Of a stretch of 64,000 nucleotides of DNA, positions 1-64,000 are shown piece by piece (the stretch's first letter is position 1; each line of letters begins with the position of its first letter). Position numbers and translations under genes: made by a program. Source of the DNA: Mycoplasmatota bacterium. Its GTDB lineage: Bacteria; Bacillota_I; Bacilli_A; Acholeplasmatales; Acholeplasmataceae. Under the pieces are notes generated by a model. It saw only the letters and a program-made list of their open reading frames with translations, was not told the origin of the DNA and ran no database searches. Location of the stretch: NCBI GenBank assembly GCA_018622495.1, contig CP076021.1:310001-374000 (forward strand). Reading direction: 5' to 3'.

Positions 1-1655
1 TTACTAAAAGATATTGAAGATGTATCAAATGAGAGAACATATTTATTTGATGCATTCTATACTGGATATTTAGAAAGTTTTGCTGCGAAACATCAACAGT
101 ACTTATACATTATTGATAAGTATCAAGAAAAGATTGATGAGTTAAATAACTTAATTGATAACAAACGTAAAGTCAATTCTGAATCCTTTGAAATGGCTCT
201 ATATCGCCATGCGCTTGATTTCTCAAATACGAAACGTATCATGGATATTAAACGTGTCTTAGATAGTCCTAAACGTATGAGTGTTAAAGCGTTTATTGAT
301 GTGTTCCAATTAGAATTAATTAATCATATACGTGTATGGATGATGACACCGTAAGTTGTCTCAGCCATTGTGCCACTTGTTTATGGTCTATTTGATTTAG
401 TCATTTTTGATGAGGCATCACAGATGTTTGTTGAAAAAGGTATACCAGCCATTTATAGAGCTAAGAAAGTTGTTATCGCAGGCGATACAAAACAGCTTCG
501 TCCATCAAGTTTAGGTATTGGTAGAGTTGATGAAGAAGATGAGTTCTATGAAGATGATGAATTAAAAGACATCACAAGAGATGCAAAGAGTCTATTAGAC
601 CTTGCAAGATATAGATATCAAGAAACAGTATTAAATTATCACTATCGTTCAATATATGAAGAGTTAATCGCATTTTCTAATCATGCATTTTATGAGGGTA
701 AACTCATTGTTTCACCAAATCAAAGTCTATCTGATAAACCTCCGATTGAATATGTCTATGTTAAAGATGGTGTGTTCGAAAATAGACGAAACAGAAAAGA
801 AGCAGAAAAAGTTGTTTTATTATTAAGAAGTATTTTAGGTAACAGAAAAAATAATGAGACCATTGGTGTCATTACATTTAATAGTACCCAAAGAGATATG
901 ATCGAAAACTTAATCGATGAACAACTCTTTAAAGCAGGGAAATATCAAAAACTATTTGAAAAAGAAATGTTTAGAACTGAAGATGGAGAAGACAAGAGTT
1001 TATTTGTCAAAAATATTGAAAATGTCCAAGGTGATGAAAGAGATATTATCATTTTCTCTATGGGATATGCTAGAGATCCACAAGGTATTGTTAGAAGACA
1101 ATTTGGGTGGTTAAATAATGATGGTGGACAAAACAGATTAAATGTTGCCATTAGTAGAGCAAAACAAAAAATCTATTTTGTAAGTTCCTTATATCCTGAA
1201 GAGTTTAAAGTAGAAGACTTAAAGAGTGTAGGTCCTAAACTATTAAAAGACTATATGAGATATTGTTATTATGTATCTGAACATAAACCAGATCAAGCAG
1301 CAACGATTCTAAAACAATTAAATGATAGACAAAAGAGGGAACAACCGACAGCATTAAGTTCTTTAAAATCAGATATTAGACAAAGACTGGAAAGAAATAA
1401 TTATACAGTCAAGACTGATGTTGGTATTGGTGGATATAATATAGATTTAGCTATTTATGATGAAGCAAATAAAGTTTATCAATTAGGTATCATTTTAGAT
1501 GTATCTGATGCATCGATATTGATGCCAGAAAAGATTTACTTCACTTAGAGAAATACTTAAAAGCAAGACATTGGAAACTTTATAGAGTATTTTCAATGAA
1601 TTGGTATAAAGATTCAAATAAGGAATTAAGAAACATAAGAAGTTTATTAAAATAA
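1..1655 (+). pseudogene. C-terminal part of SF1 helicase with C-terminal REase-like domain; internal TAA and frameshift
   Basis: The frame is open from base 1, so the 5' end lies outside the window. Visible are the SF1 Walker B-like stretch FDLVIFDEASQMF, motif III AGDTKQLRPS, the LNYHYRS motif, and the C-terminal helicase motifs NVQGDERDIIIFSMGYA and LNVAISRAK. Downstream is a segment resembling the MTES_1575/DUF559-type endonuclease fold (VKTDVGIGGYNIDLAIYDE, then LGIILD). A TAA at 352-354 interrupts the frame just before VVSAIVPL, between the upstream region and motif II. Near 1500-1535 the frame shifts: the tail continues in another frame as DLLHLEKYLKARHWKLYRVF to a stop at 1653-1655. 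Family members of this type (large AAA_12/DUF4011-like helicases) are usually well over 1000 aa. Both lesions could be real decay or sequence error. Confidence 0.8.
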
Positions 1656-1673
1656 TTATGATGGGGGTATCAT

Positions 1674-2066
1674 ATGATATTTAAGATTATTGGAGCATTT
1701 ATTGTTGGAGTATTTTTGTTTGCACAGTATCAATATATTAGACAAGTATTCTTTAAAAAGGAAGTTAATCTTAGACCTTGGTTTATAGTGTCACTATTAA
1801 CAACGACTTTAGGTACATATTTAATGTTTCTATTTATTGTGAATTTAGATGCTGGAATGGATTTATCATTTTCATATATATTTGAGGAATTACTAAGCAT
1901 CATTCTCTATATTTATGGGATCATTATGCTTGCAAGTATAGCACTTGAAGTTGTTAAGGATATTAAACTTGAAAAAAGAAGTGATTTATATTTTGATGGC
2001 TTTACAATTACTAAAATTCTAGGCTTTTTCTTATTAATGAGTTTTCTTGTTTTACTGACTGTGTAG
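1674..2066 (+). CDS. small integral membrane protein, unknown function
   Basis: This 130-aa protein is almost entirely hydrophobic, with about four membrane segments (roughly residues 3-21, 37-60, 65-93 and 112-129) separated by short charged loops such as FFKKEVNLRP and KDIKLEKRSD. I recognise no domain. It begins 19 bp after the end of the helicase tail and may be co-transcribed with it. The start has only a weak purine-rich ribosome site (GGGGG). The sequence from 2067 to 2365 carries no convincing gene, only a 14-codon frame. Confidence 0.55.
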   Translation: MIFKIIGAFIVGVFLFAQYQYIRQVFFKKEVNLRPWFIVSLLTTTLGTYLMFLFIVNLDAGMDLSFSYIFEELLSIILYIYGIIMLASIALEVVKDIKLEKRSDLYFDGFTITKILGFFLLMSFLVLLTV

Positions 2067-2365
2067 GAGAAAAATATGATTAAAATAGATGAAGGTAAAA
2101 CAGAAAGTATATACAGTTAAGAGAAGTGTGAAACAATTAGATAAAAGTTCAAAATAAAATAGAAGATTAAACCAACATAAAAAATCTGTAAGTACTTATA
2201 TTATTTTTTAAGATGATACGCAGAAATATTTGCTAACCACACTTAGATATGATGATTAAGTACACAGTGAGGAAAATCAATCTGAATTCTTAACAAATTT
2301 TTTTAGTAACATTTAAAATTTTCAAGTTATATGGTATAATTATGGTATAAAAAGGAGATAATAAT

Positions 2366-2629
2366 ATGCCCAAAATTATACCAATCAGAGAATTAAAAAA
2401 TACTGCTAGTATTTCAAAATTTGTTGAAGAATGCAATGAACCGGTTTTTATAACTAAAAACGGTTATGGTTCCATGGTCATCATGAATATAGAAGTGTAT
2501 GAAAGAGAAATTGCAAAAAGACATGTCGTAGAATTAATTAACGAATCTTTAAAAGATATTGATAATTATGATATTAAAACTGAGGGTTCGCTTTTTTTAA
2601 ATGAAATGAAAAAAAAGTATGGAAAATAG
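2366..2629 (+). CDS. Phd/YefM-family antitoxin
   Basis: This 87-aa protein starts MPKIIPIRELKNTASISKF, the typical N-terminus of Phd/YefM antitoxins: a short DNA-binding domain with the pattern I-P-I-R-E-L-K-N-T. ITKNGYGSMVIMNIEVYE then matches the conserved 'TKNGYG..V.M....YE' segment. Such proteins neutralise a RelE/ParE/Doc-type toxin and repress their own operon. A strong AAGGAG ribosome site lies 8-10 bases upstream (2350-2356), and a TATAAT-like box is near 2334-2347. The expected overlapping toxin gene is only a 19-codon stub (next entry), so the antitoxin appears orphaned. It is the first gene in the row separated by the recurring intergenic modules. Confidence 0.85.
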   Translation: MPKIIPIRELKNTASISKFVEECNEPVFITKNGYGSMVIMNIEVYEREIAKRHVVELINESLKDIDNYDIKTEGSLFLNEMKKKYGK

Positions 2630-2678
2630 AATCAAAATTTTACTGTTAATAATATTGGATACACAGTTTAAAACCTAA
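2619..2678 (+). pseudogene. truncated toxin stub after the Phd antitoxin (tentative)
   Basis: A short frame starts inside the end of the antitoxin gene, overlapping it by 11 bp in the manner of a coupled toxin, and encodes MENRIKILLLIILDTQFKT. The MENRIKIL start resembles the beginning of RelE/ParE toxins, but the frame stops after 19 codons, about 20 bp before the first 90-bp intergenic repeat. The coupling is visible; toxin identity is an inference from position and a few residues. Confidence 0.3.
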
Positions 2679-2696
2679 GATGTATAAAGCTTCGAT

Positions 2697-2785
2697 GGTC
2701 ACCAAACCTGGGCGTGAAATATAGATATCCATATCAGTCTAGTCTGATAAACACTGAAAAAAATGTGAACCCCTACGGGTCACCA
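2697..2785 (+). repeat. intergenic repeat R, copy 1 (GGTCACCA-bounded)
   Basis: About 90 bp bounded by GGTCACCAA at the left and GGGTCACCAA at the right. It shares with copies 2 and 3 the blocks TATCAGTCTAGTCTG and GTGAACCCCTACGGGTCACC. The right end folds as a hairpin, GTGA(a)CCC-ctac-GGGTCAC, at 2765-2783. It lies directly after the antitoxin/toxin stub and directly before a terminator. Confidence 0.75.
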
Positions 2786-2799
2786 ACAATTTTAGTGTC

Positions 2800-2830
2800 G
2801 TCCATCTCATTCATGAGATGGACATTTTTT
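2800..2830 (+). terminator. rho-independent terminator after R copy 1
   Basis: An 11-bp perfect stem GTCCATCTCAT/ATGAGATGGAC with a 2-base apparent loop (some pairs must open), followed by a run of six T. It ends the antitoxin cassette. Confidence 0.85.
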
Positions 2831-2961
2831 ATTCTTGTTAAGCGATTATTGAATTTAAAATTGAAGTGATTTCTCACAGTACAGAACTATATATTGAAAT
2901 ACTTAAAAGTATTAATTTGAAACAAGAATCTCCAAATAAGGAATCAACGCTTATTTTTGCA

Positions 2962-3060
2962 AAACTTATAATGATATAAGCAAAATTTAATCGTATCTTT
3001 GGAAGTTAATATATGATTTCAAAAATACAGCATAAATGTCAACTTATGTTGATATAAGTT
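2962..3060 (+). repeat. paired-palindrome module H, copy A
   Basis: Two imperfect palindromes, AACTTATAATGATATAAGC (2962-2980) and AACTTATGTTGATATAAGTT (3041-3060), start 79 bp apart. The outer arm of the first is complementary to the outer arm of the second, so a single strand of the whole unit could also fold into one long stem. The same arrangement recurs at 3881, 6109 and 8276. The rest of 2831-3335 shows no gene. Confidence 0.7.
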
Positions 3061-3335
3061 TTTGGAGCTTTTATTAAAATATGCTGTGTAAACGTGGTAT
3101 GTGTTATAAATTGTAGCGTTCGATAGAAAAGAAAGATAGAATTTGTCACAAAATAGTTAGTTTAACAAATCTAGATTTATAGAATTTTATTTCTTTGATC
3201 AATGATTGAAAATCCATGTGCTGAATGTTAAGTTTTAACTAGAGCAATCACGAAATTTATAAAAAACAATTCATGATGGCTTTTCCTTTTATTATTTGTT
3301 ATACTAAAAATACAGAATTACAATTTGGAGGGAAT

Positions 3336-3590
3336 ATGAAAAAAATTATTATTGGGGGAGTTTTCTTTTTATCTGGTTTTTTTTCAGTCTTATTGATTAA
3401 ACTTTCTAGCATCGATAATCCGGTTGGCAGTTGGAGTGATCAAACAAGGTTTGAAGCGTTTCTTGAAGAATGGAATCTTGGAATCTTATATCAATTAAGT
3501 ATTTGGCTTGTGGCTATTGGATTACTTCTTATATTAATTGAACCAGTTTTGGCTATTTATAGATATATAAAACAAAATGCAAAAAAGTAA
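3336..3590 (+). CDS. small two-span membrane protein
   Basis: The 84-aa protein has hydrophobic segments at about 4-22 (IIIGGVFFLSGFFSVLLI) and 51-72 (LSIWLVAIGLLLILIEPVLA), and a basic C-terminus (YRYIKQNAKK). I chose the ATG at 3336 because GGAGGG lies 4-9 bases before it; an in-frame upstream ATG at 3273 lacks a ribosome site. I recognise no family. It stands alone between two intergenic modules, as expected for a one-gene cassette. Confidence 0.6.
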   Translation: MKKIIIGGVFFLSGFFSVLLIKLSSIDNPVGSWSDQTRFEAFLEEWNLGILYQLSIWLVAIGLLLILIEPVLAIYRYIKQNAKK

Positions 3591-3698
3591 ATAATATACT
3601 TATAAATTAGACAGTATCTCTTCGCATCTCTTTATAAGATTAATCAAATCAATATACATAAAGTAAACAGATTTATCATTCGATATGAAATTCTACAT

Positions 3699-3737
3699 AT
3701 TAAAACTTAGGGATTCGAAACCGTTACGGGTCACCAA
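3699..3737 (+). repeat. intergenic repeat R, diverged copy 4
   Basis: Only the right end is clearly kept: CCGTTACGGGTCACCAATAT, preceded by GGGATTCGAAA. The sequence after the core (GAAACGCTCTTCTCACCCG) closely matches that after copy 3 at 9961 onwards, so repeat and terminator appear to move or duplicate as one block. Confidence 0.6.
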
Positions 3738-3751
3738 TATTAATATGAAAC

Positions 3752-3782
3752 GCTCTTCTCACCCGTGGGAAGGGCTTTTTTT
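3752..3782 (+). terminator. rho-independent terminator after R copy 4
   Basis: Stem GCTCTTCTCAC / GTGGGAAGGGC with G-T pairs, followed by seven T. It ends the small membrane-protein cassette. Confidence 0.8.
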
Positions 3783-3880
3783 CTTGATATTCATCTATTT
3801 TCTGAACTATAAATTAGACATCTATTTTATACATAAATAAAGAGTATAACTGATTTTGATTAGCTGAAATAAAATTCTAA

Positions 3881-3980
3881 AAACTTATGTGCGCATAAGT
3901 AAAAATAAAACCCAAATATAGTAAGTCCATGATAAGTTTTGGAATTTGTTCAAAAAAGACGACTTATGTTAAGATAAATT
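3881..3980 (+). repeat. paired-palindrome module H, copy B
   Basis: ACTTATGTGCGCATAAGT (3883-3900; 7-bp perfect arms) and GACTTATGTTAAGATAAATT (3961-3980) begin 78-80 bp apart, as in copies A, C and D. The middle contains GTAAGTCCATGATAAGTTTT, similar to the middle of copy D. No gene is seen in 3983-4160. Confidence 0.7.
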
Positions 3981-4175
3981 CTAGTATTTTTTCACATTAA
4001 GGTATTACCTTATGATTAATGACAAATAAAGCCATTGAGATTCAATAATTCTTTCTTATAATATGACAAATACATAGGGTTTTCTAGCTGAAAAAGAACT
4101 CTCCAAAATGTATACATGAAAAAATAGTAGATCATACTTTAAAATGATACAATAGTTATTGAAGAGGTGGGAGAT

Positions 4176-5834
4176 ATGGCAATATCTGATAATATTAGAA
4201 TATGTCGAATACAAAAGAAACTGACACAAAAACAACTTGGAGATTTGCTGTATGTTAGCGACAAAACGATTAGCAAGTGGGAAAGCGGTAGAAGTATACC
4301 AGATATAATCACAATTAAGAAAATTGCTGATATTTTAGAAGTAGATTATGGATTACTCATAGATGGAGAACACTATCGTGATGGTAAAAAAACTATATGG
4401 GACAAAATAAAATCATTTTATAACTACCAAAAGCAGCTATCAGTCTTTTCAATCATTTTATTTATTGGGTTGATTTTTATATTGTTTGCACCCGTCAAAG
4501 TGACTTATTTTATTATCATGTTTTCTCTATTTTTCTATACTATATACCTAGCAATCAAATGTTCAAGATGGTATGTCATAAATGTCCTTGTCATTGTAAT
4601 TGCATTAATGACCATAATCAGTATGTTGATCCAATTTGAATTGAGTTATTTAATCATCGTATTATTTTTTATAGCATTGATAACAATGATTATATATATC
4701 ACAAAGCAAAGTAAATCGAAGGACGATGTATTTTTGGTAAATTTTTTAGGAAATTGGAATCTATTACTTGCTACTTTTATCTATTTAAGTTCATTTACAA
4801 TAAAATACACTACGATTAATAGTGAAACTGTCATACTGGTAAATAAACAACCAGGGTTTATCATTTATGTTTTTTGTTTGATACTGTTATTGTTTTTACA
4901 ACAATATTTATATGTAAATAAAAATTATCAGGATAAAGTTGTGAAGAACATTAAAGGTAAACTTTTAAGTGTTTCTGGAGTTTCCATTTTAGTACTCTTA
5001 TTAAGTGTAATTACTGCTACAAGTATTAAATTAACTGTTGGACATATTGACATGAGTAGTGTATATGTATGGAAATCTTACTACGATGACTCTTTTACTG
5101 ATGAACAAACAAATGCAATTATAGATCTTTATGGCAAAGAAAATGTAACTTTAAGTAGATATGTAGAAATCACATCAGAGCTTCAAATTTATGCGTACAC
5201 TTCGAATTTTATTGAAAACGGAGTTGTTGTAAACACGGGTTCTAGTCTCAATCATATAGAACAAGTATCACTTTTATATGGAGAAGTTTGGGAAGAAGAT
5301 TCAACCAAAAAAGTTATAGTCATTGATAAAGATACAGCTTTAAACACTTTTGGTAAAGTTGATGCTGTAGGAGAATTCATCTCTATAAATCAAGAGCAAT
5401 GGAAGGTCATAGGAGTGGTATCAAATACAAAAGCAGCTGAAAGTTTTTTAGAAAGAGCAGTTTCAAACGGTGTTGGTCCAAATGAATTACAGCTAGACTC
5501 TTATGTGTATATTCCATTTTATTTTAAAGATTATCCATCATTTGAAATAGCACATGAAGAATATGACTTTTATGTTATTCAAACACAAAAATTTATATCA
5601 GGCGATGCAGATGAAAAAAAGATCACTGATATATTGGTTGATGGCAATAATTATGATAATTTTTATGGGGATAGACTTATAAAAATTGGGACAGTCACAG
5701 GAAGTGATATACTTTTAGAATATTTAGATATAAAAGTCGGTCTATTGATTAGTTCTAGTCTATTAGTTATTGCTATTTCAGCAAGTGAGTTGTTTCGATA
5801 CGTCAAAAAGTCTAAAAAAGAGTTTGAGAGATAG
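4176..5834 (+). CDS. XRE-family HTH fused to multi-span membrane protein with MacB/FtsX-like extracellular domain
   Basis: The 552-aa protein begins with a classic XRE/Cro helix-turn-helix (about residues 5-60; KLTQKQLGDLLYVSDKTISK, then WESGRSIPD). About seven membrane spans follow between residues 85 and 290. A soluble region of about 230 residues comes next, with MacB periplasmic-core-like features (VVNTGSSLN, LLYGEVWEE, VGEFISINQEQWKVIGVVSN). A last span lies near 525-545 (GLLISSSLLVIAISASELF). This order suggests a DNA-binding domain anchored to a permease-like sensor, but no ABC ATPase is adjacent. I chose the ATG at 4176 because GAGGTGGGAG precedes it; a GTG at 4167 is the alternative. 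The HTH call is firm, the MacB-like call moderate, and the function unknown. Confidence 0.75.
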   Translation: MAISDNIRICRIQKKLTQKQLGDLLYVSDKTISKWESGRSIPDIITIKKIADILEVDYGLLIDGEHYRDGKKTIWDKIKSFYNYQKQLSVFSIILFIGLIFILFAPVKVTYFIIMFSLFFYTIYLAIKCSRWYVINVLVIVIALMTIISMLIQFELSYLIIVLFFIALITMIIYITKQSKSKDDVFLVNFLGNWNLLLATFIYLSSFTIKYTTINSETVILVNKQPGFIIYVFCLILLLFLQQYLYVNKNYQDKVVKNIKGKLLSVSGVSILVLLLSVITATSIKLTVGHIDMSSVYVWKSYYDDSFTDEQTNAIIDLYGKENVTLSRYVEITSELQIYAYTSNFIENGVVVNTGSSLNHIEQVSLLYGEVWEEDSTKKVIVIDKDTALNTFGKVDAVGEFISINQEQWKVIGVVSNTKAAESFLERAVSNGVGPNELQLDSYVYIPFYFKDYPSFEIAHEEYDFYVIQTQKFISGDADEKKITDILVDGNNYDNFYGDRLIKIGTVTGSDILLEYLDIKVGLLISSSLLVIAISASELFRYVKKSKKEFER

Positions 5835-5846
5835 AGAATTATCAAG

Positions 5847-5935
5847 GAGCACCAAAACTATCCGTGAAATTTAGATTTCTATATCAGTCTAGTCTGTTGG
5901 TCACTGAAAAAAACGTGAAGCCCTACGGGTCACCA
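5847..5935 (+). repeat. intergenic repeat R, copy 2
   Basis: Starts GAGCACCAAAACTATCCGTG and ends CCCTACGGGTCACCAT. It shares TTTAGATTTCTATATCAG and TCTAGTCTG with copies 1 and 3. The hairpin GTGA(ag)CCC/GGGTCAC lies at 5915-5933. It begins 12 bp after the XRE-MacB gene stop. Confidence 0.75.
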
Positions 5936-5950
5936 TAATTAACCGAATAG

Positions 5951-5977
5951 TCATTCTCAATTAAGAGAGTGATTTTT
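5951..5977 (+). terminator. rho-independent terminator after R copy 2
   Basis: Stem TCATTCTC/GAGAGTGA (one G-T pair) with loop AATTAA, followed by five T. Confidence 0.65.
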
Positions 5978-6108
5978 GTCTTTGTAGAGCTGACAAGTAG
6001 ATGGAATATCATGCTAAATTGAAGTCTTTTTAGCTGATATTTGCACAATCTATTTTCACATTTTACGTATCTTTTTAGTCATTTAGGGTCTACACTCATG
6101 TTTGAAAT

Positions 6109-6207
6109 AAACTTATTTGCAGATAAACAAAATCGTTGCACAATAATGAAAACTTATAGCAAGTTTGCGAAAAGAATAAAAAACATCAACTTATGTACAG
6201 ATAAGTT
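6109..6207 (+). repeat. paired-palindrome module H, copy C
   Basis: AACTTATTTGCAGATAAAC (6109-6127) and AACTTATGTACAGATAAGTT (6188-6207) start 79 bp apart. Downstream, GGTAAACGTGGTA at about 6241-6254 is shared with the segment after copy A near 3085-3100. Apart from this module, 5978-6319 holds only the photolyase ribosome site AAGGAGG (6303-6309). Confidence 0.7.
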
Positions 6208-6319
6208 TTGGGGTAAACCTTTGTTTTTGTGTGGTACGCATGGTAAACGTGGTAAATTTTGGAATCTTAAAAAATAAGAATTCAAACTGTGTTAGAATAT
6301 AAAGAAGGAGGATGACATC

Positions 6320-7696
6320 ATGCAACATATTTTATGGTTTAAAAAAGATTTAAGAGTGTTTGATCATCAACCTCTCTTTACTGCCAGTAAGGAAGCCTCG
6401 ATTCTTCCAATCTATATCTTAGAACCATCAATCTGGAATTATGGCGATTTGAGCAATAGGCATTTAAAGTTTGTTATGGAGAGTTTAATAGATCTACAAG
6501 ACGCCTTTAAACAAAAAGGTGCAGATTTATTTGTTACTGTAGGTGAAATGGAAGATGTTTTTGAGCATCTTTTTAAGACATATGGACGGTTCAAACTATA
6601 TAGCCATAGAGAACATGGCTTAAAGCATACCTATGACCGAGATATTCGAGTCAAAAAGTGGATTAGTGATCATCATTGTGAGTGGTTAGAATTTCCTAGT
6701 TTTGCTGTGGCTCGCTATTCGAGCGAACACCCAAGAAAGAACTTTAAGGAAGAGTTACTAAAACAGAAAATATATCCAGCACCCAAAAAAATATGCTTAC
6801 CCGAGGTAATCTCATCGATTTTATCTAACCAACTAAAAGATATTGAGCATTTTCATATTCAAGGAGATTTGCCTCTAAATGGACTTCATGGTGGAGAAAA
6901 GGAAGCCATATTAAAAGCCAATGCATTTTTTAAATCACGTTATAAAAAATACAACGTTTATATCAACAAGCCTTATTATTCAATTCAATCTTCTAGTCTA
7001 TTGTCGCCATATCTCACATGGGGAAATATCTCCATCAAAGCTTTACAAATATCTACAAAAAGACATTTACTTGAACTTGAACAATCAAATGAATTTAATC
7101 ATTCACAACTCAAAGCATTTCATCAGAGAATTCAATGGCATTGCAGTTTTGTTCAAGCAGTTGAAAACGATCCCTTATTACATATTAATTCAAGAGATAT
7201 TAGATTTGAAGGTATGAGAATTCATGATTATGAAAAACTTGAAGCTTTTAGAACAGGAAAGACAGGTATTCCATTTATTGATGCGTGTATGATTGCCTTA
7301 AATCAAACAGGTTGGATTAACTTTAAACAACGTGCTACGGTAGCTTCTTTTGCATGTAATACGCTTTTACTGGATTGGAGAGATGTTGGTTATGTGTTAG
7401 CTAATCTTTGGTTTGACTATGAACCAGGTATTCATTGGCTGCAGATGCAAACTCAGGCAGGACTCATCCCTCACAGCCACATCCCACTCTATGATGTTAT
7501 AAAGCAGAGTAAAATGCACGATCCAGATGGGTTATTCATTAAAAAATATATTCCTCAGTTATCCACAGCGCCAATTCATTTGATCCATGAACCATGGTTG
7601 ATTGAAAATAATCCGTATATCTCACCCATCATCTCCTATAGAGAAATGTTTAATATGACAAAAGAGAGACTATATAAAATAAAATCATCGAAGTAG
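6320..7696 (+). CDS. cryptochrome/DNA photolyase family protein
   Basis: The 458-aa protein starts MQHILWFKKDLRVFDHQPL, the hallmark N-terminus of the photolyase alpha/beta (antenna-binding) domain. The C-terminal FAD-binding domain is seen in GIPFIDACMIALNQTGWINF, TVASFACNTLLLDWRDVGY and DYEPGIHWLQMQTQAG, matching the 'G.P.vDA.M..l..tGw', 'lliDWR.G' and 'D...n...wQ..aG' pattern. Photolyases use blue light and reduced FAD to split UV pyrimidine dimers. Cryptochromes of the same fold act as sensors, and sequence alone does not decide between them here. AAGGAGG precedes the ATG. DUF1905 follows 13 bp later, probably in the same transcript. It lies in the cassette-like row. Confidence 0.88.
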   Translation: MQHILWFKKDLRVFDHQPLFTASKEASILPIYILEPSIWNYGDLSNRHLKFVMESLIDLQDAFKQKGADLFVTVGEMEDVFEHLFKTYGRFKLYSHREHGLKHTYDRDIRVKKWISDHHCEWLEFPSFAVARYSSEHPRKNFKEELLKQKIYPAPKKICLPEVISSILSNQLKDIEHFHIQGDLPLNGLHGGEKEAILKANAFFKSRYKKYNVYINKPYYSIQSSSLLSPYLTWGNISIKALQISTKRHLLELEQSNEFNHSQLKAFHQRIQWHCSFVQAVENDPLLHINSRDIRFEGMRIHDYEKLEAFRTGKTGIPFIDACMIALNQTGWINFKQRATVASFACNTLLLDWRDVGYVLANLWFDYEPGIHWLQMQTQAGLIPHSHIPLYDVIKQSKMHDPDGLFIKKYIPQLSTAPIHLIHEPWLIENNPYISPIISYREMFNMTKERLYKIKSSK

Positions 7697-7709
7697 CGGA
7701 GGTTATAAA

Positions 7710-8036
7710 ATGAAAAAGTTATTAGATCATCAAAAATTGACCTTGATTTATCAACCTGGATTTGGATCATGGACATATCATTTGGTTATACCAAAGACAG
7801 CAAGCATCAAAGGCACATGGGGCTCTCTTAGAGTCATCGGCAAAATCGATGACTATGTCCTACATGAGCATAATCTCGCACCAAGAAAAGATGAAGATAA
7901 AATTATCTCAATCAATAAAAAAATTAGATCAACAATCAATAAATCTGGTGGAGATTTGGTTACAGTCACGCTCTATTTGCTTGAATGGTTTGACACGGAT
8001 GAGGAAATCAGTAAAGTATTTAAGACCATCATGTAA
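7710..8036 (+). CDS. DUF1905-family protein
   Basis: The 108-aa soluble protein has the DUF1905 pattern: TLIYQPGFGSWTYHLVIPK, then GTWGSLRVIGKID, then ISINKKIRSTINKSGGDLVT and VTLYL. These small beta-barrel-like proteins often sit beside regulators or light- and stress-related genes; their activity is not established. GGAGG lies 7-11 bases before the ATG, and 13 bp separate it from the photolyase gene, so the two form a two-gene unit. Confidence 0.75.
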   Translation: MKKLLDHQKLTLIYQPGFGSWTYHLVIPKTASIKGTWGSLRVIGKIDDYVLHEHNLAPRKDEDKIISINKKIRSTINKSGGDLVTVTLYLLEWFDTDEEISKVFKTIM

Positions 8037-8096
8037 TGATGCATTTGTGTTAAGATAAAAAGTTAAAATATAATTAAAATTTAATAATATACACGG

Positions 8097-8121
8097 GCAA
8101 GTATTCCGTTACGGTCACCAA
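8097..8121 (+). repeat. intergenic repeat R, diverged copy 5 (right end only)
   Basis: Only the core remains: ATTCCGTTACGGTCACCAAT (8103-8122), one G shorter than the GGGTCACCA of the other copies. It still folds as CCG-tta-CGG and is still followed by a terminator. Confidence 0.55.
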
Positions 8122-8136
8122 TATAATCATAAAACA

Positions 8137-8165
8137 GCTCATTTAAGGCAATAAATGGGATTTTT
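8137..8165 (+). terminator. probable terminator after R copy 5
   Basis: Stem CTCATTTA/TAAATGGG with a wobble and loop AGGCAA, followed by ATTTTTA. Weaker than the others. Confidence 0.5.
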
Positions 8166-8275
8166 ATATGGAGTTTTATATATGTTCAATAATTCTTTAA
8201 ATCAAAACTTTATAGATTTTTGGATAGTTTGTATTAAATTTCCTAGAAATTAGACAAAAGTCCTTAAACTTGTAA

Positions 8276-8374
8276 AACTTATAACAACATAAGCGAAATC
8301 ATCACCAGGCTAAGTAAGTTCATATCAAGTCTGTAAAAAAATGCTTAAAAATGCAACTTATATTGATATAAGTT
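8276..8374 (+). repeat. paired-palindrome module H, copy D
   Basis: AACTTATAACAACATAAGC (8276-8294) and AACTTATATTGATATAAGTT (8355-8374) start 79 bp apart. The middle has GTAAGTTCATATCAAGTCTG, close to copy B. Confidence 0.7.
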
Positions 8375-8519
8375 TTGTTAATTTTTCACTAATAGTTTGA
8401 AATGAAATAAATATGATATAACATATGTTAGATTTTATTTAAAATACATTGAGTAACATGATATAATTTTAGTAATTTCTAATTTTTTTGGGGTATATAA
8501 GAATTATACGTTATAAACA

Positions 8520-8568
8520 TATGGGAATAGAAAAATCCATGACACGTGGATATTATCTCTTACCCATA
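8520..8568 (+). promoter_or_regulatory. candidate structured leader RNA, copy 1
   Basis: Outer stem TATGGG (8520-8525)/CCCATA (8563-8568) encloses AATAGAAAA, an inner hairpin ATCCATG-ACA-CGTGGAT (8535-8551, one G-U pair) and ATTATCTCTTA. It ends 45 bases before the XRE-membrane pseudogene start. Copy 2 before the intact paralogue (11452-11501) keeps the shape with compensatory base changes. Confidence 0.6.
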
Positions 8569-8613
8569 GGTTTAAAGTTTCTTATTAAGATGATAGTGTA
8601 AAGATGAGGTGAT

Positions 8614-9818
8614 ATGATGGATCCAAAAAAAACCGGAAAGTTTATACAAGAATTAAGAAAAGCAAAAAAATTAACCCAAAATGATTTAGCGGATTTGCTA
8701 CAAGTTACAAACAAAGCCGTCTCAAGATGGGAAACTGGAGAAGGATTTCCAGATATTGTTCTTTTGCCTAGACTTAGCGAAGTCTTAAGTGTTACTATTG
8801 ATGATATTCTAAAAGGCGAGAGAATTGAAAAAATAGAACGCTATCACTCTTTAGAAAAACAGAAGTTTTTAAATGTGTACAAAATATGCCTTGCAATTAT
8901 CTCATTATCTTTTATTCTTTTCTTAGGGTTAACCTATACAACTTTTAAAGTATGGATTGGATTTATGGCTTATGTTATTCCAGCTACATTAGCGTTGGTT
9001 TGGATTTTGATTGCTCGCAGTAACTATATGATTGCTTGCGAGTATGATGATGCTGATCAAAAGATTTTATTTAATACATTTCGAACACCTATTATTATAT
9101 ATGCTACTTTGTTTACTGTGATGCTCATACAATTCTTATTTCTTGGCAGTGAAAACATACTTGACAGGACAGGTTTTCAATATACTATTTTAATTTCAAT
9201 TGTTGCCGGAGGACTAGTTTTTTTCGGTACTAGCTGGTATTTCTATAGCATTGATATAAACCATGATAAAAGAAAAATAGTTTTATACAAAAAAATCACA
9301 ATGTATTTTACTATGATTGTAATAGTAGTTTTGAGTACTTTCTTGTTATATCCTCTGAATAATATACTTCCATATGAAGGAATTCCGTTAATATCAATTA
9401 TATTTGTGTGATTTCTAGTGTATTTATTTTTTGGTATGTATTATCTGATTAAAAAGCAGAAACCATTAAATTATTTCTTCTTCAGATAGTTATAATAATG
9501 GCTTTAATTTTTATCAATTCACCCTCTAGCTTCATTGGTGGAAACTCCGCATTTTTACAAGCATTACCTATTGTAATCTATTTCATTATATTATTTATAT
9601 CAATTACTGGTTTTATTTTAAAATTTACTCATAATAAAAATGATTCATTGTTTAGATTCTATTTTCAAAACATTTTTTTACTAGTATATATGTTTTTCTA
9701 TATCTTTGGAGTAACAATGTTGGCAGTTATCATTATAATTTTTGGAGCTCTTGATATATTCATTAATAAAAAAATTGATTCAAAATCTTCAATTAATTTA
9801 AATATGAACCAAAAGTAA
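8614..9818 (+). pseudogene. XRE-family HTH-membrane protein, broken paralogue of the gene at 11549
   Basis: The N-terminal 265 codons are intact: an XRE HTH at about residues 8-62 (KLTQNDLADLLQVTNKAVSR, WETGEGFPD), then several membrane spans. The frame is cut by TGA at 9409-9411 where the paralogue has Glu (V-E-F). It then reads on as FLVYLFFGMYYLIKKQKPLN to a one-base frameshift near 9483-9490, and finishes in another frame from about 9498 to 9818 (SFIGGNSAFLQALP, FGALDIFINKKID). Aligned piece by piece with the 394-aa paralogue, the whole length is present, so this is a recent or mis-sequenced lesion rather than a fragment. GAGGTGA precedes the start. Confidence 0.8.
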
Positions 9819-9873
9819 TTATTTTCAAATATTTACAGCAGCAAATTTTTGCTATAGTATGTCATTATAAAGC

Positions 9874-9962
9874 ATCACCAAATCTATCCATGTAATTTAG
9901 ATTTCTATACCAGTCTAGTCAGATAGACACTAATGAAAGTGTGAACCCCTACGGGTCACCAA
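9874..9962 (+). repeat. intergenic repeat R, copy 3
   Basis: Starts ATCACCAAATCTATCC, shares TTTAGATTTCTATACCAG and TCTAGTC with copies 1 and 2, and ends CCCCTACGGGTCACCAAT. The hairpin is at 9941-9959. Confidence 0.75.
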
Positions 9963-9975
9963 TATATACGAAATG

Positions 9976-10004
9976 CTCTTCTCATCCGCGAGAAGAGTTT
10001 TTTT
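9976..10004 (+). terminator. rho-independent terminator after R copy 3
   Basis: Perfect 8-bp stem CTCTTCTC/GAGAAGAG with loop ATCCGC, followed by seven T. The rest of 10005-10187 shows no gene and, unlike the other modules, no H palindrome pair. Confidence 0.9.
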
Positions 10005-10187
10005 AAGATGAAAAACTAAGCATCTACGAACTTTCTGAAGAAATTTAATCACCGCATTTTTCCTTTTTGGAAGAAAGAATAAGATAAATACTTACCTCGA
10101 ATCCTTGACGTGTAAAAAAATATATGATATCATAACTTCAAGGAAAGAAAAAGTAAAAAAGTTTCTTCGAAGAAAGAATGTGATAAA

Positions 10188-11234
10188 ATGAAAAAATTAC
10201 CATTTGATATTAATTTAGATACTATTGAGATTTTAAAGGCATTAAATAACGCAAATCATAGTATAGGAGAACTAAAAGGGGTTATGAACTTGTTACCTAA
10301 TCCTAATATTATTTTGAGCTTACTTTCGATTGGTGAATCAAAAGACTCTTCAGCAATAGAGAACATCATCACAACATATGAAGATATTTATAAAGAAATG
10401 ATTACAAAAAAACCTATCAATAAATCTGCAAAAGAAGTTAATGCATACAAAAAAGCAATAGATTTAGGATTTGAAAAACTAAAAGCAAAAGGATTTATTA
10501 GTACAAATATATTAGTAGAAATACAAAAACTAATTGAACCAAATAAAGGCGGAATTAGAAAATTGCCAGGTACAATTATTAAAAATATGGAAACGAATCA
10601 AATTGTGCATACACCTCCACAATCAGAAAGTGAAATTAGAAATTTACTTCATAATTTGGAACAGTTTATAAATGAAGATAACTCATATGATCCGCTTGTA
10701 AATCTAGCACTTATCCATTTTCAATTTGAAAGCATTCATCCATTTTATGATGGGAATGGCAGAACTGGAAGAATCTTAAACATTTTATATCTAGTACTAC
10801 AAAATAAAATTGATCAGCCAATACTATACTTAAGCAAGTATATCATTGAAAATAAAAATGAATATTATGATTTATTAAAATCATGTAATCAAAATATTAA
10901 AAATATTCCACAATTTGTTTTGTTTTTATTAAAGGGAATATATGAAACTTCAAAATATACTATATCAATGATTTTACGCATTAATGAATTGATTAACTTA
11001 ACAAAAGAAGAAATGAAATCGAGAGTAAAAGATATATACTCTGATCAAATTGTCATTCATATATTTAGTTATTTATATACAAAAAATGAGTTTTTTAGAG
11101 AGCAATTAAATATTTCCAGACCAACTGCAACTAAATACTTGAAAGCACTAGAAGCTAATGGCTTCTTAGTATCAGAGCGTGTTGGCAAAGAAGTTGTATA
11201 TAAAAATATCCAATTAGTAAATATTTTTAATTAG
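10188..11234 (+). CDS. Fic-domain AMP-transferase-like protein with C-terminal winged helix
   Basis: The 348-aa protein carries the canonical Fic motif HPFYDGNGRTGR (about residues 184-195), in which His is catalytic and the anion-binding loop is complete. The inhibitory motif SSAIEN at about residues 54-59 marks it as a class II Fic protein (N-terminal autoinhibition). After about residue 270 comes a winged-helix-like region (FFREQLNISRPTATKYLKAL, then GFLVSERVGKEVVYKN). Fic proteins transfer AMP or related groups from nucleotides to target hydroxyls. Fic-wHTH proteins of this type are common in bacteria, and their targets are mostly unknown. It is a single-gene unit on the same strand as the rest of the row. 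Confidence 0.9.
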   Translation: MKKLPFDINLDTIEILKALNNANHSIGELKGVMNLLPNPNIILSLLSIGESKDSSAIENIITTYEDIYKEMITKKPINKSAKEVNAYKKAIDLGFEKLKAKGFISTNILVEIQKLIEPNKGGIRKLPGTIIKNMETNQIVHTPPQSESEIRNLLHNLEQFINEDNSYDPLVNLALIHFQFESIHPFYDGNGRTGRILNILYLVLQNKIDQPILYLSKYIIENKNEYYDLLKSCNQNIKNIPQFVLFLLKGIYETSKYTISMILRINELINLTKEEMKSRVKDIYSDQIVIHIFSYLYTKNEFFREQLNISRPTATKYLKALEANGFLVSERVGKEVVYKNIQLVNIFN

Positions 11235-11451
11235 ATGATGAATAAGTGGTATATGCTAAATTAGAAGATACAACTTACAAATACTATAAAGTTTTTATCA
11301 TAAATCACTGTAACTTATTCACATTAGTGTTTATAATCAGTATACTGCTCCTTTCAGAGTTTTAAATTTTCAGGAAGTCTATGCGATAGTTTAGAATGAT
11401 TCATGTTTAATGATCGCTAGGTCAAAAAGTCATTTGGTATACGTTCTAAAT

Positions 11452-11501
11452 CTGTGGAAATAGAAAATCCACGACACGTGGATAATATCTTTATACCACA
11501 G
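11452..11501 (+). promoter_or_regulatory. candidate structured leader RNA, copy 2
   Basis: Outer stem CTGTGG (11452-11457)/CCACAG (11496-11501), AAATAGAAA, a perfect inner hairpin ATCCACG-ACA-CGTGGAT (11467-11483), then AATATCTTTATA. It ends 47 bases before the XRE-membrane gene. Compared with copy 1 the outer stem differs at several positions, always on both sides. The rest of 11235-11451 shows nothing I can name. Confidence 0.6.
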
Positions 11502-11548
11502 GTTTACAACGCTTTATAGTGCTGATAGTCTAAAGATGAGGTGAAATT

Positions 11549-12733
11549 ATGAATGCAAAAAAAACCGGGAAGTTTATACAAGAATTAAGAAAAGCAAAAA
11601 AATTAACACAAAATGATTTAGCTGATTTGCTTCAAATCACAAACAAAGCGGTCTCAAGATGGGAAACCGGAGAAGGATTTCCTGATATAGTTCTTTTACC
11701 TAGACTCAGTGAAGTTTTAGGTGTTACTATCGATGATATTTTAAAAGGTGAACAAATTGAAAAAGTAGAAAGACGAAATGATTTAGATAAACAAAAACTT
11801 AAAAATATATATATGATATGTCTTGCTATTATTTCATTATCATTTGTGCTCTTTTTGGGGTTAACTTATACAACATTGAAAGTATGGATTGGATTTATGG
11901 CATATGTTATACCTGCGACATTAGCATTAGTGTGGATTTTGATTGCGCGTAGTAATTATATGATTAATTGCACGTATGATGAAAATGATCAAAAGATTTT
12001 ATTTAATACACTTAGAACATCAATTATCTTATATGTTGTTTTATTTGTTATTATGCTTGCTCAAGTCTTAATGCTTAGTAGTGATAACATACTTACTCTA
12101 TTTAGCGCTGAATACTTTATTTTAATATCACTTGTTGCTGGGGTATTAGTGTTTTTAGGTCTTTTTTGGTATTTTTATAGTATTGATGTAAATCGAAACA
12201 CTAATAAATTAGGTTTATATAAGAAAATCACGACGTATTTTGTTATTATAGCGATAGTAGCTTTACCTATATTTCCCATCATAGTTCCAAATAACTGGAA
12301 TTCAATCATATTATTAATACCTGTTGAATTTATACTTATTTATATGTTTTTCGGCATTTATTATCTTATCAAAAAAACAGAATCACTTAAAATGTTTTCT
12401 CTTCGCCTCGTTCTCATATTAGTTTCAATTTTTATCTATACACCTGAGAGCTTCATTGGCGGAGATTCTGCATTTGTTCAAGTATTACCTGAATTTATCT
12501 ATTTTAGTGTATTGTTGATGTCAATTGTTGGATTTATTTATAAATTTGTACACAGTACAAATGATGCATTATATAATATCTATTTTCAAAATATATTTTT
12601 CCTTATAGTTATTTTTTTCTATAACTTTGGATCTATAATAGTTATTATAATTATTAGCATTCTTGGAACACTTGATATATACTTTAATAAGAAAATAAGT
12701 GCAAAATCAGTAGTGAATCTTAATCAGAAATGA
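11549..12733 (+). CDS. XRE-family HTH with C-terminal multi-span membrane domain
   Basis: The 394-aa protein has an N-terminal XRE HTH (about residues 8-62: FIQELRKAKKLTQNDLADLL, ITNKAVSRWETGEGFPD). About ten membrane spans follow, beginning near residue 85 (IYMICLAIISLSFVLFLGLT). A motif shared with the broken copy at 8614 is SFIGGDSAFVQVLPEF. This architecture suggests a membrane-tethered regulator that senses an envelope signal; no target is visible. GATGAGGTGAA precedes the ATG. The structured leader 47 bases upstream is shared with the paralogue, so both may respond to the same signal. Confidence 0.78.
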   Translation: MNAKKTGKFIQELRKAKKLTQNDLADLLQITNKAVSRWETGEGFPDIVLLPRLSEVLGVTIDDILKGEQIEKVERRNDLDKQKLKNIYMICLAIISLSFVLFLGLTYTTLKVWIGFMAYVIPATLALVWILIARSNYMINCTYDENDQKILFNTLRTSIILYVVLFVIMLAQVLMLSSDNILTLFSAEYFILISLVAGVLVFLGLFWYFYSIDVNRNTNKLGLYKKITTYFVIIAIVALPIFPIIVPNNWNSIILLIPVEFILIYMFFGIYYLIKKTESLKMFSLRLVLILVSIFIYTPESFIGGDSAFVQVLPEFIYFSVLLMSIVGFIYKFVHSTNDALYNIYFQNIFFLIVIFFYNFGSIIVIIIISILGTLDIYFNKKISAKSVVNLNQK

Positions 12734-12763
12734 AAATAAGTATCTTAAAAATAACAAAAAATT

Positions 12764-12994
12764 ATGGATCATTATGGAAAAGAAGAAGCCTATGGTATTT
12801 TAGAATCTATTAGACTTATATCATTTGGGAATGACTATGGTATTAATTATGGCAATTTTGGGCATAGATTTACAAAAAAAGGTAGAGGAGCAAACTCTAA
12901 ACTTGTTAACTATCTCTTTATTTGTATATCGGCCATAATCTTATTTAATGTAACACTACTAATTAATTTGTTTAAAAAGAAACAATATGTATAG
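12764..12994 (+). CDS. short frame with one membrane segment, doubtful
   Basis: A 76-codon frame with a hydrophobic C-terminal stretch (LVNYLFICISAIILFNVTLL) and a Gly/Asn/Tyr-rich middle (FGNDYGINYGNFG). No ribosome site precedes the ATG. It may be the remnant of a larger membrane protein. Weak call, listed because it lies in a 360-bp gap. Confidence 0.25.
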   Translation: MDHYGKEEAYGILESIRLISFGNDYGINYGNFGHRFTKKGRGANSKLVNYLFICISAIILFNVTLLINLFKKKQYV

Positions 12995-13095
12995 AGTTGA
13001 ACAATTTATAATTGATGAAAACTAATTCAGTGATAGATTATAAATTGCTTTGATTCTATTTAACATATATAAATATAAACTGAGAGGGTTTACTT

Positions 13096-13377
13096 ATGGG
13101 GAAAGAAAAAATAGATACTGATACACTAAATGAGATTGAAAAGAAGAGACTAAAACAGATAGTTATAAAGACACAAATATTTGTGAGTATAACAACATTA
13201 ACTTCTATACTAATGATATTAGTAACTCTTTCACTACAGCTAGAAAAGCTAACATTAAAGTTTTATATAGCTGTACTTGTAGCATGGGTTATAATCATTT
13301 TAATAATGATCTGGCAATTTATTAAAATAAGAAGAGAAGCGAATGGTTTCTTAAATGATTTATCTAAGCATAAATAA
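13096..13377 (+). CDS. small two-span membrane protein
   Basis: The 93-aa protein has a charged N-terminus (KEKIDTDTLNEIEKKRLKQ), two membrane segments (about residues 27-46 and 55-76: FYIAVLVAWVIIILIMIWQF) and a charged tail. GAGAGGG lies 10-14 bases before the ATG. I recognise no family. It sits 52 bp upstream of proC, but a separate proC promoter is possible. Confidence 0.55.
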   Translation: MGKEKIDTDTLNEIEKKRLKQIVIKTQIFVSITTLTSILMILVTLSLQLEKLTLKFYIAVLVAWVIIILIMIWQFIKIRREANGFLNDLSKHK

Positions 13378-13429
13378 AAATATTAAATAAACACACATAT
13401 ATATATATATATAAGAATAGGGTGAGCAC

Positions 13430-14230
13430 ATGAGTTTTAGTATAGGATTTATAGGTGTCGGCAATATGGCGAGTGCCATATTTGAATCATTTGTAGAAAA
13501 AAAGATTCAACAACCAAAATCAATATATATTTATGATATTGATTTAAATAAAACAAAAAAACTTAAAGAACAATATCATATTAATATATCGAAAAATATT
13601 ACAGATCTAGGATTAAATAGTGATGTTATCGTGCTTGGTATTACACCGGATAAATTAGACATTGTTTTTAGAGAGTTATCAAAAGTGTTAACAAATCAAA
13701 TGATATTTTCTATTGCTGTGGGTATCACTTTAGATAAATTAGGTATGCTTGCTAAAAAGGATTTAACGATTGTGAGAACGATGCCAAATATAGGTGCGAA
13801 GGTTTCTAAATCCATGACATCTTATTGTGTAAATAAAAAACCAAGTGCTTATGAATTAGATGTTATTGATACATTTTTAAATTCATTTGGTAAAGCCATA
13901 GAAATTAAAGAAGATAAGTTTGATGAGTTTACAGCTTTATGTGGTTCATCACCTGCATTTTATTTAGAAATGATGCATACGATGATTCAGTATGGACTAA
14001 ACAATGGTTTTAGTTATGATGATTCAGTGGAAATGGTATCTGAATCAATGATAGCTTCAGCGTTATTGTTACAATCATCATATCTAAAAGCTAAGGAACT
14101 TGTTGATAAAATTTCGACAAAAGGTGGAACGACTGAAGCAGGATTAAAAGTTCTAGAAAAACATAAATTTGATGAAATCGTGATGGAGACACTTGTTGCG
14201 ACTGCAAATGAATCTAAAAAAACAAAATAA
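13430..14230 (+). CDS. proC: pyrroline-5-carboxylate reductase
   Basis: The 266-aa protein begins FSIGFIGVGNMASAI, a Rossmann NAD(P)-binding loop of the ProC type. It continues with VLGITPDKLD, IFSIAVGITLDKL, TIVRTMPNIGAKV and the C-terminal signature LVDKISTKGGTTEAGLKVLE (consensus 'V.SPGGTTaaGl..le'). It makes the last step of proline synthesis, reducing 1-pyrroline-5-carboxylate with NAD(P)H. The length matches the family. GGGTGAG precedes the ATG. It converges on the SDR gene across a shared bidirectional terminator. Confidence 0.93.
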   Translation: MSFSIGFIGVGNMASAIFESFVEKKIQQPKSIYIYDIDLNKTKKLKEQYHINISKNITDLGLNSDVIVLGITPDKLDIVFRELSKVLTNQMIFSIAVGITLDKLGMLAKKDLTIVRTMPNIGAKVSKSMTSYCVNKKPSAYELDVIDTFLNSFGKAIEIKEDKFDEFTALCGSSPAFYLEMMHTMIQYGLNNGFSYDDSVEMVSESMIASALLLQSSYLKAKELVDKISTKGGTTEAGLKVLEKHKFDEIVMETLVATANESKKTK

Positions 14231-14264
14231 ATACATATAAATAATGCTTAAGGCATGCACATAC

Positions 14265-14302
14265 AAACACCCCCTTTTTATGCTAAAAAGAGGGTGTTTT
14301 TT
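14265..14302. terminator. bidirectional terminator between proC and the SDR gene
   Basis: Stem AACACCCCCTTTTT/AAAAAGAGGGTGTT with loop ATGCT, flanked by A and T runs on the two sides, so it can serve both convergent genes. Confidence 0.9.
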
Positions 14303-14325
14303 AATATGATAAAAAATTATAATGC

Positions 14326-15249
14326 TTATATTAATATTGTTGTAATATCAGACTTATATTTTAAAATCAAACTGAAGAAGCTTTTCACTTTGTTCCCAAA
14401 GTGTTGTAGAAATCTCCTTATTATTAACCAATTTTTTAGGTGTTCTTTTTTAGGGAAACCTTTAAAACTAAATAAACCTCTAGGCCCATAATACTCGCCT
14501 GATTTAGCATTTGGATCAATACTTGCTCTTATACCGGGTAAACAACCTTTATATTGATTTTGAGAGATTAGCATCATCAAATTAAATTTACTTGTTGGTC
14601 CAAATAAATTAGTTCTAGATATACCTGGATGAGCAGATAAAACAAGTGTGTCTAGGTGATGCGCTTCGATTCTTCTTGCTAATTCTTTTGTAAAGAATAT
14701 ATTTGCTATTTTTGATTGTGCATAAGCTTTCGATTTATTATATGCGTTTTCTTTTTGATAGACAAAAGTATTAAGATCAATTTGTCCAAAACGATGTGCG
14801 ATACTACTAATGTTTATAATTCTTGCATTTTTTGTTTTCTTAATGATTGGAAAAAGCAATCCAGTCAAATAAAAATGACCTAAATAATTAACACCAATTT
14901 GAGACTCAAATCCATCAGTCGTACTTTCGTATGGTGGTGCCATAATGCCAGCATTATTAAGCAAGATATCTAATTGATTATATTTTTGTTTAAAATTTGC
15001 AACAAACTGCTCAATACTGTTTTTGCTTCCTAAATCTAATAACATTAATTCGATGTTTCCTTTTGGGAATTCTTGTTTAATTTGATTTAATGCTTTTGTG
15101 CCACGACTTTCTTTTCTAGATGCTAAAATTACAGTTGCTCCATACTTGGTATATAGTCTAGAACTTTCGTATCCTAGACCACTATTACCACCAGTTACGA
15201 TAATTGTTTTACCTTTAAGATCACCAATGTTATTTTCTATCCATTTCAT
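14326..15249 (-). CDS. SDR-family NAD(P)-dependent oxidoreductase
   Basis: The protein of about 307 aa has the classical short-chain dehydrogenase signature: TGGNSGLGYESSRLY (cofactor loop TGxxxGxG), LLDLGSKNSIEQF, LLNNAGIMAPPYE (NNAG), INISSIAHRFG (catalytic Ser) and YNKSKAYAQSKIAN (YxxSK; catalytic Tyr/Lys). Its length and motif spacing match the retinol-dehydrogenase/WWOX-like branch. The substrate is not predictable. I chose the ATG at 15249 because GGAGGAAAAC precedes it; an upstream in-frame ATG at 15276 lacks one. Confidence 0.88.
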   Translation of the reverse strand: MKWIENNIGDLKGKTIIVTGGNSGLGYESSRLYTKYGATVILASRKESRGTKALNQIKQEFPKGNIELMLLDLGSKNSIEQFVANFKQKYNQLDILLNNAGIMAPPYESTTDGFESQIGVNYLGHFYLTGLLFPIIKKTKNARIINISSIAHRFGQIDLNTFVYQKENAYNKSKAYAQSKIANIFFTKELARRIEAHHLDTLVLSAHPGISRTNLFGPTSKFNLMMLISQNQYKGCLPGIRASIDPNAKSGEYYGPRGLFSFKGFPKKEHLKNWLIIRRFLQHFGNKVKSFFSLILKYKSDITTILI

Positions 15250-15418
15250 AGTTTTCCTCCATCGATTGATTTTCAATCATTTAAATATGTATATATAAGT
15301 GTTCACACTTTAAGTATATCAATAATGAATCATGTTGTGTTGTTTTTTGGAAAACCAAAAACTTTATATAAGGCGAGGATGAGCCAAAATATATGTTAAA
15401 ATATAAATAATCAATAAA

Positions 15419-15445
15419 ATATGCTAATATCTTAGCATATATAAT
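15419..15445 (+). promoter_or_regulatory. inverted repeat overlapping the -10 box of the ArsC/Spx-like gene
   Basis: ATATGCTAA-TATC-TTAGCATAT (9-bp arms) ends on a TATAAT box at 15440-15445, 45 bp upstream of the gene start. The position is typical of a repressor operator. Confidence 0.45.
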
Positions 15446-15489
15446 TGATAACAATTAAAACAATAAGGTAGATTAAAAGGTGAGATTAA

Positions 15490-15846
15490 ATGATACTAAT
15501 CGGTTATGAAAAATGTTCAACAAGTCAAAAAGCAAAAAAATGGTTAAAAGATCATCAAATGATATTTGATATAAGAAGCATCAAAGATGATAATCCAAGC
15601 TTTGATGAATTAAAACAGTGGCATCAACAATCTGGTATGAGCATCAATAAACTTTTTAATACCAGTGGAAGACTCTATAGAGAACAAGGTATTAAAGATA
15701 TTATAAAAACTGCAACACATGATGAGTTACTCTCCATTTTGGCTTCTGATGGTATGCTTGTGAAAAGGCCATTACTTATTAGTGATGAATTTGTATTAGT
15801 GGGATTTAATGAAGATTCATGGGAAAAAGCTTTTAAACTATCATAA
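15490..15846 (+). CDS. ArsC/Spx-family thioredoxin-fold protein
   Basis: The 118-aa protein starts MILIGYEKCSTSQKAKKWL, the N-terminus of ArsC/YffB/Spx proteins with the active-site Cys in KCSTS (CxxS rather than CxxC). It continues with KLFNTSGRLYREQGIKD and DGMLVKRPLLISDEFVLVGF, matching 'lfN..g..yr......l' and 'LIKRPll......GF'. The R of KRP is kept. It may reduce a small-molecule or protein disulfide, or act like Spx; the sequence does not separate these. A terminator follows at 15981. Confidence 0.85.
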   Translation: MILIGYEKCSTSQKAKKWLKDHQMIFDIRSIKDDNPSFDELKQWHQQSGMSINKLFNTSGRLYREQGIKDIIKTATHDELLSILASDGMLVKRPLLISDEFVLVGFNEDSWEKAFKLS

Positions 15847-15980
15847 ATAAAATATAGAATAATCCGGTTTAAAAACAAGTTATAAAACTTATATTCATTA
15901 CATGAAGAGATGCAGAATATAAAGGTAAAGTTGTTAAAAAGATACAAGATGAGAAGAATAAATAAAGAAATTAATTAAAT

Positions 15981-16010
15981 AAAAGACCCTCATTAAATTA
16001 AGGGTCTTTT
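15981..16010. terminator. terminator downstream of the ArsC/Spx-like and TetR genes
   Basis: Stem AAAAGACCCT/AGGGTCTTTT with a 10-base loop. It lies between convergent genes and can act in both directions. Confidence 0.85.
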
Positions 16011-16044
16011 CTATTGCCATCTTTTCCATGTGGAGGCTTGTATT

Positions 16045-16665
16045 TTATACTTTTCTCACACCAAACTCAATATAGTCTATTCTTTTATTGAAGAGAGAGA
16101 CTGTTGTTTGTTTATCTAAGCCTTCAGTTTCAGCTTTTAAGAAAGTATTAACCATCAAAAGAAGAACCACTTCAAATAAATCTAGAAATTCTTGTTCATT
16201 GATATTGAATGATTTAATATCAAATATGTCTATAAAGTCGACGCCTTTGTTTTTTAAAGTAGTAATTAAATCAAGAATCATATTGTCTTTTAAGTTTCCG
16301 GCTTTGTTTGATTGAAGATAGTATATATAGTTTTTGAACAATGAATACTTACCACTTTCACTAAATGCATCATAATCATTAGCAAATACTTTTCTAACTA
16401 ATGTGAAAAAATTGTTATCACATGATTCTAATAAGGTCATCGCATATTGAAACCTTTTATCTCGAAGATCTTTTATGATATATGTAAAACAAGCATCTAA
16501 ATTATCGAAGTAAGTATAAAAAGATCCTCGACTAATACCTGCTCTTTTAACAATTGTATTAACACTTACTTCCATAAAAGATTTATGTGTGAATTCTGCT
16601 CTAGCAGCATTTAAAAACCTTTCTCTTTTATCATCACTAATATTAAAAAATAATGGTTTTGGCAT
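16045..16665 (-). CDS. TetR-family transcriptional regulator
   Basis: The 206-aa protein has an N-terminal TetR HTH: KRERFLNAARAEFTHKSFME, VNTIVKRAGISRGSFYTYF (helix 3 signature). The C-terminal ligand domain is variable. Its ATG follows directly on the TAA of the MMPL exporter gene (no gap), so the two are co-transcribed and probably translationally coupled. TetR proteins usually repress their own exporter operon; the inverted repeat at 18843-18859 upstream of the exporter is the likely operator. Confidence 0.88.
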   Translation of the reverse strand: MPKPLFFNISDDKRERFLNAARAEFTHKSFMEVSVNTIVKRAGISRGSFYTYFDNLDACFTYIIKDLRDKRFQYAMTLLESCDNNFFTLVRKVFANDYDAFSESGKYSLFKNYIYYLQSNKAGNLKDNMILDLITTLKNKGVDFIDIFDIKSFNINEQEFLDLFEVVLLLMVNTFLKAETEGLDKQTTVSLFNKRIDYIEFGVRKV

Positions 16666-18807
16666 TTAATGACCTCTTTTCTTAAAGATAAATGGTAATA
16701 ATGTTAGTGTTAAAACAACACTAACAATCATACTTACCCACATAAGAATGCTCACATTAAAATGAATGGTAAGTGGTGAAAACATGAGTGCAGTTAAACC
16801 AAGAGATATCCCAAGAGCGTTTGCGATAATCGGTCTTGATGAATGTCCGTATGCTTCTTTAATGGCGAGATTGTTGTCATGTGTTTCACTTAGATATGTT
16901 TTATAGACACTAGAAAAATGAACTGCATAATCGATACCTACACCAATCGTGATAGAAAATATAATCACGGTTGTAATATTTAAAGGTATTTGTGATATAC
17001 CTAAGAATCCATATAAACTTAATACAGTGACTAAAATAGGTATTAAACTATAAAAAGCAATCTTTAATGATTTAAGTGTAATGATCAACATAACAAAGAC
17101 AACAGCGAAAGCTAATAGGATACTTTGTAGTTGCATTAATGAAATAGAATCATTTAAGTCTTTCATTAAGTATTGAACACCAGTCACACTTGTGTCTAGT
17201 TGCATCGCATCTACAGTATCTTCTATGTTTTCTAAGGTGCTATTATTTAAATCTATTGGAAATACGAGGATTCTAATCGTATTTGAATCTATATCCATAA
17301 GATTATGTATGGTACTATTTTCATCACTAGATACCATTTGATAAATCATAGAAACAGATTGATCGCTATTGATTTCTTGTTGTAGTTTATTTGTTGAAAT
17401 GATATTGAGTAAACGATAAGGACTCACTGGTTTAGAGACATCATTAAGTTGATTTAACGATAAGACTAAAGTGTTAACCTCATTTAGTGCATCAAGCGTT
17501 AAAACGTCTGATTTCGGCGTTATGGTGACATAAAGCGGAATACTTCCACCATTGACTTCTGCAACTTTTGATGCATTTTACGCAACAATCGTTGAATCTT
17601 TATAAACCATTAACATATTAAATTCATTATTGATTTTTCCATAATTTAATGAAGACACTATCACGATGATTAAAACAAGAAGTAAAGAAGGTAACCCGAT
17701 TAATTTCTTAAGTGATTTAGCCGGATTAAATTTCGCTTCCTTATTGTTTTTTCTAGATATATTAATACCAGTAGATAATATGAGAGGTAGGACATACCAA
17801 GTAGCAATACCTGCTAACAAAATACCAACACCCGAATAAACACTTAAATCTTTAATACTTTCAGTGTCAATGGTTAGTAGTGATAAAAATCCAGCAATAG
17901 ATGTGAGGGTAGTGACTATCATAGGGATACCAACAAGTTTAAGGGTAGATAATAAAGCTTCTTTAGTTGGTTTTCCTTCAGCTATTGAATCCTGATAATG
18001 AGACATGAAGTGAAGTCCATCAGCACTACCAATCACAATAATAAATATTGGAACGATAGCAGTTAATATAGAGACCTCATTACCAATCCATCCAATAATC
18101 CCAAATGTCCAAAGTGCGCCGATACCCGCAGGTAGGACACTTAAGAGTGTAGGTTTTATGGCACCCATTTGCCATCTAAAGACTAAAAAGATAATGATAA
18201 GAGCAAGTGGAGGTAGTAGAAGTAATATTTTAATGATATAATCTGTAATTTTCAATTGATTATATGTATCTCCAGAGATATATGAGTCATAACTATATGT
18301 ATCAAGGATATCCTCTATTGCAGTAATATTACTTGCAGTAAAATCATCAGTAATAAATAGAGTGTAAACATATGTATATTGATCTCCTTCTATTTTTAAA
18401 GGTGAAAAATCTTCAAATACAGCATAGTAGTTGATGATTTGTTCTTTTGATAGAGATGCATAAGGCACTAAAGTGCCATTGATTAATAATTCATCTGGAG
18501 CAGCACCTTCAACATAAGTTACACTACCTAATGCACTTAGTTGACTTTGAATGGCATGTACATCTTCTAAAACAGTATCAGTTAAATCATTAACCTCTGT
18601 AACAATGACTAATTGATTTAATTCTCCAAATATAGATTCTAAATCATCTAGTCTATCTTGATAAATAGATGATGTTGGTGAAAAACTAGAAAAGTTAGTG
18701 TCTAGTTTAATTTGTGTGATACCAATTAATGCAGATATATTTAATAGCATAAATAAAATGAATAAGATTTTTTTGTTTGAAAATATAAAGTTGGTATATT
18801 TTTTCAT
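16666..18807 (-). pseudogene. MMPL/RND-family transporter, interrupted by an in-frame TAA
   Basis: The 714-codon frame encodes an RND-type exporter of the MMPL family. It has an N-terminal span, an extracytoplasmic domain, then a sterol-sensing-like span bundle (WTFGIIGWIGNEVSILTAIV, GSADGLHFMSHY), and the same arrangement in the second half (SITIGVGIDYAVHFSSVYKT). A TAA at 17578-17580 (minus strand, codon after GCG) splits it. Both halves are otherwise intact and in the same frame (..DSTIVA, stop, NASKVAEVNGGSIPLY..). Such proteins move lipids or drugs using the proton gradient. The gene is followed without gap by tetR. Confidence 0.85.
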
Positions 18808-18836
18808 GGTTTTTGATCTCCTTGTGTGTCAAAGGT

Positions 18837-18866
18837 ATTATAATTGACAGGGTGTCAATTAGTCAA
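18837..18866 (-). promoter_or_regulatory. promoter of the MMPL-tetR operon with operator in the spacer
   Basis: On the minus strand, TTGACT (18866-18861), an 18-bp spacer and TATAAT (18842-18837). The spacer contains the perfect inverted repeat ATTGACA-CCC-TGTCAAT (18843-18859), ideally placed for repression by the adjacent TetR protein. The assignment to that protein is an inference. Confidence 0.8.
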
Positions 18867-19415
18867 ATAAAAAGTTGATATTTTATTTATTGTATAAGTA
18901 TACTAAGAAGTTATATAAGTAGATTAAAGATTGTAAATTATAATAACATAGGTGAAGTTCAAAATATGAAAAAAAGTTTAAAACAGTTCTATAAATAAGA
19001 TTCGGAAATATAATTAATGCTGACAATCTCTTCTAGTCTATATATAAATTTTAAGCACATACCAACACGAAAAAAATATTTTAGAGTAAAAAAAATAAAT
19101 TTACTGCACTATAGGTTTCTAAGTTTATGTATTTTAAGAAGATTTTTGTTATTTTATTAAATATGTAGTATTATGTAAGTAATTAAAAAAATCAACGGAG
19201 CATTGTGAAATTAGGGGAATGATTACACTTATATGTAGGAAATTAGTGACATTATAGTGTTGCTTTTTTGTTTTTAAAGCTTTTAATAAGTTATGAAAAT
19301 AGATCTTATAGATGAGTGTAAATGAGAAAATAATTGAGAATCAATAAACTATAACTGAACAATTCAATTCAAATTATAGAGTTGTTTCATATCAAATAAT
19401 TATAAGGAGGAAAGT
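18867..19415. other. non-coding gap before the CBASS genes
   Basis: About 550 AT-rich bases with no gene I can support. A TAAGGAGG ribosome site at its right end serves the cyclase gene. It marks the left border of the defence island. I see no tRNA, integrase or obvious attachment repeat. Confidence 0.6.
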
Positions 19416-20375
19416 ATGAAATTTAACGAAGAATTTTATGAGAAACTAGCTACGCCAGTTTCTCAGAGTGAGGATGAAAAATGTAGGAAAGCGATAGATG
19501 ATGTGGTAGATGCTTTAAAAAGAGGAGGGTGGTCTAGAATTAATAAAAAGGACAAATATGATTTTATAGGTGAATCGAATACCGCATATAAGACAACATT
19601 GAATCTGGATGATAAGAAAGTAAGAATAATTATACAAGGCTCATATGCTAACAGTACAAATGTTCGTCGCGAATCTGATGTAGATGTAGCAGTAATATTA
19701 TTATCAACTTTCAGAACTAAATATAGAGATGGTATATCTGATGAGAATTATGGATTTTACACAGCAACATATGGACTTGATCAATTTAGAGAAGATATAT
19801 TCAATATTCTTAATATTCAACTACCTAAAACAATAGATAAAAAATGTAAGAGCATAAAAATTGAGGAAAGCAATAATACAGTTCCAACAGACGTTGTCCC
19901 AGCCATTCAAAAAAGAGATTATACAAGAGATTATAAAAGTGATGAAACTAATTATATAGGAAGTATTGTAATTAAAGATTTACGTAATGATTATGAGATA
20001 ACAAATTATCCCGAACAGCATATAATTGAAGGAGTTAAGAAGAATTCTAAAACGCATAAAAGATACAAGAAAATAGTTAGGATATTTAAACAACTAAAAA
20101 TTAAAGCTGCAGATTTTGGATATCCTCTAGGTGAAAACACATCATCATTTCTAATTGAATCAATGGTATTTAATGTACCCGATGTAAATTTCAAAAATAC
20201 TAACTCATTAAAAAGTATAGTTGAAAATGTTATTAAATATTGGAATAATAATATAACTGCAATGGAGAAAGAATTTGTTGAAGCTAATAACATAAAAAAA
20301 TTATTTCAAAGTGATTCTAGAATAAATGGGAAAAATAGATTTATTAGTGCTATAAATTCTTGGCTAGAGGTATAA
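19416..20375 (+). CDS. CBASS cyclic-oligonucleotide synthase (CD-NTase)
   Basis: The 319-aa protein has an OAS/CD-NTase nucleotidyltransferase core: IIQGSYANSTNVRRESDVDV at about residues 72-91 gives the GS motif and the Asp pair (D88, D90). A third acidic residue lies in NNTVPTDVVPAI (about D159). CD-NTases sense phage infection and make cyclic di- or trinucleotides that switch on a partner effector. The gene 4 bp downstream encodes a Cap15-like membrane effector, giving a minimal type I CBASS operon with no Cap2/Cap3 regulators. TAAGGAGGAA precedes the ATG. The nucleotide product cannot be read from the sequence. Confidence 0.88.
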   Translation: MKFNEEFYEKLATPVSQSEDEKCRKAIDDVVDALKRGGWSRINKKDKYDFIGESNTAYKTTLNLDDKKVRIIIQGSYANSTNVRRESDVDVAVILLSTFRTKYRDGISDENYGFYTATYGLDQFREDIFNILNIQLPKTIDKKCKSIKIEESNNTVPTDVVPAIQKRDYTRDYKSDETNYIGSIVIKDLRNDYEITNYPEQHIIEGVKKNSKTHKRYKKIVRIFKQLKIKAADFGYPLGENTSSFLIESMVFNVPDVNFKNTNSLKSIVENVIKYWNNNITAMEKEFVEANNIKKLFQSDSRINGKNRFISAINSWLEV

Positions 20376-20378
20376 GAA

Positions 20379-21020
20379 ATGTATTTCACAAAAAAAGTAT
20401 TGATAACTTTATGGGTTATTGGAACATTTACTATTTCAATAATAATTGCATATGTATTTAAAAAAGATTTGGGAAAAATATATGATTGGTTTGTTGTTAT
20501 TCCTAATGTTGTTACTGTCGAACTTTTAATATATTGGATATTTACTCAATATCTGTGGAAATGGAAGAGATTATATCCACGGGTAGTACCGTTTCCTAAT
20601 TTAACCGGAACATGGATTGGCAAGTTGAATACAAGTTTTAGTGACCCAGAAAAAAATTCTAGAATTAAAGAAATAAATTGTATGTTAGTAATTATACATA
20701 AGTATAGAAGTATACATATAACTTTTATTACTAAAGAATCTAAAAGTCACTCATATTCTGAAAAATTGATCTTTGACAATACGTTAAATTATAAGCAAAT
20801 CACTTATAATTATGCCAATAACCCTAAATTATTGCTTGATAAAAGAAGTTCAAATCATAGAGGAACTGCTATACTTTCGTTGATTGATAAAAATATATTG
20901 GAAGGAGAATACTATACAGATAGAGAAACAAAAGGGGAAATATATTTTGAGTTTAAGTGTAAGGAGAGTTTATCTAAACTACCCAATGAAGTGAATAAAC
21001 ATCCTATGGACAAAATGTGA
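20379..21020 (+). CDS. cap15: Cap15-like CBASS membrane effector
   Basis: The 213-aa protein has two N-terminal membrane spans (about residues 7-26 and 36-56) followed by a beta-rich domain. That domain starts FPNLTGTWIGKLNTSF and continues IKEINCMLVIIHKYRSIHIT and FITKESKSHSYSEKL. This order and the 'P.LtGtW.G' and 'T..S.S.S' patterns match Cap15, whose beta-barrel binds the cyclic nucleotide and whose membrane part then disrupts the inner membrane of an infected cell. It begins 4 bp after the cyclase stop, so the two are translated together. Confidence 0.82.
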   Translation: MYFTKKVLITLWVIGTFTISIIIAYVFKKDLGKIYDWFVVIPNVVTVELLIYWIFTQYLWKWKRLYPRVVPFPNLTGTWIGKLNTSFSDPEKNSRIKEINCMLVIIHKYRSIHITFITKESKSHSYSEKLIFDNTLNYKQITYNYANNPKLLLDKRSSNHRGTAILSLIDKNILEGEYYTDRETKGEIYFEFKCKESLSKLPNEVNKHPMDKM

Positions 21021-21131
21021 AATTATTAAAAATCAATAAGTTATATTGATTTAATAGATAAAATACTCATGTAAAACTTCATAAAAAAATGGTATGGAGA
21101 TAAATGTTTTAGTATAAAAGGAGAATATTTT

Positions 21132-22226
21132 ATGGAAATAAAAAGTTTAAAAGAATATATAAATGAGATTAAAAAAAAACTAAAAGATGAATATAGTAAT
21201 GATGAATACAGAATATATTTTAGAGGAGAAGATTCTAATTATCAGCCTCCAATAGAAGATGATGGTCTTGACACAAGGTGTTTACCCAAAGCATTTAGAG
21301 GAATAGATGAAAAAAAAGTTTTTTATAAATTTATTAGACATCATCCAGAAGAATTTTCAGGATTGGGTAATCTTGAAATACTATCAAAAATGCAACATTT
21401 TGGTATACCAACAAGATTACTTGATATAACTACCAATCCGTTGGTTGCATTATTTTTTGCATGTGGTGGAGCAGATAAAAATTTATTTGATGATAATAAA
21501 AGTAACAAAAAAGGTAAATGGAAAGATAATAAAGGATATGTATACATATTTAAAGCTAGAACTAAAACTGATAATAATCTAAATAATATTTTAGCATATG
21601 ATTCAGATAGAGCACTTTTACTATCAACTTTAGCAAAAATGTCTAGTGATGAGAAAATAGCAATAAGTGAGTACATTGAGTATTGTATCGGACATGAGAT
21701 TAAAGAAATAACAAATAATGTACTTGAACAAAGCAAAGTCATAACTCAGGAACAATACAAAGTCATAACTCAGGAACAAAACAAAGTCATAACTCAGGAA
21801 CAAAACAAAGTCATAACTCAGGAACAAAACAAAGCTTTTGGCAAATTTATATACGAATGCGAAAGAGAAAGAGATGCTTTTAAAGAACACAGAGTTAATC
21901 CAGATGATTTAACAAACATATTTTACGTTAAATCATCATTTAACAGTCTGAGAATAAAACTACAAAGTGGACTATTCATTATATTCGGATTAAAGTATAA
22001 TGATAAAAAAAGTATAGATATAAAACATTTTAGAGAAAAAGTTATTTATGAAAAAGGTAAACTAAGCCCAATAGTTATCTCAGAAAATCATAAAAAACAG
22101 ATATTAGGAGAATTAAAATTTTTGTGTGGAATTAGTTACTCAACACTATATGGAGATATAGATGCATCATTAGTAGAGTCAAAAGAAAAATTATTTGATG
22201 CTTTTAAGGATACATTTATAAAATAA
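21132..22226 (+). CDS. FRG-domain protein with internal tandem repeats
   Basis: The 364-aa protein carries an FRG domain: YFRGEDSNYQ near residues 28-37, then FYKFIRHHPEEFSGLGNLEI, KMQHFGIPTRLLDITTNPLV and ALFFACGG. FRG proteins are named for the Phe-Arg-Gly motif, are frequent in defence islands, and have little settled biochemistry. A linker of four identical-length repeats (KVITQEQ plus N or Y) separates two halves (DNA repeat at 21735-21830). It follows the CBASS pair by 111 bp with its own AAGGAG ribosome site, so it may be a stand-alone defence gene or an accessory of the CBASS unit. Confidence 0.82.
   Translation: MEIKSLKEYINEIKKKLKDEYSNDEYRIYFRGEDSNYQPPIEDDGLDTRCLPKAFRGIDEKKVFYKFIRHHPEEFSGLGNLEILSKMQHFGIPTRLLDITTNPLVALFFACGGADKNLFDDNKSNKKGKWKDNKGYVYIFKARTKTDNNLNNILAYDSDRALLLSTLAKMSSDEKIAISEYIEYCIGHEIKEITNNVLEQSKVITQEQYKVITQEQNKVITQEQNKVITQEQNKAFGKFIYECERERDAFKEHRVNPDDLTNIFYVKSSFNSLRIKLQSGLFIIFGLKYNDKKSIDIKHFREKVIYEKGKLSPIVISENHKKQILGELKFLCGISYSTLYGDIDASLVESKEKLFDAFKDTFIK
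21735..21830 (+). repeat. four 24-bp tandem repeats inside the FRG gene
   Basis: Four direct copies of AAAGTCATAACTCAGGAACA plus 4 bases, at 21735, 21759, 21783 and 21807. The copies are identical except for a few bases in the last codon (TAC or AAC). The 24-bp unit is a multiple of three, so copy-number changes would keep the frame. Confidence 0.95.
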
Positions 22227-22387
22227 CTGATTTAAACTTAAATTTAGCTTAAACTAGGCTTTTCTTCTATTATGCCTTTAAGTTGAGAAACTGAATATTT
22301 AAAAGAAGACATAATAATATCTTTTTTAGTTGTTCATCCAAAATGCAATAGAACTGTAGAAAACGAATTGAAATTTAGGAGGGAAAT

Positions 22388-23344
22388 ATGATATCGAATA
22401 AAGAGATTGGGAAAAGATTTAAAAACATTCGAGAAAATAGAGGTAAAACTGTAGAACAATTTGCATCCATTGTTGGTACTAATAAATCAACATGGAGTAG
22501 AATTGAAAATGGACAAAAAAAGACTTTAGGTTATGAAGAAATTTCAATATATTGTCAAAAATTAATTATCAATATTGCTGAAATACATGGGACGAATTAT
22601 GAAACTTTTACTAATAATCAAACAAAAAGTATTAAAGCATTAGAAAATAACGGTAATATAAAAAAAGATTTTATTAAATATTTAAGTGTTCTTGTTGTTT
22701 TTAGCAGTATATATGCTGCATTATATACGACAACGTACACCGTTACATCAACTATAATTATTTGGATATTTTTCATTATTAGTTATATCTTTAGTACGAT
22801 AATGAAAGACGAATCTATTGTACCTACAATAAATTACTCGATAACAGAATATCCTTTTTTAATTAATTCACTTAGTGAAATAGATTTGAAAAAGAAACTT
22901 AGAATATTTAGATATACAAATATATATACCACACTTATATTTTCATTTGTTTTTGTTTTCTTAATAGGAAGATTAAATGAATTAATACAAGCCGATGAAC
23001 AAATGTTTTTAGTTTCTTTGTTTTTGTGGTCAATAGCATGGGAGCTTGCAATAGTATTTGATTTCAATACAAGCAAGTTTTTTACAAAGTCTGTATTTTA
23101 TGAGGGATCAGAGAAAAACTTTGGATTTTCTAAAATAAGATTATCTATAATAAATAATGGTGCAGTCTTATTTTCTTATTTTATGTTAGAAACGAAATAT
23201 AGTGATGGACAATTATATCTAAAATTTATAACATCCATTTTAATTTTTGTACTATGTTTATTAAATTGGTTCAGATGCGAAGTTAAATACGGTGTCATAT
23301 CTAAATATTCTCTAAGTTTTAATTCTAATACATCCCTAAAGTAG
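22388..23344 (+). CDS. XRE-family HTH with multi-span membrane domain
   Basis: The 318-aa protein starts with an XRE HTH (about residues 6-62; KRFKNIRENRGKTVEQFASI, VGTNKSTWSRIENGQKK). It then has about six membrane spans (for example FIKYLSVLVVFSSIYAALY, STIIIWIFFIISYIF, TLIFSFVFVFLIGRL). AGGAGGG precedes the ATG. It is one of four HTH-membrane fusions in this window but is not close in sequence to the pair at 8614/11549. It lies within the defence island and pairs with the small membrane gene downstream. Confidence 0.72.
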   Translation: MISNKEIGKRFKNIRENRGKTVEQFASIVGTNKSTWSRIENGQKKTLGYEEISIYCQKLIINIAEIHGTNYETFTNNQTKSIKALENNGNIKKDFIKYLSVLVVFSSIYAALYTTTYTVTSTIIIWIFFIISYIFSTIMKDESIVPTINYSITEYPFLINSLSEIDLKKKLRIFRYTNIYTTLIFSFVFVFLIGRLNELIQADEQMFLVSLFLWSIAWELAIVFDFNTSKFFTKSVFYEGSEKNFGFSKIRLSIINNGAVLFSYFMLETKYSDGQLYLKFITSILIFVLCLLNWFRCEVKYGVISKYSLSFNSNTSLK

Positions 23345-23349
23345 GGATG
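23331..23349 (+). promoter_or_regulatory. hairpin overlapping the XRE-membrane gene stop codon
   Basis: CATCCCT-AAAGT-AGGGATG folds over the TAG stop (23342-23344). No T-run follows, so it is not a typical terminator. Confidence 0.4.
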
Positions 23350-23424
23350 AGGACCCTATAGTAGGAACAAAGAACATTTCTTTTATTTTTTGATTTACAA
23401 TGAGAATTGAAAGGAGGTGTTCGT

Positions 23425-23733
23425 ATGTGGGAAGAAATATTTAAATTGATATTTTTTATTGAACCAGCATCGGGGAATATCATTATTGATTTATTTTTAC
23501 CAATTGTCTTAACGGGAACTTTATATAGGATATCATATAGAACAGTAGGAGAGATGTATAGTGACGGTTTGATTTCTAGTTCGATCGCGGGAAGTTTCTT
23601 TCATTGGTTTATTAGAATGGGTTTGGTATATATAGTTATTTTTGCATTTAACTTGATAGTGAATCACATAACATCATTTTTACCTGTAATAGCAATCGGT
23701 ATTTTGATTTACTTATATAAGAAATACATTTGA
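23425..23733 (+). CDS. small membrane protein
   Basis: The 102-aa protein has about three hydrophobic stretches (about residues 15-35, 55-75 and 79-98: LVYIVIFAFNLIVNHI, FLPVIAIGILIYLYKKY). I chose the ATG at 23425 because AAAGGAGGTG lies 6-13 bases before it; a TTG at 23407 is in frame further upstream. I recognise no family. It probably forms a unit with the preceding HTH-membrane gene and ends at the terminator at 23772. Confidence 0.55.
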   Translation: MWEEIFKLIFFIEPASGNIIIDLFLPIVLTGTLYRISYRTVGEMYSDGLISSSIAGSFFHWFIRMGLVYIVIFAFNLIVNHITSFLPVIAIGILIYLYKKYI

Positions 23734-23771
23734 ATTAAAACAGGCTTACTCTATTATGATAGAAAATGAAA

Positions 23772-23822
23772 CAAATACCCCTAAAACTTATCTAGTATAA
23801 GTTGTATATAGGGGTATTTGTT
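23772..23822. terminator. strong terminator before the restriction-modification operon
   Basis: Stem CAAATACCCCTA/TATAGGGGTATTTG, with a second inner stem ACTTAT/ATAAGT, followed by TTTAT. It isolates the RM operon from upstream transcription. Confidence 0.85.
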
Positions 23823-23901
23823 TATACATAGGAAATTCAGGATGGGCAATATCACTAAAATATTCAATTCATTGTCATTTTTTAATTATGACAAAAAACA
23901 T

Positions 23902-23930
23902 TTGACAAATCATTTTTCTCATGCTATAAT
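23902..23930 (+). promoter_or_regulatory. sigma-A-type promoter of the RM operon
   Basis: TTGACA (23902-23907), a 17-bp spacer and TATAAT (23925-23930), preceded by ATGCTATAAT context. It lies 36 bp upstream of the first RM gene start. Confidence 0.85.
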
Positions 23931-23965
23931 TCTGTTATAATCAAAAAATGACAATAGGAGGCGAA

Positions 23966-24574
23966 ATGATGGGTAATTTTATTGAATTGCAAAAAGCTTG
24001 TGATATTAGTGCTGGTTTAGTTCCTAAAAGAAAAGAAGCACGAAGTGATGATAAAGTTGCAAAAATTTACAAACTGATTACTTTGAAAAGTTTTGATGTT
24101 GATGGTTGGATTGATTTGAAATACTTAGATAATTTTAAAAGTATAGAAATACTTGATGAACGCTATTTAACAAAAGAAAACGATATTCTTATACGCTTAA
24201 GTAATCCATATACAGCAATCAAAATAACTGATGAATATATAGGTTTTGTAATACCGTCATTGTTTGCGGTGATTAGAATTAAAAAAGATATCATTGATCC
24301 TGATTATTTGACTTTTATGCTTAATAAAGAAAGCATTAAGCGATCGTATTTTAAAAATTCCATGGGATTAACCATTCCAATGATTAGGATGCAAACTATT
24401 CGAGAAACAAAAATTCCATTAATTTTAAGCAATAAACAACTTATAGTATCTAAAATATATAATTTAATGATTAAAGAAAAAATGCTATATCAACAACTAC
24501 ATTTAGAAAAAGAAAAATATAATAAAGAAATAACGAAAAGAATAGTTATTGGAGGGAATAAAAATGCAAAATAA
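23966..24574 (+). CDS. half-size type I specificity (HsdS-like) subunit
   Basis: The protein of about 202 aa resembles a single target-recognition domain plus coiled coil of a type I S subunit. The TRD-like part has YKLITLKSFDVDGWIDLKYL and YLTKENDILIRLSNPYTAIK ('d.lI.....'). The end is IPLILSNKQLIVSKIYNLMI then a Lys/Glu-rich helix, as in 'lP.l.eQ..I......'. Full HsdS proteins have two such units; this has one. It overlaps hsdM by 11 bp. AGGAGG precedes the ATGs at 23966/23969. It could supply an alternative half-specificity or a regulatory S subunit. Confidence 0.7.
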   Translation: MMGNFIELQKACDISAGLVPKRKEARSDDKVAKIYKLITLKSFDVDGWIDLKYLDNFKSIEILDERYLTKENDILIRLSNPYTAIKITDEYIGFVIPSLFAVIRIKKDIIDPDYLTFMLNKESIKRSYFKNSMGLTIPMIRMQTIRETKIPLILSNKQLIVSKIYNLMIKEKMLYQQLHLEKEKYNKEITKRIVIGGNKNAK

Positions 24575-26090
24575 ACAATGGACTCAAAAAGAAGTAAATG
24601 AAACATTATGGCGTGCATGTGATACGTTTAGAGGAAAAATCGATTCATCAATTTATAAAGACTATATATTAGTTATATTATTTATGAAATACATTAGTGA
24701 TGTTTATAAAGAACATTACGAAAAGCTATTAATAAAGTATGATGGTGATAAAGAAATGGTTAATCGCCAAATAAAATTAGACAGATTCACACTGAATGAT
24801 ACATCGTCTTTTGATAATTTATATCAAAATCGTAATGCTTCTAATATTGGTGAAATCATAAATAAAGCGTTAGCGGATGTAGAAGAAACTAACAAAACAA
24901 AGTTACGTGGTGTATTTAAGAATATTGATTTTAATTCAGAATCAATATTAGGAAATACAAAAGAACGTAATACAATGTTAAAAGATTTACTAGAAGATTT
25001 TAGCAAGCTTGATTTACGACCTTCTCGTTTATTAGGAGAAGATGTCATTGGGAATGCATATGAGTATTTGATCTCAAACTTTGCATCTGATGCTGGTAAA
25101 AAAGGAGGGGAATTTTTCACCCCGTCCGAAGTATCAGAACTTTTGTCAAGACTTGTTAAACCAGAAGAAAATGATAGAATTTATGATCCTACATGTGGAT
25201 CAGGTTCGTTATTAATTAAAGCATTTGATAAAGTACCTTCAAAAAAAGCTCAAATTTATGGTCAAGAGCGAAATGGTCAAACTCAGTCTCTAGCCAGAAT
25301 GAATATGTTCTTACATGGAATCGATGATGCAAAAATTGCATGGGGAGATACAATTGCTAATCCGTTACATATAGAAAATGATAAATTAATGAAGTTTCAG
25401 GTAGTTGTAGCAAACCCACCATTCTCACTGGATAAATGGTCATCAGGATTTTCAGGTGATTCAAATGGAGATTTCAAGATGGAATCATCATTAGATCCTT
25501 ATAAAAGATTTGAATGGGGAGTACCTCCTAAATCAAAAGGTGATTATGCGTTTGTAGAACATATGCTTCATTCGCTTGCTGAAGGTGGACGTATGGGTGT
25601 TGTTTTACCACATGGTGTTTTATTTCGTGGAGCAAGTGAAAAGAAAATCAGAAAAGCAATTATTGATTTAAACTTACTTGATGCAGTGATTGGATTACCA
25701 GCTAATTTATTCTTTGGAACAAGTATTCCTGCAACAATATTAATATTTAAACAAAATAGAAATAGAGATGATATATTATTTATTGATGCATCTCAAGATG
25801 GTATGTATGAAAAAGGTAAAAACCAAAATAAACTTAGAGAAGAAGATATCAAACGTATTGTTGATGCATATGATAAATATAAAACAGAAGATAAATATAG
25901 TTATGTAGCGACTAAGAAAGAAATTGAAGAAAATGAATATAATCTTAACATTCCTAGATATGTTGATACTTTTGAAGAAGAAGAATTGGTTGATTTGAAA
26001 GAAGTGAAGAAAAATATTGAGTCTATTAAAACTGAACTTGAAGAAGTTGAAGCTGAGATGGAAAAATATTTAGAAGAACTAGGGTTGTAG
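24564..26090 (+). CDS. hsdM: type I restriction-modification methyltransferase subunit
   Basis: The 508-aa protein has the N-terminal HsdM helical domain (WTQKEVNETLWRACDTFRG). The adenine methyltransferase core follows: GGEFFTPSEVSELLSRLVKP, AdoMet motif DPTCGSGSLLIKA (about residue 208), catalytic NPPF in VVANPPFSLDKW, and GVVLPHGVLFRGASEKKIRK. With two S halves it methylates adenine at the type I recognition site and, with HsdR, forms the restriction complex. I chose the ATG at 24564 because GGAGGG precedes it; this start overlaps the half-S gene. hsdS follows immediately. Confidence 0.95.
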   Translation: MQNKQWTQKEVNETLWRACDTFRGKIDSSIYKDYILVILFMKYISDVYKEHYEKLLIKYDGDKEMVNRQIKLDRFTLNDTSSFDNLYQNRNASNIGEIINKALADVEETNKTKLRGVFKNIDFNSESILGNTKERNTMLKDLLEDFSKLDLRPSRLLGEDVIGNAYEYLISNFASDAGKKGGEFFTPSEVSELLSRLVKPEENDRIYDPTCGSGSLLIKAFDKVPSKKAQIYGQERNGQTQSLARMNMFLHGIDDAKIAWGDTIANPLHIENDKLMKFQVVVANPPFSLDKWSSGFSGDSNGDFKMESSLDPYKRFEWGVPPKSKGDYAFVEHMLHSLAEGGRMGVVLPHGVLFRGASEKKIRKAIIDLNLLDAVIGLPANLFFGTSIPATILIFKQNRNRDDILFIDASQDGMYEKGKNQNKLREEDIKRIVDAYDKYKTEDKYSYVATKKEIEENEYNLNIPRYVDTFEEEELVDLKEVKKNIESIKTELEEVEAEMEKYLEELGL

Positions 26091-26099
26091 GTGAATTTA

Positions 26100-27317
26100 A
26101 TGGATGAAGTAAAATTACCCCATCAATGGAAAAAGAGATATTTAGGAGAATTAGGATATATAAAAGGGAGAATTGGGTGGAGAGGATTAGCACAATCAGA
26201 ATATACTGAATATGGTCCATTTTTAATAGCTGGGAAACATATTAAAAATGGGAAAATAGATTGGTTAAGAGCTGATCATATTACAAAAGACAGATATGAA
26301 GAATCTTTAGAAATCGCACTAGAAATTGGAGACATCATTTTCAGTAAAGATGGAACACTTGGAAATCCAGCATTCATTGATTATCTTCCTGATAAAGCAA
26401 CAATTAATGGGACAATGATGTTAGTTAGAAGTTTAAACAAGTATGATTTATATCCAAAGTTTTTATATTATAGTATAGATAGTAGACAATTTAAAAAACT
26501 AATATATGAAAAAGTTTCGGGTAGTTCAATTCCGCATTTATTTCAACGAGATATGAAAAACTTTAAGATTGTTTTACCACCACTAAATGAACAGAAGAAA
26601 ATAGCAAACGTCTTATCTACTTGGGATCAGGCAATAGATTTAAATGAAAAAAAACTGCAAGTAGAAAAAAGAGTTCTTGCACAAATAATTAACACTTTAA
26701 CAAAAAAGAATAATTTCATTAATACGAAGTATGATCCAATATCTATCGATAAATGCGCATTATTTGTAAATGGATACGCATTTCAAAGTGATTGCTATGA
26801 AGATCAAGGAGAATATAATATTGTAACAATAGGGAATGTTCAAGATGGAGAACTAAATATTAATTCTCAAACTAAAAAAGTTTCGAAATTACCAGTGAAT
26901 ATAAATAAACATCAAATATTGTCGAAAGACGATATCATAATTTCTATGACAGGAAATGTAGGTAGGGTTTGTGTAGTAAATAAATCCAATTTGCTCTTAA
27001 ACCAAAGAGTTGGGAAATTTATAGTCGAACCAAACATTGATAAAAGTTATTTTTATTATTCTTTGAGAAGCAAAAGATTTTTGTCAAAGATGATTGCTAA
27101 AGCTCAAGGTGGAGCACAACCAAATTTATCAACAAAAGATATAAAGAATTATTATATTAATATACCTGAATATAAAAAACAAGTAATTATTGGTAAATAC
27201 TTAAATTTATTAGATAAAAAGATTAATTTATTAAAAAATGAAGTTGATTTACTTAAGGTTCAGAAAAAAGGTCTCATGCAACAACTATTAATCGGAAAGA
27301 TAAGAGTACAGCCATGA
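26100..27317 (+). CDS. hsdS: type I restriction-modification specificity subunit
   Basis: The protein of about 405 aa has two target-recognition units. The first runs from WKKRYLGELGYIKGRIGWRG to DMKNFKIVLPPLNEQKKIAN; the second from PISIDKCALFVNGYAFQSDC to DIKNYYINIPEYKKQVIIGK. Each ends in the conserved 'P...eQ..I' segment followed by a long helix that sets the spacing of the bipartite site. The start is either ATG 26100 or GTG 26091; the GTG abuts the hsdM stop. It reaches the hsdR gene across a 33-bp gap that holds a perfect hairpin. Confidence 0.93.
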   Translation: MDEVKLPHQWKKRYLGELGYIKGRIGWRGLAQSEYTEYGPFLIAGKHIKNGKIDWLRADHITKDRYEESLEIALEIGDIIFSKDGTLGNPAFIDYLPDKATINGTMMLVRSLNKYDLYPKFLYYSIDSRQFKKLIYEKVSGSSIPHLFQRDMKNFKIVLPPLNEQKKIANVLSTWDQAIDLNEKKLQVEKRVLAQIINTLTKKNNFINTKYDPISIDKCALFVNGYAFQSDCYEDQGEYNIVTIGNVQDGELNINSQTKKVSKLPVNINKHQILSKDDIIISMTGNVGRVCVVNKSNLLLNQRVGKFIVEPNIDKSYFYYSLRSKRFLSKMIAKAQGGAQPNLSTKDIKNYYINIPEYKKQVIIGKYLNLLDKKINLLKNEVDLLKVQKKGLMQQLLIGKIRVQP

Positions 27318-27327
27318 TGCTGTACTC
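27304..27327 (+). promoter_or_regulatory. perfect hairpin between hsdS and hsdR
   Basis: GAGTACAGC-CATGAT-GCTGTACTC, a 9-bp perfect stem that contains the hsdS TGA stop. No T-run follows. It could slow or partly end transcription before hsdR, or protect the upstream mRNA. Confidence 0.6.
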
Positions 27328-27350
27328 TACTTCCAATTGAGGTGAAATGA

Positions 27351-30300
27351 ATGAATAAACAAGGTTACGATGAATTAAATATTTCTCAAATACCGGCATT
27401 AGAATTATTAGATAGCATAGGTTATAAGATTATTAAACCAGAAGATGCAGAACTTATGCGTGGTAATTTATACAGTGTGATATTAAAACCAATATTAAAA
27501 GAACGACTTCAAAAAATAAATTCATATGAATACAAAGGTCAAACTCATCCTTTTTCAGAAAAGAATATTCAAAAAGCGATGCGTGATATTGATATTTCTT
27601 TATCAGATGGACTTATAAAAACTAATGAAAAAGTATATGATGTATTAACATTAGGGAAAAGTTATCAAGAAGTTGTTTCTAAAGTTGATGGTATTCGTTC
27701 TTTTAATTTAAACTATATTGATTATGAGCATCCTGATCGTAATGTTTTTCATGCTGTAGAAGAGTTTACAGTAGAAAGAGAAGATGGACAAGGGCATGTT
27801 CGTCCTGATATTGTTCTTTTTATCAATGGTCTTCCTTTTGGTGTAATTGAGTGTAAAAAAGCTTCTGTTTCAATTAATCAAGGTATTAGTCAAATGCTTA
27901 GAAATCAATCAATTCAATATGTGCCACAACTTTTTAAATTTATACAAATTGTAATGTCTACAAATAAAAATGAAACTAAATATGCAACAGTTGGAACACC
28001 AGCTAAATTTTGGAGTCTATGGAAAGAAGATAAACAATCAGATGAATATGATTGGTTTGAACAAACATTATCAGAGGCTGTAACTAATAGAATACCTTCT
28101 ATTCAAGATAAAAATATACTTTCTCTATTTCATCCAAAACGTGCACTTGATATTATTCGCTATTTCTTGTTATTTGATCGAAATGAGAAAAAAATAGCAA
28201 GATATCAACAATTTTTTGCTATTAAAGAAATAATGAAAACGATTAATGAGACTGATAAAGATGGAAATAGACAATCAGGTGTTATATGGCATACACAAGG
28301 ATCTGGTAAATCCCTTACTATGGTCATGCTTGCTAAATATATATTAAGCGAATTAGCTATAGAACATTCACGTTTAGTGGTTGTTACTGATAGAATTGAG
28401 CTAGATTCTCAAATACATAAGACTTTTAATCATTCGAGATTAAAAGCAGCACGTGCGACAAGTGGAAAAAATTTAGTTTATTTAATTGAAAACAAAAAAG
28501 CAGATGTTATTACAACATTAGTACATAAGTTTGACACAGCTTCTAAAAATAAAAAACCAGTTAAAGATAAAAATGTTTTTGTTTTAGTAGATGAATCTCA
28601 TCGAACTCAATATGGTGAACTTCATATCAAAATGAAACAAGTATTTCCAAATGCTTGTTATTTAGGCTTTACTGGAACGCCACTTATGAAAAAAGAAAAG
28701 AGCACCATGCGTAAATTTGGTCGTATGATTCATAAATATACGATTAAAGATGGTGTAAATGATGGAACGATTGTCCCACTATTATATGAAGGACGTTTTG
28801 TTGATCAAACAGTTAACAGACTTGCTATTGATAAACGTATAGAAATGATTACGAGAAATCTAAATGATAAACAAAAAATCCTATTAAAACAAAAATGGGC
28901 TAAATTTGAAAACATTGCTTCAAGTGAACAACGTATCAGATTAATTGCTGATGATATATACATGCATTTTATTAAATTTTATAAAGGAACTCCTTATAAA
29001 GCGATGTTAGCGACTAATTCTAAATTTGATGCGATAAGATATAAAGAAGCTTTTGATGAATATCATGATATTCATACAGCTGTTGTTATATCTCCTCCGG
29101 ATCAAAGAGAAGGTTACGAGGACTTAGAAGGTGAACCCAAAGATAGAGTTCTTAAGTTTTGGCATAAAATGCTTGAAGGCTATTCAGATGCTCAACGATA
29201 TGAAGATATGACTAAGGATGAGTTCGTCAATGGTGATGAATTAGATATTATTATTGTTGTAGATAAATTACTTACTGGGTTTGATGCACCTAGAGCGAGT
29301 GTATTATATGTGGATAAACCAATGAAAGAACATACTTTACTTCAAGCTATTGCACGTGTTAATCGCTTATATGAAGGAAAAGATTATGGACTTATTGTAG
29401 ATTATCGTGGACTTATTGATGAATTAGATAGTGCGATGGAAACATATTCTGGATCAGGGCTTGAAAACTATGATTCAGAAGACATTCAAGGTGCACTAGT
29501 TGATGTGATTAGTGTGATTGGAAAATTACGTGAAGCATATTCACAACTTCTTGATATTTTTAAACCAGTTAAAAATCAAAAAGATAATGAAGAATATGAA
29601 ATATTACTTGAAGATGATGAGATAAGAACTGACTTTTATAATACACTTTCGCTATTTGGTAAATATTTAGGTATTTCATTAGAATCAGAACACGTGTATA
29701 ACGCTTTAGGAGAATATGAATTGAATAAATTTAAACGCGAACTCAAATTTTTTCAAGAACTAAGAGCTTCTGTTAAACTTCGTTATAGTGATTCAATTGA
29801 CCACAAAGAGTATGAACCTAAAATGCGTAATTTAATGGATAATTACATTGCTGCAGAAAATGTTTATAAGATTACTGCACCTGTTGACATATTAAACGAG
29901 GAAAAATTTGAATATGAAGTAGGACAACTAGGAACAAGTAGATCTAAAGCTGATGCTATACGTACACGCATGACGAAACGTATATCTGAGAAATATGATG
30001 AAAATCCAGCATACTATAGAAAGTTTTCAGAACGTATTCAAGAAATTTTAGACTTATATAAAGAAAAACGTATTACAGATGGTGATTACTTTGATAGACT
30101 TAATAAAGTTAAAACTGACTTTAGACAAGGTTATTCAGGTGCAAGTTTTCCTAAAATTATAAAAAACCATCCAAATGCTCAAGCTTTTTTTGGTGTTGTC
30201 AAAGATGAAATAGATAAAATAAGTGATATTGTTTCTCTATTTGATACTGAAGATTATGAAGATATCATTGGTGAACTTTCAATAAAAATAGAAGATGTAA

Positions 30301-30476
30301 TTGATAAGAATAGTAAAATAGACTGGCATGATAATCAAGAAGTTCATAATAAAATATCTAGAGACTTAAATGAAATCTTTTATGAATATAAGAAAAAATA
30401 TTTTAAGTCACTTACATATTCTAAGATAGATGTGATAATCTATGATTTAAAAACAGTTGCACTTAGAAGATATTAG
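27351..30476 (+). CDS. hsdR: type I restriction endonuclease/translocase subunit
   Basis: The 1041-aa protein has an N-terminal PD-(D/E)XK nuclease (HVRPDIVLFINGLPFGVIEC then KK, about residues 150-170). An SF2 translocase follows: Walker A HTQGSGKSLTMVMLAK (about 318), DEAH-like VLVDESHRTQYGE, LGFTGTPLM, and the C-terminal motifs VDKLLTGFDAPRASVLYVDK and LLQAIARVNRLYEG. A helical C-terminus binds the methylase core. It cuts unmodified DNA after ATP-driven translocation. GAGGTGAAATGA precedes the ATG. The length is normal for HsdR and no lesion is seen. Confidence 0.95.
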   Translation: MNKQGYDELNISQIPALELLDSIGYKIIKPEDAELMRGNLYSVILKPILKERLQKINSYEYKGQTHPFSEKNIQKAMRDIDISLSDGLIKTNEKVYDVLTLGKSYQEVVSKVDGIRSFNLNYIDYEHPDRNVFHAVEEFTVEREDGQGHVRPDIVLFINGLPFGVIECKKASVSINQGISQMLRNQSIQYVPQLFKFIQIVMSTNKNETKYATVGTPAKFWSLWKEDKQSDEYDWFEQTLSEAVTNRIPSIQDKNILSLFHPKRALDIIRYFLLFDRNEKKIARYQQFFAIKEIMKTINETDKDGNRQSGVIWHTQGSGKSLTMVMLAKYILSELAIEHSRLVVVTDRIELDSQIHKTFNHSRLKAARATSGKNLVYLIENKKADVITTLVHKFDTASKNKKPVKDKNVFVLVDESHRTQYGELHIKMKQVFPNACYLGFTGTPLMKKEKSTMRKFGRMIHKYTIKDGVNDGTIVPLLYEGRFVDQTVNRLAIDKRIEMITRNLNDKQKILLKQKWAKFENIASSEQRIRLIADDIYMHFIKFYKGTPYKAMLATNSKFDAIRYKEAFDEYHDIHTAVVISPPDQREGYEDLEGEPKDRVLKFWHKMLEGYSDAQRYEDMTKDEFVNGDELDIIIVVDKLLTGFDAPRASVLYVDKPMKEHTLLQAIARVNRLYEGKDYGLIVDYRGLIDELDSAMETYSGSGLENYDSEDIQGALVDVISVIGKLREAYSQLLDIFKPVKNQKDNEEYEILLEDDEIRTDFYNTLSLFGKYLGISLESEHVYNALGEYELNKFKRELKFFQELRASVKLRYSDSIDHKEYEPKMRNLMDNYIAAENVYKITAPVDILNEEKFEYEVGQLGTSRSKADAIRTRMTKRISEKYDENPAYYRKFSERIQEILDLYKEKRITDGDYFDRLNKVKTDFRQGYSGASFPKIIKNHPNAQAFFGVVKDEIDKISDIVSLFDTEDYEDIIGELSIKIEDVIDKNSKIDWHDNQEVHNKISRDLNEIFYEYKKKYFKSLTYSKIDVIIYDLKTVALRRY

Positions 30477-30485
30477 GCAATAACT

Positions 30486-31211
30486 ATGGAAAAACATAAA
30501 GTTATATATTCAAAAAAAGATATTTGGTTTAATCTTGAATATAAAAATATAAAGAACTTAAACTTAAGTGTTAAACCAGATCAAAGCGTACATGTTTCAG
30601 CACCGCTAAATACACCAATAGTAACAATTGAGGTGTTTGTTAAATCAAAAGCTGATTGGATTTTGAAAAAGATTAGAGGATTTAATCTAACAAAATCAGT
30701 ACTTAATGGAGAAAAAGATTATGTAAGTGGAGAAACGTTTAAATATCTTGGGAGACAATATCGTTTAAAGATTGAGACTGCAACTAAAAAAGAGTACGTT
30801 ACAATGAAACATGGATACATCGTGATATTTGTAAAAAATAAAGAAATAAAAAAGCGTAAACAAAATCTTTTAAATGAATGGTTTAGAAATCGAGCTCAGA
30901 TTGTTTTCCAAGATGTTATTGATGAGACATACTTATTAGTTGAGAATATAGTTAAATCGAAACCATCATTAGAAATAAAGGCAATGACAAAAAGATGGGG
31001 ATCATGTCTTAAAAGCAAAAATACAGTACTTTTAAATTATGAGCTCATTAAAGCACCGAAACATTGTATTTCATATGTGACATTACATGAACTTATACAT
31101 TTTGCACATAGAAATCACGACTCAAAGTTTTATAATTTACTAACAGTATTAATGCCTGATTGGAAAGAACGAAAAGCTATATTAGATGAAGAAGTTATTT
31201 TATATATATAG
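30486..31211 (+). CDS. SprT/YgjP-like zinc metallopeptidase (DUF45) of the RM operon
   Basis: The 241-aa protein has the DUF45/YgjP layout: an N-terminal beta domain (KNLNLSVKPDQSVHVSAPLN), the conserved AMTKRWGSCLKSKNTVLLNY, and the zinc motif LHELIHFAHRNHDSKFY (HExxH at about residues 201-205, third ligand His in RNHD). It begins 10 bp after the hsdR stop. Genes of this family regularly close type I RM operons; their role there is unsettled, with proteolytic control of the restriction subunit one idea. Confidence 0.9.
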   Translation: MEKHKVIYSKKDIWFNLEYKNIKNLNLSVKPDQSVHVSAPLNTPIVTIEVFVKSKADWILKKIRGFNLTKSVLNGEKDYVSGETFKYLGRQYRLKIETATKKEYVTMKHGYIVIFVKNKEIKKRKQNLLNEWFRNRAQIVFQDVIDETYLLVENIVKSKPSLEIKAMTKRWGSCLKSKNTVLLNYELIKAPKHCISYVTLHELIHFAHRNHDSKFYNLLTVLMPDWKERKAILDEEVILYI

Positions 31212-31341
31212 ATTCAGCTAATATTAGTGTTGTTATCTTAAACGTTATTATTAATATGCCTTATTTTAGTTTAAATGTATATGTTATAATAGAAGAAGAC
31301 AATATGGATATGTTGCTAAATGGCAGTTTAGGGGGAATAAA

Positions 31342-34300
31342 ATGCTAAATGAAATATTTAAAAAATTTTTAGAATCAAAAAAAACTAATAAAAAAAATAT
31401 TCTATATATTATTAAAGGTGGCGAATTTAACAACTTAGATAACTTTTATTCAAAAGTTTTTAACACTACTGTTATAGACATTGAGAAAAATAATCAAAAT
31501 CAATTGTTAAATTCAATATTAGATTTAACAAATAACAATGATACTATATGTTTACATTATTATGAATTTTGTTATATTAAAAAAATTAATTTGGAAGGTA
31601 TTTTTACTGCAAAGGGATATAAAGTGATAGTCATTGACTTCAATGTTTTTAATGACTACTATGTAGTATCAAGAAAAAATGAAACAGCTCAACAAATGTA
31701 TAGTATTTTAGATAGTGATAAAGAATGTTTTATGCAAGAAGTGTATTCTAATATAGGAATTTCTGATAATTATTATATATATAGTTATAACGACAACGAT
31801 ATTTCTAAAAATACTATATCTTGGAAAAAAGATATTTTTGATACGGATATTGACAGAAGTACCATGAGAATTAAAGGGGTTGACTATATACCTACAAGCA
31901 TAAATGATTTTGATTTGATTGAAAAATCTTTAAGTTATGTTAACGGTAAAAATACGTTCTATTATTCTAGTGTAAATACACATAAACCAAATGCATTTTT
32001 TAATTTTAATTTACAAAGTTTAACTCAATTAGGTATTAAGTGTGTTGCAGTTAAACCGATTGAATCCAATGACAATCATAATACCGATGAGAAATATTTA
32101 GATATATTACAAAGATTAAACTCTACGGCCAAGTTTAGAGAATTAAATATTTATAAAAATCCAGAATATGGTGATAGAGATTTAACTAAAATATCTCAAT
32201 CAGTTATTATTCATGAAATTTATAATAATGCAGTTAATGCAAATTATAAAAAACCTTATAATGATACATTTATGATTGCTTCAACTGGAGCTGGAAAATC
32301 AATAATTTTTCAAATCCCAGCTATAAAATTAGCAGAAGAACTTAATCTAGTTACTTTAGTAATAACACCATTAATTGGATTAATGAATGATCAGATTTCT
32401 AATATTAGAAAACTTACAAATAAAGCAGCTACGATAAATTCAGAATATACACCGATCGAAAAAGAAAAAATCAAACAACAAATTAATGATGGCGAAAAAT
32501 CGATTCTATATATTTCTCCAGAAACATTGTTATCAAATACTGATATAAAAACTTTAATTGGGGATAGAAAAATAGGTTTACTTGTAATTGATGAAGCACA
32601 CACGGTATCAACATGGGGAAAGAGCTTTAGACCAGATTATTGGTATTTGGGTGATTATTTAAAAAAAATTAAAAAATATAATAGTGATATGTCTTTCCCA
32701 ACAGCTGCATTTACGGCAACAGCAACTTTAGGTGGAGTTGACGATATGTATTATGATATTATTCAAGATTTGTCATTAAATATAAAGAAACCGTATATTG
32801 GGAAAATTGTTAGAGATGATATAGTATTCAATATTAATTTAGTTAAAAAAGAAAGAGATTATAGGCAAGAAAAAGATCAATTAGTTGCTAAACGAATGAA
32901 TAAATTTTTAACCACAAACAAAAAGACGTTAGTATATTTTCCATTTGTTTCTCAAATTAAGAAAACTTATAAAAATATTTTAGTTAATAAAATAAATAAA
33001 GTTGGTAAATATTATGGAAGAGTCGATAAATTAGAAAAAAATGAAACTCTTGAAGATTTTAAAACAGGAAAAAGAAAAATGGTTCTTGCTACCAAAGCAT
33101 TCGGTATGGGGATAGACATTGACGACATTGATAATGTTTATCATTATGCACCATCAGGTAATTTAGCTGATTATGTGCAGGAAATTGGAAGAATAGCTAG
33201 AAAAAAAGAAATGATAGGAACGGCTTATACAGATTATTTTGAGGAAGATTTAAGATATATAAAACAGCTGCATGGACTTTCTTCAATAAAAAACTATGAA
33301 GTTATTGGTGTAGTTCAAAAAATACTGCAGATTTATGAAACTAAAAAAACAAGAAACTTTTTAGTTTCACCAGAAGATTTCTCTCATGTTTTTAGAGAAA
33401 GCAATGATGAAAATATTGATAATCGATTAAAAACTGTGTTATTGGTTATTAGAAAAGATTTAGAATCAAATCTTAATTTACAAAAATATGCACTTATATT
33501 CAAACCTAGGAGTATGTTTACAAAAGGGTTATATATGATTTTTGATGAAGATATTGTATTTTTTGAAAAAATCGAATGGATGAAGTATTTGAGTAAATTT
33601 AGAAATAAGTCTCAATTATCTAGAGAAGATGTTAACGGTGACATAGTCACATATAAAGGTGATGTATATGAAATGGATTTTAAACAGTTGTGGAGCGATA
33701 AATATAAAGATCTAAGTTTTGCTCAATTTAAAAGAGCTATATTTCAAGGTAAAATAGGTGATATATATTTAGGAAATAAGTTAAAAAGTAAGGTATGGTT
33801 GGAGATAAAAAATAACAATAATCTAACATTTAAAGAAACTGTTGACGTATATTCGCAATTTTTAGAAATAATTGTGAAAATGCTAAATACATATAATAAT
33901 AGTAAGAAACACTTTACAATGAATATGTTTTCTAATAAATTATATAGTGATCATGGAAATATTTTTAAATCTAAGACTCAGTGTGAGTTGATTTCTAATG
34001 TTGTGCTATATTTGATGAATAATTTAAGATCCAGTCATCATTTTAATTCTAGTAATTTTATGAATTATAATAGTAATACTGAGATGTATTCTATTATTAA
34101 TAACAAATATTTAGGTAAACGAGATGTATTAATAAGAACCGCAAGAAGGGAATTGAGAAATTCTATGGGGAAAAAAGAAGAGTTGTTTTTAAGAAATAAT
34201 GCAGCTTCTGGTATTAATAAGAGTTCAGATAAAATGCGATCTGATACTTTAATTGTTATGGCTCAAATTTTTGAGTTACTTGGCATAGCGAAATATAGTA

Positions 34301-34527
34301 TCAAATCTGGTGATAGACCTGAATTCTTTATGCGTGTTAACGGTGCTGATGTTCTTGAAAGAATGGCCACACAGGAATATAAATCAGTTACTGTTGAAAA
34401 TATAAATGATTTACATAATAATTCAATTAGGATAATGAATCACTTTTTCACTAAGCTTACTTCTGATGAGGAGCGTTGGGACTTGATTGAAAAATATTTT
34501 TTGGGTGATGAAATATCAACTGAATAG
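31342..34527 (+). CDS. large RecQ-like SF2 helicase with unknown N- and C-terminal domains
   Basis: The 1061-aa protein has a RecQ-type helicase core in the middle: Walker A IASTGAGKSIIFQIPA (about 312-327), TPLIGLMNDQI, YISPETLL, DEAH box LVIDEAHTVSTWG (about 413), ATATLGGVDDM, and in the second RecA domain ATKAFGMGIDIDDIDNVYHY and YVQEIGRIARKKE (motif VI, about 606-618). RecQ normally has GRAGRD there, so this is a diverged branch. The first 300 residues and the last 420 match nothing I recognise. GGGGG precedes the ATG, and a TATAAT at 31285-31290 suggests its own promoter. The adjacent downstream gene also carries a RecQ core. Confidence 0.85.
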   Translation: MLNEIFKKFLESKKTNKKNILYIIKGGEFNNLDNFYSKVFNTTVIDIEKNNQNQLLNSILDLTNNNDTICLHYYEFCYIKKINLEGIFTAKGYKVIVIDFNVFNDYYVVSRKNETAQQMYSILDSDKECFMQEVYSNIGISDNYYIYSYNDNDISKNTISWKKDIFDTDIDRSTMRIKGVDYIPTSINDFDLIEKSLSYVNGKNTFYYSSVNTHKPNAFFNFNLQSLTQLGIKCVAVKPIESNDNHNTDEKYLDILQRLNSTAKFRELNIYKNPEYGDRDLTKISQSVIIHEIYNNAVNANYKKPYNDTFMIASTGAGKSIIFQIPAIKLAEELNLVTLVITPLIGLMNDQISNIRKLTNKAATINSEYTPIEKEKIKQQINDGEKSILYISPETLLSNTDIKTLIGDRKIGLLVIDEAHTVSTWGKSFRPDYWYLGDYLKKIKKYNSDMSFPTAAFTATATLGGVDDMYYDIIQDLSLNIKKPYIGKIVRDDIVFNINLVKKERDYRQEKDQLVAKRMNKFLTTNKKTLVYFPFVSQIKKTYKNILVNKINKVGKYYGRVDKLEKNETLEDFKTGKRKMVLATKAFGMGIDIDDIDNVYHYAPSGNLADYVQEIGRIARKKEMIGTAYTDYFEEDLRYIKQLHGLSSIKNYEVIGVVQKILQIYETKKTRNFLVSPEDFSHVFRESNDENIDNRLKTVLLVIRKDLESNLNLQKYALIFKPRSMFTKGLYMIFDEDIVFFEKIEWMKYLSKFRNKSQLSREDVNGDIVTYKGDVYEMDFKQLWSDKYKDLSFAQFKRAIFQGKIGDIYLGNKLKSKVWLEIKNNNNLTFKETVDVYSQFLEIIVKMLNTYNNSKKHFTMNMFSNKLYSDHGNIFKSKTQCELISNVVLYLMNNLRSSHHFNSSNFMNYNSNTEMYSIINNKYLGKRDVLIRTARRELRNSMGKKEELFLRNNAASGINKSSDKMRSDTLIVMAQIFELLGIAKYSIKSGDRPEFFMRVNGADVLERMATQEYKSVTVENINDLHNNSIRIMNHFFTKLTSDEERWDLIEKYFLGDEISTE

Positions 34528-34582
34528 TACAAAATTTACAGACAAAATGTTTTTATACTTTTCATGTATATGAGGTAATTAT

Positions 34583-37500
34583 ATGATTTGTTTTTTTGAT
34601 ATAGAAACAAAAAATAAGACAAATAAAATTGTAGACTTAGCAGCATATAAAGAAGATAAAAGTTACATCCATGAAAACAACATCAAGAAATTTAGAAAAT
34701 TCATTAATAAGGCTGATTTTTTTGCTGGGCATAATATCATGCAACATGATATTCCAATACTTCAAAATCAGTTAAGAGGTTTTAATTTTAATAAGGATAA
34801 TGCAATTGATACACTTTTGATATCTGTATTAGTTTTTCCTGATAAACCATATCATAAATTAATAAAAAATGATAAATTGAAGCCTGAAGATTCTAATAAC
34901 CCACTAAATGATTCAAAAAATTCATTTGCACTATTTAAAGATGAACATGAAAAATTTATAAGTCTAGATAAAAATTTAAAAACAATATATTATACATTAC
35001 TTAGAAATACGCCAGGATTCTCTGGCTTTTTTCGCTATATAGGTTTCGAAAAATTAGCAAACAATTTAAGTGATTTGATAAGAAAGATATTTTTTGATAA
35101 AATTTGCGAAAATGCATCTTTAGATATATGGGTTGATAAATATCCTGTCGAACTTGCATATACACTTGCTTTAATTACAACTGAAAATGTAGAATCGAAA
35201 TTTCCTGCATGGTTGCTTATAAATTACCCAATGGTAGAACAAATAATAAAATCACTTAGAAGCACGCCGTGTGTAGAAAACTGTCATTATTGTGCGCACG
35301 CTTTAAATGCAAATAAAAGTCTTAAAGATTTCTTTAATTATGACTCTTTTAGAACATATGATGGAGAAGTACTGCAGGAAAAAGCGGTTGATTTAGCATT
35401 AAACAATAAATCTATGATTGTTGTTTTTCCCACAGGTGGAGGAAAATCTGTCACATATCAATTACCAGCACTTATGTCTGGTGTTAATTCAAGATCATTA
35501 ACAGTTGTGATTTCACCATTACAGTCTTTAATGAAAGATCAAGTAGATGGTTTAGAAAAAAAGACTATTAATATGTCAGGAACAATTAACGGATTACTTG
35601 ATCCTATTGAACGATCAAAAGTTATTGAAAGAGTTAGAGACGGAAGAATTAGTTTATTATATTTAGCTCCAGAATCACTACGTTCAAGAACAATAGAAAA
35701 TTTATTATTAGAAAGAGATATCGCAAGATTTGTTATTGATGAAGCACATTGTTTTTCAACATGGGGACATGATTTTAGAGTAGATTATTTATATATTGGT
35801 AAATTTATTAAACTTCTACAAGACAAAAAAGGAAATCATAAACAAATTCCTATTTCTTGTTTCACAGCAACTGCAAAACAAGATGTTATTAAAGATATAG
35901 AAGATTACTTTAATAAAACACTTGATTTAAACATGGAAAAAATCGTTACTAGAAGTGCTAGAAAAAATCTTAAATATAAAGTGATTGGTGTAGAAGATGA
36001 CACTGAAAAATATAAAGAGATGAGAACACTCATTAATCATCATGATTGTTCAACAATCATTTATGCATCAAGAACGAAAAGCATTGATCAATTATATAAC
36101 AGATTAAAGCAAGATGGTTATTCAGTATCCAAATTCCATGGGAAAATGGAAAAAGATGAGAAGGTTCTTGAACAAAATAAATTTATGTCAGGTGAAACAA
36201 ATATTATGGTTGCCACATCTGCTTTTGGTATGGGCGTTGATAAGAGTGATGTTGAAATGGTCATCCATTATGACATATCAAATTCAATCGAAAACTATAT
36301 TCAAGAAGCAGGTAGAGCTGGACGCGATCAAAATATCCAAGCTGATTGTTATATTTTATATAACGAAAAAGATTTAGATAAACACTTTAGATTATTAAGT
36401 CAAACTAAACTTAATCAAAAAGAAATACAACAAGTATGGTCTGGTATTAAAAACATTACAAAAACAAGAAAATCTGTGACTAAATCAGCTTTAGAAATTG
36501 CTAGAAGTGCTGGTTGGGATGAAGAAGTTAGAGATGTTCAAACACGTATTACGACAGCAATTGCTACGCTTGAAGATTCAGGATATTTAATTAGAAAACA
36601 AAATGCACCAAGAGTGTTTGCTGATGGTATATTAGTAGAAACACAAATTGAAGCAGCAAAACGTATCGATGAAAGTAAAATCATCCTTGATAATGACAAA
36701 GAGGTTGCCAAACGCATTACTAAATCTCTTATTTCAAGTAAATATACTAAGCGTGGTGTAAATGATCAAGCAGAAGCAAGAGTAGATTATATATCAGATA
36801 ATTTAGGTATTGAATTAAAAGAAGTGATGCGTATACTTAGATTACTTAGAGAAGAACAAATACTTGCAGATGTTAAAGATTTAAGATGTACTATAAAGAA
36901 AAACCTTAAAATTAATTCATCTAAGATTAAACTAGATCAGATGGTAAAACTTGAACGTGTTTTACTTGATCAGTTTAAAGAAGATATTTATAATTATAAT
37001 CTTAAAGAAATTAATGAAAGTGCTCAAGAAAAAGAAATCAAATCTAATATGAACATGGTTAAACTTCTTATTAATTATATGGATATCAGTCATATCATCA
37101 TTGTTTCAAGAAGAGCTAATGCTAATATATCTTTAAAACTAGAAGACCGTTATGATATCATTGTTGAAAAATTAAATCGAATGCATTTGGTATCTTCAAT
37201 GATTGTCGACTATTTATTTAATAAGTCCTTTAAGAAAAATGAAGAAGTTAAACCTCTCGATGAAGAAAATGAAGTTAGTTTTTCTATAGAAGAATTAAAG
37301 AAGCATGTAGAGAATCAAATGGGATTAATGGATAAAGAAGTACATTCTAATGAGATTGAAGATTGTTTGTTCTATCTTAAAAAAATAGAAGCATTAAATA
37401 TTGAAGGTGGGTTTTTAGTCATATATAACCCGATGACTATTGAAAGAATACAAAATACTTCAAAAAGATATGTTAAAGCTGATTATCAAAAATTAGAAAA

Positions 37501-39649
37501 CTTTTATCAAAATAAAACACAACAAATTCATATTGTTGGTGAATATGCAACAACTATTTTGCAAAATTATGATAACGCATTGAACTTTGTTAATGATTAT
37601 TTTGTGATGGAATATGATGAGTTTTTAAGAAAACATTTTAATAAGCGAAAATCAGAAATTAGTAGGAACATGAGCAAAGCTAAGTTTAAAGAAATATATG
37701 AGAACTTATCAACGGATCAAGTTACTATTGTTAAAGATATGGAAAATGAATCTATTGTAGTTGCTGCCGGTCCTGGTAGTGGGAAAACAAGATTACTTGT
37801 ACACAAACTTGCATCTATTTTCTATACAGAAGATATCAGACACGAGCAATTGCTTATGCTTACTTTCTCACGTGCGGCGGTTGATGAATTTAAAGAACGT
37901 ATTGTAAAAATGATTGGTAGTCAAGCATATTTTTTTGAAATTAAAACATTTCATTCATTCTGCTTTGAATTGTTAGGGAAAATGGGAGATATCGAAAAAT
38001 CTGAATATATTATTAAAGAAGCTGTTGAATTAATAAGAAATGATGAGGTTGAACGTTCCAGAATAACTAAAATGATTATAGTGATTGATGAAGCACAAGA
38101 TATGAGAGAAGAAGAGTTTGAATTAATTCAATTACTAGTGGAAAAAAATGAGAATGTTAAACTTATTGCTGTCGGTGATGATGATCAGAATATTTATAGT
38201 TTTAGAGGTTCGTCAAATGAATATTTAAAAACATTAAGTAAACGATCTAAAGTATATGAATTAACAAAAAATTACAGATCCAAGAAAAATATAGTTACTT
38301 TTGCAAATGCTTTTGTTAAAAGCATTGCAAATAGATTAAAACAAAGACCTATACAAGCTAATCAAGAGGATAATGGCCAAATATCAGTTTTTCAATATCA
38401 ATATGATAATTTAATTACACCCCTAGTTAATCAAGTAATAAATACCAAACTAAAAGGTAAAACTTGTGTATTAACTAAAACAAATATGGAAGCAAACTAT
38501 ATTGCAGGTTTATTAAATAAAAAAGGTTATCCAGCACAATTAATCCAGGATAATAATCATTTAGTATTATATAATTTCTTAGAGATTAGAGAATTTTTCG
38601 CTATATTGTATGGTGAAAATATAACTATATCTTCCATTAATCAAAGCCAATGGGAACAAGGTTTAGTTAAACTTGCAAATAAATATCAAAATACTTTAAA
38701 TTATCCTGTATTTTTAAAAGCATTGAAAGAATTTGATAAGATTAGTGGCAAACTGAAGTTTTCTTCAGATTTTAAAGAATTTATGAAAACTGCATTGTTT
38801 GATGATTATATAGAGACAAACCAAATGATGGTATCTACACTTCATAAAGCTAAAGGTAGAGAGTTTGATAATTTATTTATTTTATATGACAACAAATATA
38901 TAAATAATGATGAAGAAAGACGATTATTATATGTTGGTATAACTAGAGCTAAGAAAAATTTATTTATTCATTATAAAGGAGATTTTTTCAAATTTAACCA
39001 GATAGAAAATTTTACATATCAAATTGATGAAAATATGTATGATGAACCCGAATACCTTGTGTTTACATTAACACATAAAGATTTAAATCTCGGGTATTTT
39101 TCATTTACTCAAGATATGTGTAAAAGAATCGAGTTAGATACCAAACTTGAATTCGAAGAAAAAAATAAATTTAGTTATCAAGATAGAAAAATACTTCAAT
39201 TCTCAAAGGCATATGCACAAAAATATATTGATATTATCAATAAAGGATATATACATTTAGAGACAATTGTTAGACATAAAATTATTTGGTATGACAGTCA
39301 AAATGAAAAAGAATCTATTATTGTATTACCTCAGATAACTTTTGTAAAAGATAGTAATAATCATATAGAAAAAGAAGGAATTAAGGGCATTAAATTAGAT
39401 AAAAATAATGAAGATGAAATTATAAAAATAAGAGAGCAAATGCATGAATATATTTCCAAGCATATAAAAGAAAATGTTTATGCAAAAATTAAAAATCATA
39501 AATCGCTAAAAGATGGAAAATATTTAGTTAAGTTTATTTCAGATTTTTATGGTGGTACACATGAAGGAAAGAATTACTTTGGTATAACAGTGCTACATAA
39601 GGACAAAAGTGTTCAAGTTGGATGTAAATCGATTTATGAAGTTAATTGA
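34583..39649 (+). CDS. DnaQ-like exonuclease / RecQ helicase / UvrD helicase fusion
   Basis: This 1688-aa protein has three enzyme modules. (1) Residues 1 to about 190: DEDD exonuclease ([39 protein letters not shown]). (2) About 230-700: a Cys cluster CVENCHYC, then a RecQ core with [17 protein letters not shown] (about 280), [20 protein letters not shown] (about 384) and QEAGRAGRD (about 575). (3) About 1030-1500: a UvrD/SF1 core with [18 protein letters not shown] (about 1056), [41 protein letters not shown] and [14 protein letters not shown]. The last 180 residues are unassigned. All visible motifs look catalytically complete. It starts 55 bp after the first helicase gene, so the pair is probably an operon and a defence module. 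Confidence 0.9.
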   Translation: [1688 protein letters not shown]

Positions 39650-39736
39650 AAGAAAATCAAATTGTAAAATGTAAAGAAATTTTTCATGTGGTAAAATTAA
39701 TATAGCAACTATTCACTAAAACTAAGAGGTATCTTT

Positions 39737-40609
39737 ATGAGACTTATTCAATTAAAATATTTTGTTGAAATATGTGATCAAGGATCACTTAGTGTAGCAA
39801 GTAAATTCTTGTTTGTTACACAACCTGCACTCTCATCAGCAATCAACAATTTAGAAAAAGAATTTAATCTAAAACTTTTTGATAGAAAAGCTCATGGCCT
39901 AGAACTTACTAAAGAAGGCGAGTTCTTTTATGAGAAAGCTAAAGGTATTTTAGAACAATTAGAAATATTTGAGAAAGATTTAAAAGATTTAGCTGATAAA
40001 CAAACAACAATAAGAATTGGTGTTCCACCAATGATTGGATCGTTTTTATTTCCCATGATATATGAAAGATACATGTTAGAACATATTGATGCTAAGTTTG
40101 AAATTTGGGAAGAAGGATCACTTAGTATTAGAAATAAAATTATGAATAACACGCTAGATTTAGGGTTTTCTATCTTAAATGAATCAGAACAAGAGAGATA
40201 TCAAAAAGAAGTTATTTTAGAAACAGAATTAGTTTATTGTGTTTCAAAAGATAATCCATTAGCACATAAAGAGTTTGTTACTATTGAAGATATAAAATCT
40301 GAACCAGTAATATTAATGAAAGAAGGGTTCTTTCAAACAAGACTTATTAAAGATATGTATAGTCAAATTGGATTAGTACCTAATATAGTTTTAGTATCTT
40401 CGCAAATACTCGTGATTAGAAATTTTATTAAAATAAACGCGGGAGGAGCATTTCTTATTAAAGAACTTGTTGATGCGGATGATGAACATATTATAGGTAT
40501 TCCATTCAAAGAAAAACTAAATCTAAAAATCGGCCTTATATGGCGAAAAAATGTAGAACTACATCAAGGAGCGATTGAATTTGTCAAATATATTACAAAT
40601 TCTAGATAA
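39737..40609 (+). CDS. LysR-family transcriptional regulator
   Basis: The 290-aa protein starts MRLIQLKYFVEICDQGSLSV and ASKFLFVTQPALSSAINNLE, the standard LysR winged helix. The periplasmic-binding-like effector domain follows from about residue 90 (IRIGVPPMIGSFLFPMIYER). LysR proteins sense a small molecule and usually control a neighbouring gene. The next gene, a membrane hydrolase, lies on the same strand beyond a terminator, so the target is uncertain. It marks the right edge of the defence island. Confidence 0.92.
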   Translation: MRLIQLKYFVEICDQGSLSVASKFLFVTQPALSSAINNLEKEFNLKLFDRKAHGLELTKEGEFFYEKAKGILEQLEIFEKDLKDLADKQTTIRIGVPPMIGSFLFPMIYERYMLEHIDAKFEIWEEGSLSIRNKIMNNTLDLGFSILNESEQERYQKEVILETELVYCVSKDNPLAHKEFVTIEDIKSEPVILMKEGFFQTRLIKDMYSQIGLVPNIVLVSSQILVIRNFIKINAGGAFLIKELVDADDEHIIGIPFKEKLNLKIGLIWRKNVELHQGAIEFVKYITNSR

Positions 40610-40649
40610 CCCTATAAATTAAATTTATACCCTATAAAAAAACGGATTA

Positions 40650-40679
40650 AGATGCTTATAGATTAAAGCATCTTTTTTT
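40650..40679 (+). terminator. terminator of the lysR gene
   Basis: Stem AGATGCTT/AAGCATCT with an 8-base loop, followed by seven T. Confidence 0.88.
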
Positions 40680-40726
40680 GATATGATACATATAGAGAAC
40701 GCTTACATTTTATAAGGGAGAAAAAG

Positions 40727-42694
40727 ATGAAAGAAAAATTTAAAAGACTCAATCAAATACTAGATAAATCGGGTAGGTGGGTTTTAATACTCATGGTAGT
40801 TATATTAACTGCCTCATTGTTTGCTAGTTTAATTCAAAACAGTTGGGGAACAGTGACGATTGAAACAGTCTATCAAGACACTAGAGATGATCAAACACTT
40901 GCTTATGATATTTATATACCTGATGGTGTATCAGAAACAAACAAAGTACCTGTGATTATTGAAATCGCAGGATTTCAAAGATCAAGAGAAACTCAAGGGC
41001 ATGTCGCATTAGAGTTTGCAAAAAGAGGATTTGTTGTTATTAACATTGATCCATACTCTCAAGGTGATTCATCATCAAGTTCAGGAGTACAAGGTACAGC
41101 CATTGCAACATATGAAGGATATGGGGCTTTTGATTTAATCGATTATATATATGATAACGATGATGTTTATCCTTTTATTGATAAAGACCGTATCGGTGTG
41201 ACTGGACATTCAGCTGGAGGTAATGCTGCTTATCAAGCAGCAGTACACTTTGGAAAAGATGCAGTTAATAATGATGGTGTAAGTAAAGTACATTCTGTAT
41301 TTATAAGTGGATATGTATTATCAATTCAATCTGATATAGCATATTCTAAAAGTAATATGGGCATGGACTATGCTTTATATGATGAAGGTGCATTTAGAAA
41401 CGAAATAAATGATCAAGCACCAGAAGATGAATTCACAAAATCTAATGCAGTATGGATGATTGAAACACACGATTTTGTTAATTCAGGATTAGCACAAGAA
41501 AATCTTGAAACTATATCTTATGGTACTGCTATTGAAGTAGGTAAAATATATGGTAATCCTACTTTAAGAAATATGAGACAAGTATTTAATACGTAAACCA
41601 TTCATGCATTCCAACCTTATAGTGTAGAAGCAACTTCTAATACAATTCGATTCTTTGAAGTTGCGATGGATTTTGCAAATACTGAAATTGCAACAACTAA
41701 TCAAGTGTGGATGTATAAAGAAGCACTTACAACGATATCATTAATTGCTTCACTTGCGATGATCGTCCCACTCGCTTCATTACTATATCGTATACCATTT
41801 TTCAAATCATCAAAAAGAGATCCAATTATTATTAAAGAAAAACGTTCAAGAAAAAGACTTATTGTTTATTTAGTTGTCTTTGCTATATCAGCATCATTTG
41901 CAGCACTTACGTATTTACCAAGTAGCAAATTAACATTAACACTATTTGCAGATGCGAGTTCCTCAGTACCAACATGGTTCTTTCCACAACGCATGACTAA
42001 TGCAGTGATGGTTTGGGCAGTATTCAGTGGATTATTCTCAGCAATGATGTTTATATTAAGTCACTTAATATTTATGAAAAATAAAAATGATGCAATTAAT
42101 GAAGGCATAGGATTCAAAGAAGAAATGAAAAGATGGGGTATTAATATTCCATTTAAAGATGTTTTAAAAACATTATTATTAGGATTAATTGTCGCATGTA
42201 CTTATTTTCTTATTTTAATGTTTGTTTATGGTCTATTTCATGTGGATTATCGATTTATATTTGTGATGGCAGCTAGACGCGTTAACTTTAAAGTTATTTT
42301 ACAAGCACTTATGTATGTACCATTATTCTTTATTTTCTATTTTTCAAATTCTATAAGAGTCAATGGTTCACAAATGCATGGCAAATTATCAGAAGGATGG
42401 AAGATGTTTATTGCATCTCTTATGAACATTACAGGATTAGCGATTATTTTATTAATACAATATGTTGTATTTGCATCAACAGGAACAATCGCATTCACAG
42501 AATTAGCAGATGGCACAACACAATGGTTATATATCAATATATTATTTACATTATTACCAGTGATGTTCTTAATGCCTTTATTTAACAGATGGTTTTATAA
42601 ACTATCAGGAAATTCTTATTTAGGACCAGTAGTCATTACAATTATCTTTATCGTAATGGCATTAAGTAATTCAGTAGCATATATTCCAAACTAG
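40727..42694 (+). pseudogene. membrane-anchored alpha/beta hydrolase, interrupted by an in-frame TAA
   Basis: The 656-codon frame has an N-terminal span, then an alpha/beta-hydrolase/dienelactone-hydrolase-like domain: VPVIIEIAGFQRSRETQG, GFVVINIDPYSQGDSSSS and the nucleophile elbow GVTGHSAGGNAAYQ (about residue 165). A TAA at 41594-41596 (after ACG) falls between QVFNT and TIHAFQPYSVEA, close to where the catalytic His (TIHAF) is expected. The rest is in frame and ends in about seven membrane spans (WMYKEALTTISLIASLAMIV onwards). GGGAG precedes the ATG. Separate pieces would leave the hydrolase without its His and the membrane part without a start. Confidence 0.82.
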
Positions 42695-42710
42695 AACAAA
42701 GGAGAAAAAT

Positions 42711-45700
42711 ATGAAAAAAATATTATTAACAGTAACATTCTTATTAGCAGTTGTGTTATTAGTAGGTTGTAATGGAAATACATCTCCATTAACATATACT
42801 GTAACATTTGATTCTGATGGAGGTTCTCAAGTAGAATCACAAGATATATTAAACGGTGGAAAAGTCACTCAACCAGAAGATCCAACAAAAGATGGATATG
42901 TATTCTCGGGTGAATGGAAAAATGATACATTTGTGTGGGACTTTGATGTAGATATCGTTACAGAAGATATCACATTGGTTGCTACTTGGATTGAAGTATC
43001 CACGGTACCTACAAATATATCAATAGAAGATGCATTATTTTCATCTAATATAACATGGCTTCAACAAGATGCTGATTTACAAACATTTACAGTATCAGTT
43101 AAAGCAGAAGATGCTTCAGCTTATACTGAAATTCCAGGCGAAATAAGCATTGAAGATAATGAAGTCTTAGATGTTGTTACATTTATGCCAACTCAAGTAC
43201 CACAAGGTGGATACTATACAGTTAAAATTGATACAGTAGGTGATGAAGTCACAAGTGAATTATTATTATTTGGTGGAGAAGGTACAACAGAAAATCCTTA
43301 TCGTGTGAGCAAACAAAGCGATGTACTCGCATTACTTGATCAAGAAGACTTACAAGATAAGAACTTTATACAAGTTGCTGATATATTATCAACATTAACT
43401 TCTCCAATTGAAATTAATAATGATAGAAAAATTACATTTACTGGTACATATGATGGACAAGATTATGCATTATCATTTACTGGTAATGGTGGATTATTCC
43501 ATGAAATATCATCTGAAGGTGTTGTTTCAAATTTAGTTATTGATGAAGGTACGGTATTAAGTGCAGCGTAAGAAAATTTATATGCGATTGGTTCAATCGC
43601 TGATGATAATTTTGGTACTATATCAAATATAGAATCAAGAGCAAAATTAACAAATGCTAGATTACAAGGTGAATTACCAGTCTTTGATGGTACGGTTGAC
43701 ACAACTGATTTATCAACTGGTGCTGGTGGTATTGTTGGAGTAAATAGAGCAAGTGGTACAATTTCTAATGTTAACGTTGGTGGATCTGGTGCCATTAAGG
43801 CAGGTAGAGGAAACGGTGGCGTAGCAGCTTATAACTTTGGTCTTATTCAAGAAGCAACTGTAACAGCAACATTACCGGCAGGTAATCAAGCAAATAGTGG
43901 TAAAAGTTCTAATACTTATTCATATAGTGGTGGTATTGCAGGATTTAATTTTGGAACAATTACATTGAGTCAAGTGAGCGGACGTGTATTTGCACAAAGT
44001 GCATATAGCACTTCAGGCGATGGCAATGAAGGTAAAAATATTGCTATCGGTGGTATTACAGGTTATAACGAAGGTACTATTTCATTAAGTTCATTTGCAA
44101 GATCAATGAGCTCAAAAGAATTTATTGATAAATCAATGGCAACTGCATTAGATGATTCAGCAAATAATTTAGGTGTTGCATCAATTCATGGTGATTTATA
44201 TGTTGGTGGTATTACAGGTATTAATGCAGGTACTATTACCGATACATATGTTGGTGGCGCTTTAATTGGTGGTAGAGATTATGTTGGTGGTGTTGCAGGT
44301 TTAACATTAGATGGTGGAGAAATCAGTCAAACATATGTCTTTGCGTAAATTGCAATTAAAGATGATGGTGGATTAAAAATTACCGAAGCTAATGAAAAAA
44401 CAACAGCAACTACTTATGATATTGCACCTAGTGGATATGATGCATCATCTACAACATATAAACCATTATTAAATTCTATTAGTGGTTTAACATGGGTTCC
44501 TGGTGATGAAGATCTACCAACATTACCTTCATTTGATTCAGCTGATTTATTAGTTGTTGGCGATGCATTTGTTGAAAGTGGCGTTTTAAGTTGGCAATCA
44601 GGTGCCGTCACAGGTGTTGATATTGTACTTGAAGAAGTTGCTATTCCTTATTTAGATACTGTTATTTTAGAATATAACATAACACCTTCAAGCGCTCCTG
44701 ATTTAATGACAACTTGGACATCAAGCGATGAAACGATAGTTGAAATATTAGGTGATGGAGAAATTAAAGGATTAAATCCTGGAACTGCAACAGTGACAGT
44801 GACAACAAGAGATGGTGGATACATAGATACTATTTTAGTCACTGTAGAAGATTATGAACAAGTAACATCATACGAAGTAACTACTGATACATTAGTTTTA
44901 CCAGAAGCAAACAATGCAGATATAAGAGATGAAGTTACCATTGGTACAGTTGCTACATTTACCGTGACAATATTACCTGAGAATGCAGATTATCCTGGAT
45001 ATACCATTACGACATCTAATTCAAGAGCTGAAGTAGAAGGTAATACTGTGACATTCGTTTATGGAAGTACTGGGCCTGGGAACGTCTCAGTTTATGTGAC
45101 ATTTGAAGACTCAAGTGTTGAAACGTTAAACTATAGATTTAAAACAGTAGAATCAGTACAAGATATTCCAATTGAAAGTGTTACGATAACAACAGATACA
45201 ATTGCTTTACCAGAAGCAAATAATGCCGATATAAGAGATGAAGTAAATATTGGAACAGTCGCAGTCTTTAGTGTTGATATTGATCCAGTAAGTGCATCAA
45301 ATCAAAATTATACTATTACAACTTCAAACTCAAGAGCTGAAGTTGATGGGCATACTGTTACATTCGTTTTAGGATCAGGTGCTGGAAGTGTTTCAGTATA
45401 TGTTACATTTGAAGATCCTGCAATTGGTGAATTAAACTATAGATTTACAACAGTAGAAGTTGTTGATGCAACCAGTTATACTGTCGATACTGATGGATTA
45501 GTTTTACCAGAACCAAATAATTCAGATGATAGAGATACTGTTGATATTGATACAGTAGTGACATTTAGTGTTTTAGTATTACCTGAAGGTGCTACCTATA
45601 GTGGTTATACAATTACTACATCTAATTCAAGAGCTGTAGTAGATGGCGACACAGTTACATTTGTTTATGGTAATACTGGCCCAGGTAGTGTTTCCGTTTA

Positions 45701-45770
45701 TATTACATTTGATGACCCAAATTTAGGAGAATTAAATTATAGATTTACAACTGTTGATCCAAGCGCTTAA
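42711..45770 (+). pseudogene. large repeat-rich surface lipoprotein with two in-frame TAA codons
   Basis: The 1020-codon frame starts with a lipoprotein signal (MKKILLTVTFLLAVVLLVGC). An InlB/Flg_new-type repeat follows (TVTFDSDGGSQVESQ .. GYVFSGEW), then many GLUG-like units (GGIVGVN, GGVAAYNFG, GGIAGFNFGTI, GGITGYNEGTI, GGITGINAGTI, GGVAGLTLDGG). Next come a Big_2-like Ig domain (TTWTSSDETIVEILGDGEIK) and three near-identical domains of about 100 aa at the C-terminus. TAA codons at 43569-43571 and 44346-44348, each after GCG, interrupt GLUG-containing parts without breaking frame or repeat rhythm. It probably acts in surface adhesion or sugar binding. GGAG precedes the ATG, and the upstream membrane hydrolase ends 16 bp before it. 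Confidence 0.85.
44870..45768 (+). repeat. three tandem protein-domain repeats of about 100 aa in the lipoprotein
   Basis: Each unit has the order TDTLVLPEANNADIRDEV, then YTITTSNSRAEV, then VSVYVTFED, then LNYRFTTVE. The DNA copies are similar but not identical, so this is an old duplication kept by selection rather than a fresh tandem repeat. Confidence 0.9.
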
Positions 45771-45789
45771 AAGAAAGGATACATAACAT

Positions 45790-46947
45790 ATGGACATCAT
45801 GAAAGAATCATTAGCATTACATAAAAAATTAAAAGGAAAAATAACCATAGCAAACAAAATAGATATTAAGGATAAAAGTGATTTAGCACTCATATATACA
45901 CCGGGTGTAGCAAGTGCTTGTTTACATATTAAAGATCATCAAGAAAGTGCATATGAGTTAACAGGTAAACAAAATACAGTGGCTGTTATATCTGATGGTA
46001 CAGCGGTTTTAGGGCTAGGAGACATTGGCCCTTTAGCTGCCATGCCTGTTATGGAAGGTAAATGTGCAATCTTTAAAAAATTTGCAGGTATAGACGCAAT
46101 TCCTATTGTATTAAATACAAAAGATACTGAAGAAATCATTCAAACTGTAGCAGCTATTTCACCATCGTTTGGCGGTATTAATTTAGAAGATATTAGTGCA
46201 CCACGTTGTTTTGAGATAGAAAGAAGATTAAATGAAATGCTAGATATTCCAGTATTTCACGATGATCAATATGGTACAGCGATAGTTTCAGGTGCAGCAT
46301 TGTTAAACGCACTTAGATTAGTTGGGAAAAATATTGATGAAATTAAAGTTGTATTAAATGGTCCTGGATCTGCTGGTATCGCGATTACTAATTTTTTAAC
46401 TGAACTTGGCGTTAAAGATATGGTACTATGTGGTATTGATGGTATTTTAGAACCAGATGATAAAAGATTAAATGATACACAAAAATTATATGCGTAAAAA
46501 ACAAACCCAAGAAAATTAAAAGGATTATTAAAAGATGCTTTAGAAGGTGCAGATGTATTTATTGGTGTTAGTGCCGGTGGTGCACTCAAAAAAGATATGG
46601 TGCATGTTATGGCAAAAGACGCGATAGTATTTGCTATGGCAAATCCTATACCCGAAATATCTAGGGACGATGCATTAGATGCAGGTGCTAGAGTTTATGG
46701 TGCAGGTATATCTAATACACCTAATCAAATTAATAATGCATTAGTTTTCCCGGGCATTTTTAAAGGTGCATTACAATCACGCGTTCAAGATATAGATATG
46801 CATATGAAAATCACAGCTTGCAATGCATTAGCAGCTATCATACCACAAAATGAATTACATGAAGATCATATTATTCCTGATGTGTTTAATGAAAAAGTTG
46901 CAATTGCAATTAGTCAGGCTATAAGAAAAGATGTTGCATCTACATGA
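45790..46947 (+). pseudogene. NAD(P)-dependent malic enzyme, interrupted by an in-frame TAA
   Basis: The 386-codon frame covers a full bacterial malic enzyme: [91 protein letters not shown] (metal site Glu/Asp and catalytic region) and the Rossmann loop VVLNGPGSAGIAITNF. A TAA at 46495-46497 (after GCG) falls between KLYA and KTNPRKLKGLLKDALEGADV; the rest is intact (FAMANPIPEISRDDA, GISNTPNQINNALVFPG). The enzyme oxidatively decarboxylates malate to pyruvate. AGAAAGG precedes the ATG. The esterase gene overlaps its end by 4 bp. Confidence 0.9.
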
Positions 46948-48080
46948 AAAAAATAATAATGTTGATGTTAATGAGTCTACTTGTTGTATTAAATGCATGT
47001 CAAATTGAAGAAGATACTTTGGTTGATGATCCTGATAAAGTTGATCAACTAAGTCAAGATTTATTATCAGATGCATATATTGAGTGGTATGGAAGAACTG
47101 AGTATAAAAACGACAACATGTATTTTTATTACACTGCAACAGGATTTAAAGTGGAATTTTATGGACGTATTGTAGAATTTTCATTAGGTTTAGAAGATAA
47201 AAACAATGATATATATTTCTCAGTAGCAAAAGATGGGGAATTACTTACTGATTGTGATGTTATAGTTTTAGAAGATGATGAACAAACATTTCAAATCACT
47301 TATGATTCATATGATACACATACATTAGAAGTCGTTAAAAGAAGTGAACCAGAAGATGGCATAACATATCTATCTAGTATTAAAACAAATGGTGAGTTTT
47401 TAGAAGTAGAAGAAACAGATCAAATGCATTTTTTAATGATTGGTGCATCTGGTATTTCAGGTCACGGATCTTTAGGTACAGAAGGACAATCAAGAACTAC
47501 GGAAAATTCTTCATCACTTCATGCTTTTGGATATTTAGTTGCACAACATTATAATGGTTCATTTGAATTTGTTTCTAATTCTGGATGGGGCCTTAAATAT
47601 GGTTTTAATGATCGTTTAGGAGAAGTTAATATTTATGAAGCTTATGATTATATAGGTATTGATCCTAATCAAGATATTATTATGACATCATATGATCATG
47701 AAAAAACACCAGATGTCATTATTGTTAATATTGGAGGAAATGATTACACTTCAGTGATTAATAACTATACAGGTTTCGAAAAACAAGAAAAAATAGAAGA
47801 GTTTAAAACCCAAGTCGCAAACTTTCTTTTAAAATTAAGAGCAGATGCTCCTGATGCACATATTATATGGACAATGACTTCAGGTTCTCAAAATGGAACT
47901 GCAGCTGGCGAAGTAATTAATTTACTTGATGCAGCTGATAAAGCATATGTACATTTAGTGATAATTAAACAAGTGGGTGAAGATGGAGATCCAGTTGGGG
48001 CACATAATCATGCTTCATATGTGACACATCAAAAATCAGCACAAAACATTATTGATGCATTAGAACTGGTATTAGATTAA
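46944..48080 (+). CDS. CE2-like SGNH esterase lipoprotein
   Basis: The 378-aa protein has a lipoprotein signal (MKKIIMLMLMSLLVVLNAC). An N-terminal beta domain and an SGNH-hydrolase domain follow, in the style of carbohydrate esterase family 2: HFLMIGASGISGHGSLGTEG (nucleophile block, GASG replacing GDSI), RTTENSSSLHAFGYLVAQH, VIVNIGGNDYTSVIN (block III N), and near the end AHNHASYVTHQKSAQNIIDA (HNH and the catalytic-His helix). CE2 enzymes remove acetyl groups from sugars outside the cell. Its ATG overlaps the malic enzyme stop (ATGA). GASG is an unusual nucleophile context. Confidence 0.72.
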   Translation: MKKIIMLMLMSLLVVLNACQIEEDTLVDDPDKVDQLSQDLLSDAYIEWYGRTEYKNDNMYFYYTATGFKVEFYGRIVEFSLGLEDKNNDIYFSVAKDGELLTDCDVIVLEDDEQTFQITYDSYDTHTLEVVKRSEPEDGITYLSSIKTNGEFLEVEETDQMHFLMIGASGISGHGSLGTEGQSRTTENSSSLHAFGYLVAQHYNGSFEFVSNSGWGLKYGFNDRLGEVNIYEAYDYIGIDPNQDIIMTSYDHEKTPDVIIVNIGGNDYTSVINNYTGFEKQEKIEEFKTQVANFLLKLRADAPDAHIIWTMTSGSQNGTAAGEVINLLDAADKAYVHLVIIKQVGEDGDPVGAHNHASYVTHQKSAQNIIDALELVLD

Positions 48081-48142
48081 AGATAGAGAAACATTCAAAT
48101 GATTATCATTGCTTAAGTATTAAAATTGATAAAATAAATTAT

Positions 48143-48175
48143 AAAACCCTCATTCTTAATTGAAATGAGGGTTTT
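48143..48175 (+). terminator. terminator after the esterase
   Basis: Stem AAAACCCTCATT/AATGAGGGTTTT with a 9-base loop, then GATTTT. Confidence 0.85.
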
Positions 48176-48211
48176 GATTTTATAGATAGAAATAATACTT
48201 CTAAGTTCATG

Positions 48212-48240
48212 TTGATAGTAATTTGTTAAAGTGCTATAAT
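48212..48240 (+). promoter_or_regulatory. promoter of the MATE gene
   Basis: TTGATA (48212-48217), a 17-bp spacer and TATAAT (48235-48240), 26 bp before the MATE start. Confidence 0.75.
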
Positions 48241-48266
48241 AGTGTGGCTGAAAGAGGTTATCACAT

Positions 48267-49643
48267 ATGCACGAAACATCTAACAAACATTTTTATCAAA
48301 CATTAATAAAAATAGCGATTCCTATCTTTTTCTCACAACTTATGGGATCCATATTAGGTATTATTGATACGTTTATGGTTACTGAACTTGGTGATGATGC
48401 ACTTAGTGCTGTTGGTATTGGTAGTCAATTTTTGTTTTTATCAAGTATTTTCCAATTTGGATTATTTTCAGGACTTAGTATATTTATCGCTCAGTTTTAT
48501 GGTGCTAAATCTTATAAAGATATATATCGTGTCTTTTGGATGATGTTGTTCATAGGTTTATTTATATCATCTATATTTCTAGGTCTTGTTTTGTGGATAC
48601 CAGAACCATTAATACATATATTTAATTTAAGTGATACACCAAATCAACATGTCATTGATTTAGGTATATCATATTTAAGTTTTATTGGGTATACATTTAT
48701 CACATCAACTATTGGGTTTGCTATTAGTATGCTCGCAAGAAATGTAGGAAAAGTCTTATGGCCTTCCATATTTCAAATCTTTGGTGTTATTCTAAATACA
48801 TTTTTAAATTACGGATTAATTAATGGATATATGGGTTTCCCAGAGCTAGGTGTTAAAGGTGCTGCACTTGCGACTCTTATTTCATCAAGTGTGATCGCTA
48901 TAGCTTCTATTATATATTTAATGATAAGCAAAGAAAAAGCCCTTAAAGTTAAATTAAGTGCTTTAAAAGGCATGACTAAATCATTGATGAGTAAACTTAT
49001 AAAGACTGCTCTACCGGTATTACTTAATGAGGGATTTTGGGGATTAGGTATGACCGTATATCTTATTGCTTATGGCTTTATAGGAGATAAAGCAGTGGGG
49101 TCTGTTTATTTATCAAATCAGATAAATAATATCTTTTGGGTAGCAACCATTGCTATTGCTAATGCAGCAGCAGTGATGTTGGGAAATAAACTTGGTGAAA
49201 ACAAACTAGAAACTGCTAGACTTTGGGAGAAGAAGTTTAGGAAACTAGGTTTTATATTAGGGATTGTATTAGGTGTGATATTATTTACACTTGCACCTGT
49301 GATTGTCCCACTATTTGGAAATCTAACAGATGAAGTTACACAAATGGTCGTTTTAATCTTAAGAGTCTATGCAGTGTATGCACCAATTAAATTCTTAAAT
49401 GCGATTACAATTGTTGGAACACTTAGATCTGGTGGAGATACAAAGTTTGCATTGTTTGCTGAAATATTAGGTCTTTGGGGTGTTGGTGTTCCATTAGCAT
49501 TTATCTTATCTTATTTTACAAACCTAGATTTATATGTGATTATTATATTTGTTAATTTTGAAGAAATTATGAAATTTATCATTACATATAGAAGAGCAAC
49601 CTCAGGTAAATGGATTAATAATTTGACTCACATACATATATAA
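48267..49643 (+). CDS. MATE-family multidrug/metabolite exporter
   Basis: The 458-aa protein has twelve predicted spans and MATE signatures: IAIPIFFSQLMGSILGIIDT, FMVTELGDDALSAVGIG ('iDt.mvg.lG..alaAvg'), INGYMGFPELGVKGAALATL, and in the second half NNIFWVATIAIANAAAVMLG and NAITIVGTLRSGGDTKFALF ('...g.lRgaGdt.f'). MATE proteins use a sodium or proton gradient to expel cationic compounds. The length matches the family. AGAGGT precedes the ATG. Single-gene transcript between its promoter and the terminator at 49660. Confidence 0.93.
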   Translation: MHETSNKHFYQTLIKIAIPIFFSQLMGSILGIIDTFMVTELGDDALSAVGIGSQFLFLSSIFQFGLFSGLSIFIAQFYGAKSYKDIYRVFWMMLFIGLFISSIFLGLVLWIPEPLIHIFNLSDTPNQHVIDLGISYLSFIGYTFITSTIGFAISMLARNVGKVLWPSIFQIFGVILNTFLNYGLINGYMGFPELGVKGAALATLISSSVIAIASIIYLMISKEKALKVKLSALKGMTKSLMSKLIKTALPVLLNEGFWGLGMTVYLIAYGFIGDKAVGSVYLSNQINNIFWVATIAIANAAAVMLGNKLGENKLETARLWEKKFRKLGFILGIVLGVILFTLAPVIVPLFGNLTDEVTQMVVLILRVYAVYAPIKFLNAITIVGTLRSGGDTKFALFAEILGLWGVGVPLAFILSYFTNLDLYVIIIFVNFEEIMKFIITYRRATSGKWINNLTHIHI

Positions 49644-49659
49644 ATAACATGATGATCAA

Positions 49660-49694
49660 AGAGACTAAAATAAACAATGTTTTAGTCTCTTTTT
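49660..49694 (+). terminator. terminator after the MATE gene
   Basis: Stem AGAGACTAAAA/TTTTAGTCTCT followed by TTTT. Confidence 0.88.
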
Positions 49695-49826
49695 ATTTAA
49701 TAAGAAATATAATAAAATAAGAGTAAATATGAATCGTTATTTTTTGTCTTTCATATTTGAATTAAAAAAATATGTTATACTCAAATTATTTAAATAACAT
49801 AATAATTTTGCTTAAAGGATAAAAGT

Positions 49827-50693
49827 ATGAAAACATTTATAGAAGGAAATATAAATTTCATCACTAAAATAATCTTAAAATTTGGATCTTCAAATAAAGA
49901 TTTTTTAGTGACCGCGCGTAAACAAAAACAAGAAAAATTTCCAAAACTCATGTTGCAAAAATATAAAGTAGATGACGATGAAGTGATGGGACATGCATTA
50001 TATACAATGAATGCTGATTCAAATAGTCATACACACATCTTATATTTTCATGGAGGCTCTTTATGCCTTAATGGGACGATTGCACACCATTTGTTATTAG
50101 ACAAGATTATCAAAGAAACAGATGTAAAAACAACTTATATGGTTTATTCTTTAATGCCTCAACATAAATCAAATGAGATTTATCACATCTCATATCAAAT
50201 GATAAAAAAAGTGATGGAAAAGTTTCCAAATGATCACTTTATCTTAATGGGTGATAGTGCAGGTGGTTTAGTGTTATTATCAGCATTTCAATTACTTAAT
50301 GATCACGAAAAGAAACGTATTAAACATATGATATTATTATCACCTTGGTTAGACTTTTCATTATCTAATCCTGATATGGAACCATTAGAGAAACATGATT
50401 TCATTTTATCTATTAATCAGTTTAAAGGTTTAAAAGCTTATGATGATATTCATAAAACAAATGAAATCGTATCTCCAATGATTTTTGATTATCAAAAACC
50501 AATCGATATTTATGTAGGCACTTATGATATTTTATATCCAGATACATGTATATTTGAAGAAAGAAATAAACATGTTGATTTAATGATATTTGATAAACAC
50601 CCACATGTGTTTGCGTTACTTCCTATGAAAAAATCAAAGATTGTCACGCAAAGTATGATTAAAACGATAAAAGAAGTATCATTAACAAATTAA
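49827..50693 (+). CDS. alpha/beta hydrolase of the HSL/acetyl-esterase type
   Basis: The 288-aa soluble protein has the oxyanion-hole motif YFHGGSLCLNG (HGG) and the nucleophile elbow LMGDSAGGLVLLSA (GDSAGG), the pair that defines the hormone-sensitive-lipase branch. MILLSPWLDFSLSNPDM follows, then YVGTYDILYPDTC (catalytic Asp) and FDKHPHVFALLPM (catalytic His). It probably hydrolyses short-chain esters; the substrate is unknown. A weak AAAGGAT precedes the ATG, and the next gene is 16 bp downstream. Confidence 0.88.
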   Translation: MKTFIEGNINFITKIILKFGSSNKDFLVTARKQKQEKFPKLMLQKYKVDDDEVMGHALYTMNADSNSHTHILYFHGGSLCLNGTIAHHLLLDKIIKETDVKTTYMVYSLMPQHKSNEIYHISYQMIKKVMEKFPNDHFILMGDSAGGLVLLSAFQLLNDHEKKRIKHMILLSPWLDFSLSNPDMEPLEKHDFILSINQFKGLKAYDDIHKTNEIVSPMIFDYQKPIDIYVGTYDILYPDTCIFEERNKHVDLMIFDKHPHVFALLPMKKSKIVTQSMIKTIKEVSLTN

Positions 50694-50709
50694 ATTTTAG
50701 GGGAGTATC

Positions 50710-51411
50710 ATGAAAAAGATTGTTTTAACTTTATTAAGTATTGTTTTTATCAGTGGTTTTATTAGATTTTTATTTACATCTAATCAATCAATGATAGATT
50801 ACCTATATTTTTATATAGGCTTAGGTACAATGGTGATTTATATATTAAACAAATTTATCGCAAAAACGGTTTTAAAGTATATTCAAATAGGACTTATGAT
50901 CATTAATGTGTTATTTATAGCAGGGATATATATATTTGGACAAATAACTTCAAATCAATCTTTTGGATTAGGTTTATTGATTGTGATGTTATTGATGTTA
51001 CTATTTGCACAAGCAGTAGTTTTTATTGTACACATAGCCATAAATATAATATCTAATCATCCTCAAAAGGAACGTATCGAAAATTATATTATCGTTTTAT
51101 ATACACTTATATTTTTTGCGGCTACTCAGGTAAGTATTCCTAGTAACTATAATATTCCAACCATTACATGGATTGGTATATATAGTGTTTTGGGTCTGCT
51201 ATTTATTGTATCTATGATATTAACGATAAAAGTATTTAAAAAAGATCTGTATATATTATTGATTATTGCATTATTAGGTTTACTTATTATTCAAAATAGT
51301 GGAAAAGATATCAATATATTTTTACAACTACCTTTTCAAATCATGGTTATTATATTAATGATTATTAAATTTACACATTTGATACAGGTGGCTAATACGA
51401 AAGAAATGTAA
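50710..51411 (+). CDS. multi-span membrane protein, unknown
   Basis: The 233-aa protein has about seven hydrophobic spans and only short polar loops (for example LYFYIGLGTMVIYILN, YIQIGLMIINVLFIAGIYIF, GLGLLIVMLLMLLFAQAVV). I see no catalytic motif. GGGGAG precedes the ATG. It is probably co-transcribed with the esterase 16 bp upstream. Confidence 0.65.
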   Translation: MKKIVLTLLSIVFISGFIRFLFTSNQSMIDYLYFYIGLGTMVIYILNKFIAKTVLKYIQIGLMIINVLFIAGIYIFGQITSNQSFGLGLLIVMLLMLLFAQAVVFIVHIAINIISNHPQKERIENYIIVLYTLIFFAATQVSIPSNYNIPTITWIGIYSVLGLLFIVSMILTIKVFKKDLYILLIIALLGLLIIQNSGKDINIFLQLPFQIMVIILMIIKFTHLIQVANTKEM

Positions 51412-51505
51412 AATATAGTCCATAAAAATCAAGTTGTACACCACCTCATATTTCAAATTTCCAATTAAAAAACGTATGACTTCATTTTGTATAGATTTTC
51501 ACATC

Positions 51506-51546
51506 ATGTAAAACGCGACTAAAATAAAAACAGTCGATAAATACAT
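51506..51546. promoter_or_regulatory. AbiE-type operator, distal inverted repeat
   Basis: A 41-bp inverted repeat: ATGTA at 51506 pairs with TACAT at 51542-51546, and inner CGACT (51516-51520) pairs with AGTCG (51532-51536). A matching copy begins 76 bp downstream. Confidence 0.75.
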
Positions 51547-51581
51547 GTTTTATTGAGATATATGTTTATATGTGTTAAAAT

Positions 51582-51622
51582 ATGTAAAACGCGACTAAAA
51601 CAATAATAGTCGTCATTTACAT
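51582..51622. promoter_or_regulatory. AbiE-type operator, proximal inverted repeat
   Basis: A 41-bp inverted repeat: ATGTAAA (51582-51588) pairs with TTTACAT (51616-51622), inner CGACT with AGTCG. It shares ATGTAAAACGCGACTAAAA with the distal copy. It ends 17 bp before the antitoxin start. A promoter (TAAAAT at about 51576-51581) lies between or over the two repeats. Confidence 0.78.
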
Positions 51623-51639
51623 AAAATTGAGGTAAATAT

Positions 51640-52431
51640 ATGAGAAATGATATTCTAAAAGACTTTTATAATGATTTTTATATTGGTGCTGAAATAGATA
51701 AAGATGATTTAAGAAAATTCTTTTTAAAATACTATGAAGATATAAGTGATGCTTCTTTAGCATGGCGAATATATGATTTAAAAAAAGAAAAGTTAATTAT
51801 ATCAAAAAGCAGTAATGTATATGCTGTTATTGATAATAAAGCTTTTATCGATTTTTTTATAGATAATGATAAGAATATAGTGAGATTATTAAAAGATTAT
51901 AACAAAAAGGTAGTAAATTTAAAATCACGTTTTGGTAACGAAGTTAATGTAAACATTTCAATATGGAACACAAAAATATTAAACAATTACACGACGCATC
52001 AAACATATATGAACTATAATATTATTGAAATTGATAAAGACAGAATAGAAAACTTATATTATCATCTAAAAGAACATCATGTTGATGTCTTTATGATTAA
52101 TGACATAAAGGGATTACATCATATTCTAAATAATAATAGCGTCATTATAGCTCCATTACCTTTACGGTCTCCATTAGAGAACAAAAAATCTTATAAATCA
52201 AATTATGTGGGATTTCCTAAAGCTGAGAAAGTTCTAGTTGATGTTTTTGTGTATAATAAATCGTTACTTCCATATGATTTATCTGAAATAGAAAATATTT
52301 ATAGAAAAATGTATAAAAAACATATTCTTAAAAATAAAACAATTTTACAATACGCGAGAATTAGGGGTGTAAAGACGCGTAACTTAGTAGAAAATATGTT
52401 AGAGAGAATAGGGAAATTATATAATGATTAA
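51640..52431 (+). CDS. AbiEi-like/DUF6577 antitoxin of a type IV-style toxin-antitoxin pair
   Basis: The 263-aa protein lies directly upstream of, and overlaps by 8 bp, an AbiEii nucleotidyltransferase toxin. Its N-terminus looks like a winged helix (DILKDFYNDFYIGAEIDKDD, DASLAWRIYDLKKEKLIISK), and its middle is a beta-rich domain with FINDIKGLHHILNNNSVII-like hydrophobic runs, as in DUF6577 proteins. Known AbiEi antitoxins bind inverted repeats in their own promoter; the twin 41-bp repeats just upstream fit that. Partner position and operators support the role more than sequence motifs do. Confidence 0.7.
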   Translation: MRNDILKDFYNDFYIGAEIDKDDLRKFFLKYYEDISDASLAWRIYDLKKEKLIISKSSNVYAVIDNKAFIDFFIDNDKNIVRLLKDYNKKVVNLKSRFGNEVNVNISIWNTKILNNYTTHQTYMNYNIIEIDKDRIENLYYHLKEHHVDVFMINDIKGLHHILNNNSVIIAPLPLRSPLENKKSYKSNYVGFPKAEKVLVDVFVYNKSLLPYDLSEIENIYRKMYKKHILKNKTILQYARIRGVKTRNLVENMLERIGKLYND

Positions 52432-53488
52432 GAGCAGTAGTTTTACTAAAGAATGGATATTATCTGTAAAAGGAAATGAACGAAGTGATCAAAGTATTAT
52501 TGAAAAACAGATATATGCTCTTCACTTGCTTGAAGAATTAAATAAAGAGTTTCCAAGATTTATATTTAAAGGTGGGACTGCCTTATCGTTAATTGCAGAA
52601 ACCTTTCCAAGATTTTCAGTAGATATAGATATTTTAGTTGAACCAAAAGACAAAGACTATTTTACATTAACGAATTTAAAAAATATTTTATTGAATTCAA
52701 AGTTTAAAAGTGTAAGTGAAAATGTAAGACAGCCTAAACATCATATCGATAAGCAACATTTTGAATTTTATTTCGATTCGATTTTTAGTGAACAAGCGTA
52801 TATTTTATTAGATGTTGTTTATGAATCATCACATTATCAAGATGTAATAAAAAAAGAGATTAAAAATCATTTAATAGATATTGATCATCCGCAACAATTT
52901 GTTAATATACCCTCAGTGCATGATCTTTTATCTGATAAATTATGTGCTTTTGCACCTAACACTATAGGTAAGAAACTAAATGAAGGAAGAAATGTAGAAG
53001 TCATTAAACAAATGTATGATGTTTCTTATTTATTTGAACAGTATTCATTGAATCCAACTTTCCATTCAATTTACAAAGACATTGCAAATCAAGAGATTAA
53101 AAACCGTAATTTAAATATCACGCATAAGGATACTGCTAAAGATACAATGCGAACATCATTAAATATATTGATAGATGGAAAGATTGATGATGTTCAGTAT
53201 CAATTATTAAAAGATGCAATAAGAAGATATACAGCATTTGTTCGTGATTATTCATTTAATATAGAAGCAGCTAAGATATGCGCTATAAATAACCTGTTTG
53301 CTTCTTTACTTGTGATAGTTGAAGGAAATGAAAACTTTATAAATATTGCAAAAGAACAAAAAGGTTATTTAAATGAATATAGAGTATTTGTTAGAGTAAA
53401 GAGATGGTTACGACTTGTAGGACCAAAATATTATGATACATTTGATAACTGTTTAAAAGTGATGAGTTATTTAAACATTAATTTATAA
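52424..53488 (+). CDS. AbiEii/AbiGii-family nucleotidyltransferase toxin
   Basis: The 354-aa protein has the DNA-polymerase-beta-like toxin signature: FIFKGGTALSLIAETFPRFS at about residues 45-64 (GG-T-x-L-S) and VDIDILVEPKD (catalytic Asp pair). VHDLLSDKLCAFAPNTIGKK (conserved 'L.dKl.A...R' region, here with Lys) and YDVSYLFEQY follow. AbiEii toxins put nucleotides onto essential RNAs and stop growth until the antitoxin partner counters them; many act against phage. Overlaps its antitoxin gene by 8 bp. Confidence 0.88.
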   Translation: MIKSSSFTKEWILSVKGNERSDQSIIEKQIYALHLLEELNKEFPRFIFKGGTALSLIAETFPRFSVDIDILVEPKDKDYFTLTNLKNILLNSKFKSVSENVRQPKHHIDKQHFEFYFDSIFSEQAYILLDVVYESSHYQDVIKKEIKNHLIDIDHPQQFVNIPSVHDLLSDKLCAFAPNTIGKKLNEGRNVEVIKQMYDVSYLFEQYSLNPTFHSIYKDIANQEIKNRNLNITHKDTAKDTMRTSLNILIDGKIDDVQYQLLKDAIRRYTAFVRDYSFNIEAAKICAINNLFASLLVIVEGNENFINIAKEQKGYLNEYRVFVRVKRWLRLVGPKYYDTFDNCLKVMSYLNINL

Positions 53489-53601
53489 GAATAAATTCAT
53501 AGATGTGTATTTACTAAAGGACATGTGAATCCACATGTACATGATAGTAATCAAGACTCTAAAGGACTAAATGTTAGAACTATATGGAAAATAATCAAAC
53601 A

Positions 53602-54195
53602 TTAATATATTTTAATGATATCTTTAGTTTCTTTTTTTGTGATATCAGGAAGTTTATAATTTTTCGATCCCTTACCAACAACTAAAATCATATAAGGCTT
53701 TTCATTTGAAGGCCTTTTTAACATATCACTTAAAAAGGCACTTGGTGCAGGTGTATATGTCAAAGTGTTTAATCCTAAATCTGTTAAAACAGATATGAGC
53801 ATACCGGTTGCTATGCCTATAGATGTTTCAGGGAAATATACTTTTGTACGTTCGCCATTTTCATCAAACTGATAGATATGTTTAAAGATAACGATTAAAT
53901 AAGGAGCATCTTCTAAAAATGGCTTATTTGGATTAACCATTAAAGGACTTAAATCATCGAGTGAAGTTTTTGGTATTTTTTGATAGAATTCGGTTTCTAT
54001 CTTTTCACATTCTACTCTAATGTCTTTTTTAATTTTAGGATCTTTTACGATACAAAATGTCCATGGTTGTTTGTTTGCGCCATTAGGTGCATATTTAGCA
54101 GCATCTATAGCATCTATTTAAATTTGTATATCAAAAGTTTCAGATTCGAATTCACGATAAGATCGTCTTTTTTTAAGTTTTTCAATTAATGACAT
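53602..54195 (-). pseudogene. nitroreductase-family protein, interrupted by an in-frame TAA
   Basis: The 198-codon frame starts MSLIEKLKKRRSYREFESET, the nitroreductase N-terminus ('...RRSiR.f'). AAKYAPNGANKQPWTFCIVK follows (FMN-contacting 'A..APSG.N.QPW'), and the end is GLNTLTYTPAPSAFLSDMLK and PYMILVVGKG. A TAA at 54118-54120 (minus strand, after ATT) separates FDIQI from IDAIDAAKYAPN; the frame is otherwise intact. Unlike the other seven internal stops it is not preceded by NCG. AGGAGGACAAT precedes the ATG at 54195. Confidence 0.85.
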
Positions 54196-54361
54196 ATTGT
54201 CCTCCACAATGTTTAATACGGTACTATATTTGACTATATTATATCATGATATATTTTAGTCAAATATAGCAATATGAGATATACTATTATCAATGCATCT
54301 AGGTATTTCAATATTTAATAATCTATGAGAAAATCAACTACATTAAAGGGGGTATAAATAT

Positions 54362-54840
54362 ATGAAAAAAGTACAAAAGATTATACAAAAAATGATATTA
54401 AAACGTTATATGATGAAGATCGTGACATAATGACTTATGCACAAAACATTAATCATCAAATAAGAAGTAGAGTAGAAGAAATCATCGCTTTTTCCAAAGA
54501 AGCGGGATATAAGAAAATAGGTATTGCTCATTGTATCTCTGTTACAAGAGAAGCAAGACGATTAGAAGAAATACTCAGTGAATCATTTACAGTAACAAGA
54601 GTGGGATGTAAAGTTGGATTGATTCCTAAAGCAGAACTTATTGGGCAAGGATTTGGCTCATCATGTAATCCTATTTTGCAAGCAGAAGTTCTTAATGAAC
54701 AAAAAACAGATTTAAACATTGTCATGGCACTTTGTTTAGGACATGATTTATTATTTTCTAAATATTCTTTAGCACCAGCGACTACGCTAATTGTAAAAGA
54801 TGGACGATTTAATAATTGTCCTTCAAAAGAATTATTATAA
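54362..54840 (+). pseudogene. DUF1847-family protein with a homopolymer frameshift near its start
   Basis: The main frame, from DIKTLYDEDRDIMTYAQNIN to CPSKELL, matches DUF1847: KEAGYKKIGIAHCISVTREA, VGCKVGLIPKAELIG, SSCNPILQAEVLNEQKTDLN, IVMALCLGHDLLFSKYSLAP. An ATG at 54362 with GGGGGT upstream is in a different frame. One extra A in the A-run at 54365-54370 would join it to give MKKSTKDYTKNDIKTLY. The N-terminal Cys pairs usual in the family are absent. The function of the family is unknown; it looks metal- or cofactor-binding. Confidence 0.7.
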
Positions 54841-54916
54841 ATTATACATATGTTGTTTAAGTCTTTTTTTAAGGTCCATAGCGTATACTTATATTAATAT
54901 TGGAAGGAAGTATACA

Positions 54917-56119
54917 ATGAAAAAACTATACATGTTATTATATACAATACTATCAATTACCATATTGGTTGGATGTGATTCAAATCAAGATGATAATCAA
55001 TTCATTGATGGTATTGATTTAACATATAAAATTGTAGATACAAATCAAACTGATTTTTATAGTGATATATCAATCATTATAGAGCCAAGCCAAGATGATT
55101 CATATTACGGACAAGATGCGAATTACATAGGTAATCAAGCATCTTATACAGATAACTTGGATGGCACCATATCAGATGATGTTACTGGACTCATGTGGGC
55201 ACAAGATATGGGTGAAAAAATGACTTATCAAGAAGCCTTCACATATGCAGCTTCATCAACATTGGGTGGATATGATGATTGGAGAGTACCTTCGATTAAA
55301 CAATTGTATTCATTAATTCAATTTGATGGGCGTGTTAATGGTGAAACAGCAATTGATTTATTTATTGATACAGACTATTTTAATCAACCACTACGTGATA
55401 CAACAATTAGTGAAAGAGAAATTGATGCACAAACATGGTCAAGTACCATGTATGTTGGTCTAACAATGAATGGTGATGAAACTGTATTTGGTATTAATTT
55501 TATTGATGGTAGAATCAAAGGTTATCCAACCTTCGATAAAGCAGCGCAGACATCAAATGAAATGTATATCAGACTTGTTAGAGGAAATAGTGCTTACGGA
55601 GAAAACATATACCAAGATAATGGTGATGGTACGATTACAGATCTTGCTACTGGGTTAACATGGCAGCAATCAGATAGTGTTGATACTTATGATTGGGAAG
55701 GTGCATTATCATATGCTGAAAATCTAGAATACGCAGGATATGACGATTGGAGACTTCCAAACGCAAAAGAACTACAATCTATCGTGGATTATAATAAAAG
55801 CCTACAAACGACCAATTTTGCAGCAATAGATGATATATTTGAGTCAACATCCATTATGGATGTTGATGGTAATCTTAATTACGGTTATTATTGGACATCA
55901 ACAACGCATCTAGATGGCATTAATCCTTATGCAAGTGCTGTATATATTGCATTTGGTGAAGCACAAGGTGTAATGAATGATACATTAATGGATGTTCATG
56001 GCGCAGGTGCTCAAAGAAGTGATCCAAAAAGCGGTGATTATCAATTATATCCATTGGCGTTTGGTCCACAAGGCGATATAAGATATGTATATAATTTGGT
56101 AAGATGTGTTAGAGGATAA
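54917..56119 (+). CDS. lipoprotein with two DUF1566 (Lcl C-terminal-like) domains
   Basis: The 400-aa protein has a lipoprotein signal (LYTILSITILVGCDSNQD). Two DUF1566 units follow: DDVTGLMWAQDMGEKMTYQE .. GGYDDWRVPSIKQLYSL, and TDLATGLTWQQSDSVDTYDW .. AGYDDWRLPNAKELQSI. Each has the 'tGL.W......t..eA..ya' and 'g..dWRlP...EL.sl' patterns, and the second ends YYWTSTTHLDG .. VYNLVRCVRG. The domain is related to adhesion proteins of Legionella. I chose the ATG at 54917 because GGAAGGAAG precedes it. A terminator follows at 56133. Confidence 0.85.
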   Translation: MKKLYMLLYTILSITILVGCDSNQDDNQFIDGIDLTYKIVDTNQTDFYSDISIIIEPSQDDSYYGQDANYIGNQASYTDNLDGTISDDVTGLMWAQDMGEKMTYQEAFTYAASSTLGGYDDWRVPSIKQLYSLIQFDGRVNGETAIDLFIDTDYFNQPLRDTTISEREIDAQTWSSTMYVGLTMNGDETVFGINFIDGRIKGYPTFDKAAQTSNEMYIRLVRGNSAYGENIYQDNGDGTITDLATGLTWQQSDSVDTYDWEGALSYAENLEYAGYDDWRLPNAKELQSIVDYNKSLQTTNFAAIDDIFESTSIMDVDGNLNYGYYWTSTTHLDGINPYASAVYIAFGEAQGVMNDTLMDVHGAGAQRSDPKSGDYQLYPLAFGPQGDIRYVYNLVRCVRG

Positions 56120-56132
56120 CAAAATAATCAAT

Positions 56133-56166
56133 ATAACTCTTCCGATAGCGGGAGAGTTATTTTTTT
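56133..56166 (+). terminator. terminator after the DUF1566 lipoprotein
   Basis: Stem ATAACTCTTCC/GGGAGAGTTAT followed by six T. Confidence 0.9.
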
Positions 56167-56181
56167 ATATAAACAAAATGT

Positions 56182-56210
56182 TTGACAAACTTACACTGTA
56201 AGTATATACT
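56182..56210 (+). promoter_or_regulatory. promoter and operator of the TetR operon
   Basis: TTGACA (56182-56187), a 17-bp spacer and TATACT (56205-56210). The spacer contains ACTTAC-ACT-GTAAGT (56189-56203), a perfect inverted repeat. The tetR gene begins 29 bp downstream, pointing to autorepression. Confidence 0.85.
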
Positions 56211-56238
56211 GATTTAGTATTAACTTTGGAGGACTAAG

Positions 56239-56895
56239 ATGGATAATAAACAAAAGTTAACAAAAGAACTTATTATAGATACAGTATTTAAACTTGCTGA
56301 TCAAGAAGGTATTGAATCGGTGTCAATGAGACATATTGCACTTAAGTTAAATGTTAAGGCAATGTCGTTATATAATCATGTTAAAAATAAAGAAGAGGTC
56401 ATTGAATTAATGGCTGACAAACTTATAGGTTTAGTTGATTATGAAATAACAGTTGATTGGCAAACTTCAATGATAAACAGAGCACGTCAATTAAAAGAAT
56501 TATTATTAGAACACAGTTGGGCATTAATTCCATTATTAACTGGGTTTCATACAGGCATGAATATTATTTCTGATTTTGATCGTTCTATTGGTATTTTAAG
56601 AAAAGGTGGTTTTTCTTATGCTAATTGTAATCAGATTACTTCGATGATAGATTCATATGTCTATGGTTATGTTTTATCAAGTGTAAGTTTTCCCATAGAA
56701 GAAGATGATTTTCAATCAACAGCCGATACTTATAAAGATGTATTTCCAAAAGAAACATTTCCTCATATGTGGGGGTTATCTCATGAAATAAGAATAGGTA
56801 ACTATAGTGGTATTATAGATTTTGAATTAGGATTAAATGTTGTTATTAGTGGCATTGAAAATACTATTGAAATTAAAGGAGAAAACAAAAAATGA
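56239..56895 (+). CDS. TetR-family regulator
   Basis: The 218-aa protein has a TetR HTH (LIIDTVFKLADQEGIESVSM, RHIALKLNVKAMSLYNHVKN) and a TetR-class C-terminal domain (LLTGFHTGMNIISDFDRSIG, LRKGGFSYANCNQITSMIDS). GGAGGA precedes the ATG. It is the first of three overlapping genes (DUF4386, serine hydrolase) under the operator at 56189-56203, so it likely controls its own operon in response to an unknown ligand. Confidence 0.92.
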   Translation: MDNKQKLTKELIIDTVFKLADQEGIESVSMRHIALKLNVKAMSLYNHVKNKEEVIELMADKLIGLVDYEITVDWQTSMINRARQLKELLLEHSWALIPLLTGFHTGMNIISDFDRSIGILRKGGFSYANCNQITSMIDSYVYGYVLSSVSFPIEEDDFQSTADTYKDVFPKETFPHMWGLSHEIRIGNYSGIIDFELGLNVVISGIENTIEIKGENKK

Positions 56896-57545
56896 GTCAA
56901 AAAAAATTAAGTGTTACATCAGGTATATTATATTTATCACTTGTTGTTTTAGGACCCATAGCTTTATTACTTATACCATCAATATTTGATGTCGATCAAA
57001 TAAATGATTTTGCATCTAATCATTTAGGTTTAATTATAGCTTGGATATTTGCAGATTTAGTTATTATTGGTGTGGAAATATTGTTAACTAAATATTTATA
57101 TAAGCTATTTAAAAATTATAATCAAAAATTATCACTTTATGCTGCGATATTTAGATTTTTAGTTGTTGTTATTATGGTCGTCAACATGTCATTTTTAATG
57201 ATTACTTTATTGAGTCAAGGATCCAATGCAGATGTTTTTATACCTTTACACGGCATTGGTGTATATACTTGGCAGTTAAGTTTTAGTTTCCATGTGTTTT
57301 TATTAGGAATTATTATATTTAAATATATTAAAACATTATGGAGATATTTAGGACTTACCTTAATGATAGGAGCCTTTGGTTATTTAATTGATTCGTTTAT
57401 AGCACTTAGTCAACTAGATATTTCAATCTTAAATATCTTATCAAGTATTTTACTAGTATTTATTACAATAAGTGAAATAGGTACTGGTATTGCATTACTT
57501 CTAAATAAATTATCAGAGCATAGAGAGGAACAAATAAAACCATGA
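56892..57545 (+). CDS. DUF4386-family membrane protein
   Basis: The 217-aa protein has six spans and DUF4386 features: SGILYLSLVVLGPIALLLIP near the start, FADLVIIGVEILLTKYLYKL, then LLSQGSNADVFIPLHGIGVY and TWQLSFSFHVFLLGIIIFKY. The function of the family is unknown. The start overlaps the tetR stop by 4 bp and the end overlaps the hydrolase by 4 bp, so all three are translationally coupled. Confidence 0.75.
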   Translation: MSQKKLSVTSGILYLSLVVLGPIALLLIPSIFDVDQINDFASNHLGLIIAWIFADLVIIGVEILLTKYLYKLFKNYNQKLSLYAAIFRFLVVVIMVVNMSFLMITLLSQGSNADVFIPLHGIGVYTWQLSFSFHVFLLGIIIFKYIKTLWRYLGLTLMIGAFGYLIDSFIALSQLDISILNILSSILLVFITISEIGTGIALLLNKLSEHREEQIKP

Positions 57546-58579
57546 TGAAAAGCAAAAAATTAAGATTTATCATTATATTTGGATTATCGCTTGTCATCTC
57601 TTCCTTTTTCATTCCATGGGAACTTGCTTTGATGAGAATTACCCCTGCAGCAGATACAATTCAAATGGAAATTGATCGCGCAGTCGATAAACATGATTTA
57701 GATGGTGTATTAGTCTATGTTGATGATCAAAGTGAACAAATGACATATGCTGCAGGTTATGATAATCGCGATGAAAAGACAGCCATGGATGGGCATAAGT
57801 TATTTAAAATCGCGAGTATAAGTAAACTTTATATGGCGGTTGCTGCTGCTAAACTTATAGATGATAATCAATTAGATCTTAATGATACATTAAGTGACAT
57901 GTTGCCTCAATATAAAGATAGTATTGAATATGCAGATGAGATTACCTTACGTATGCTTATTCAGCATAGAAGTGGTATACCTAATTATATTGATGATCCA
58001 GACTTTCCTTGGGATAACTTACCTACAAATGTAGAAGATGTATTGGATTTAGTACTTTATGAAGATGCTAATTTTAAACCCGATAAAAAATATCAATATT
58101 CAAATACGAACTATTTATTATTAGCAATGATTATGGATGATGTTTTAGGATATGCACATGCAACATATATTAAAGAAAACATATTAGATCCACTTGGACT
58201 AGAAAATACATATTACTATTACAGTGAAGTAGACCCTAGTGATGTGATAAGTGGTTATACAGTAGGTTATGCATATGATCTTAAACCAAATGATCATATT
58301 ACACCAGGTGGAACAATGGTAGCAACCATCAAAGACGTTGCTACATTTATCAGAGCATTAAATGATGGTCGTGTATTTGATACAAATTCGGAAGCTGAAA
58401 TATATAAAGGTATTTATGTATATGAGCACACTGGATTACTTCCTGGATATGAAAGTATCGCAAGATATGATGAAGAAAACGATCGTGTTGTTATTGTCTT
58501 TATCAATACAAGTGGTGGTAACTCATGGGGAAAGATTGAAATCATATATGATAAAGTAGAAAAGATATTATCAAAATAA
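57542..58579 (+). CDS. serine hydrolase of the beta-lactamase class C/PBP4* family
   Basis: The 345-aa protein has an N-terminal signal anchor (LRFIIIFGLSLVISSFFIPW), then the SxxK motif FKIASISKLYMAVAAAKLID (about residue 94), the YxN motif YQYSNTNYLLLAMIMDD (about residue 184) and late HTGLLPGYESIARYD in place of the K-T-G box. It belongs to the family of secreted esterases/D,D-peptidases and need not be a drug-resistance enzyme. It overlaps the DUF4386 gene by 4 bp and closes the tetR operon. Confidence 0.88.
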   Translation: MMKSKKLRFIIIFGLSLVISSFFIPWELALMRITPAADTIQMEIDRAVDKHDLDGVLVYVDDQSEQMTYAAGYDNRDEKTAMDGHKLFKIASISKLYMAVAAAKLIDDNQLDLNDTLSDMLPQYKDSIEYADEITLRMLIQHRSGIPNYIDDPDFPWDNLPTNVEDVLDLVLYEDANFKPDKKYQYSNTNYLLLAMIMDDVLGYAHATYIKENILDPLGLENTYYYYSEVDPSDVISGYTVGYAYDLKPNDHITPGGTMVATIKDVATFIRALNDGRVFDTNSEAEIYKGIYVYEHTGLLPGYESIARYDEENDRVVIVFINTSGGNSWGKIEIIYDKVEKILSK

Positions 58580-58667
58580 AAATATATAGAAAAAATGAAT
58601 ATCATGTTTATACCAACATTAAAAAGTGTATAATAAAACTATATGAAATAAAGAAAGAAGTGAATTT

Positions 58668-59666
58668 ATGTATATTGCAAATAAAGATAGATATAAAAAG
58701 ATGACATATAATCGTGTGGGTAAAAGCGGATTATTATTACCACAGTTATCCCTAGGCTTTTGGCAAAACTTTGGTGAAGAAAAACCTTTTGAAGAAGTTA
58801 AAGAAATTGTATTAGCAGCTTTTGATCATGGGATTACACATTTTGATTTAGCAAATAATTATGGAATGCCATCAGGAAGTGCGGAAAGCAACTTAGGTAA
58901 AATTCTTTCAAATGAATTAAAACCATATAGAGATGAATTAATTATTTCAACTAAAGCAGGTTATTTTATGTGGGATGGTCCTTATGGAGATAGAGGAAGT
59001 AGAAAATATTTGTTTGCATCTCTAAATCAATCATTAGAAAGACTACAGTTACCATATGTTGATATCTTTTATCATCATCGTCCAGATTATGATACGCCCT
59101 TAGAAGAAACAATGAAAGCTTTAGCTGATATTGTTCATATGGGAAAAGCACTTTATGTAGGTATTAGTAATTATCCTGCTGATCGTGCTAGAGAAGCTAA
59201 AAAGATATTAAAATCTTTTGGTGTTGATTTACTCATTACACAACCAAGTTTTTCTATGTTTAATCGTTGGATTCAAGATGAAGGTTTAGTAGACGCAATG
59301 ATTGAAGAAGGCGTTGGTATTATTCCATTTAGTATTTTAGCTCAAGGGTTACTAACGAATAAGTATTTATATGGTATTCCTAAAGATTCACGTGCCGGTA
59401 AATCAAACGTACCATTTTTAAATGAAAAAGATGTTACACAAGATGTTTTAAATAAAGTAGTTAAGCTAAATGAAATAGCAAATAAACGAGGACAAACACT
59501 CGCGTAAATGACTGTTAGTTGGACATGTCAATCAAGAGGTATATCATCAGTCTTATTAGGTGTCAGTAAAATCTCACAACTATTAAGTAATTTAAAAGCA
59601 TTAAATCATTTATCTTTTACTAAAGAAGAGCTACAAGAAATAGATCATATACTTAAAACTGTATAA
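58668..59666 (+). pseudogene. aldo/keto reductase (YghZ/GPR type), interrupted by an in-frame TAA
   Basis: The 333-codon frame has AKR motifs: NRVGKSGLLLPQLSLGFWQN, HFDLANNYGMPSGSAESNLG (catalytic Asp/Tyr), IISTKAGYFMWDGPYGDRGS (catalytic Lys), YVDIFYHHRPDYDTPLEETM and GVGIIPFSILAQGLLTNKYL. A TAA at 59505-59507 (after GCG) falls in RGQTLA-stop-MTVSW, where this family has the conserved GQTLAQMALSW, so TAA stands exactly at a conserved Gln. The tail continues in frame (SRGISSVLLGVSKISQLLSN) to the true stop at 59664. Such enzymes reduce aldehydes with NADPH. Confidence 0.9.
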
Positions 59667-59670
59667 ATTT

Positions 59671-59704
59671 AAAAGTGGAACAAGTATCTTTTGTTCCACT
59701 TTTT
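59671..59704 (+). terminator. terminator after the aldo/keto reductase
   Basis: Stem AAAAGTGGAACAA/TTGTTCCACTTTT, then TTTG. Its position just after 59666 supports the longer gene through the internal TAA. Confidence 0.88.
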
Positions 59705-59843
59705 GTTATATTGTTTAATGGCTATATAAAGGCATATAGTTCTAATTAATCATAGGTTTATTGATAAAGTGTATCATGCATGCTATTATATATATAACGC
59801 GTCATCATAACAAATCGATTCAGCATCATGTAAAGGGGAAATA

Positions 59844-60782
59844 ATGAAATTTTTAAGCTATGTTCTAATTGTCCTATATTATACTATATTTTACTTTATT
59901 CAAGCATCATTAGGACAGGTTCAAGCTAGAGGGGATTTGTTCATATTTGTGTTCTTTGGATTTTTGCCCATTGCTTTAATGTTTATTGAAAGATTAAAAT
60001 CGCCAAAACAAGTTATCGTAAAATCTTTATGGTATGGTATTTTTATTATCATTAGTGATTTTATATTACGTACGATGGCAGTTAATCAAGAGCAACCATA
60101 TTGGTCATTAATAGATGATAGATATGTTGGTAATCAAATAAGAGGGTATAATATATTTCAATTAGGTTTAGATATATTAAAGGGATTATTTATAGTTTTA
60201 ATTTGGATTCTTATTATTGTATTTATTGTATTTTGTGTGAAACTGTTAATAAGATTATTTCAAAAATATAAATTGAATATAGGGCAAAGTATTATTTTTA
60301 CAGTCCTTACCCATTTAGTGTTAACTGTTTATATGAGTCTTATTTTAGATATAAGTGTGATGGAAGTATTACAGTCACATGTATTATTTCTTATTCCATT
60401 AAATGGCGTTCTTGGTGCACTTGTTAATTATGCTGCACTATTTGTACTTACGACAATTGTTGTATATGTTAAAGATAATACTGTAAAAATTAATCGTGTA
60501 TTTCATTTAGCATCTATATTCTATTTAGGTTATGCTTTATTCCAAATATTAATATTAATGAATCCATTGTTTTGGGCATTAAATATTAAATTAGGAATTA
60601 TGATTGATAGCATAGTTGCATTTAAATATTATTTTATGACTGTGATTGGTATCTGGTTTACAATATTTGCTTTTGGTATATCTAGAAATGATGATGATGT
60701 AGCAAAAGAAGTTATTTATGTTTATAAAGCGATTATTGTATTGATATTTTTCTCATATACTATCTTTAACATTTTAATTTAA
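59844..60782 (+). CDS. multi-span membrane protein, unknown
   Basis: The 312-aa protein has about eight spans (for example FLSYVLIVLYYTIFYFIQAS, ILIIVFIVFCVKLLIRLF, GQSIIFTVLTHLVLTVYMSL) and few charged residues. I recognise no domain. GGGGA precedes the ATG. It is isolated between the terminators at 59671 and 60809. Confidence 0.65.
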   Translation: MKFLSYVLIVLYYTIFYFIQASLGQVQARGDLFIFVFFGFLPIALMFIERLKSPKQVIVKSLWYGIFIIISDFILRTMAVNQEQPYWSLIDDRYVGNQIRGYNIFQLGLDILKGLFIVLIWILIIVFIVFCVKLLIRLFQKYKLNIGQSIIFTVLTHLVLTVYMSLILDISVMEVLQSHVLFLIPLNGVLGALVNYAALFVLTTIVVYVKDNTVKINRVFHLASIFYLGYALFQILILMNPLFWALNIKLGIMIDSIVAFKYYFMTVIGIWFTIFAFGISRNDDDVAKEVIYVYKAIIVLIFFSYTIFNILI

Positions 60783-60808
60783 TTAATTTTATTTAATATA
60801 TAAGTTGA

Positions 60809-60843
60809 AAGCTATTGTTTCTTATAAGGAACAATAGCTTTTT
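60809..60843 (+). terminator. terminator after the membrane protein
   Basis: Stem AAGCTATTGTT/AACAATAGCTT followed by TTT. Confidence 0.85.
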
Positions 60844-60929
60844 ATATTTTCCTTTGTTTTAAATGTATTCATGTTTTGTATTATTTATCGATAAGGTATA
60901 ATAATAGTAATAAAATTAAAGGAGTATCT

Positions 60930-61838
60930 ATGATGAAAGCAGTGACGCAATATAAATATGGAGGCGTAGACAAGCTCTATTTAGAAGATGCAGACAAACC
61001 AATCATTAAGGATGATGAAATTTTAATTGAAGTTTTTGCAGCTAATGTTTCTAGTGGGGATATGAAGATCAATACGTTAGATATTCATGTTTTATTAAGA
61101 CCAATGATAAGATTAGTTTTTGGCTTATTTGGGCCAAGAAAGAAAATCAGAGGTATTTCAGGTGCTGGTAGGGTGATTAAAGTAGGATCACGTGTAACTA
61201 AATATAAAAAAGGTGACAGAGTCAACTATATTAATTCTATGAATGCTGGTTGTATAGCAGAATATATTAGTTTAAAAGAAAAGTCTGTAATGGCTACTTT
61301 TAATGAAAATATAGATGATGTTAATGCAGCTCCGATTGCATTTGGTGCAATGACTGCACTACATTTCATCAATGAATCAACTGTAAAAACTGGAGATAAA
61401 ATACTTATTTATGGAGCAAGCGGTAGTGTTGGTACATATGCAGTACAACTTGCAAAATATTATGGAGCACATGTAACTGCAGTTTCAAGTAAAATAAATC
61501 ATAAGATATTAAAGTCTATTGGTGCTGATGATGTCATTGATTATCAAACAGAAGATATTAGAAAAAACAATCAATCATATGATTTAATATTTGATGCAGT
61601 AATGAAAATTTCTAAAAAACAAATAAAAACAATACTTACAAAAAATGGTACTTTTTTATCGGTTAAATCAATGACAAAAGAGTTGAGCACTAGAATCGAA
61701 TATTTAAATGCATTGCTAAGTGATCAAAAATTAACAACTGTATTAGATCATGTCTATGAACTCTCTGAGTTTAAAGAAGCCTTTGTTCATGTTTATTCCA
61801 AACATAAAGTAGGAAATGTTGTTATTAAGGTAAAATAG
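60930..61838 (+). CDS. quinone oxidoreductase-like MDR family protein
   Basis: The protein of about 302 aa has the zinc-free medium-chain dehydrogenase layout. The N-terminal GroES-like fold has MKAVTQYKYGGVDKLYLEDA and EILIEVFAANVSSGDMKINT, then GISGAGRVIKVGSRVTKYKK and GDRV. The NADP loop is ILIYGASGSVGTYAVQLAKY, and AVSSKINHKILKSIGADDVI follows. It probably reduces quinones or enones with NADPH. I chose the ATG at 60930 because AAAGGAG precedes it; an in-frame upstream ATG at 60876 lacks one. Confidence 0.9.
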   Translation: MMKAVTQYKYGGVDKLYLEDADKPIIKDDEILIEVFAANVSSGDMKINTLDIHVLLRPMIRLVFGLFGPRKKIRGISGAGRVIKVGSRVTKYKKGDRVNYINSMNAGCIAEYISLKEKSVMATFNENIDDVNAAPIAFGAMTALHFINESTVKTGDKILIYGASGSVGTYAVQLAKYYGAHVTAVSSKINHKILKSIGADDVIDYQTEDIRKNNQSYDLIFDAVMKISKKQIKTILTKNGTFLSVKSMTKELSTRIEYLNALLSDQKLTTVLDHVYELSEFKEAFVHVYSKHKVGNVVIKVK

Positions 61839-61923
61839 ACAAGTATAGAATTATACTTAAGATAATCATAAAAATGTGTTATAATATTGTGAAAATTATG
61901 AAAATATTTATATGACGAGGTGT

Positions 61924-62514
61924 ATGATGAGAATTGCTATATTTATATTGATTGGTGGACTTATTGGATGGATTACAAATAAGATTGCGATTAAGATGTT
62001 ATTTAGACCAATTAATCCACATAAAATATTGGGTATGAATTTTCAAGGAGTATTTCCAAGAAGAAAAGATCAGATTGCAAAATCACTTGCTGACATTATC
62101 GAACAAGAATTACTCTCAAAAGAAGATTTAATGAATCAAATGTTAAGTAAAGATAAAATTGAACAAATCAAAGAAAAACTAACGGTAGTGATGGTTAATA
62201 AATTGTCAGAAGCAATCCCACCTGCAATTTCAATGTTTATGGGTGGAGATGTGAAATCTTTCATTGAAAAATATATCAATAAACATGGTGATCATATTTT
62301 TGAGGAAATGCTTGATGAGTTTAAAAATGCTAGTTTAGAAAACATAGATATATATCACATGGTAAAAACACGGATTGATGAACTTGATTTTATTGAATTT
62401 GAAAAAATAATTTTTGGTTTGATGAATAAAGAATTAAGATTTATTGAAGTGATTGGTTTATTTTTAGGTGGATTCATAGGTGCAATTCAATATTTAATCA
62501 CAATGTTTTTATAA
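61924..62514 (+). CDS. DUF445 (YheB-like) membrane-associated protein
   Basis: The protein of about 196 aa starts RIAIFILIGGLIGWITNKIA, IKMLFRPINPHKILGMNFQG and VFPRRKDQIAKSLADIIEQE, the DUF445 signature ('G..iGw.TN..Ai..LF.P', 'G..P.r...ia'). A second hydrophobic stretch lies at the C-terminus (GLFLGGFIGAIQYLITMFL). The family is widespread in Firmicutes and of unknown function. Possible starts are 61912, 61924 and 61927; GACGAGGTG supports the latter two. Confidence 0.85.
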   Translation: MMRIAIFILIGGLIGWITNKIAIKMLFRPINPHKILGMNFQGVFPRRKDQIAKSLADIIEQELLSKEDLMNQMLSKDKIEQIKEKLTVVMVNKLSEAIPPAISMFMGGDVKSFIEKYINKHGDHIFEEMLDEFKNASLENIDIYHMVKTRIDELDFIEFEKIIFGLMNKELRFIEVIGLFLGGFIGAIQYLITMFL

Positions 62515-62538
62515 CAATTAGAAAAAGGGGTTCTATAA

Positions 62539-63090
62539 ATGGATGATAAATTAAGTCACTCTTGTAAGTATTTAGATCAAGCACTCACTTGTCCTAAGTA
62601 TGCTGAAAAGAATAACGAAGAAGATCACAGATCTTTAGCAACTATTGGAGATGCATTATTATCATTTTTATTTATGGATATCGTACGAGAAATCATTGAA
62701 AATGAAAATCAATCGAGTGAATATTTTACAGATTTTAAAGAACTTATTCAGGATAACGAGATATTAAATCAAATAGGTAAAAATCTTTTTATAGGAAGTA
62801 TTAAATCATATGATACTGATGAATTGGCTAAAAAAAGTTTTGCTACAACACTAGAAGCTTATATTTATGCATTATACTTATGTGAAGGTATTGATGCTGC
62901 AAAAAAATATATTAAACAAACAATTATGAAACAACTGTTAAATGAAAAAATAAAAAAACTAATATTTAAAGTACTAGAAGACAAAAAAACTAAATCTATT
63001 ACAGAAGGAAAAGATTATGATCTAACAATTTTTAATGTTAAACAATTTATTGAAACTTTGGAGCAAGAATATAAGCCAGATAAAAAGTAG
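62539..63090 (+). CDS. RNase III-domain-like protein with altered catalytic residues
   Basis: The 183-aa protein has an RNase III fold pattern: YLDQALTCPKYAEKNNEEDH, then RSLATIGDALLSFLFMDIVR (compare 'ERLEFLGDAVL'), and FATTLEAYIYALYLCEGIDA (compare 'ADtfEAliGAiyld.G'). The G-D and the second-motif E are kept. The E of LEF is replaced (LAT) and the D of 'AD' is replaced (AT). No dsRNA-binding domain follows. It may have reduced or shifted metal binding. GGGG precedes the ATG. It lies between DUF445 and DUF2130. Confidence 0.65.
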   Translation: MDDKLSHSCKYLDQALTCPKYAEKNNEEDHRSLATIGDALLSFLFMDIVREIIENENQSSEYFTDFKELIQDNEILNQIGKNLFIGSIKSYDTDELAKKSFATTLEAYIYALYLCEGIDAAKKYIKQTIMKQLLNEKIKKLIFKVLEDKKTKSITEGKDYDLTIFNVKQFIETLEQEYKPDKK

Positions 63091-63193
63091 ACATATAATT
63101 GTATCTAAAACTATGATTATTTAGGTGTATAATAAAAGTAAGTATTTTTAATAAGAATAGTTTTTGATTATATGTTTAAAAGGGGAGAAAAAG

Positions 63194-64000
63194 ATGAGCC
63201 AAATTAAATGTCCACATTGTGGGAAAGAATTTACAATTGATGAATCAAGCTACGCTGATATTGTCAATCAAATACGAACAAAAGAATTTAAAGCTGAAGT
63301 ACATGAACAACTAGAACAACTTAATCATATGAATGAAAAAAATATCGTTATAGAAAAATCGAAATTAGAAACCAAATATAAAGATGAACTTACAGTTAAA
63401 GAATCTTTTATACAAAAGTTACAAGCTAAGCTTGATATGCTTGATAAAGAAAAAGAGTTAGAAAAACAAAAAGCTATTGCAGAAAATGAAAAGAAAGTAC
63501 TTGAACTTTCAAATCAAATCGAAATTACAAAAAGAGAAAAAGAACTTGAAAAATCTTCATTAGAAGAAAAGTATAAAAATCAACTTTTAGCAAAAGATGA
63601 AACCATTGCTTTTTATAAAGATTTTAAAGCAAAACAATCAACTAAAATGGTTGGGGAATCATTAGAACAACATTGTGAAATAGAATTTAATAAAATAAGA
63701 TCAGTTGCTTTTCCAAATGCTTATTTTGGAAAAGATAATGATGCATCTACTGGATCGAAAGGCGATTTTATATTTCAAGAAAAAGATGAATTTGGTAATG
63801 AAATTATATCTATTATGTTTGAAATGAAAAACGAAAATGATACAACAGCAACCAAAAAGAAGAACAGAGACTTTTTAAAAGAACTTGATAAAGATAGAAA
63901 TCAAAAGAAATGTGAGTATGCTATTTTAGTATCTCTATTAGAAAGTGATAACGATCTTTATAATGAAGGTATCGTTGATGTTTCTCATGAATATCCTAAA
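63194..64000 (+). CDS. DUF2130-family protein, 3' end outside the window
   Basis: The start is MSQIKCPHCGKEFTIDESSY, with a CxxC zinc-like knuckle. A long coiled coil of Lys/Glu repeats follows from about residues 35 to 145, then the DUF2130 core (MVGESLEQHCEIEFNKIRSV, GSKGDFIFQEKDEFGNEIIS, IMFEMKNENDTTATKKKNRD, FLKELDKDRNQKKCEYAILV). The core resembles a restriction-nuclease-like fold. GGGGAG precedes the ATG. The frame is open to the window end. Confidence 0.9.
   Translation, partial: MSQIKCPHCGKEFTIDESSYADIVNQIRTKEFKAEVHEQLEQLNHMNEKNIVIEKSKLETKYKDELTVKESFIQKLQAKLDMLDKEKELEKQKAIAENEKKVLELSNQIEITKREKELEKSSLEEKYKNQLLAKDETIAFYKDFKAKQSTKMVGESLEQHCEIEFNKIRSVAFPNAYFGKDNDASTGSKGDFIFQEKDEFGNEIISIMFEMKNENDTTATKKKNRDFLKELDKDRNQKKCEYAILVSLLESDNDLYNEGIVDVSHEYPK

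Follow-up and report, generated by a model that had tools for sequence, protein, structure and literature searches.

The window analysed here comprises 64,000 nucleotides of the genome of a Mycoplasmatota bacterium (contig CP076021.1, positions 310,001 to 374,000), and its left end is occupied by a tandem array of five gene cassettes (Table 1). Cassette 1 (5665 bp) starts upstream of the window, directly behind the tRNA-Glu gene at G000:C1:307045-307120. The order of parts in a cassette is core, terminator, a pair of palindromes (H1/H2), cargo, right end and again core, and both ends of each cassette are cores, i.e. att sites, as in elements of the CIME type. Cassettes are about 2.4 kb long, and 160 of 171 cargo ORFs are read in one direction. 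Most cassettes have nothing but cargo, and none of the five in the window's array was found to encode a recombinase. Restriction-modification, toxin-antitoxin and Fic-family genes are among those that cassettes carry in these bacteria.

Table 1. Features of the cassette array in the window (position 1 is the first nucleotide of the window)
Feature	Position	Strand	Remark or source
Cassette 1, right part within window: helicase fragments, PhdYefM antitoxin	1..2785	+	
Right-end arm of cassette 1, type A: ..CAGTCTAGTCTGAT..GTGAACC	2702..2773	+	repeat family D2; aligned right ends
Core TACGGGTCACCA, joint of cassettes 1 and 2	2774..2785	+	copy of tRNA-Glu 3' end
Cassette 2, 951 bp: single ORF, 105 aa	2786..3736	+	
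Intrinsic terminator after core	2800..2830	+	
H1 of cassette 2, AACTTATAATGATATAAGC	2963..2981	+	pattern scan, covariance model
Middle of unit 2: AAGTT conserved at 3003-3007, second AAGT repeat diverged	2982..3040	+	position profile
H2 of cassette 2, AACTTATGTTGATATAAGTT	3041..3060	+	pattern scan, covariance model
Core, joint of cassettes 2 and 3; left boundary of horizontally shared unit	3725..3736	+	
Cassette 3, 2199 bp: HTH-MacB-domain protein, 555 aa, at 4167-5834	3737..5935	+	
Intrinsic terminator	3752..3782	+	
H1 of cassette 3	3882..3900	+	pattern scan, covariance model
H2 of cassette 3	3961..3980	+	pattern scan, covariance model
Core, joint of cassettes 3 and 4; right boundary of horizontally shared unit	5924..5935	+	
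Cassette 4, 2185 bp: DNA photolyase 6320-7696, DUF1905 protein 7710-8036	5936..8120	+	
Intrinsic terminator	5949..5979	+	
H1 of cassette 4	6110..6128	+	pattern scan, covariance model
H2 of cassette 4	6188..6207	+	pattern scan, covariance model
Decayed core ACGGTCACCA, joint of cassettes 4 and 5	8111..8120	+	
Cassette 5, 1841 bp: HTH_3 protein 8614-9411, ORF 9498-9818	8121..9961	+	
H1 of cassette 5	8276..8294	+	pattern scan, covariance model
H2 of cassette 5	8355..8374	+	pattern scan, covariance model
Last core, no H pair behind: right end of array	9950..9961	+	
Intrinsic terminator behind last core	9975..10005	+	

A sequence-only reading of the window had described four H1/H2 pairs at a fixed start-to-start distance of 79-80 bp. 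All four were recovered within about 1 bp of the earlier starts, and the starts in Table 1 give spacings of 78, 79, 78 and 79 bp. A fifth pair, belonging to cassette 1, lies at G000:C1:307298/307377, 2.7 kb upstream of the window. The palindromes have seven-base arms and 6-nt centres, and the outer arms of H1 and H2 are mutually complementary, as had been claimed. For the paired-pattern scan, H1 followed by H2 with a free gap of 50-64 bp was searched in the window and in 100 dinucleotide shuffles; exactly four matches were obtained in the window and none in the shuffles, which bears out an enrichment over shuffled sequence. Since single H sites with up to three mismatches were barely enriched in the window (36 versus 25 expected), the signal is carried by the pair. 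A covariance model returned exactly five matches with E < 1e-12 in the bacterium's own genome (1.6 Mb) and, beyond these five pairs, nothing stronger than E 0.1. Matches were present in 26 of 101 genomes, the own genome counted, with about 70 further units in relatives. For an unbiased count of spacings, H-like sites were collected on the 3' side of 103 cores, at 60-400 bp from them, with no spacing imposed. The constant spacing was borne out: of 72 pairwise distances, 55 were 78-79 bp (78 bp 51 times and 79 bp four times), each other listed distance occurred once, and a control interval yielded only five pairs altogether. The middles of about 60 bp, earlier described as differing, are indeed variable but not free, as 40 units of less than 75% identity have kept two AAGT(C/T) repeats 11 bp apart (+40..44 and +51..55) as well as an AAAA run (+70..73). 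The A+T content of the middle (0.734) is not raised over that of the flanks (0.739). No known RNA family in Rfam matched the unit, and no homologous unit was found in the phages, plasmids and viral contigs searched; three viral-contig matches of a loose H pattern (E 0.54) were dismissed as chance.

The cassette boundaries could be placed exactly. The core TACGGGTCACCA is the 3' end of tRNA-Glu, and in the array loci (663 kb) it occurs 103 times on the array strand and never on the opposite strand; the boundary map assigns strand exchange to this core, not to H1 or H2. Behind 58 of 80 cores the att-proximal arm contains an H pair, and 47 of 51 H units stand at set distances behind the tRNA-Glu 3' end or its copy. 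The distance from core to H1 varies (mostly 142-226 bp), and helical phasing between the two was dropped because the classes of about 145, 156 and 178 bp fit whole turns poorly. Wherever the locus includes the tRNA, the arrays are anchored at tRNA-Ser-tRNA-Glu, while the arrays of another family are anchored at tRNA-Glu(CTC). No H pair was found at the tRNA-Glu sites of relatives without covariance-model matches. Viral tRNA-Glu matches were set aside, as they have the look of common phage tRNAs or of att sites belonging to unrelated phages.

Cassette 3 has been transferred horizontally. From core to core it shares mostly 82-100% nucleotide identity with its homologue in a bacterium of another genus (G003), compared with about 30-56% in nearly all comparison windows outside the cores, and the cargo is 87.4% identical in amino acids versus a median of 68.6% for chromosomal neighbours. 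The right boundary at the core was also seen in further cassette pairs. The H1/H2 unit belongs to mobile gene cassettes, a point on which the sequence-only reading was right, and is a conserved cis-acting site near their left end in Acholeplasma-like bacteria.

Two accounts of the unit fared badly against these data. One takes the pairs for an old, fixed tandem duplication or for a housekeeping element that regulates the tRNA-Glu locus; either would be immobile and would agree with the common orientation and locus of all pairs in the window's genome; however, array-free tRNA-Glu loci lack H, the cargo varies by cassette, the cross-genus identity exceeds that of neighbouring genes and other families use a different tRNA-Glu gene, and this account is regarded as highly improbable. 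The other is integron-like and takes up the earlier suggestion that one strand could fold over the whole unit, with H1 and H2 as the simple sites of an attC; a tyrosine recombinase would cut the folded strand. The arm and centre lengths, the variable middle, the complementary outer arms and the small cassettes with unidirectional cargo are all in its favour, but the cassettes are joined at the core, outside H and mostly 142-226 bp from H1. The local hairpins showed no covariation (429 of 500 shuffles were as good), the 6-nt centres did not co-vary in non-redundant units (p=0.10), and folding energies gave z-scores of only -0.2 to -2.1, similar on both strands. End-to-end pairing of the arms left a weak covariation signal, reached by 4-7 of 500 shuffles, but relatedness alone can give that level. 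A search that included a positive control found neither IntI nor any other tyrosine recombinase in the tested array loci, and a tyrosine integrase was discarded as the cognate enzyme. In some array genomes (G013, G044) the only two tyrosine recombinases are, by score and size, the Xer pair; a tandem pair in the own genome (G000:C1:1112085-1113605) was likewise rejected, being far from the array and missing in several array genomes. Because of the boundary map, the absent hairpin covariation and the lack of IntI in the loci tested, the attC interpretation was rejected and is given hardly any credence. Where the earlier suggestion had been one protein complex or a folded strand, the folded strand is given up and the protein complex stays as the better half. 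H1/H2 is best read as a putative double-stranded protein-binding array of two palindromes and two inner AAGT repeats.

Large elements of 24-28 kb (helpers) with the same cores as the small cassettes were found in four relatives; three of them were covered to both ends, and these three have the same H pair at the left end. Between their cores, in four genomes, lie a pair of large serine recombinases (LSRs) and a Cch-like helicase. The LSRs carry Resolvase, Recombinase and Zn-ribbon domains, and their best NCBIfam match is SCCmet_CcrB (E 1e-35 to 1e-43), at about 120-146 bits versus a cut-off of 900. The helicase has DUF927 and HTH_56 (Cch HTH) above the Pfam cut-offs and matches SCCmet_Cch1 with E 7.5e-46, but at 157 bits versus a cut-off of 700. 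DUF960 (PF06124, E 1e-22), which in SCC is one of the small ORFs of the ccr complex, and HU-like and Cro/C1 proteins are encoded in the conserved backbone, and three of the four helpers have an HTH_3 protein of 71 aa in common. A CcrA/CcrB-like pair, a Cch-like replicative helicase and DUF960 are the genes by which cassette chromosomes are known, among them the staphylococcal one (SCC) with the MRSA resistance cassette. The LSR pair occurs only in these helpers and not in the window; in many array genomes, the window's own included, no intact LSR was found, and the arrays there may thus depend on a different enzyme or be inert. As the shared ends suggest, the small cassettes are probably moved in trans by large relatives with matching ends, and the Ccr-like pair would then act on them.

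As to the role of H, a replication or mobilisation site is favoured tentatively, an accessory or directionality site for recombination is possible, an operator for a helper repressor is rather unlikely, and some other function is less likely still. That H1/H2 is the origin from which the excised circle replicates, with the Cch-like initiator helicase of the helper binding it as SaPI Rep and SCC Cch2 bind their iterons, is thinkable though doubtful. Helpers do encode such a helicase with a Cch helix-turn-helix domain, helpers and satellites both carry H, each unit offers six AAGT-like half-sites, counting both palindromes and both direct repeats, and the variable core-to-H distance means that H is not obliged to face the recombinase. 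On the other side, no H site was found beside cch, the place of the origins in SCC and SaPI, nor is there an A+T-rich unwinding element. Among the three elements compared, H does not track the Cch clade: G026 and G045 have similar H units although the helix-turn-helix regions of their Cch proteins share no more than 22%, and this speaks against Cch as the protein that binds H. In SCC, the iteron of Cch2 reads AAGTG (PMC7581432); Cch and Cch2 are, however, unrelated families (PMC7581432), and the match may therefore be accidental. About equally doubtful is an accessory or directionality site of a Ccr-like recombinase complex. Such a nucleoprotein complex would suit the fixed 78-bp spacing and the att-proximal place of H, and in the three elements H likeness tracks LSR-B likeness (G026-G045 81%). 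Against it, enterococcal and staphylococcal cassette-chromosome att sites are described as about 50 bp long, with distant sites not mentioned in the available part of the source (PMC6222049). The variable distance between core and H also speaks against it. H1 and H2 could finally be twin operators of the helper's Cro/C1-type repressor (the 71-aa HTH protein), present on each cassette to serve control or silencing. A 7+6+7 palindrome, the shape of H, is a typical operator of a Cro/C1 dimer and the protein is kept in most helpers, but tiny cassettes with unrelated cargo give no apparent reason for an operator and promoter-like sites are not enriched in the region; this assignment is considered unlikely.

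Paired large serine recombinases are shared with SCC/SCCmec, ECC of Enterococcus and CI-ccrDE (rimL). SCC-type islands further resemble the present elements in a Cch-like replicative helicase (DUF927 and Cch HTH), a DUF960 protein, restriction-modification cargo, tandem composites, and a conserved gene whose 3' end serves as the insertion point, with direct repeats. They differ in their target, which is rlmH or rimL instead of tRNA-Glu; moreover, the recombinases and helicase found here score far under the cut-offs of the SCC families, the majority of cassettes are tiny and lack a recombinase, and nearly every element bears the fixed-geometry H1/H2, for which no counterpart was found described for SCC. 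CIMEs (cis-mobilizable elements) and accretion in streptococcal ICEs offer recombinase-less att-flanked elements that pile up at a single site and that a relative can mobilise, but streptococcal ICE recombinases are usually tyrosine integrases, unlike the serine pair here, and we know of no conserved H-like unit in CIMEs. Integrons likewise line up small, promiscuous gene cassettes that all point the same way, whereas here no IntI was found in the array loci tested, the joint lies outside the palindromic unit and there is no sign of single-strand folding. In the part of the source available (PMC3146451), the Dehalococcoides ssrA islands (DsiA/DsiB; 15 without and 16 with integration modules) are tandem islands behind an RNA gene, bounded by its 3'-end copies, with a serine recombinase related to CcrB as in the helpers; they differ in the tmRNA target, the reductive dehalogenase cargo and the distant phylum, and a paired palindrome unit is not reported there.

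The cassettes quite probably represent an SCC-like family which targets the tRNA-Glu 3' end, many of them non-autonomous and served in trans, with H1/H2 as the cis signal. In the order of accretion proposed, a new cassette would recombine at TACGGGTCACCA, restore the tRNA-Glu end, bring its terminator and H1-60-H2 unit and displace older cassettes away from the tRNA. As each insertion would add one core and one H unit, an intact array of n cassettes should have n+1 cores and n H pairs. Large relatives would supply the CcrA/CcrB-like LSR pair and the Cch-like replicative helicase in trans, and a putative helper factor would bind and read H1-60-H2, upon which the excised cassette would be replicated or mobilised. 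More speculatively, the system of helpers and satellites may be a serine-recombinase counterpart of the integron, in which any short DNA would turn into a mobile gene cassette once flanked by a 12-bp tRNA-Glu core and the 100-bp H1/H2 unit, the latter acting as a portable signal for replication or mobilisation that the helper reads.

These findings place cassette-chromosome-type elements far outside Staphylococcus, with a tRNA gene as target, and reveal a large population of minimal satellites that is absent from the SCC literature compared. An SCC origin has been proposed only recently, and in vivo SCC replication is undemonstrated (PMC7581432); the fixed H1/H2 unit provides a concrete cis signal for how recombinase-less cassettes could be replicated or mobilised. 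With the core and the covariance model together, the pool of cassette genes in these bacteria can be catalogued in a simple way.

The four two-palindrome units (H1/H2 pairs) noted by the sequence-only reading were all recovered. When the window was scanned for paired ACTTAT-N6-ATAA palindromes, the gap between them being left free at 50-64 bp, only these four pairs matched, and 100 shuffles gave no match. A fifth pair was located upstream of the window in the same genome, and the H1/H2 model built from the five pairs returned, at E < 1e-12, exactly these five from the 1.6-Mb genome. Further copies were obtained from relatives, with model matches in 26 of 101 genomes (this one included) and in 16 of 296 genomes sampled across the class, where two additional families are represented. 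Due to the fact that model matches are biased toward the set spacing, all distances among H-like sites that follow a core (see below) by 60-400 bp were additionally counted with no spacing imposed. The distance was 78 bp in 51/72 and 79 bp in 4/72, the other listed values occurring once each; the proposal thus withstands its refuting condition, further copies of variable spacing.

H1/H2 pairs and the associated tRNA genes
Feature	Position	Basis
H1/H2 pair	window 2963/3041	seen in sequence
H1/H2 pair	window 3882/3961	seen in sequence
H1/H2 pair	window 6110/6188	seen in sequence
H1/H2 pair	window 8276/8355	seen in sequence
Intact tRNA-Ser(GCT)-tRNA-Glu(TTC) pair	G000:C1:306949-307120 (own genome)	

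Each pair in the window is preceded by a core, TACGGGTCACCA, corresponding to the 3′ end of tRNA-Glu; for the fourth pair 10 of its bases, ACGGTCACCA, are present. An intrinsic terminator accompanies core and pair in most of these cases. Core-to-H1 distances cluster for the most part around 145, 156 and 178 bp. In relatives, H units lie behind the same tRNA-Ser-tRNA-Glu genes wherever the fetched locus includes the tRNA, with a tRNA-Glu(CTC) gene instead in genomes G223 and G335, and the H pair is absent from the tRNA-Glu loci of relatives without model matches. Across 663 kb of array loci, 103 cores were counted on the array strand and 0 on the opposite strand. With six cores, one of them decayed, and five H pairs, the own array matches what accretion at the tRNA predicts. 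A second, partly decayed core-plus-H unit (L184, G026:C1:1711548) is located far from the tRNA-Glu array of its genome; the 15 kb retrieved there contain no intact tRNA.

Cassette 3 (window 3737-5935), encoding an HTH-MacB protein, was compared with its homologue in the relative G003. Identity was 82-100% in most 50-base windows exactly from core to core, dropping to 56-66% in two coding-region stretches, and ~30-56% in nearly all windows beyond both cores. The proteins are 87.4% identical, against a median of 68.6% for ten neighbouring chromosomal proteins; a two-gene cassette showed 87-97% identity between genomes, its neighbours, where comparable, 62-67%. The right boundary at the core was seen again in other cassette pairs. 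The mobile unit thus consists of core, terminator, H1/H2, cargo, right arm and core. Right arms were of three kinds: type A carries CAGTCTAGTCTG, type B has CTCGGGAAAAATCGTGAACC, and type C resembles the tRNA's T-arm. In 25 arrays the median length of a core-to-core module is 2.4 kb, and 160 of 171 ORFs share one orientation. The cargo includes restriction-modification (R-M) parts, Fic, toxin-antitoxin and HTH-MacB proteins, sensor domains and one photolyase. The sample comprises one genome per species, so that recent cassette gains are not visible in it.

No tyrosine recombinase was found in the array loci tested. The search for serine recombinases revealed pairs in four arrays (G026, G045, G023 and G049), whose two members represent two orthologous families. 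These pairs are located in 24-28 kb putative helper elements ended by the same cores as the cassettes, and an H pair lies at the left end in G026, G045 and G023, the three elements for which that end was retrieved. A backbone of ~10 small genes is common to the elements, with RadC, DUF960, HU-like and Cro/C1-type proteins, and the elements also encode a Cch-like helicase with DUF927 and a Cch HTH domain. As judged from sequence, this gene set would be that of a cassette chromosome (cf. PMC7581432, PMC10581047). However, scores far below the curated cut-offs for staphylococcal cassette chromosome (SCC) and the tRNA gene as target make the family SCC-like rather than SCC.

A different recurrent element of relatives, located on contigs other than the array contigs (e.g., G041:C36, G045:C2, G057:C57, G016:C34), combines two large serine recombinases with one adjoining tyrosine recombinase. 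The own genome carries tandem tyrosine recombinases of 324 and 313 aa (L025, L026; G000:C1:1112085-1113605) adjoining a Doc-like gene and a transposase fragment, with similar pairs in several relatives, and a XerD-like gene (L023, G000:C1:968686-969589) apparently broken into two ORFs of 153 and 119 aa, through either a genuine lesion or a sequencing error. In cassette 1, the large helicase/nuclease gene (AAA_12, MTES_1575; L021:17895-20000 and window 1-1655) is fragmented, being interrupted by a stop at about window position 353 and again by a break at about 1548, and looks like a pseudogene. Two paralogous HTH_3 genes (window 8532-9068 and 11464-12000) are 82-86% identical in DNA; the one at 8614, in cassette 5, is broken into two ORFs, and the one at 11549, just beyond the array, is intact (394 aa). 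The Type I R-M locus (window 23948-31211; HsdS part, HsdM, HsdS, HsdR, YgjP-like) resembles the R-M set of the G026 helper in gene order and protein sizes and here lies outside the core-bounded array. MMPL-family transporter and malic-enzyme genes (window 16666-18807, 45790-46947) each apparently form two ORFs through frameshifts.

The folded, attC-like strand that had been suggested for H1/H2 was not supported: the local hairpins show no covariation, the end-to-end pairing signal is weak and explainable by relatedness, the centres of H1 and H2 do not co-vary significantly in non-redundant units, and single-strand folding energies are ordinary on both strands. The palindromes have 7-base arms and 6-base centres, and between them a conserved AAGT motif occurs twice, 11 bp apart; this geometry, the repeats, the 78-79 bp spacing and the near-absence of H sites elsewhere in the genome point to a candidate protein-binding array. 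Tentatively, it may be an origin or mobilisation site or, almost as likely, a recombination accessory site, neither at better than even odds; an operator is less likely. An origin of replication recognised by Cch would be in keeping with a signal common to helper and satellites. The iteron known for Cch2 of SCC is AAGTG (PMC7581432). However, the H units of G026 and G045 are alike although their Cch HTH regions are only 22% identical, whereas G023 and G045 have similar Cch and dissimilar H units; in these three elements only, H similarity tracks the recombinase LSR-B and not Cch. Moreover, the H unit contains no A+T-rich element and no H site lies beside cch.

The open-licence literature searched yielded no previous account of such elements from Acholeplasma-like bacteria. 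The nearest precedent for stacked serine-recombinase islands with recombinase-less members is provided by the ssrA islands of Dehalococcoides, which are stacked behind an RNA gene (PMC3146451). Since no intact serine recombinase of the helper kind was found in the window's own genome, its array may be inert.
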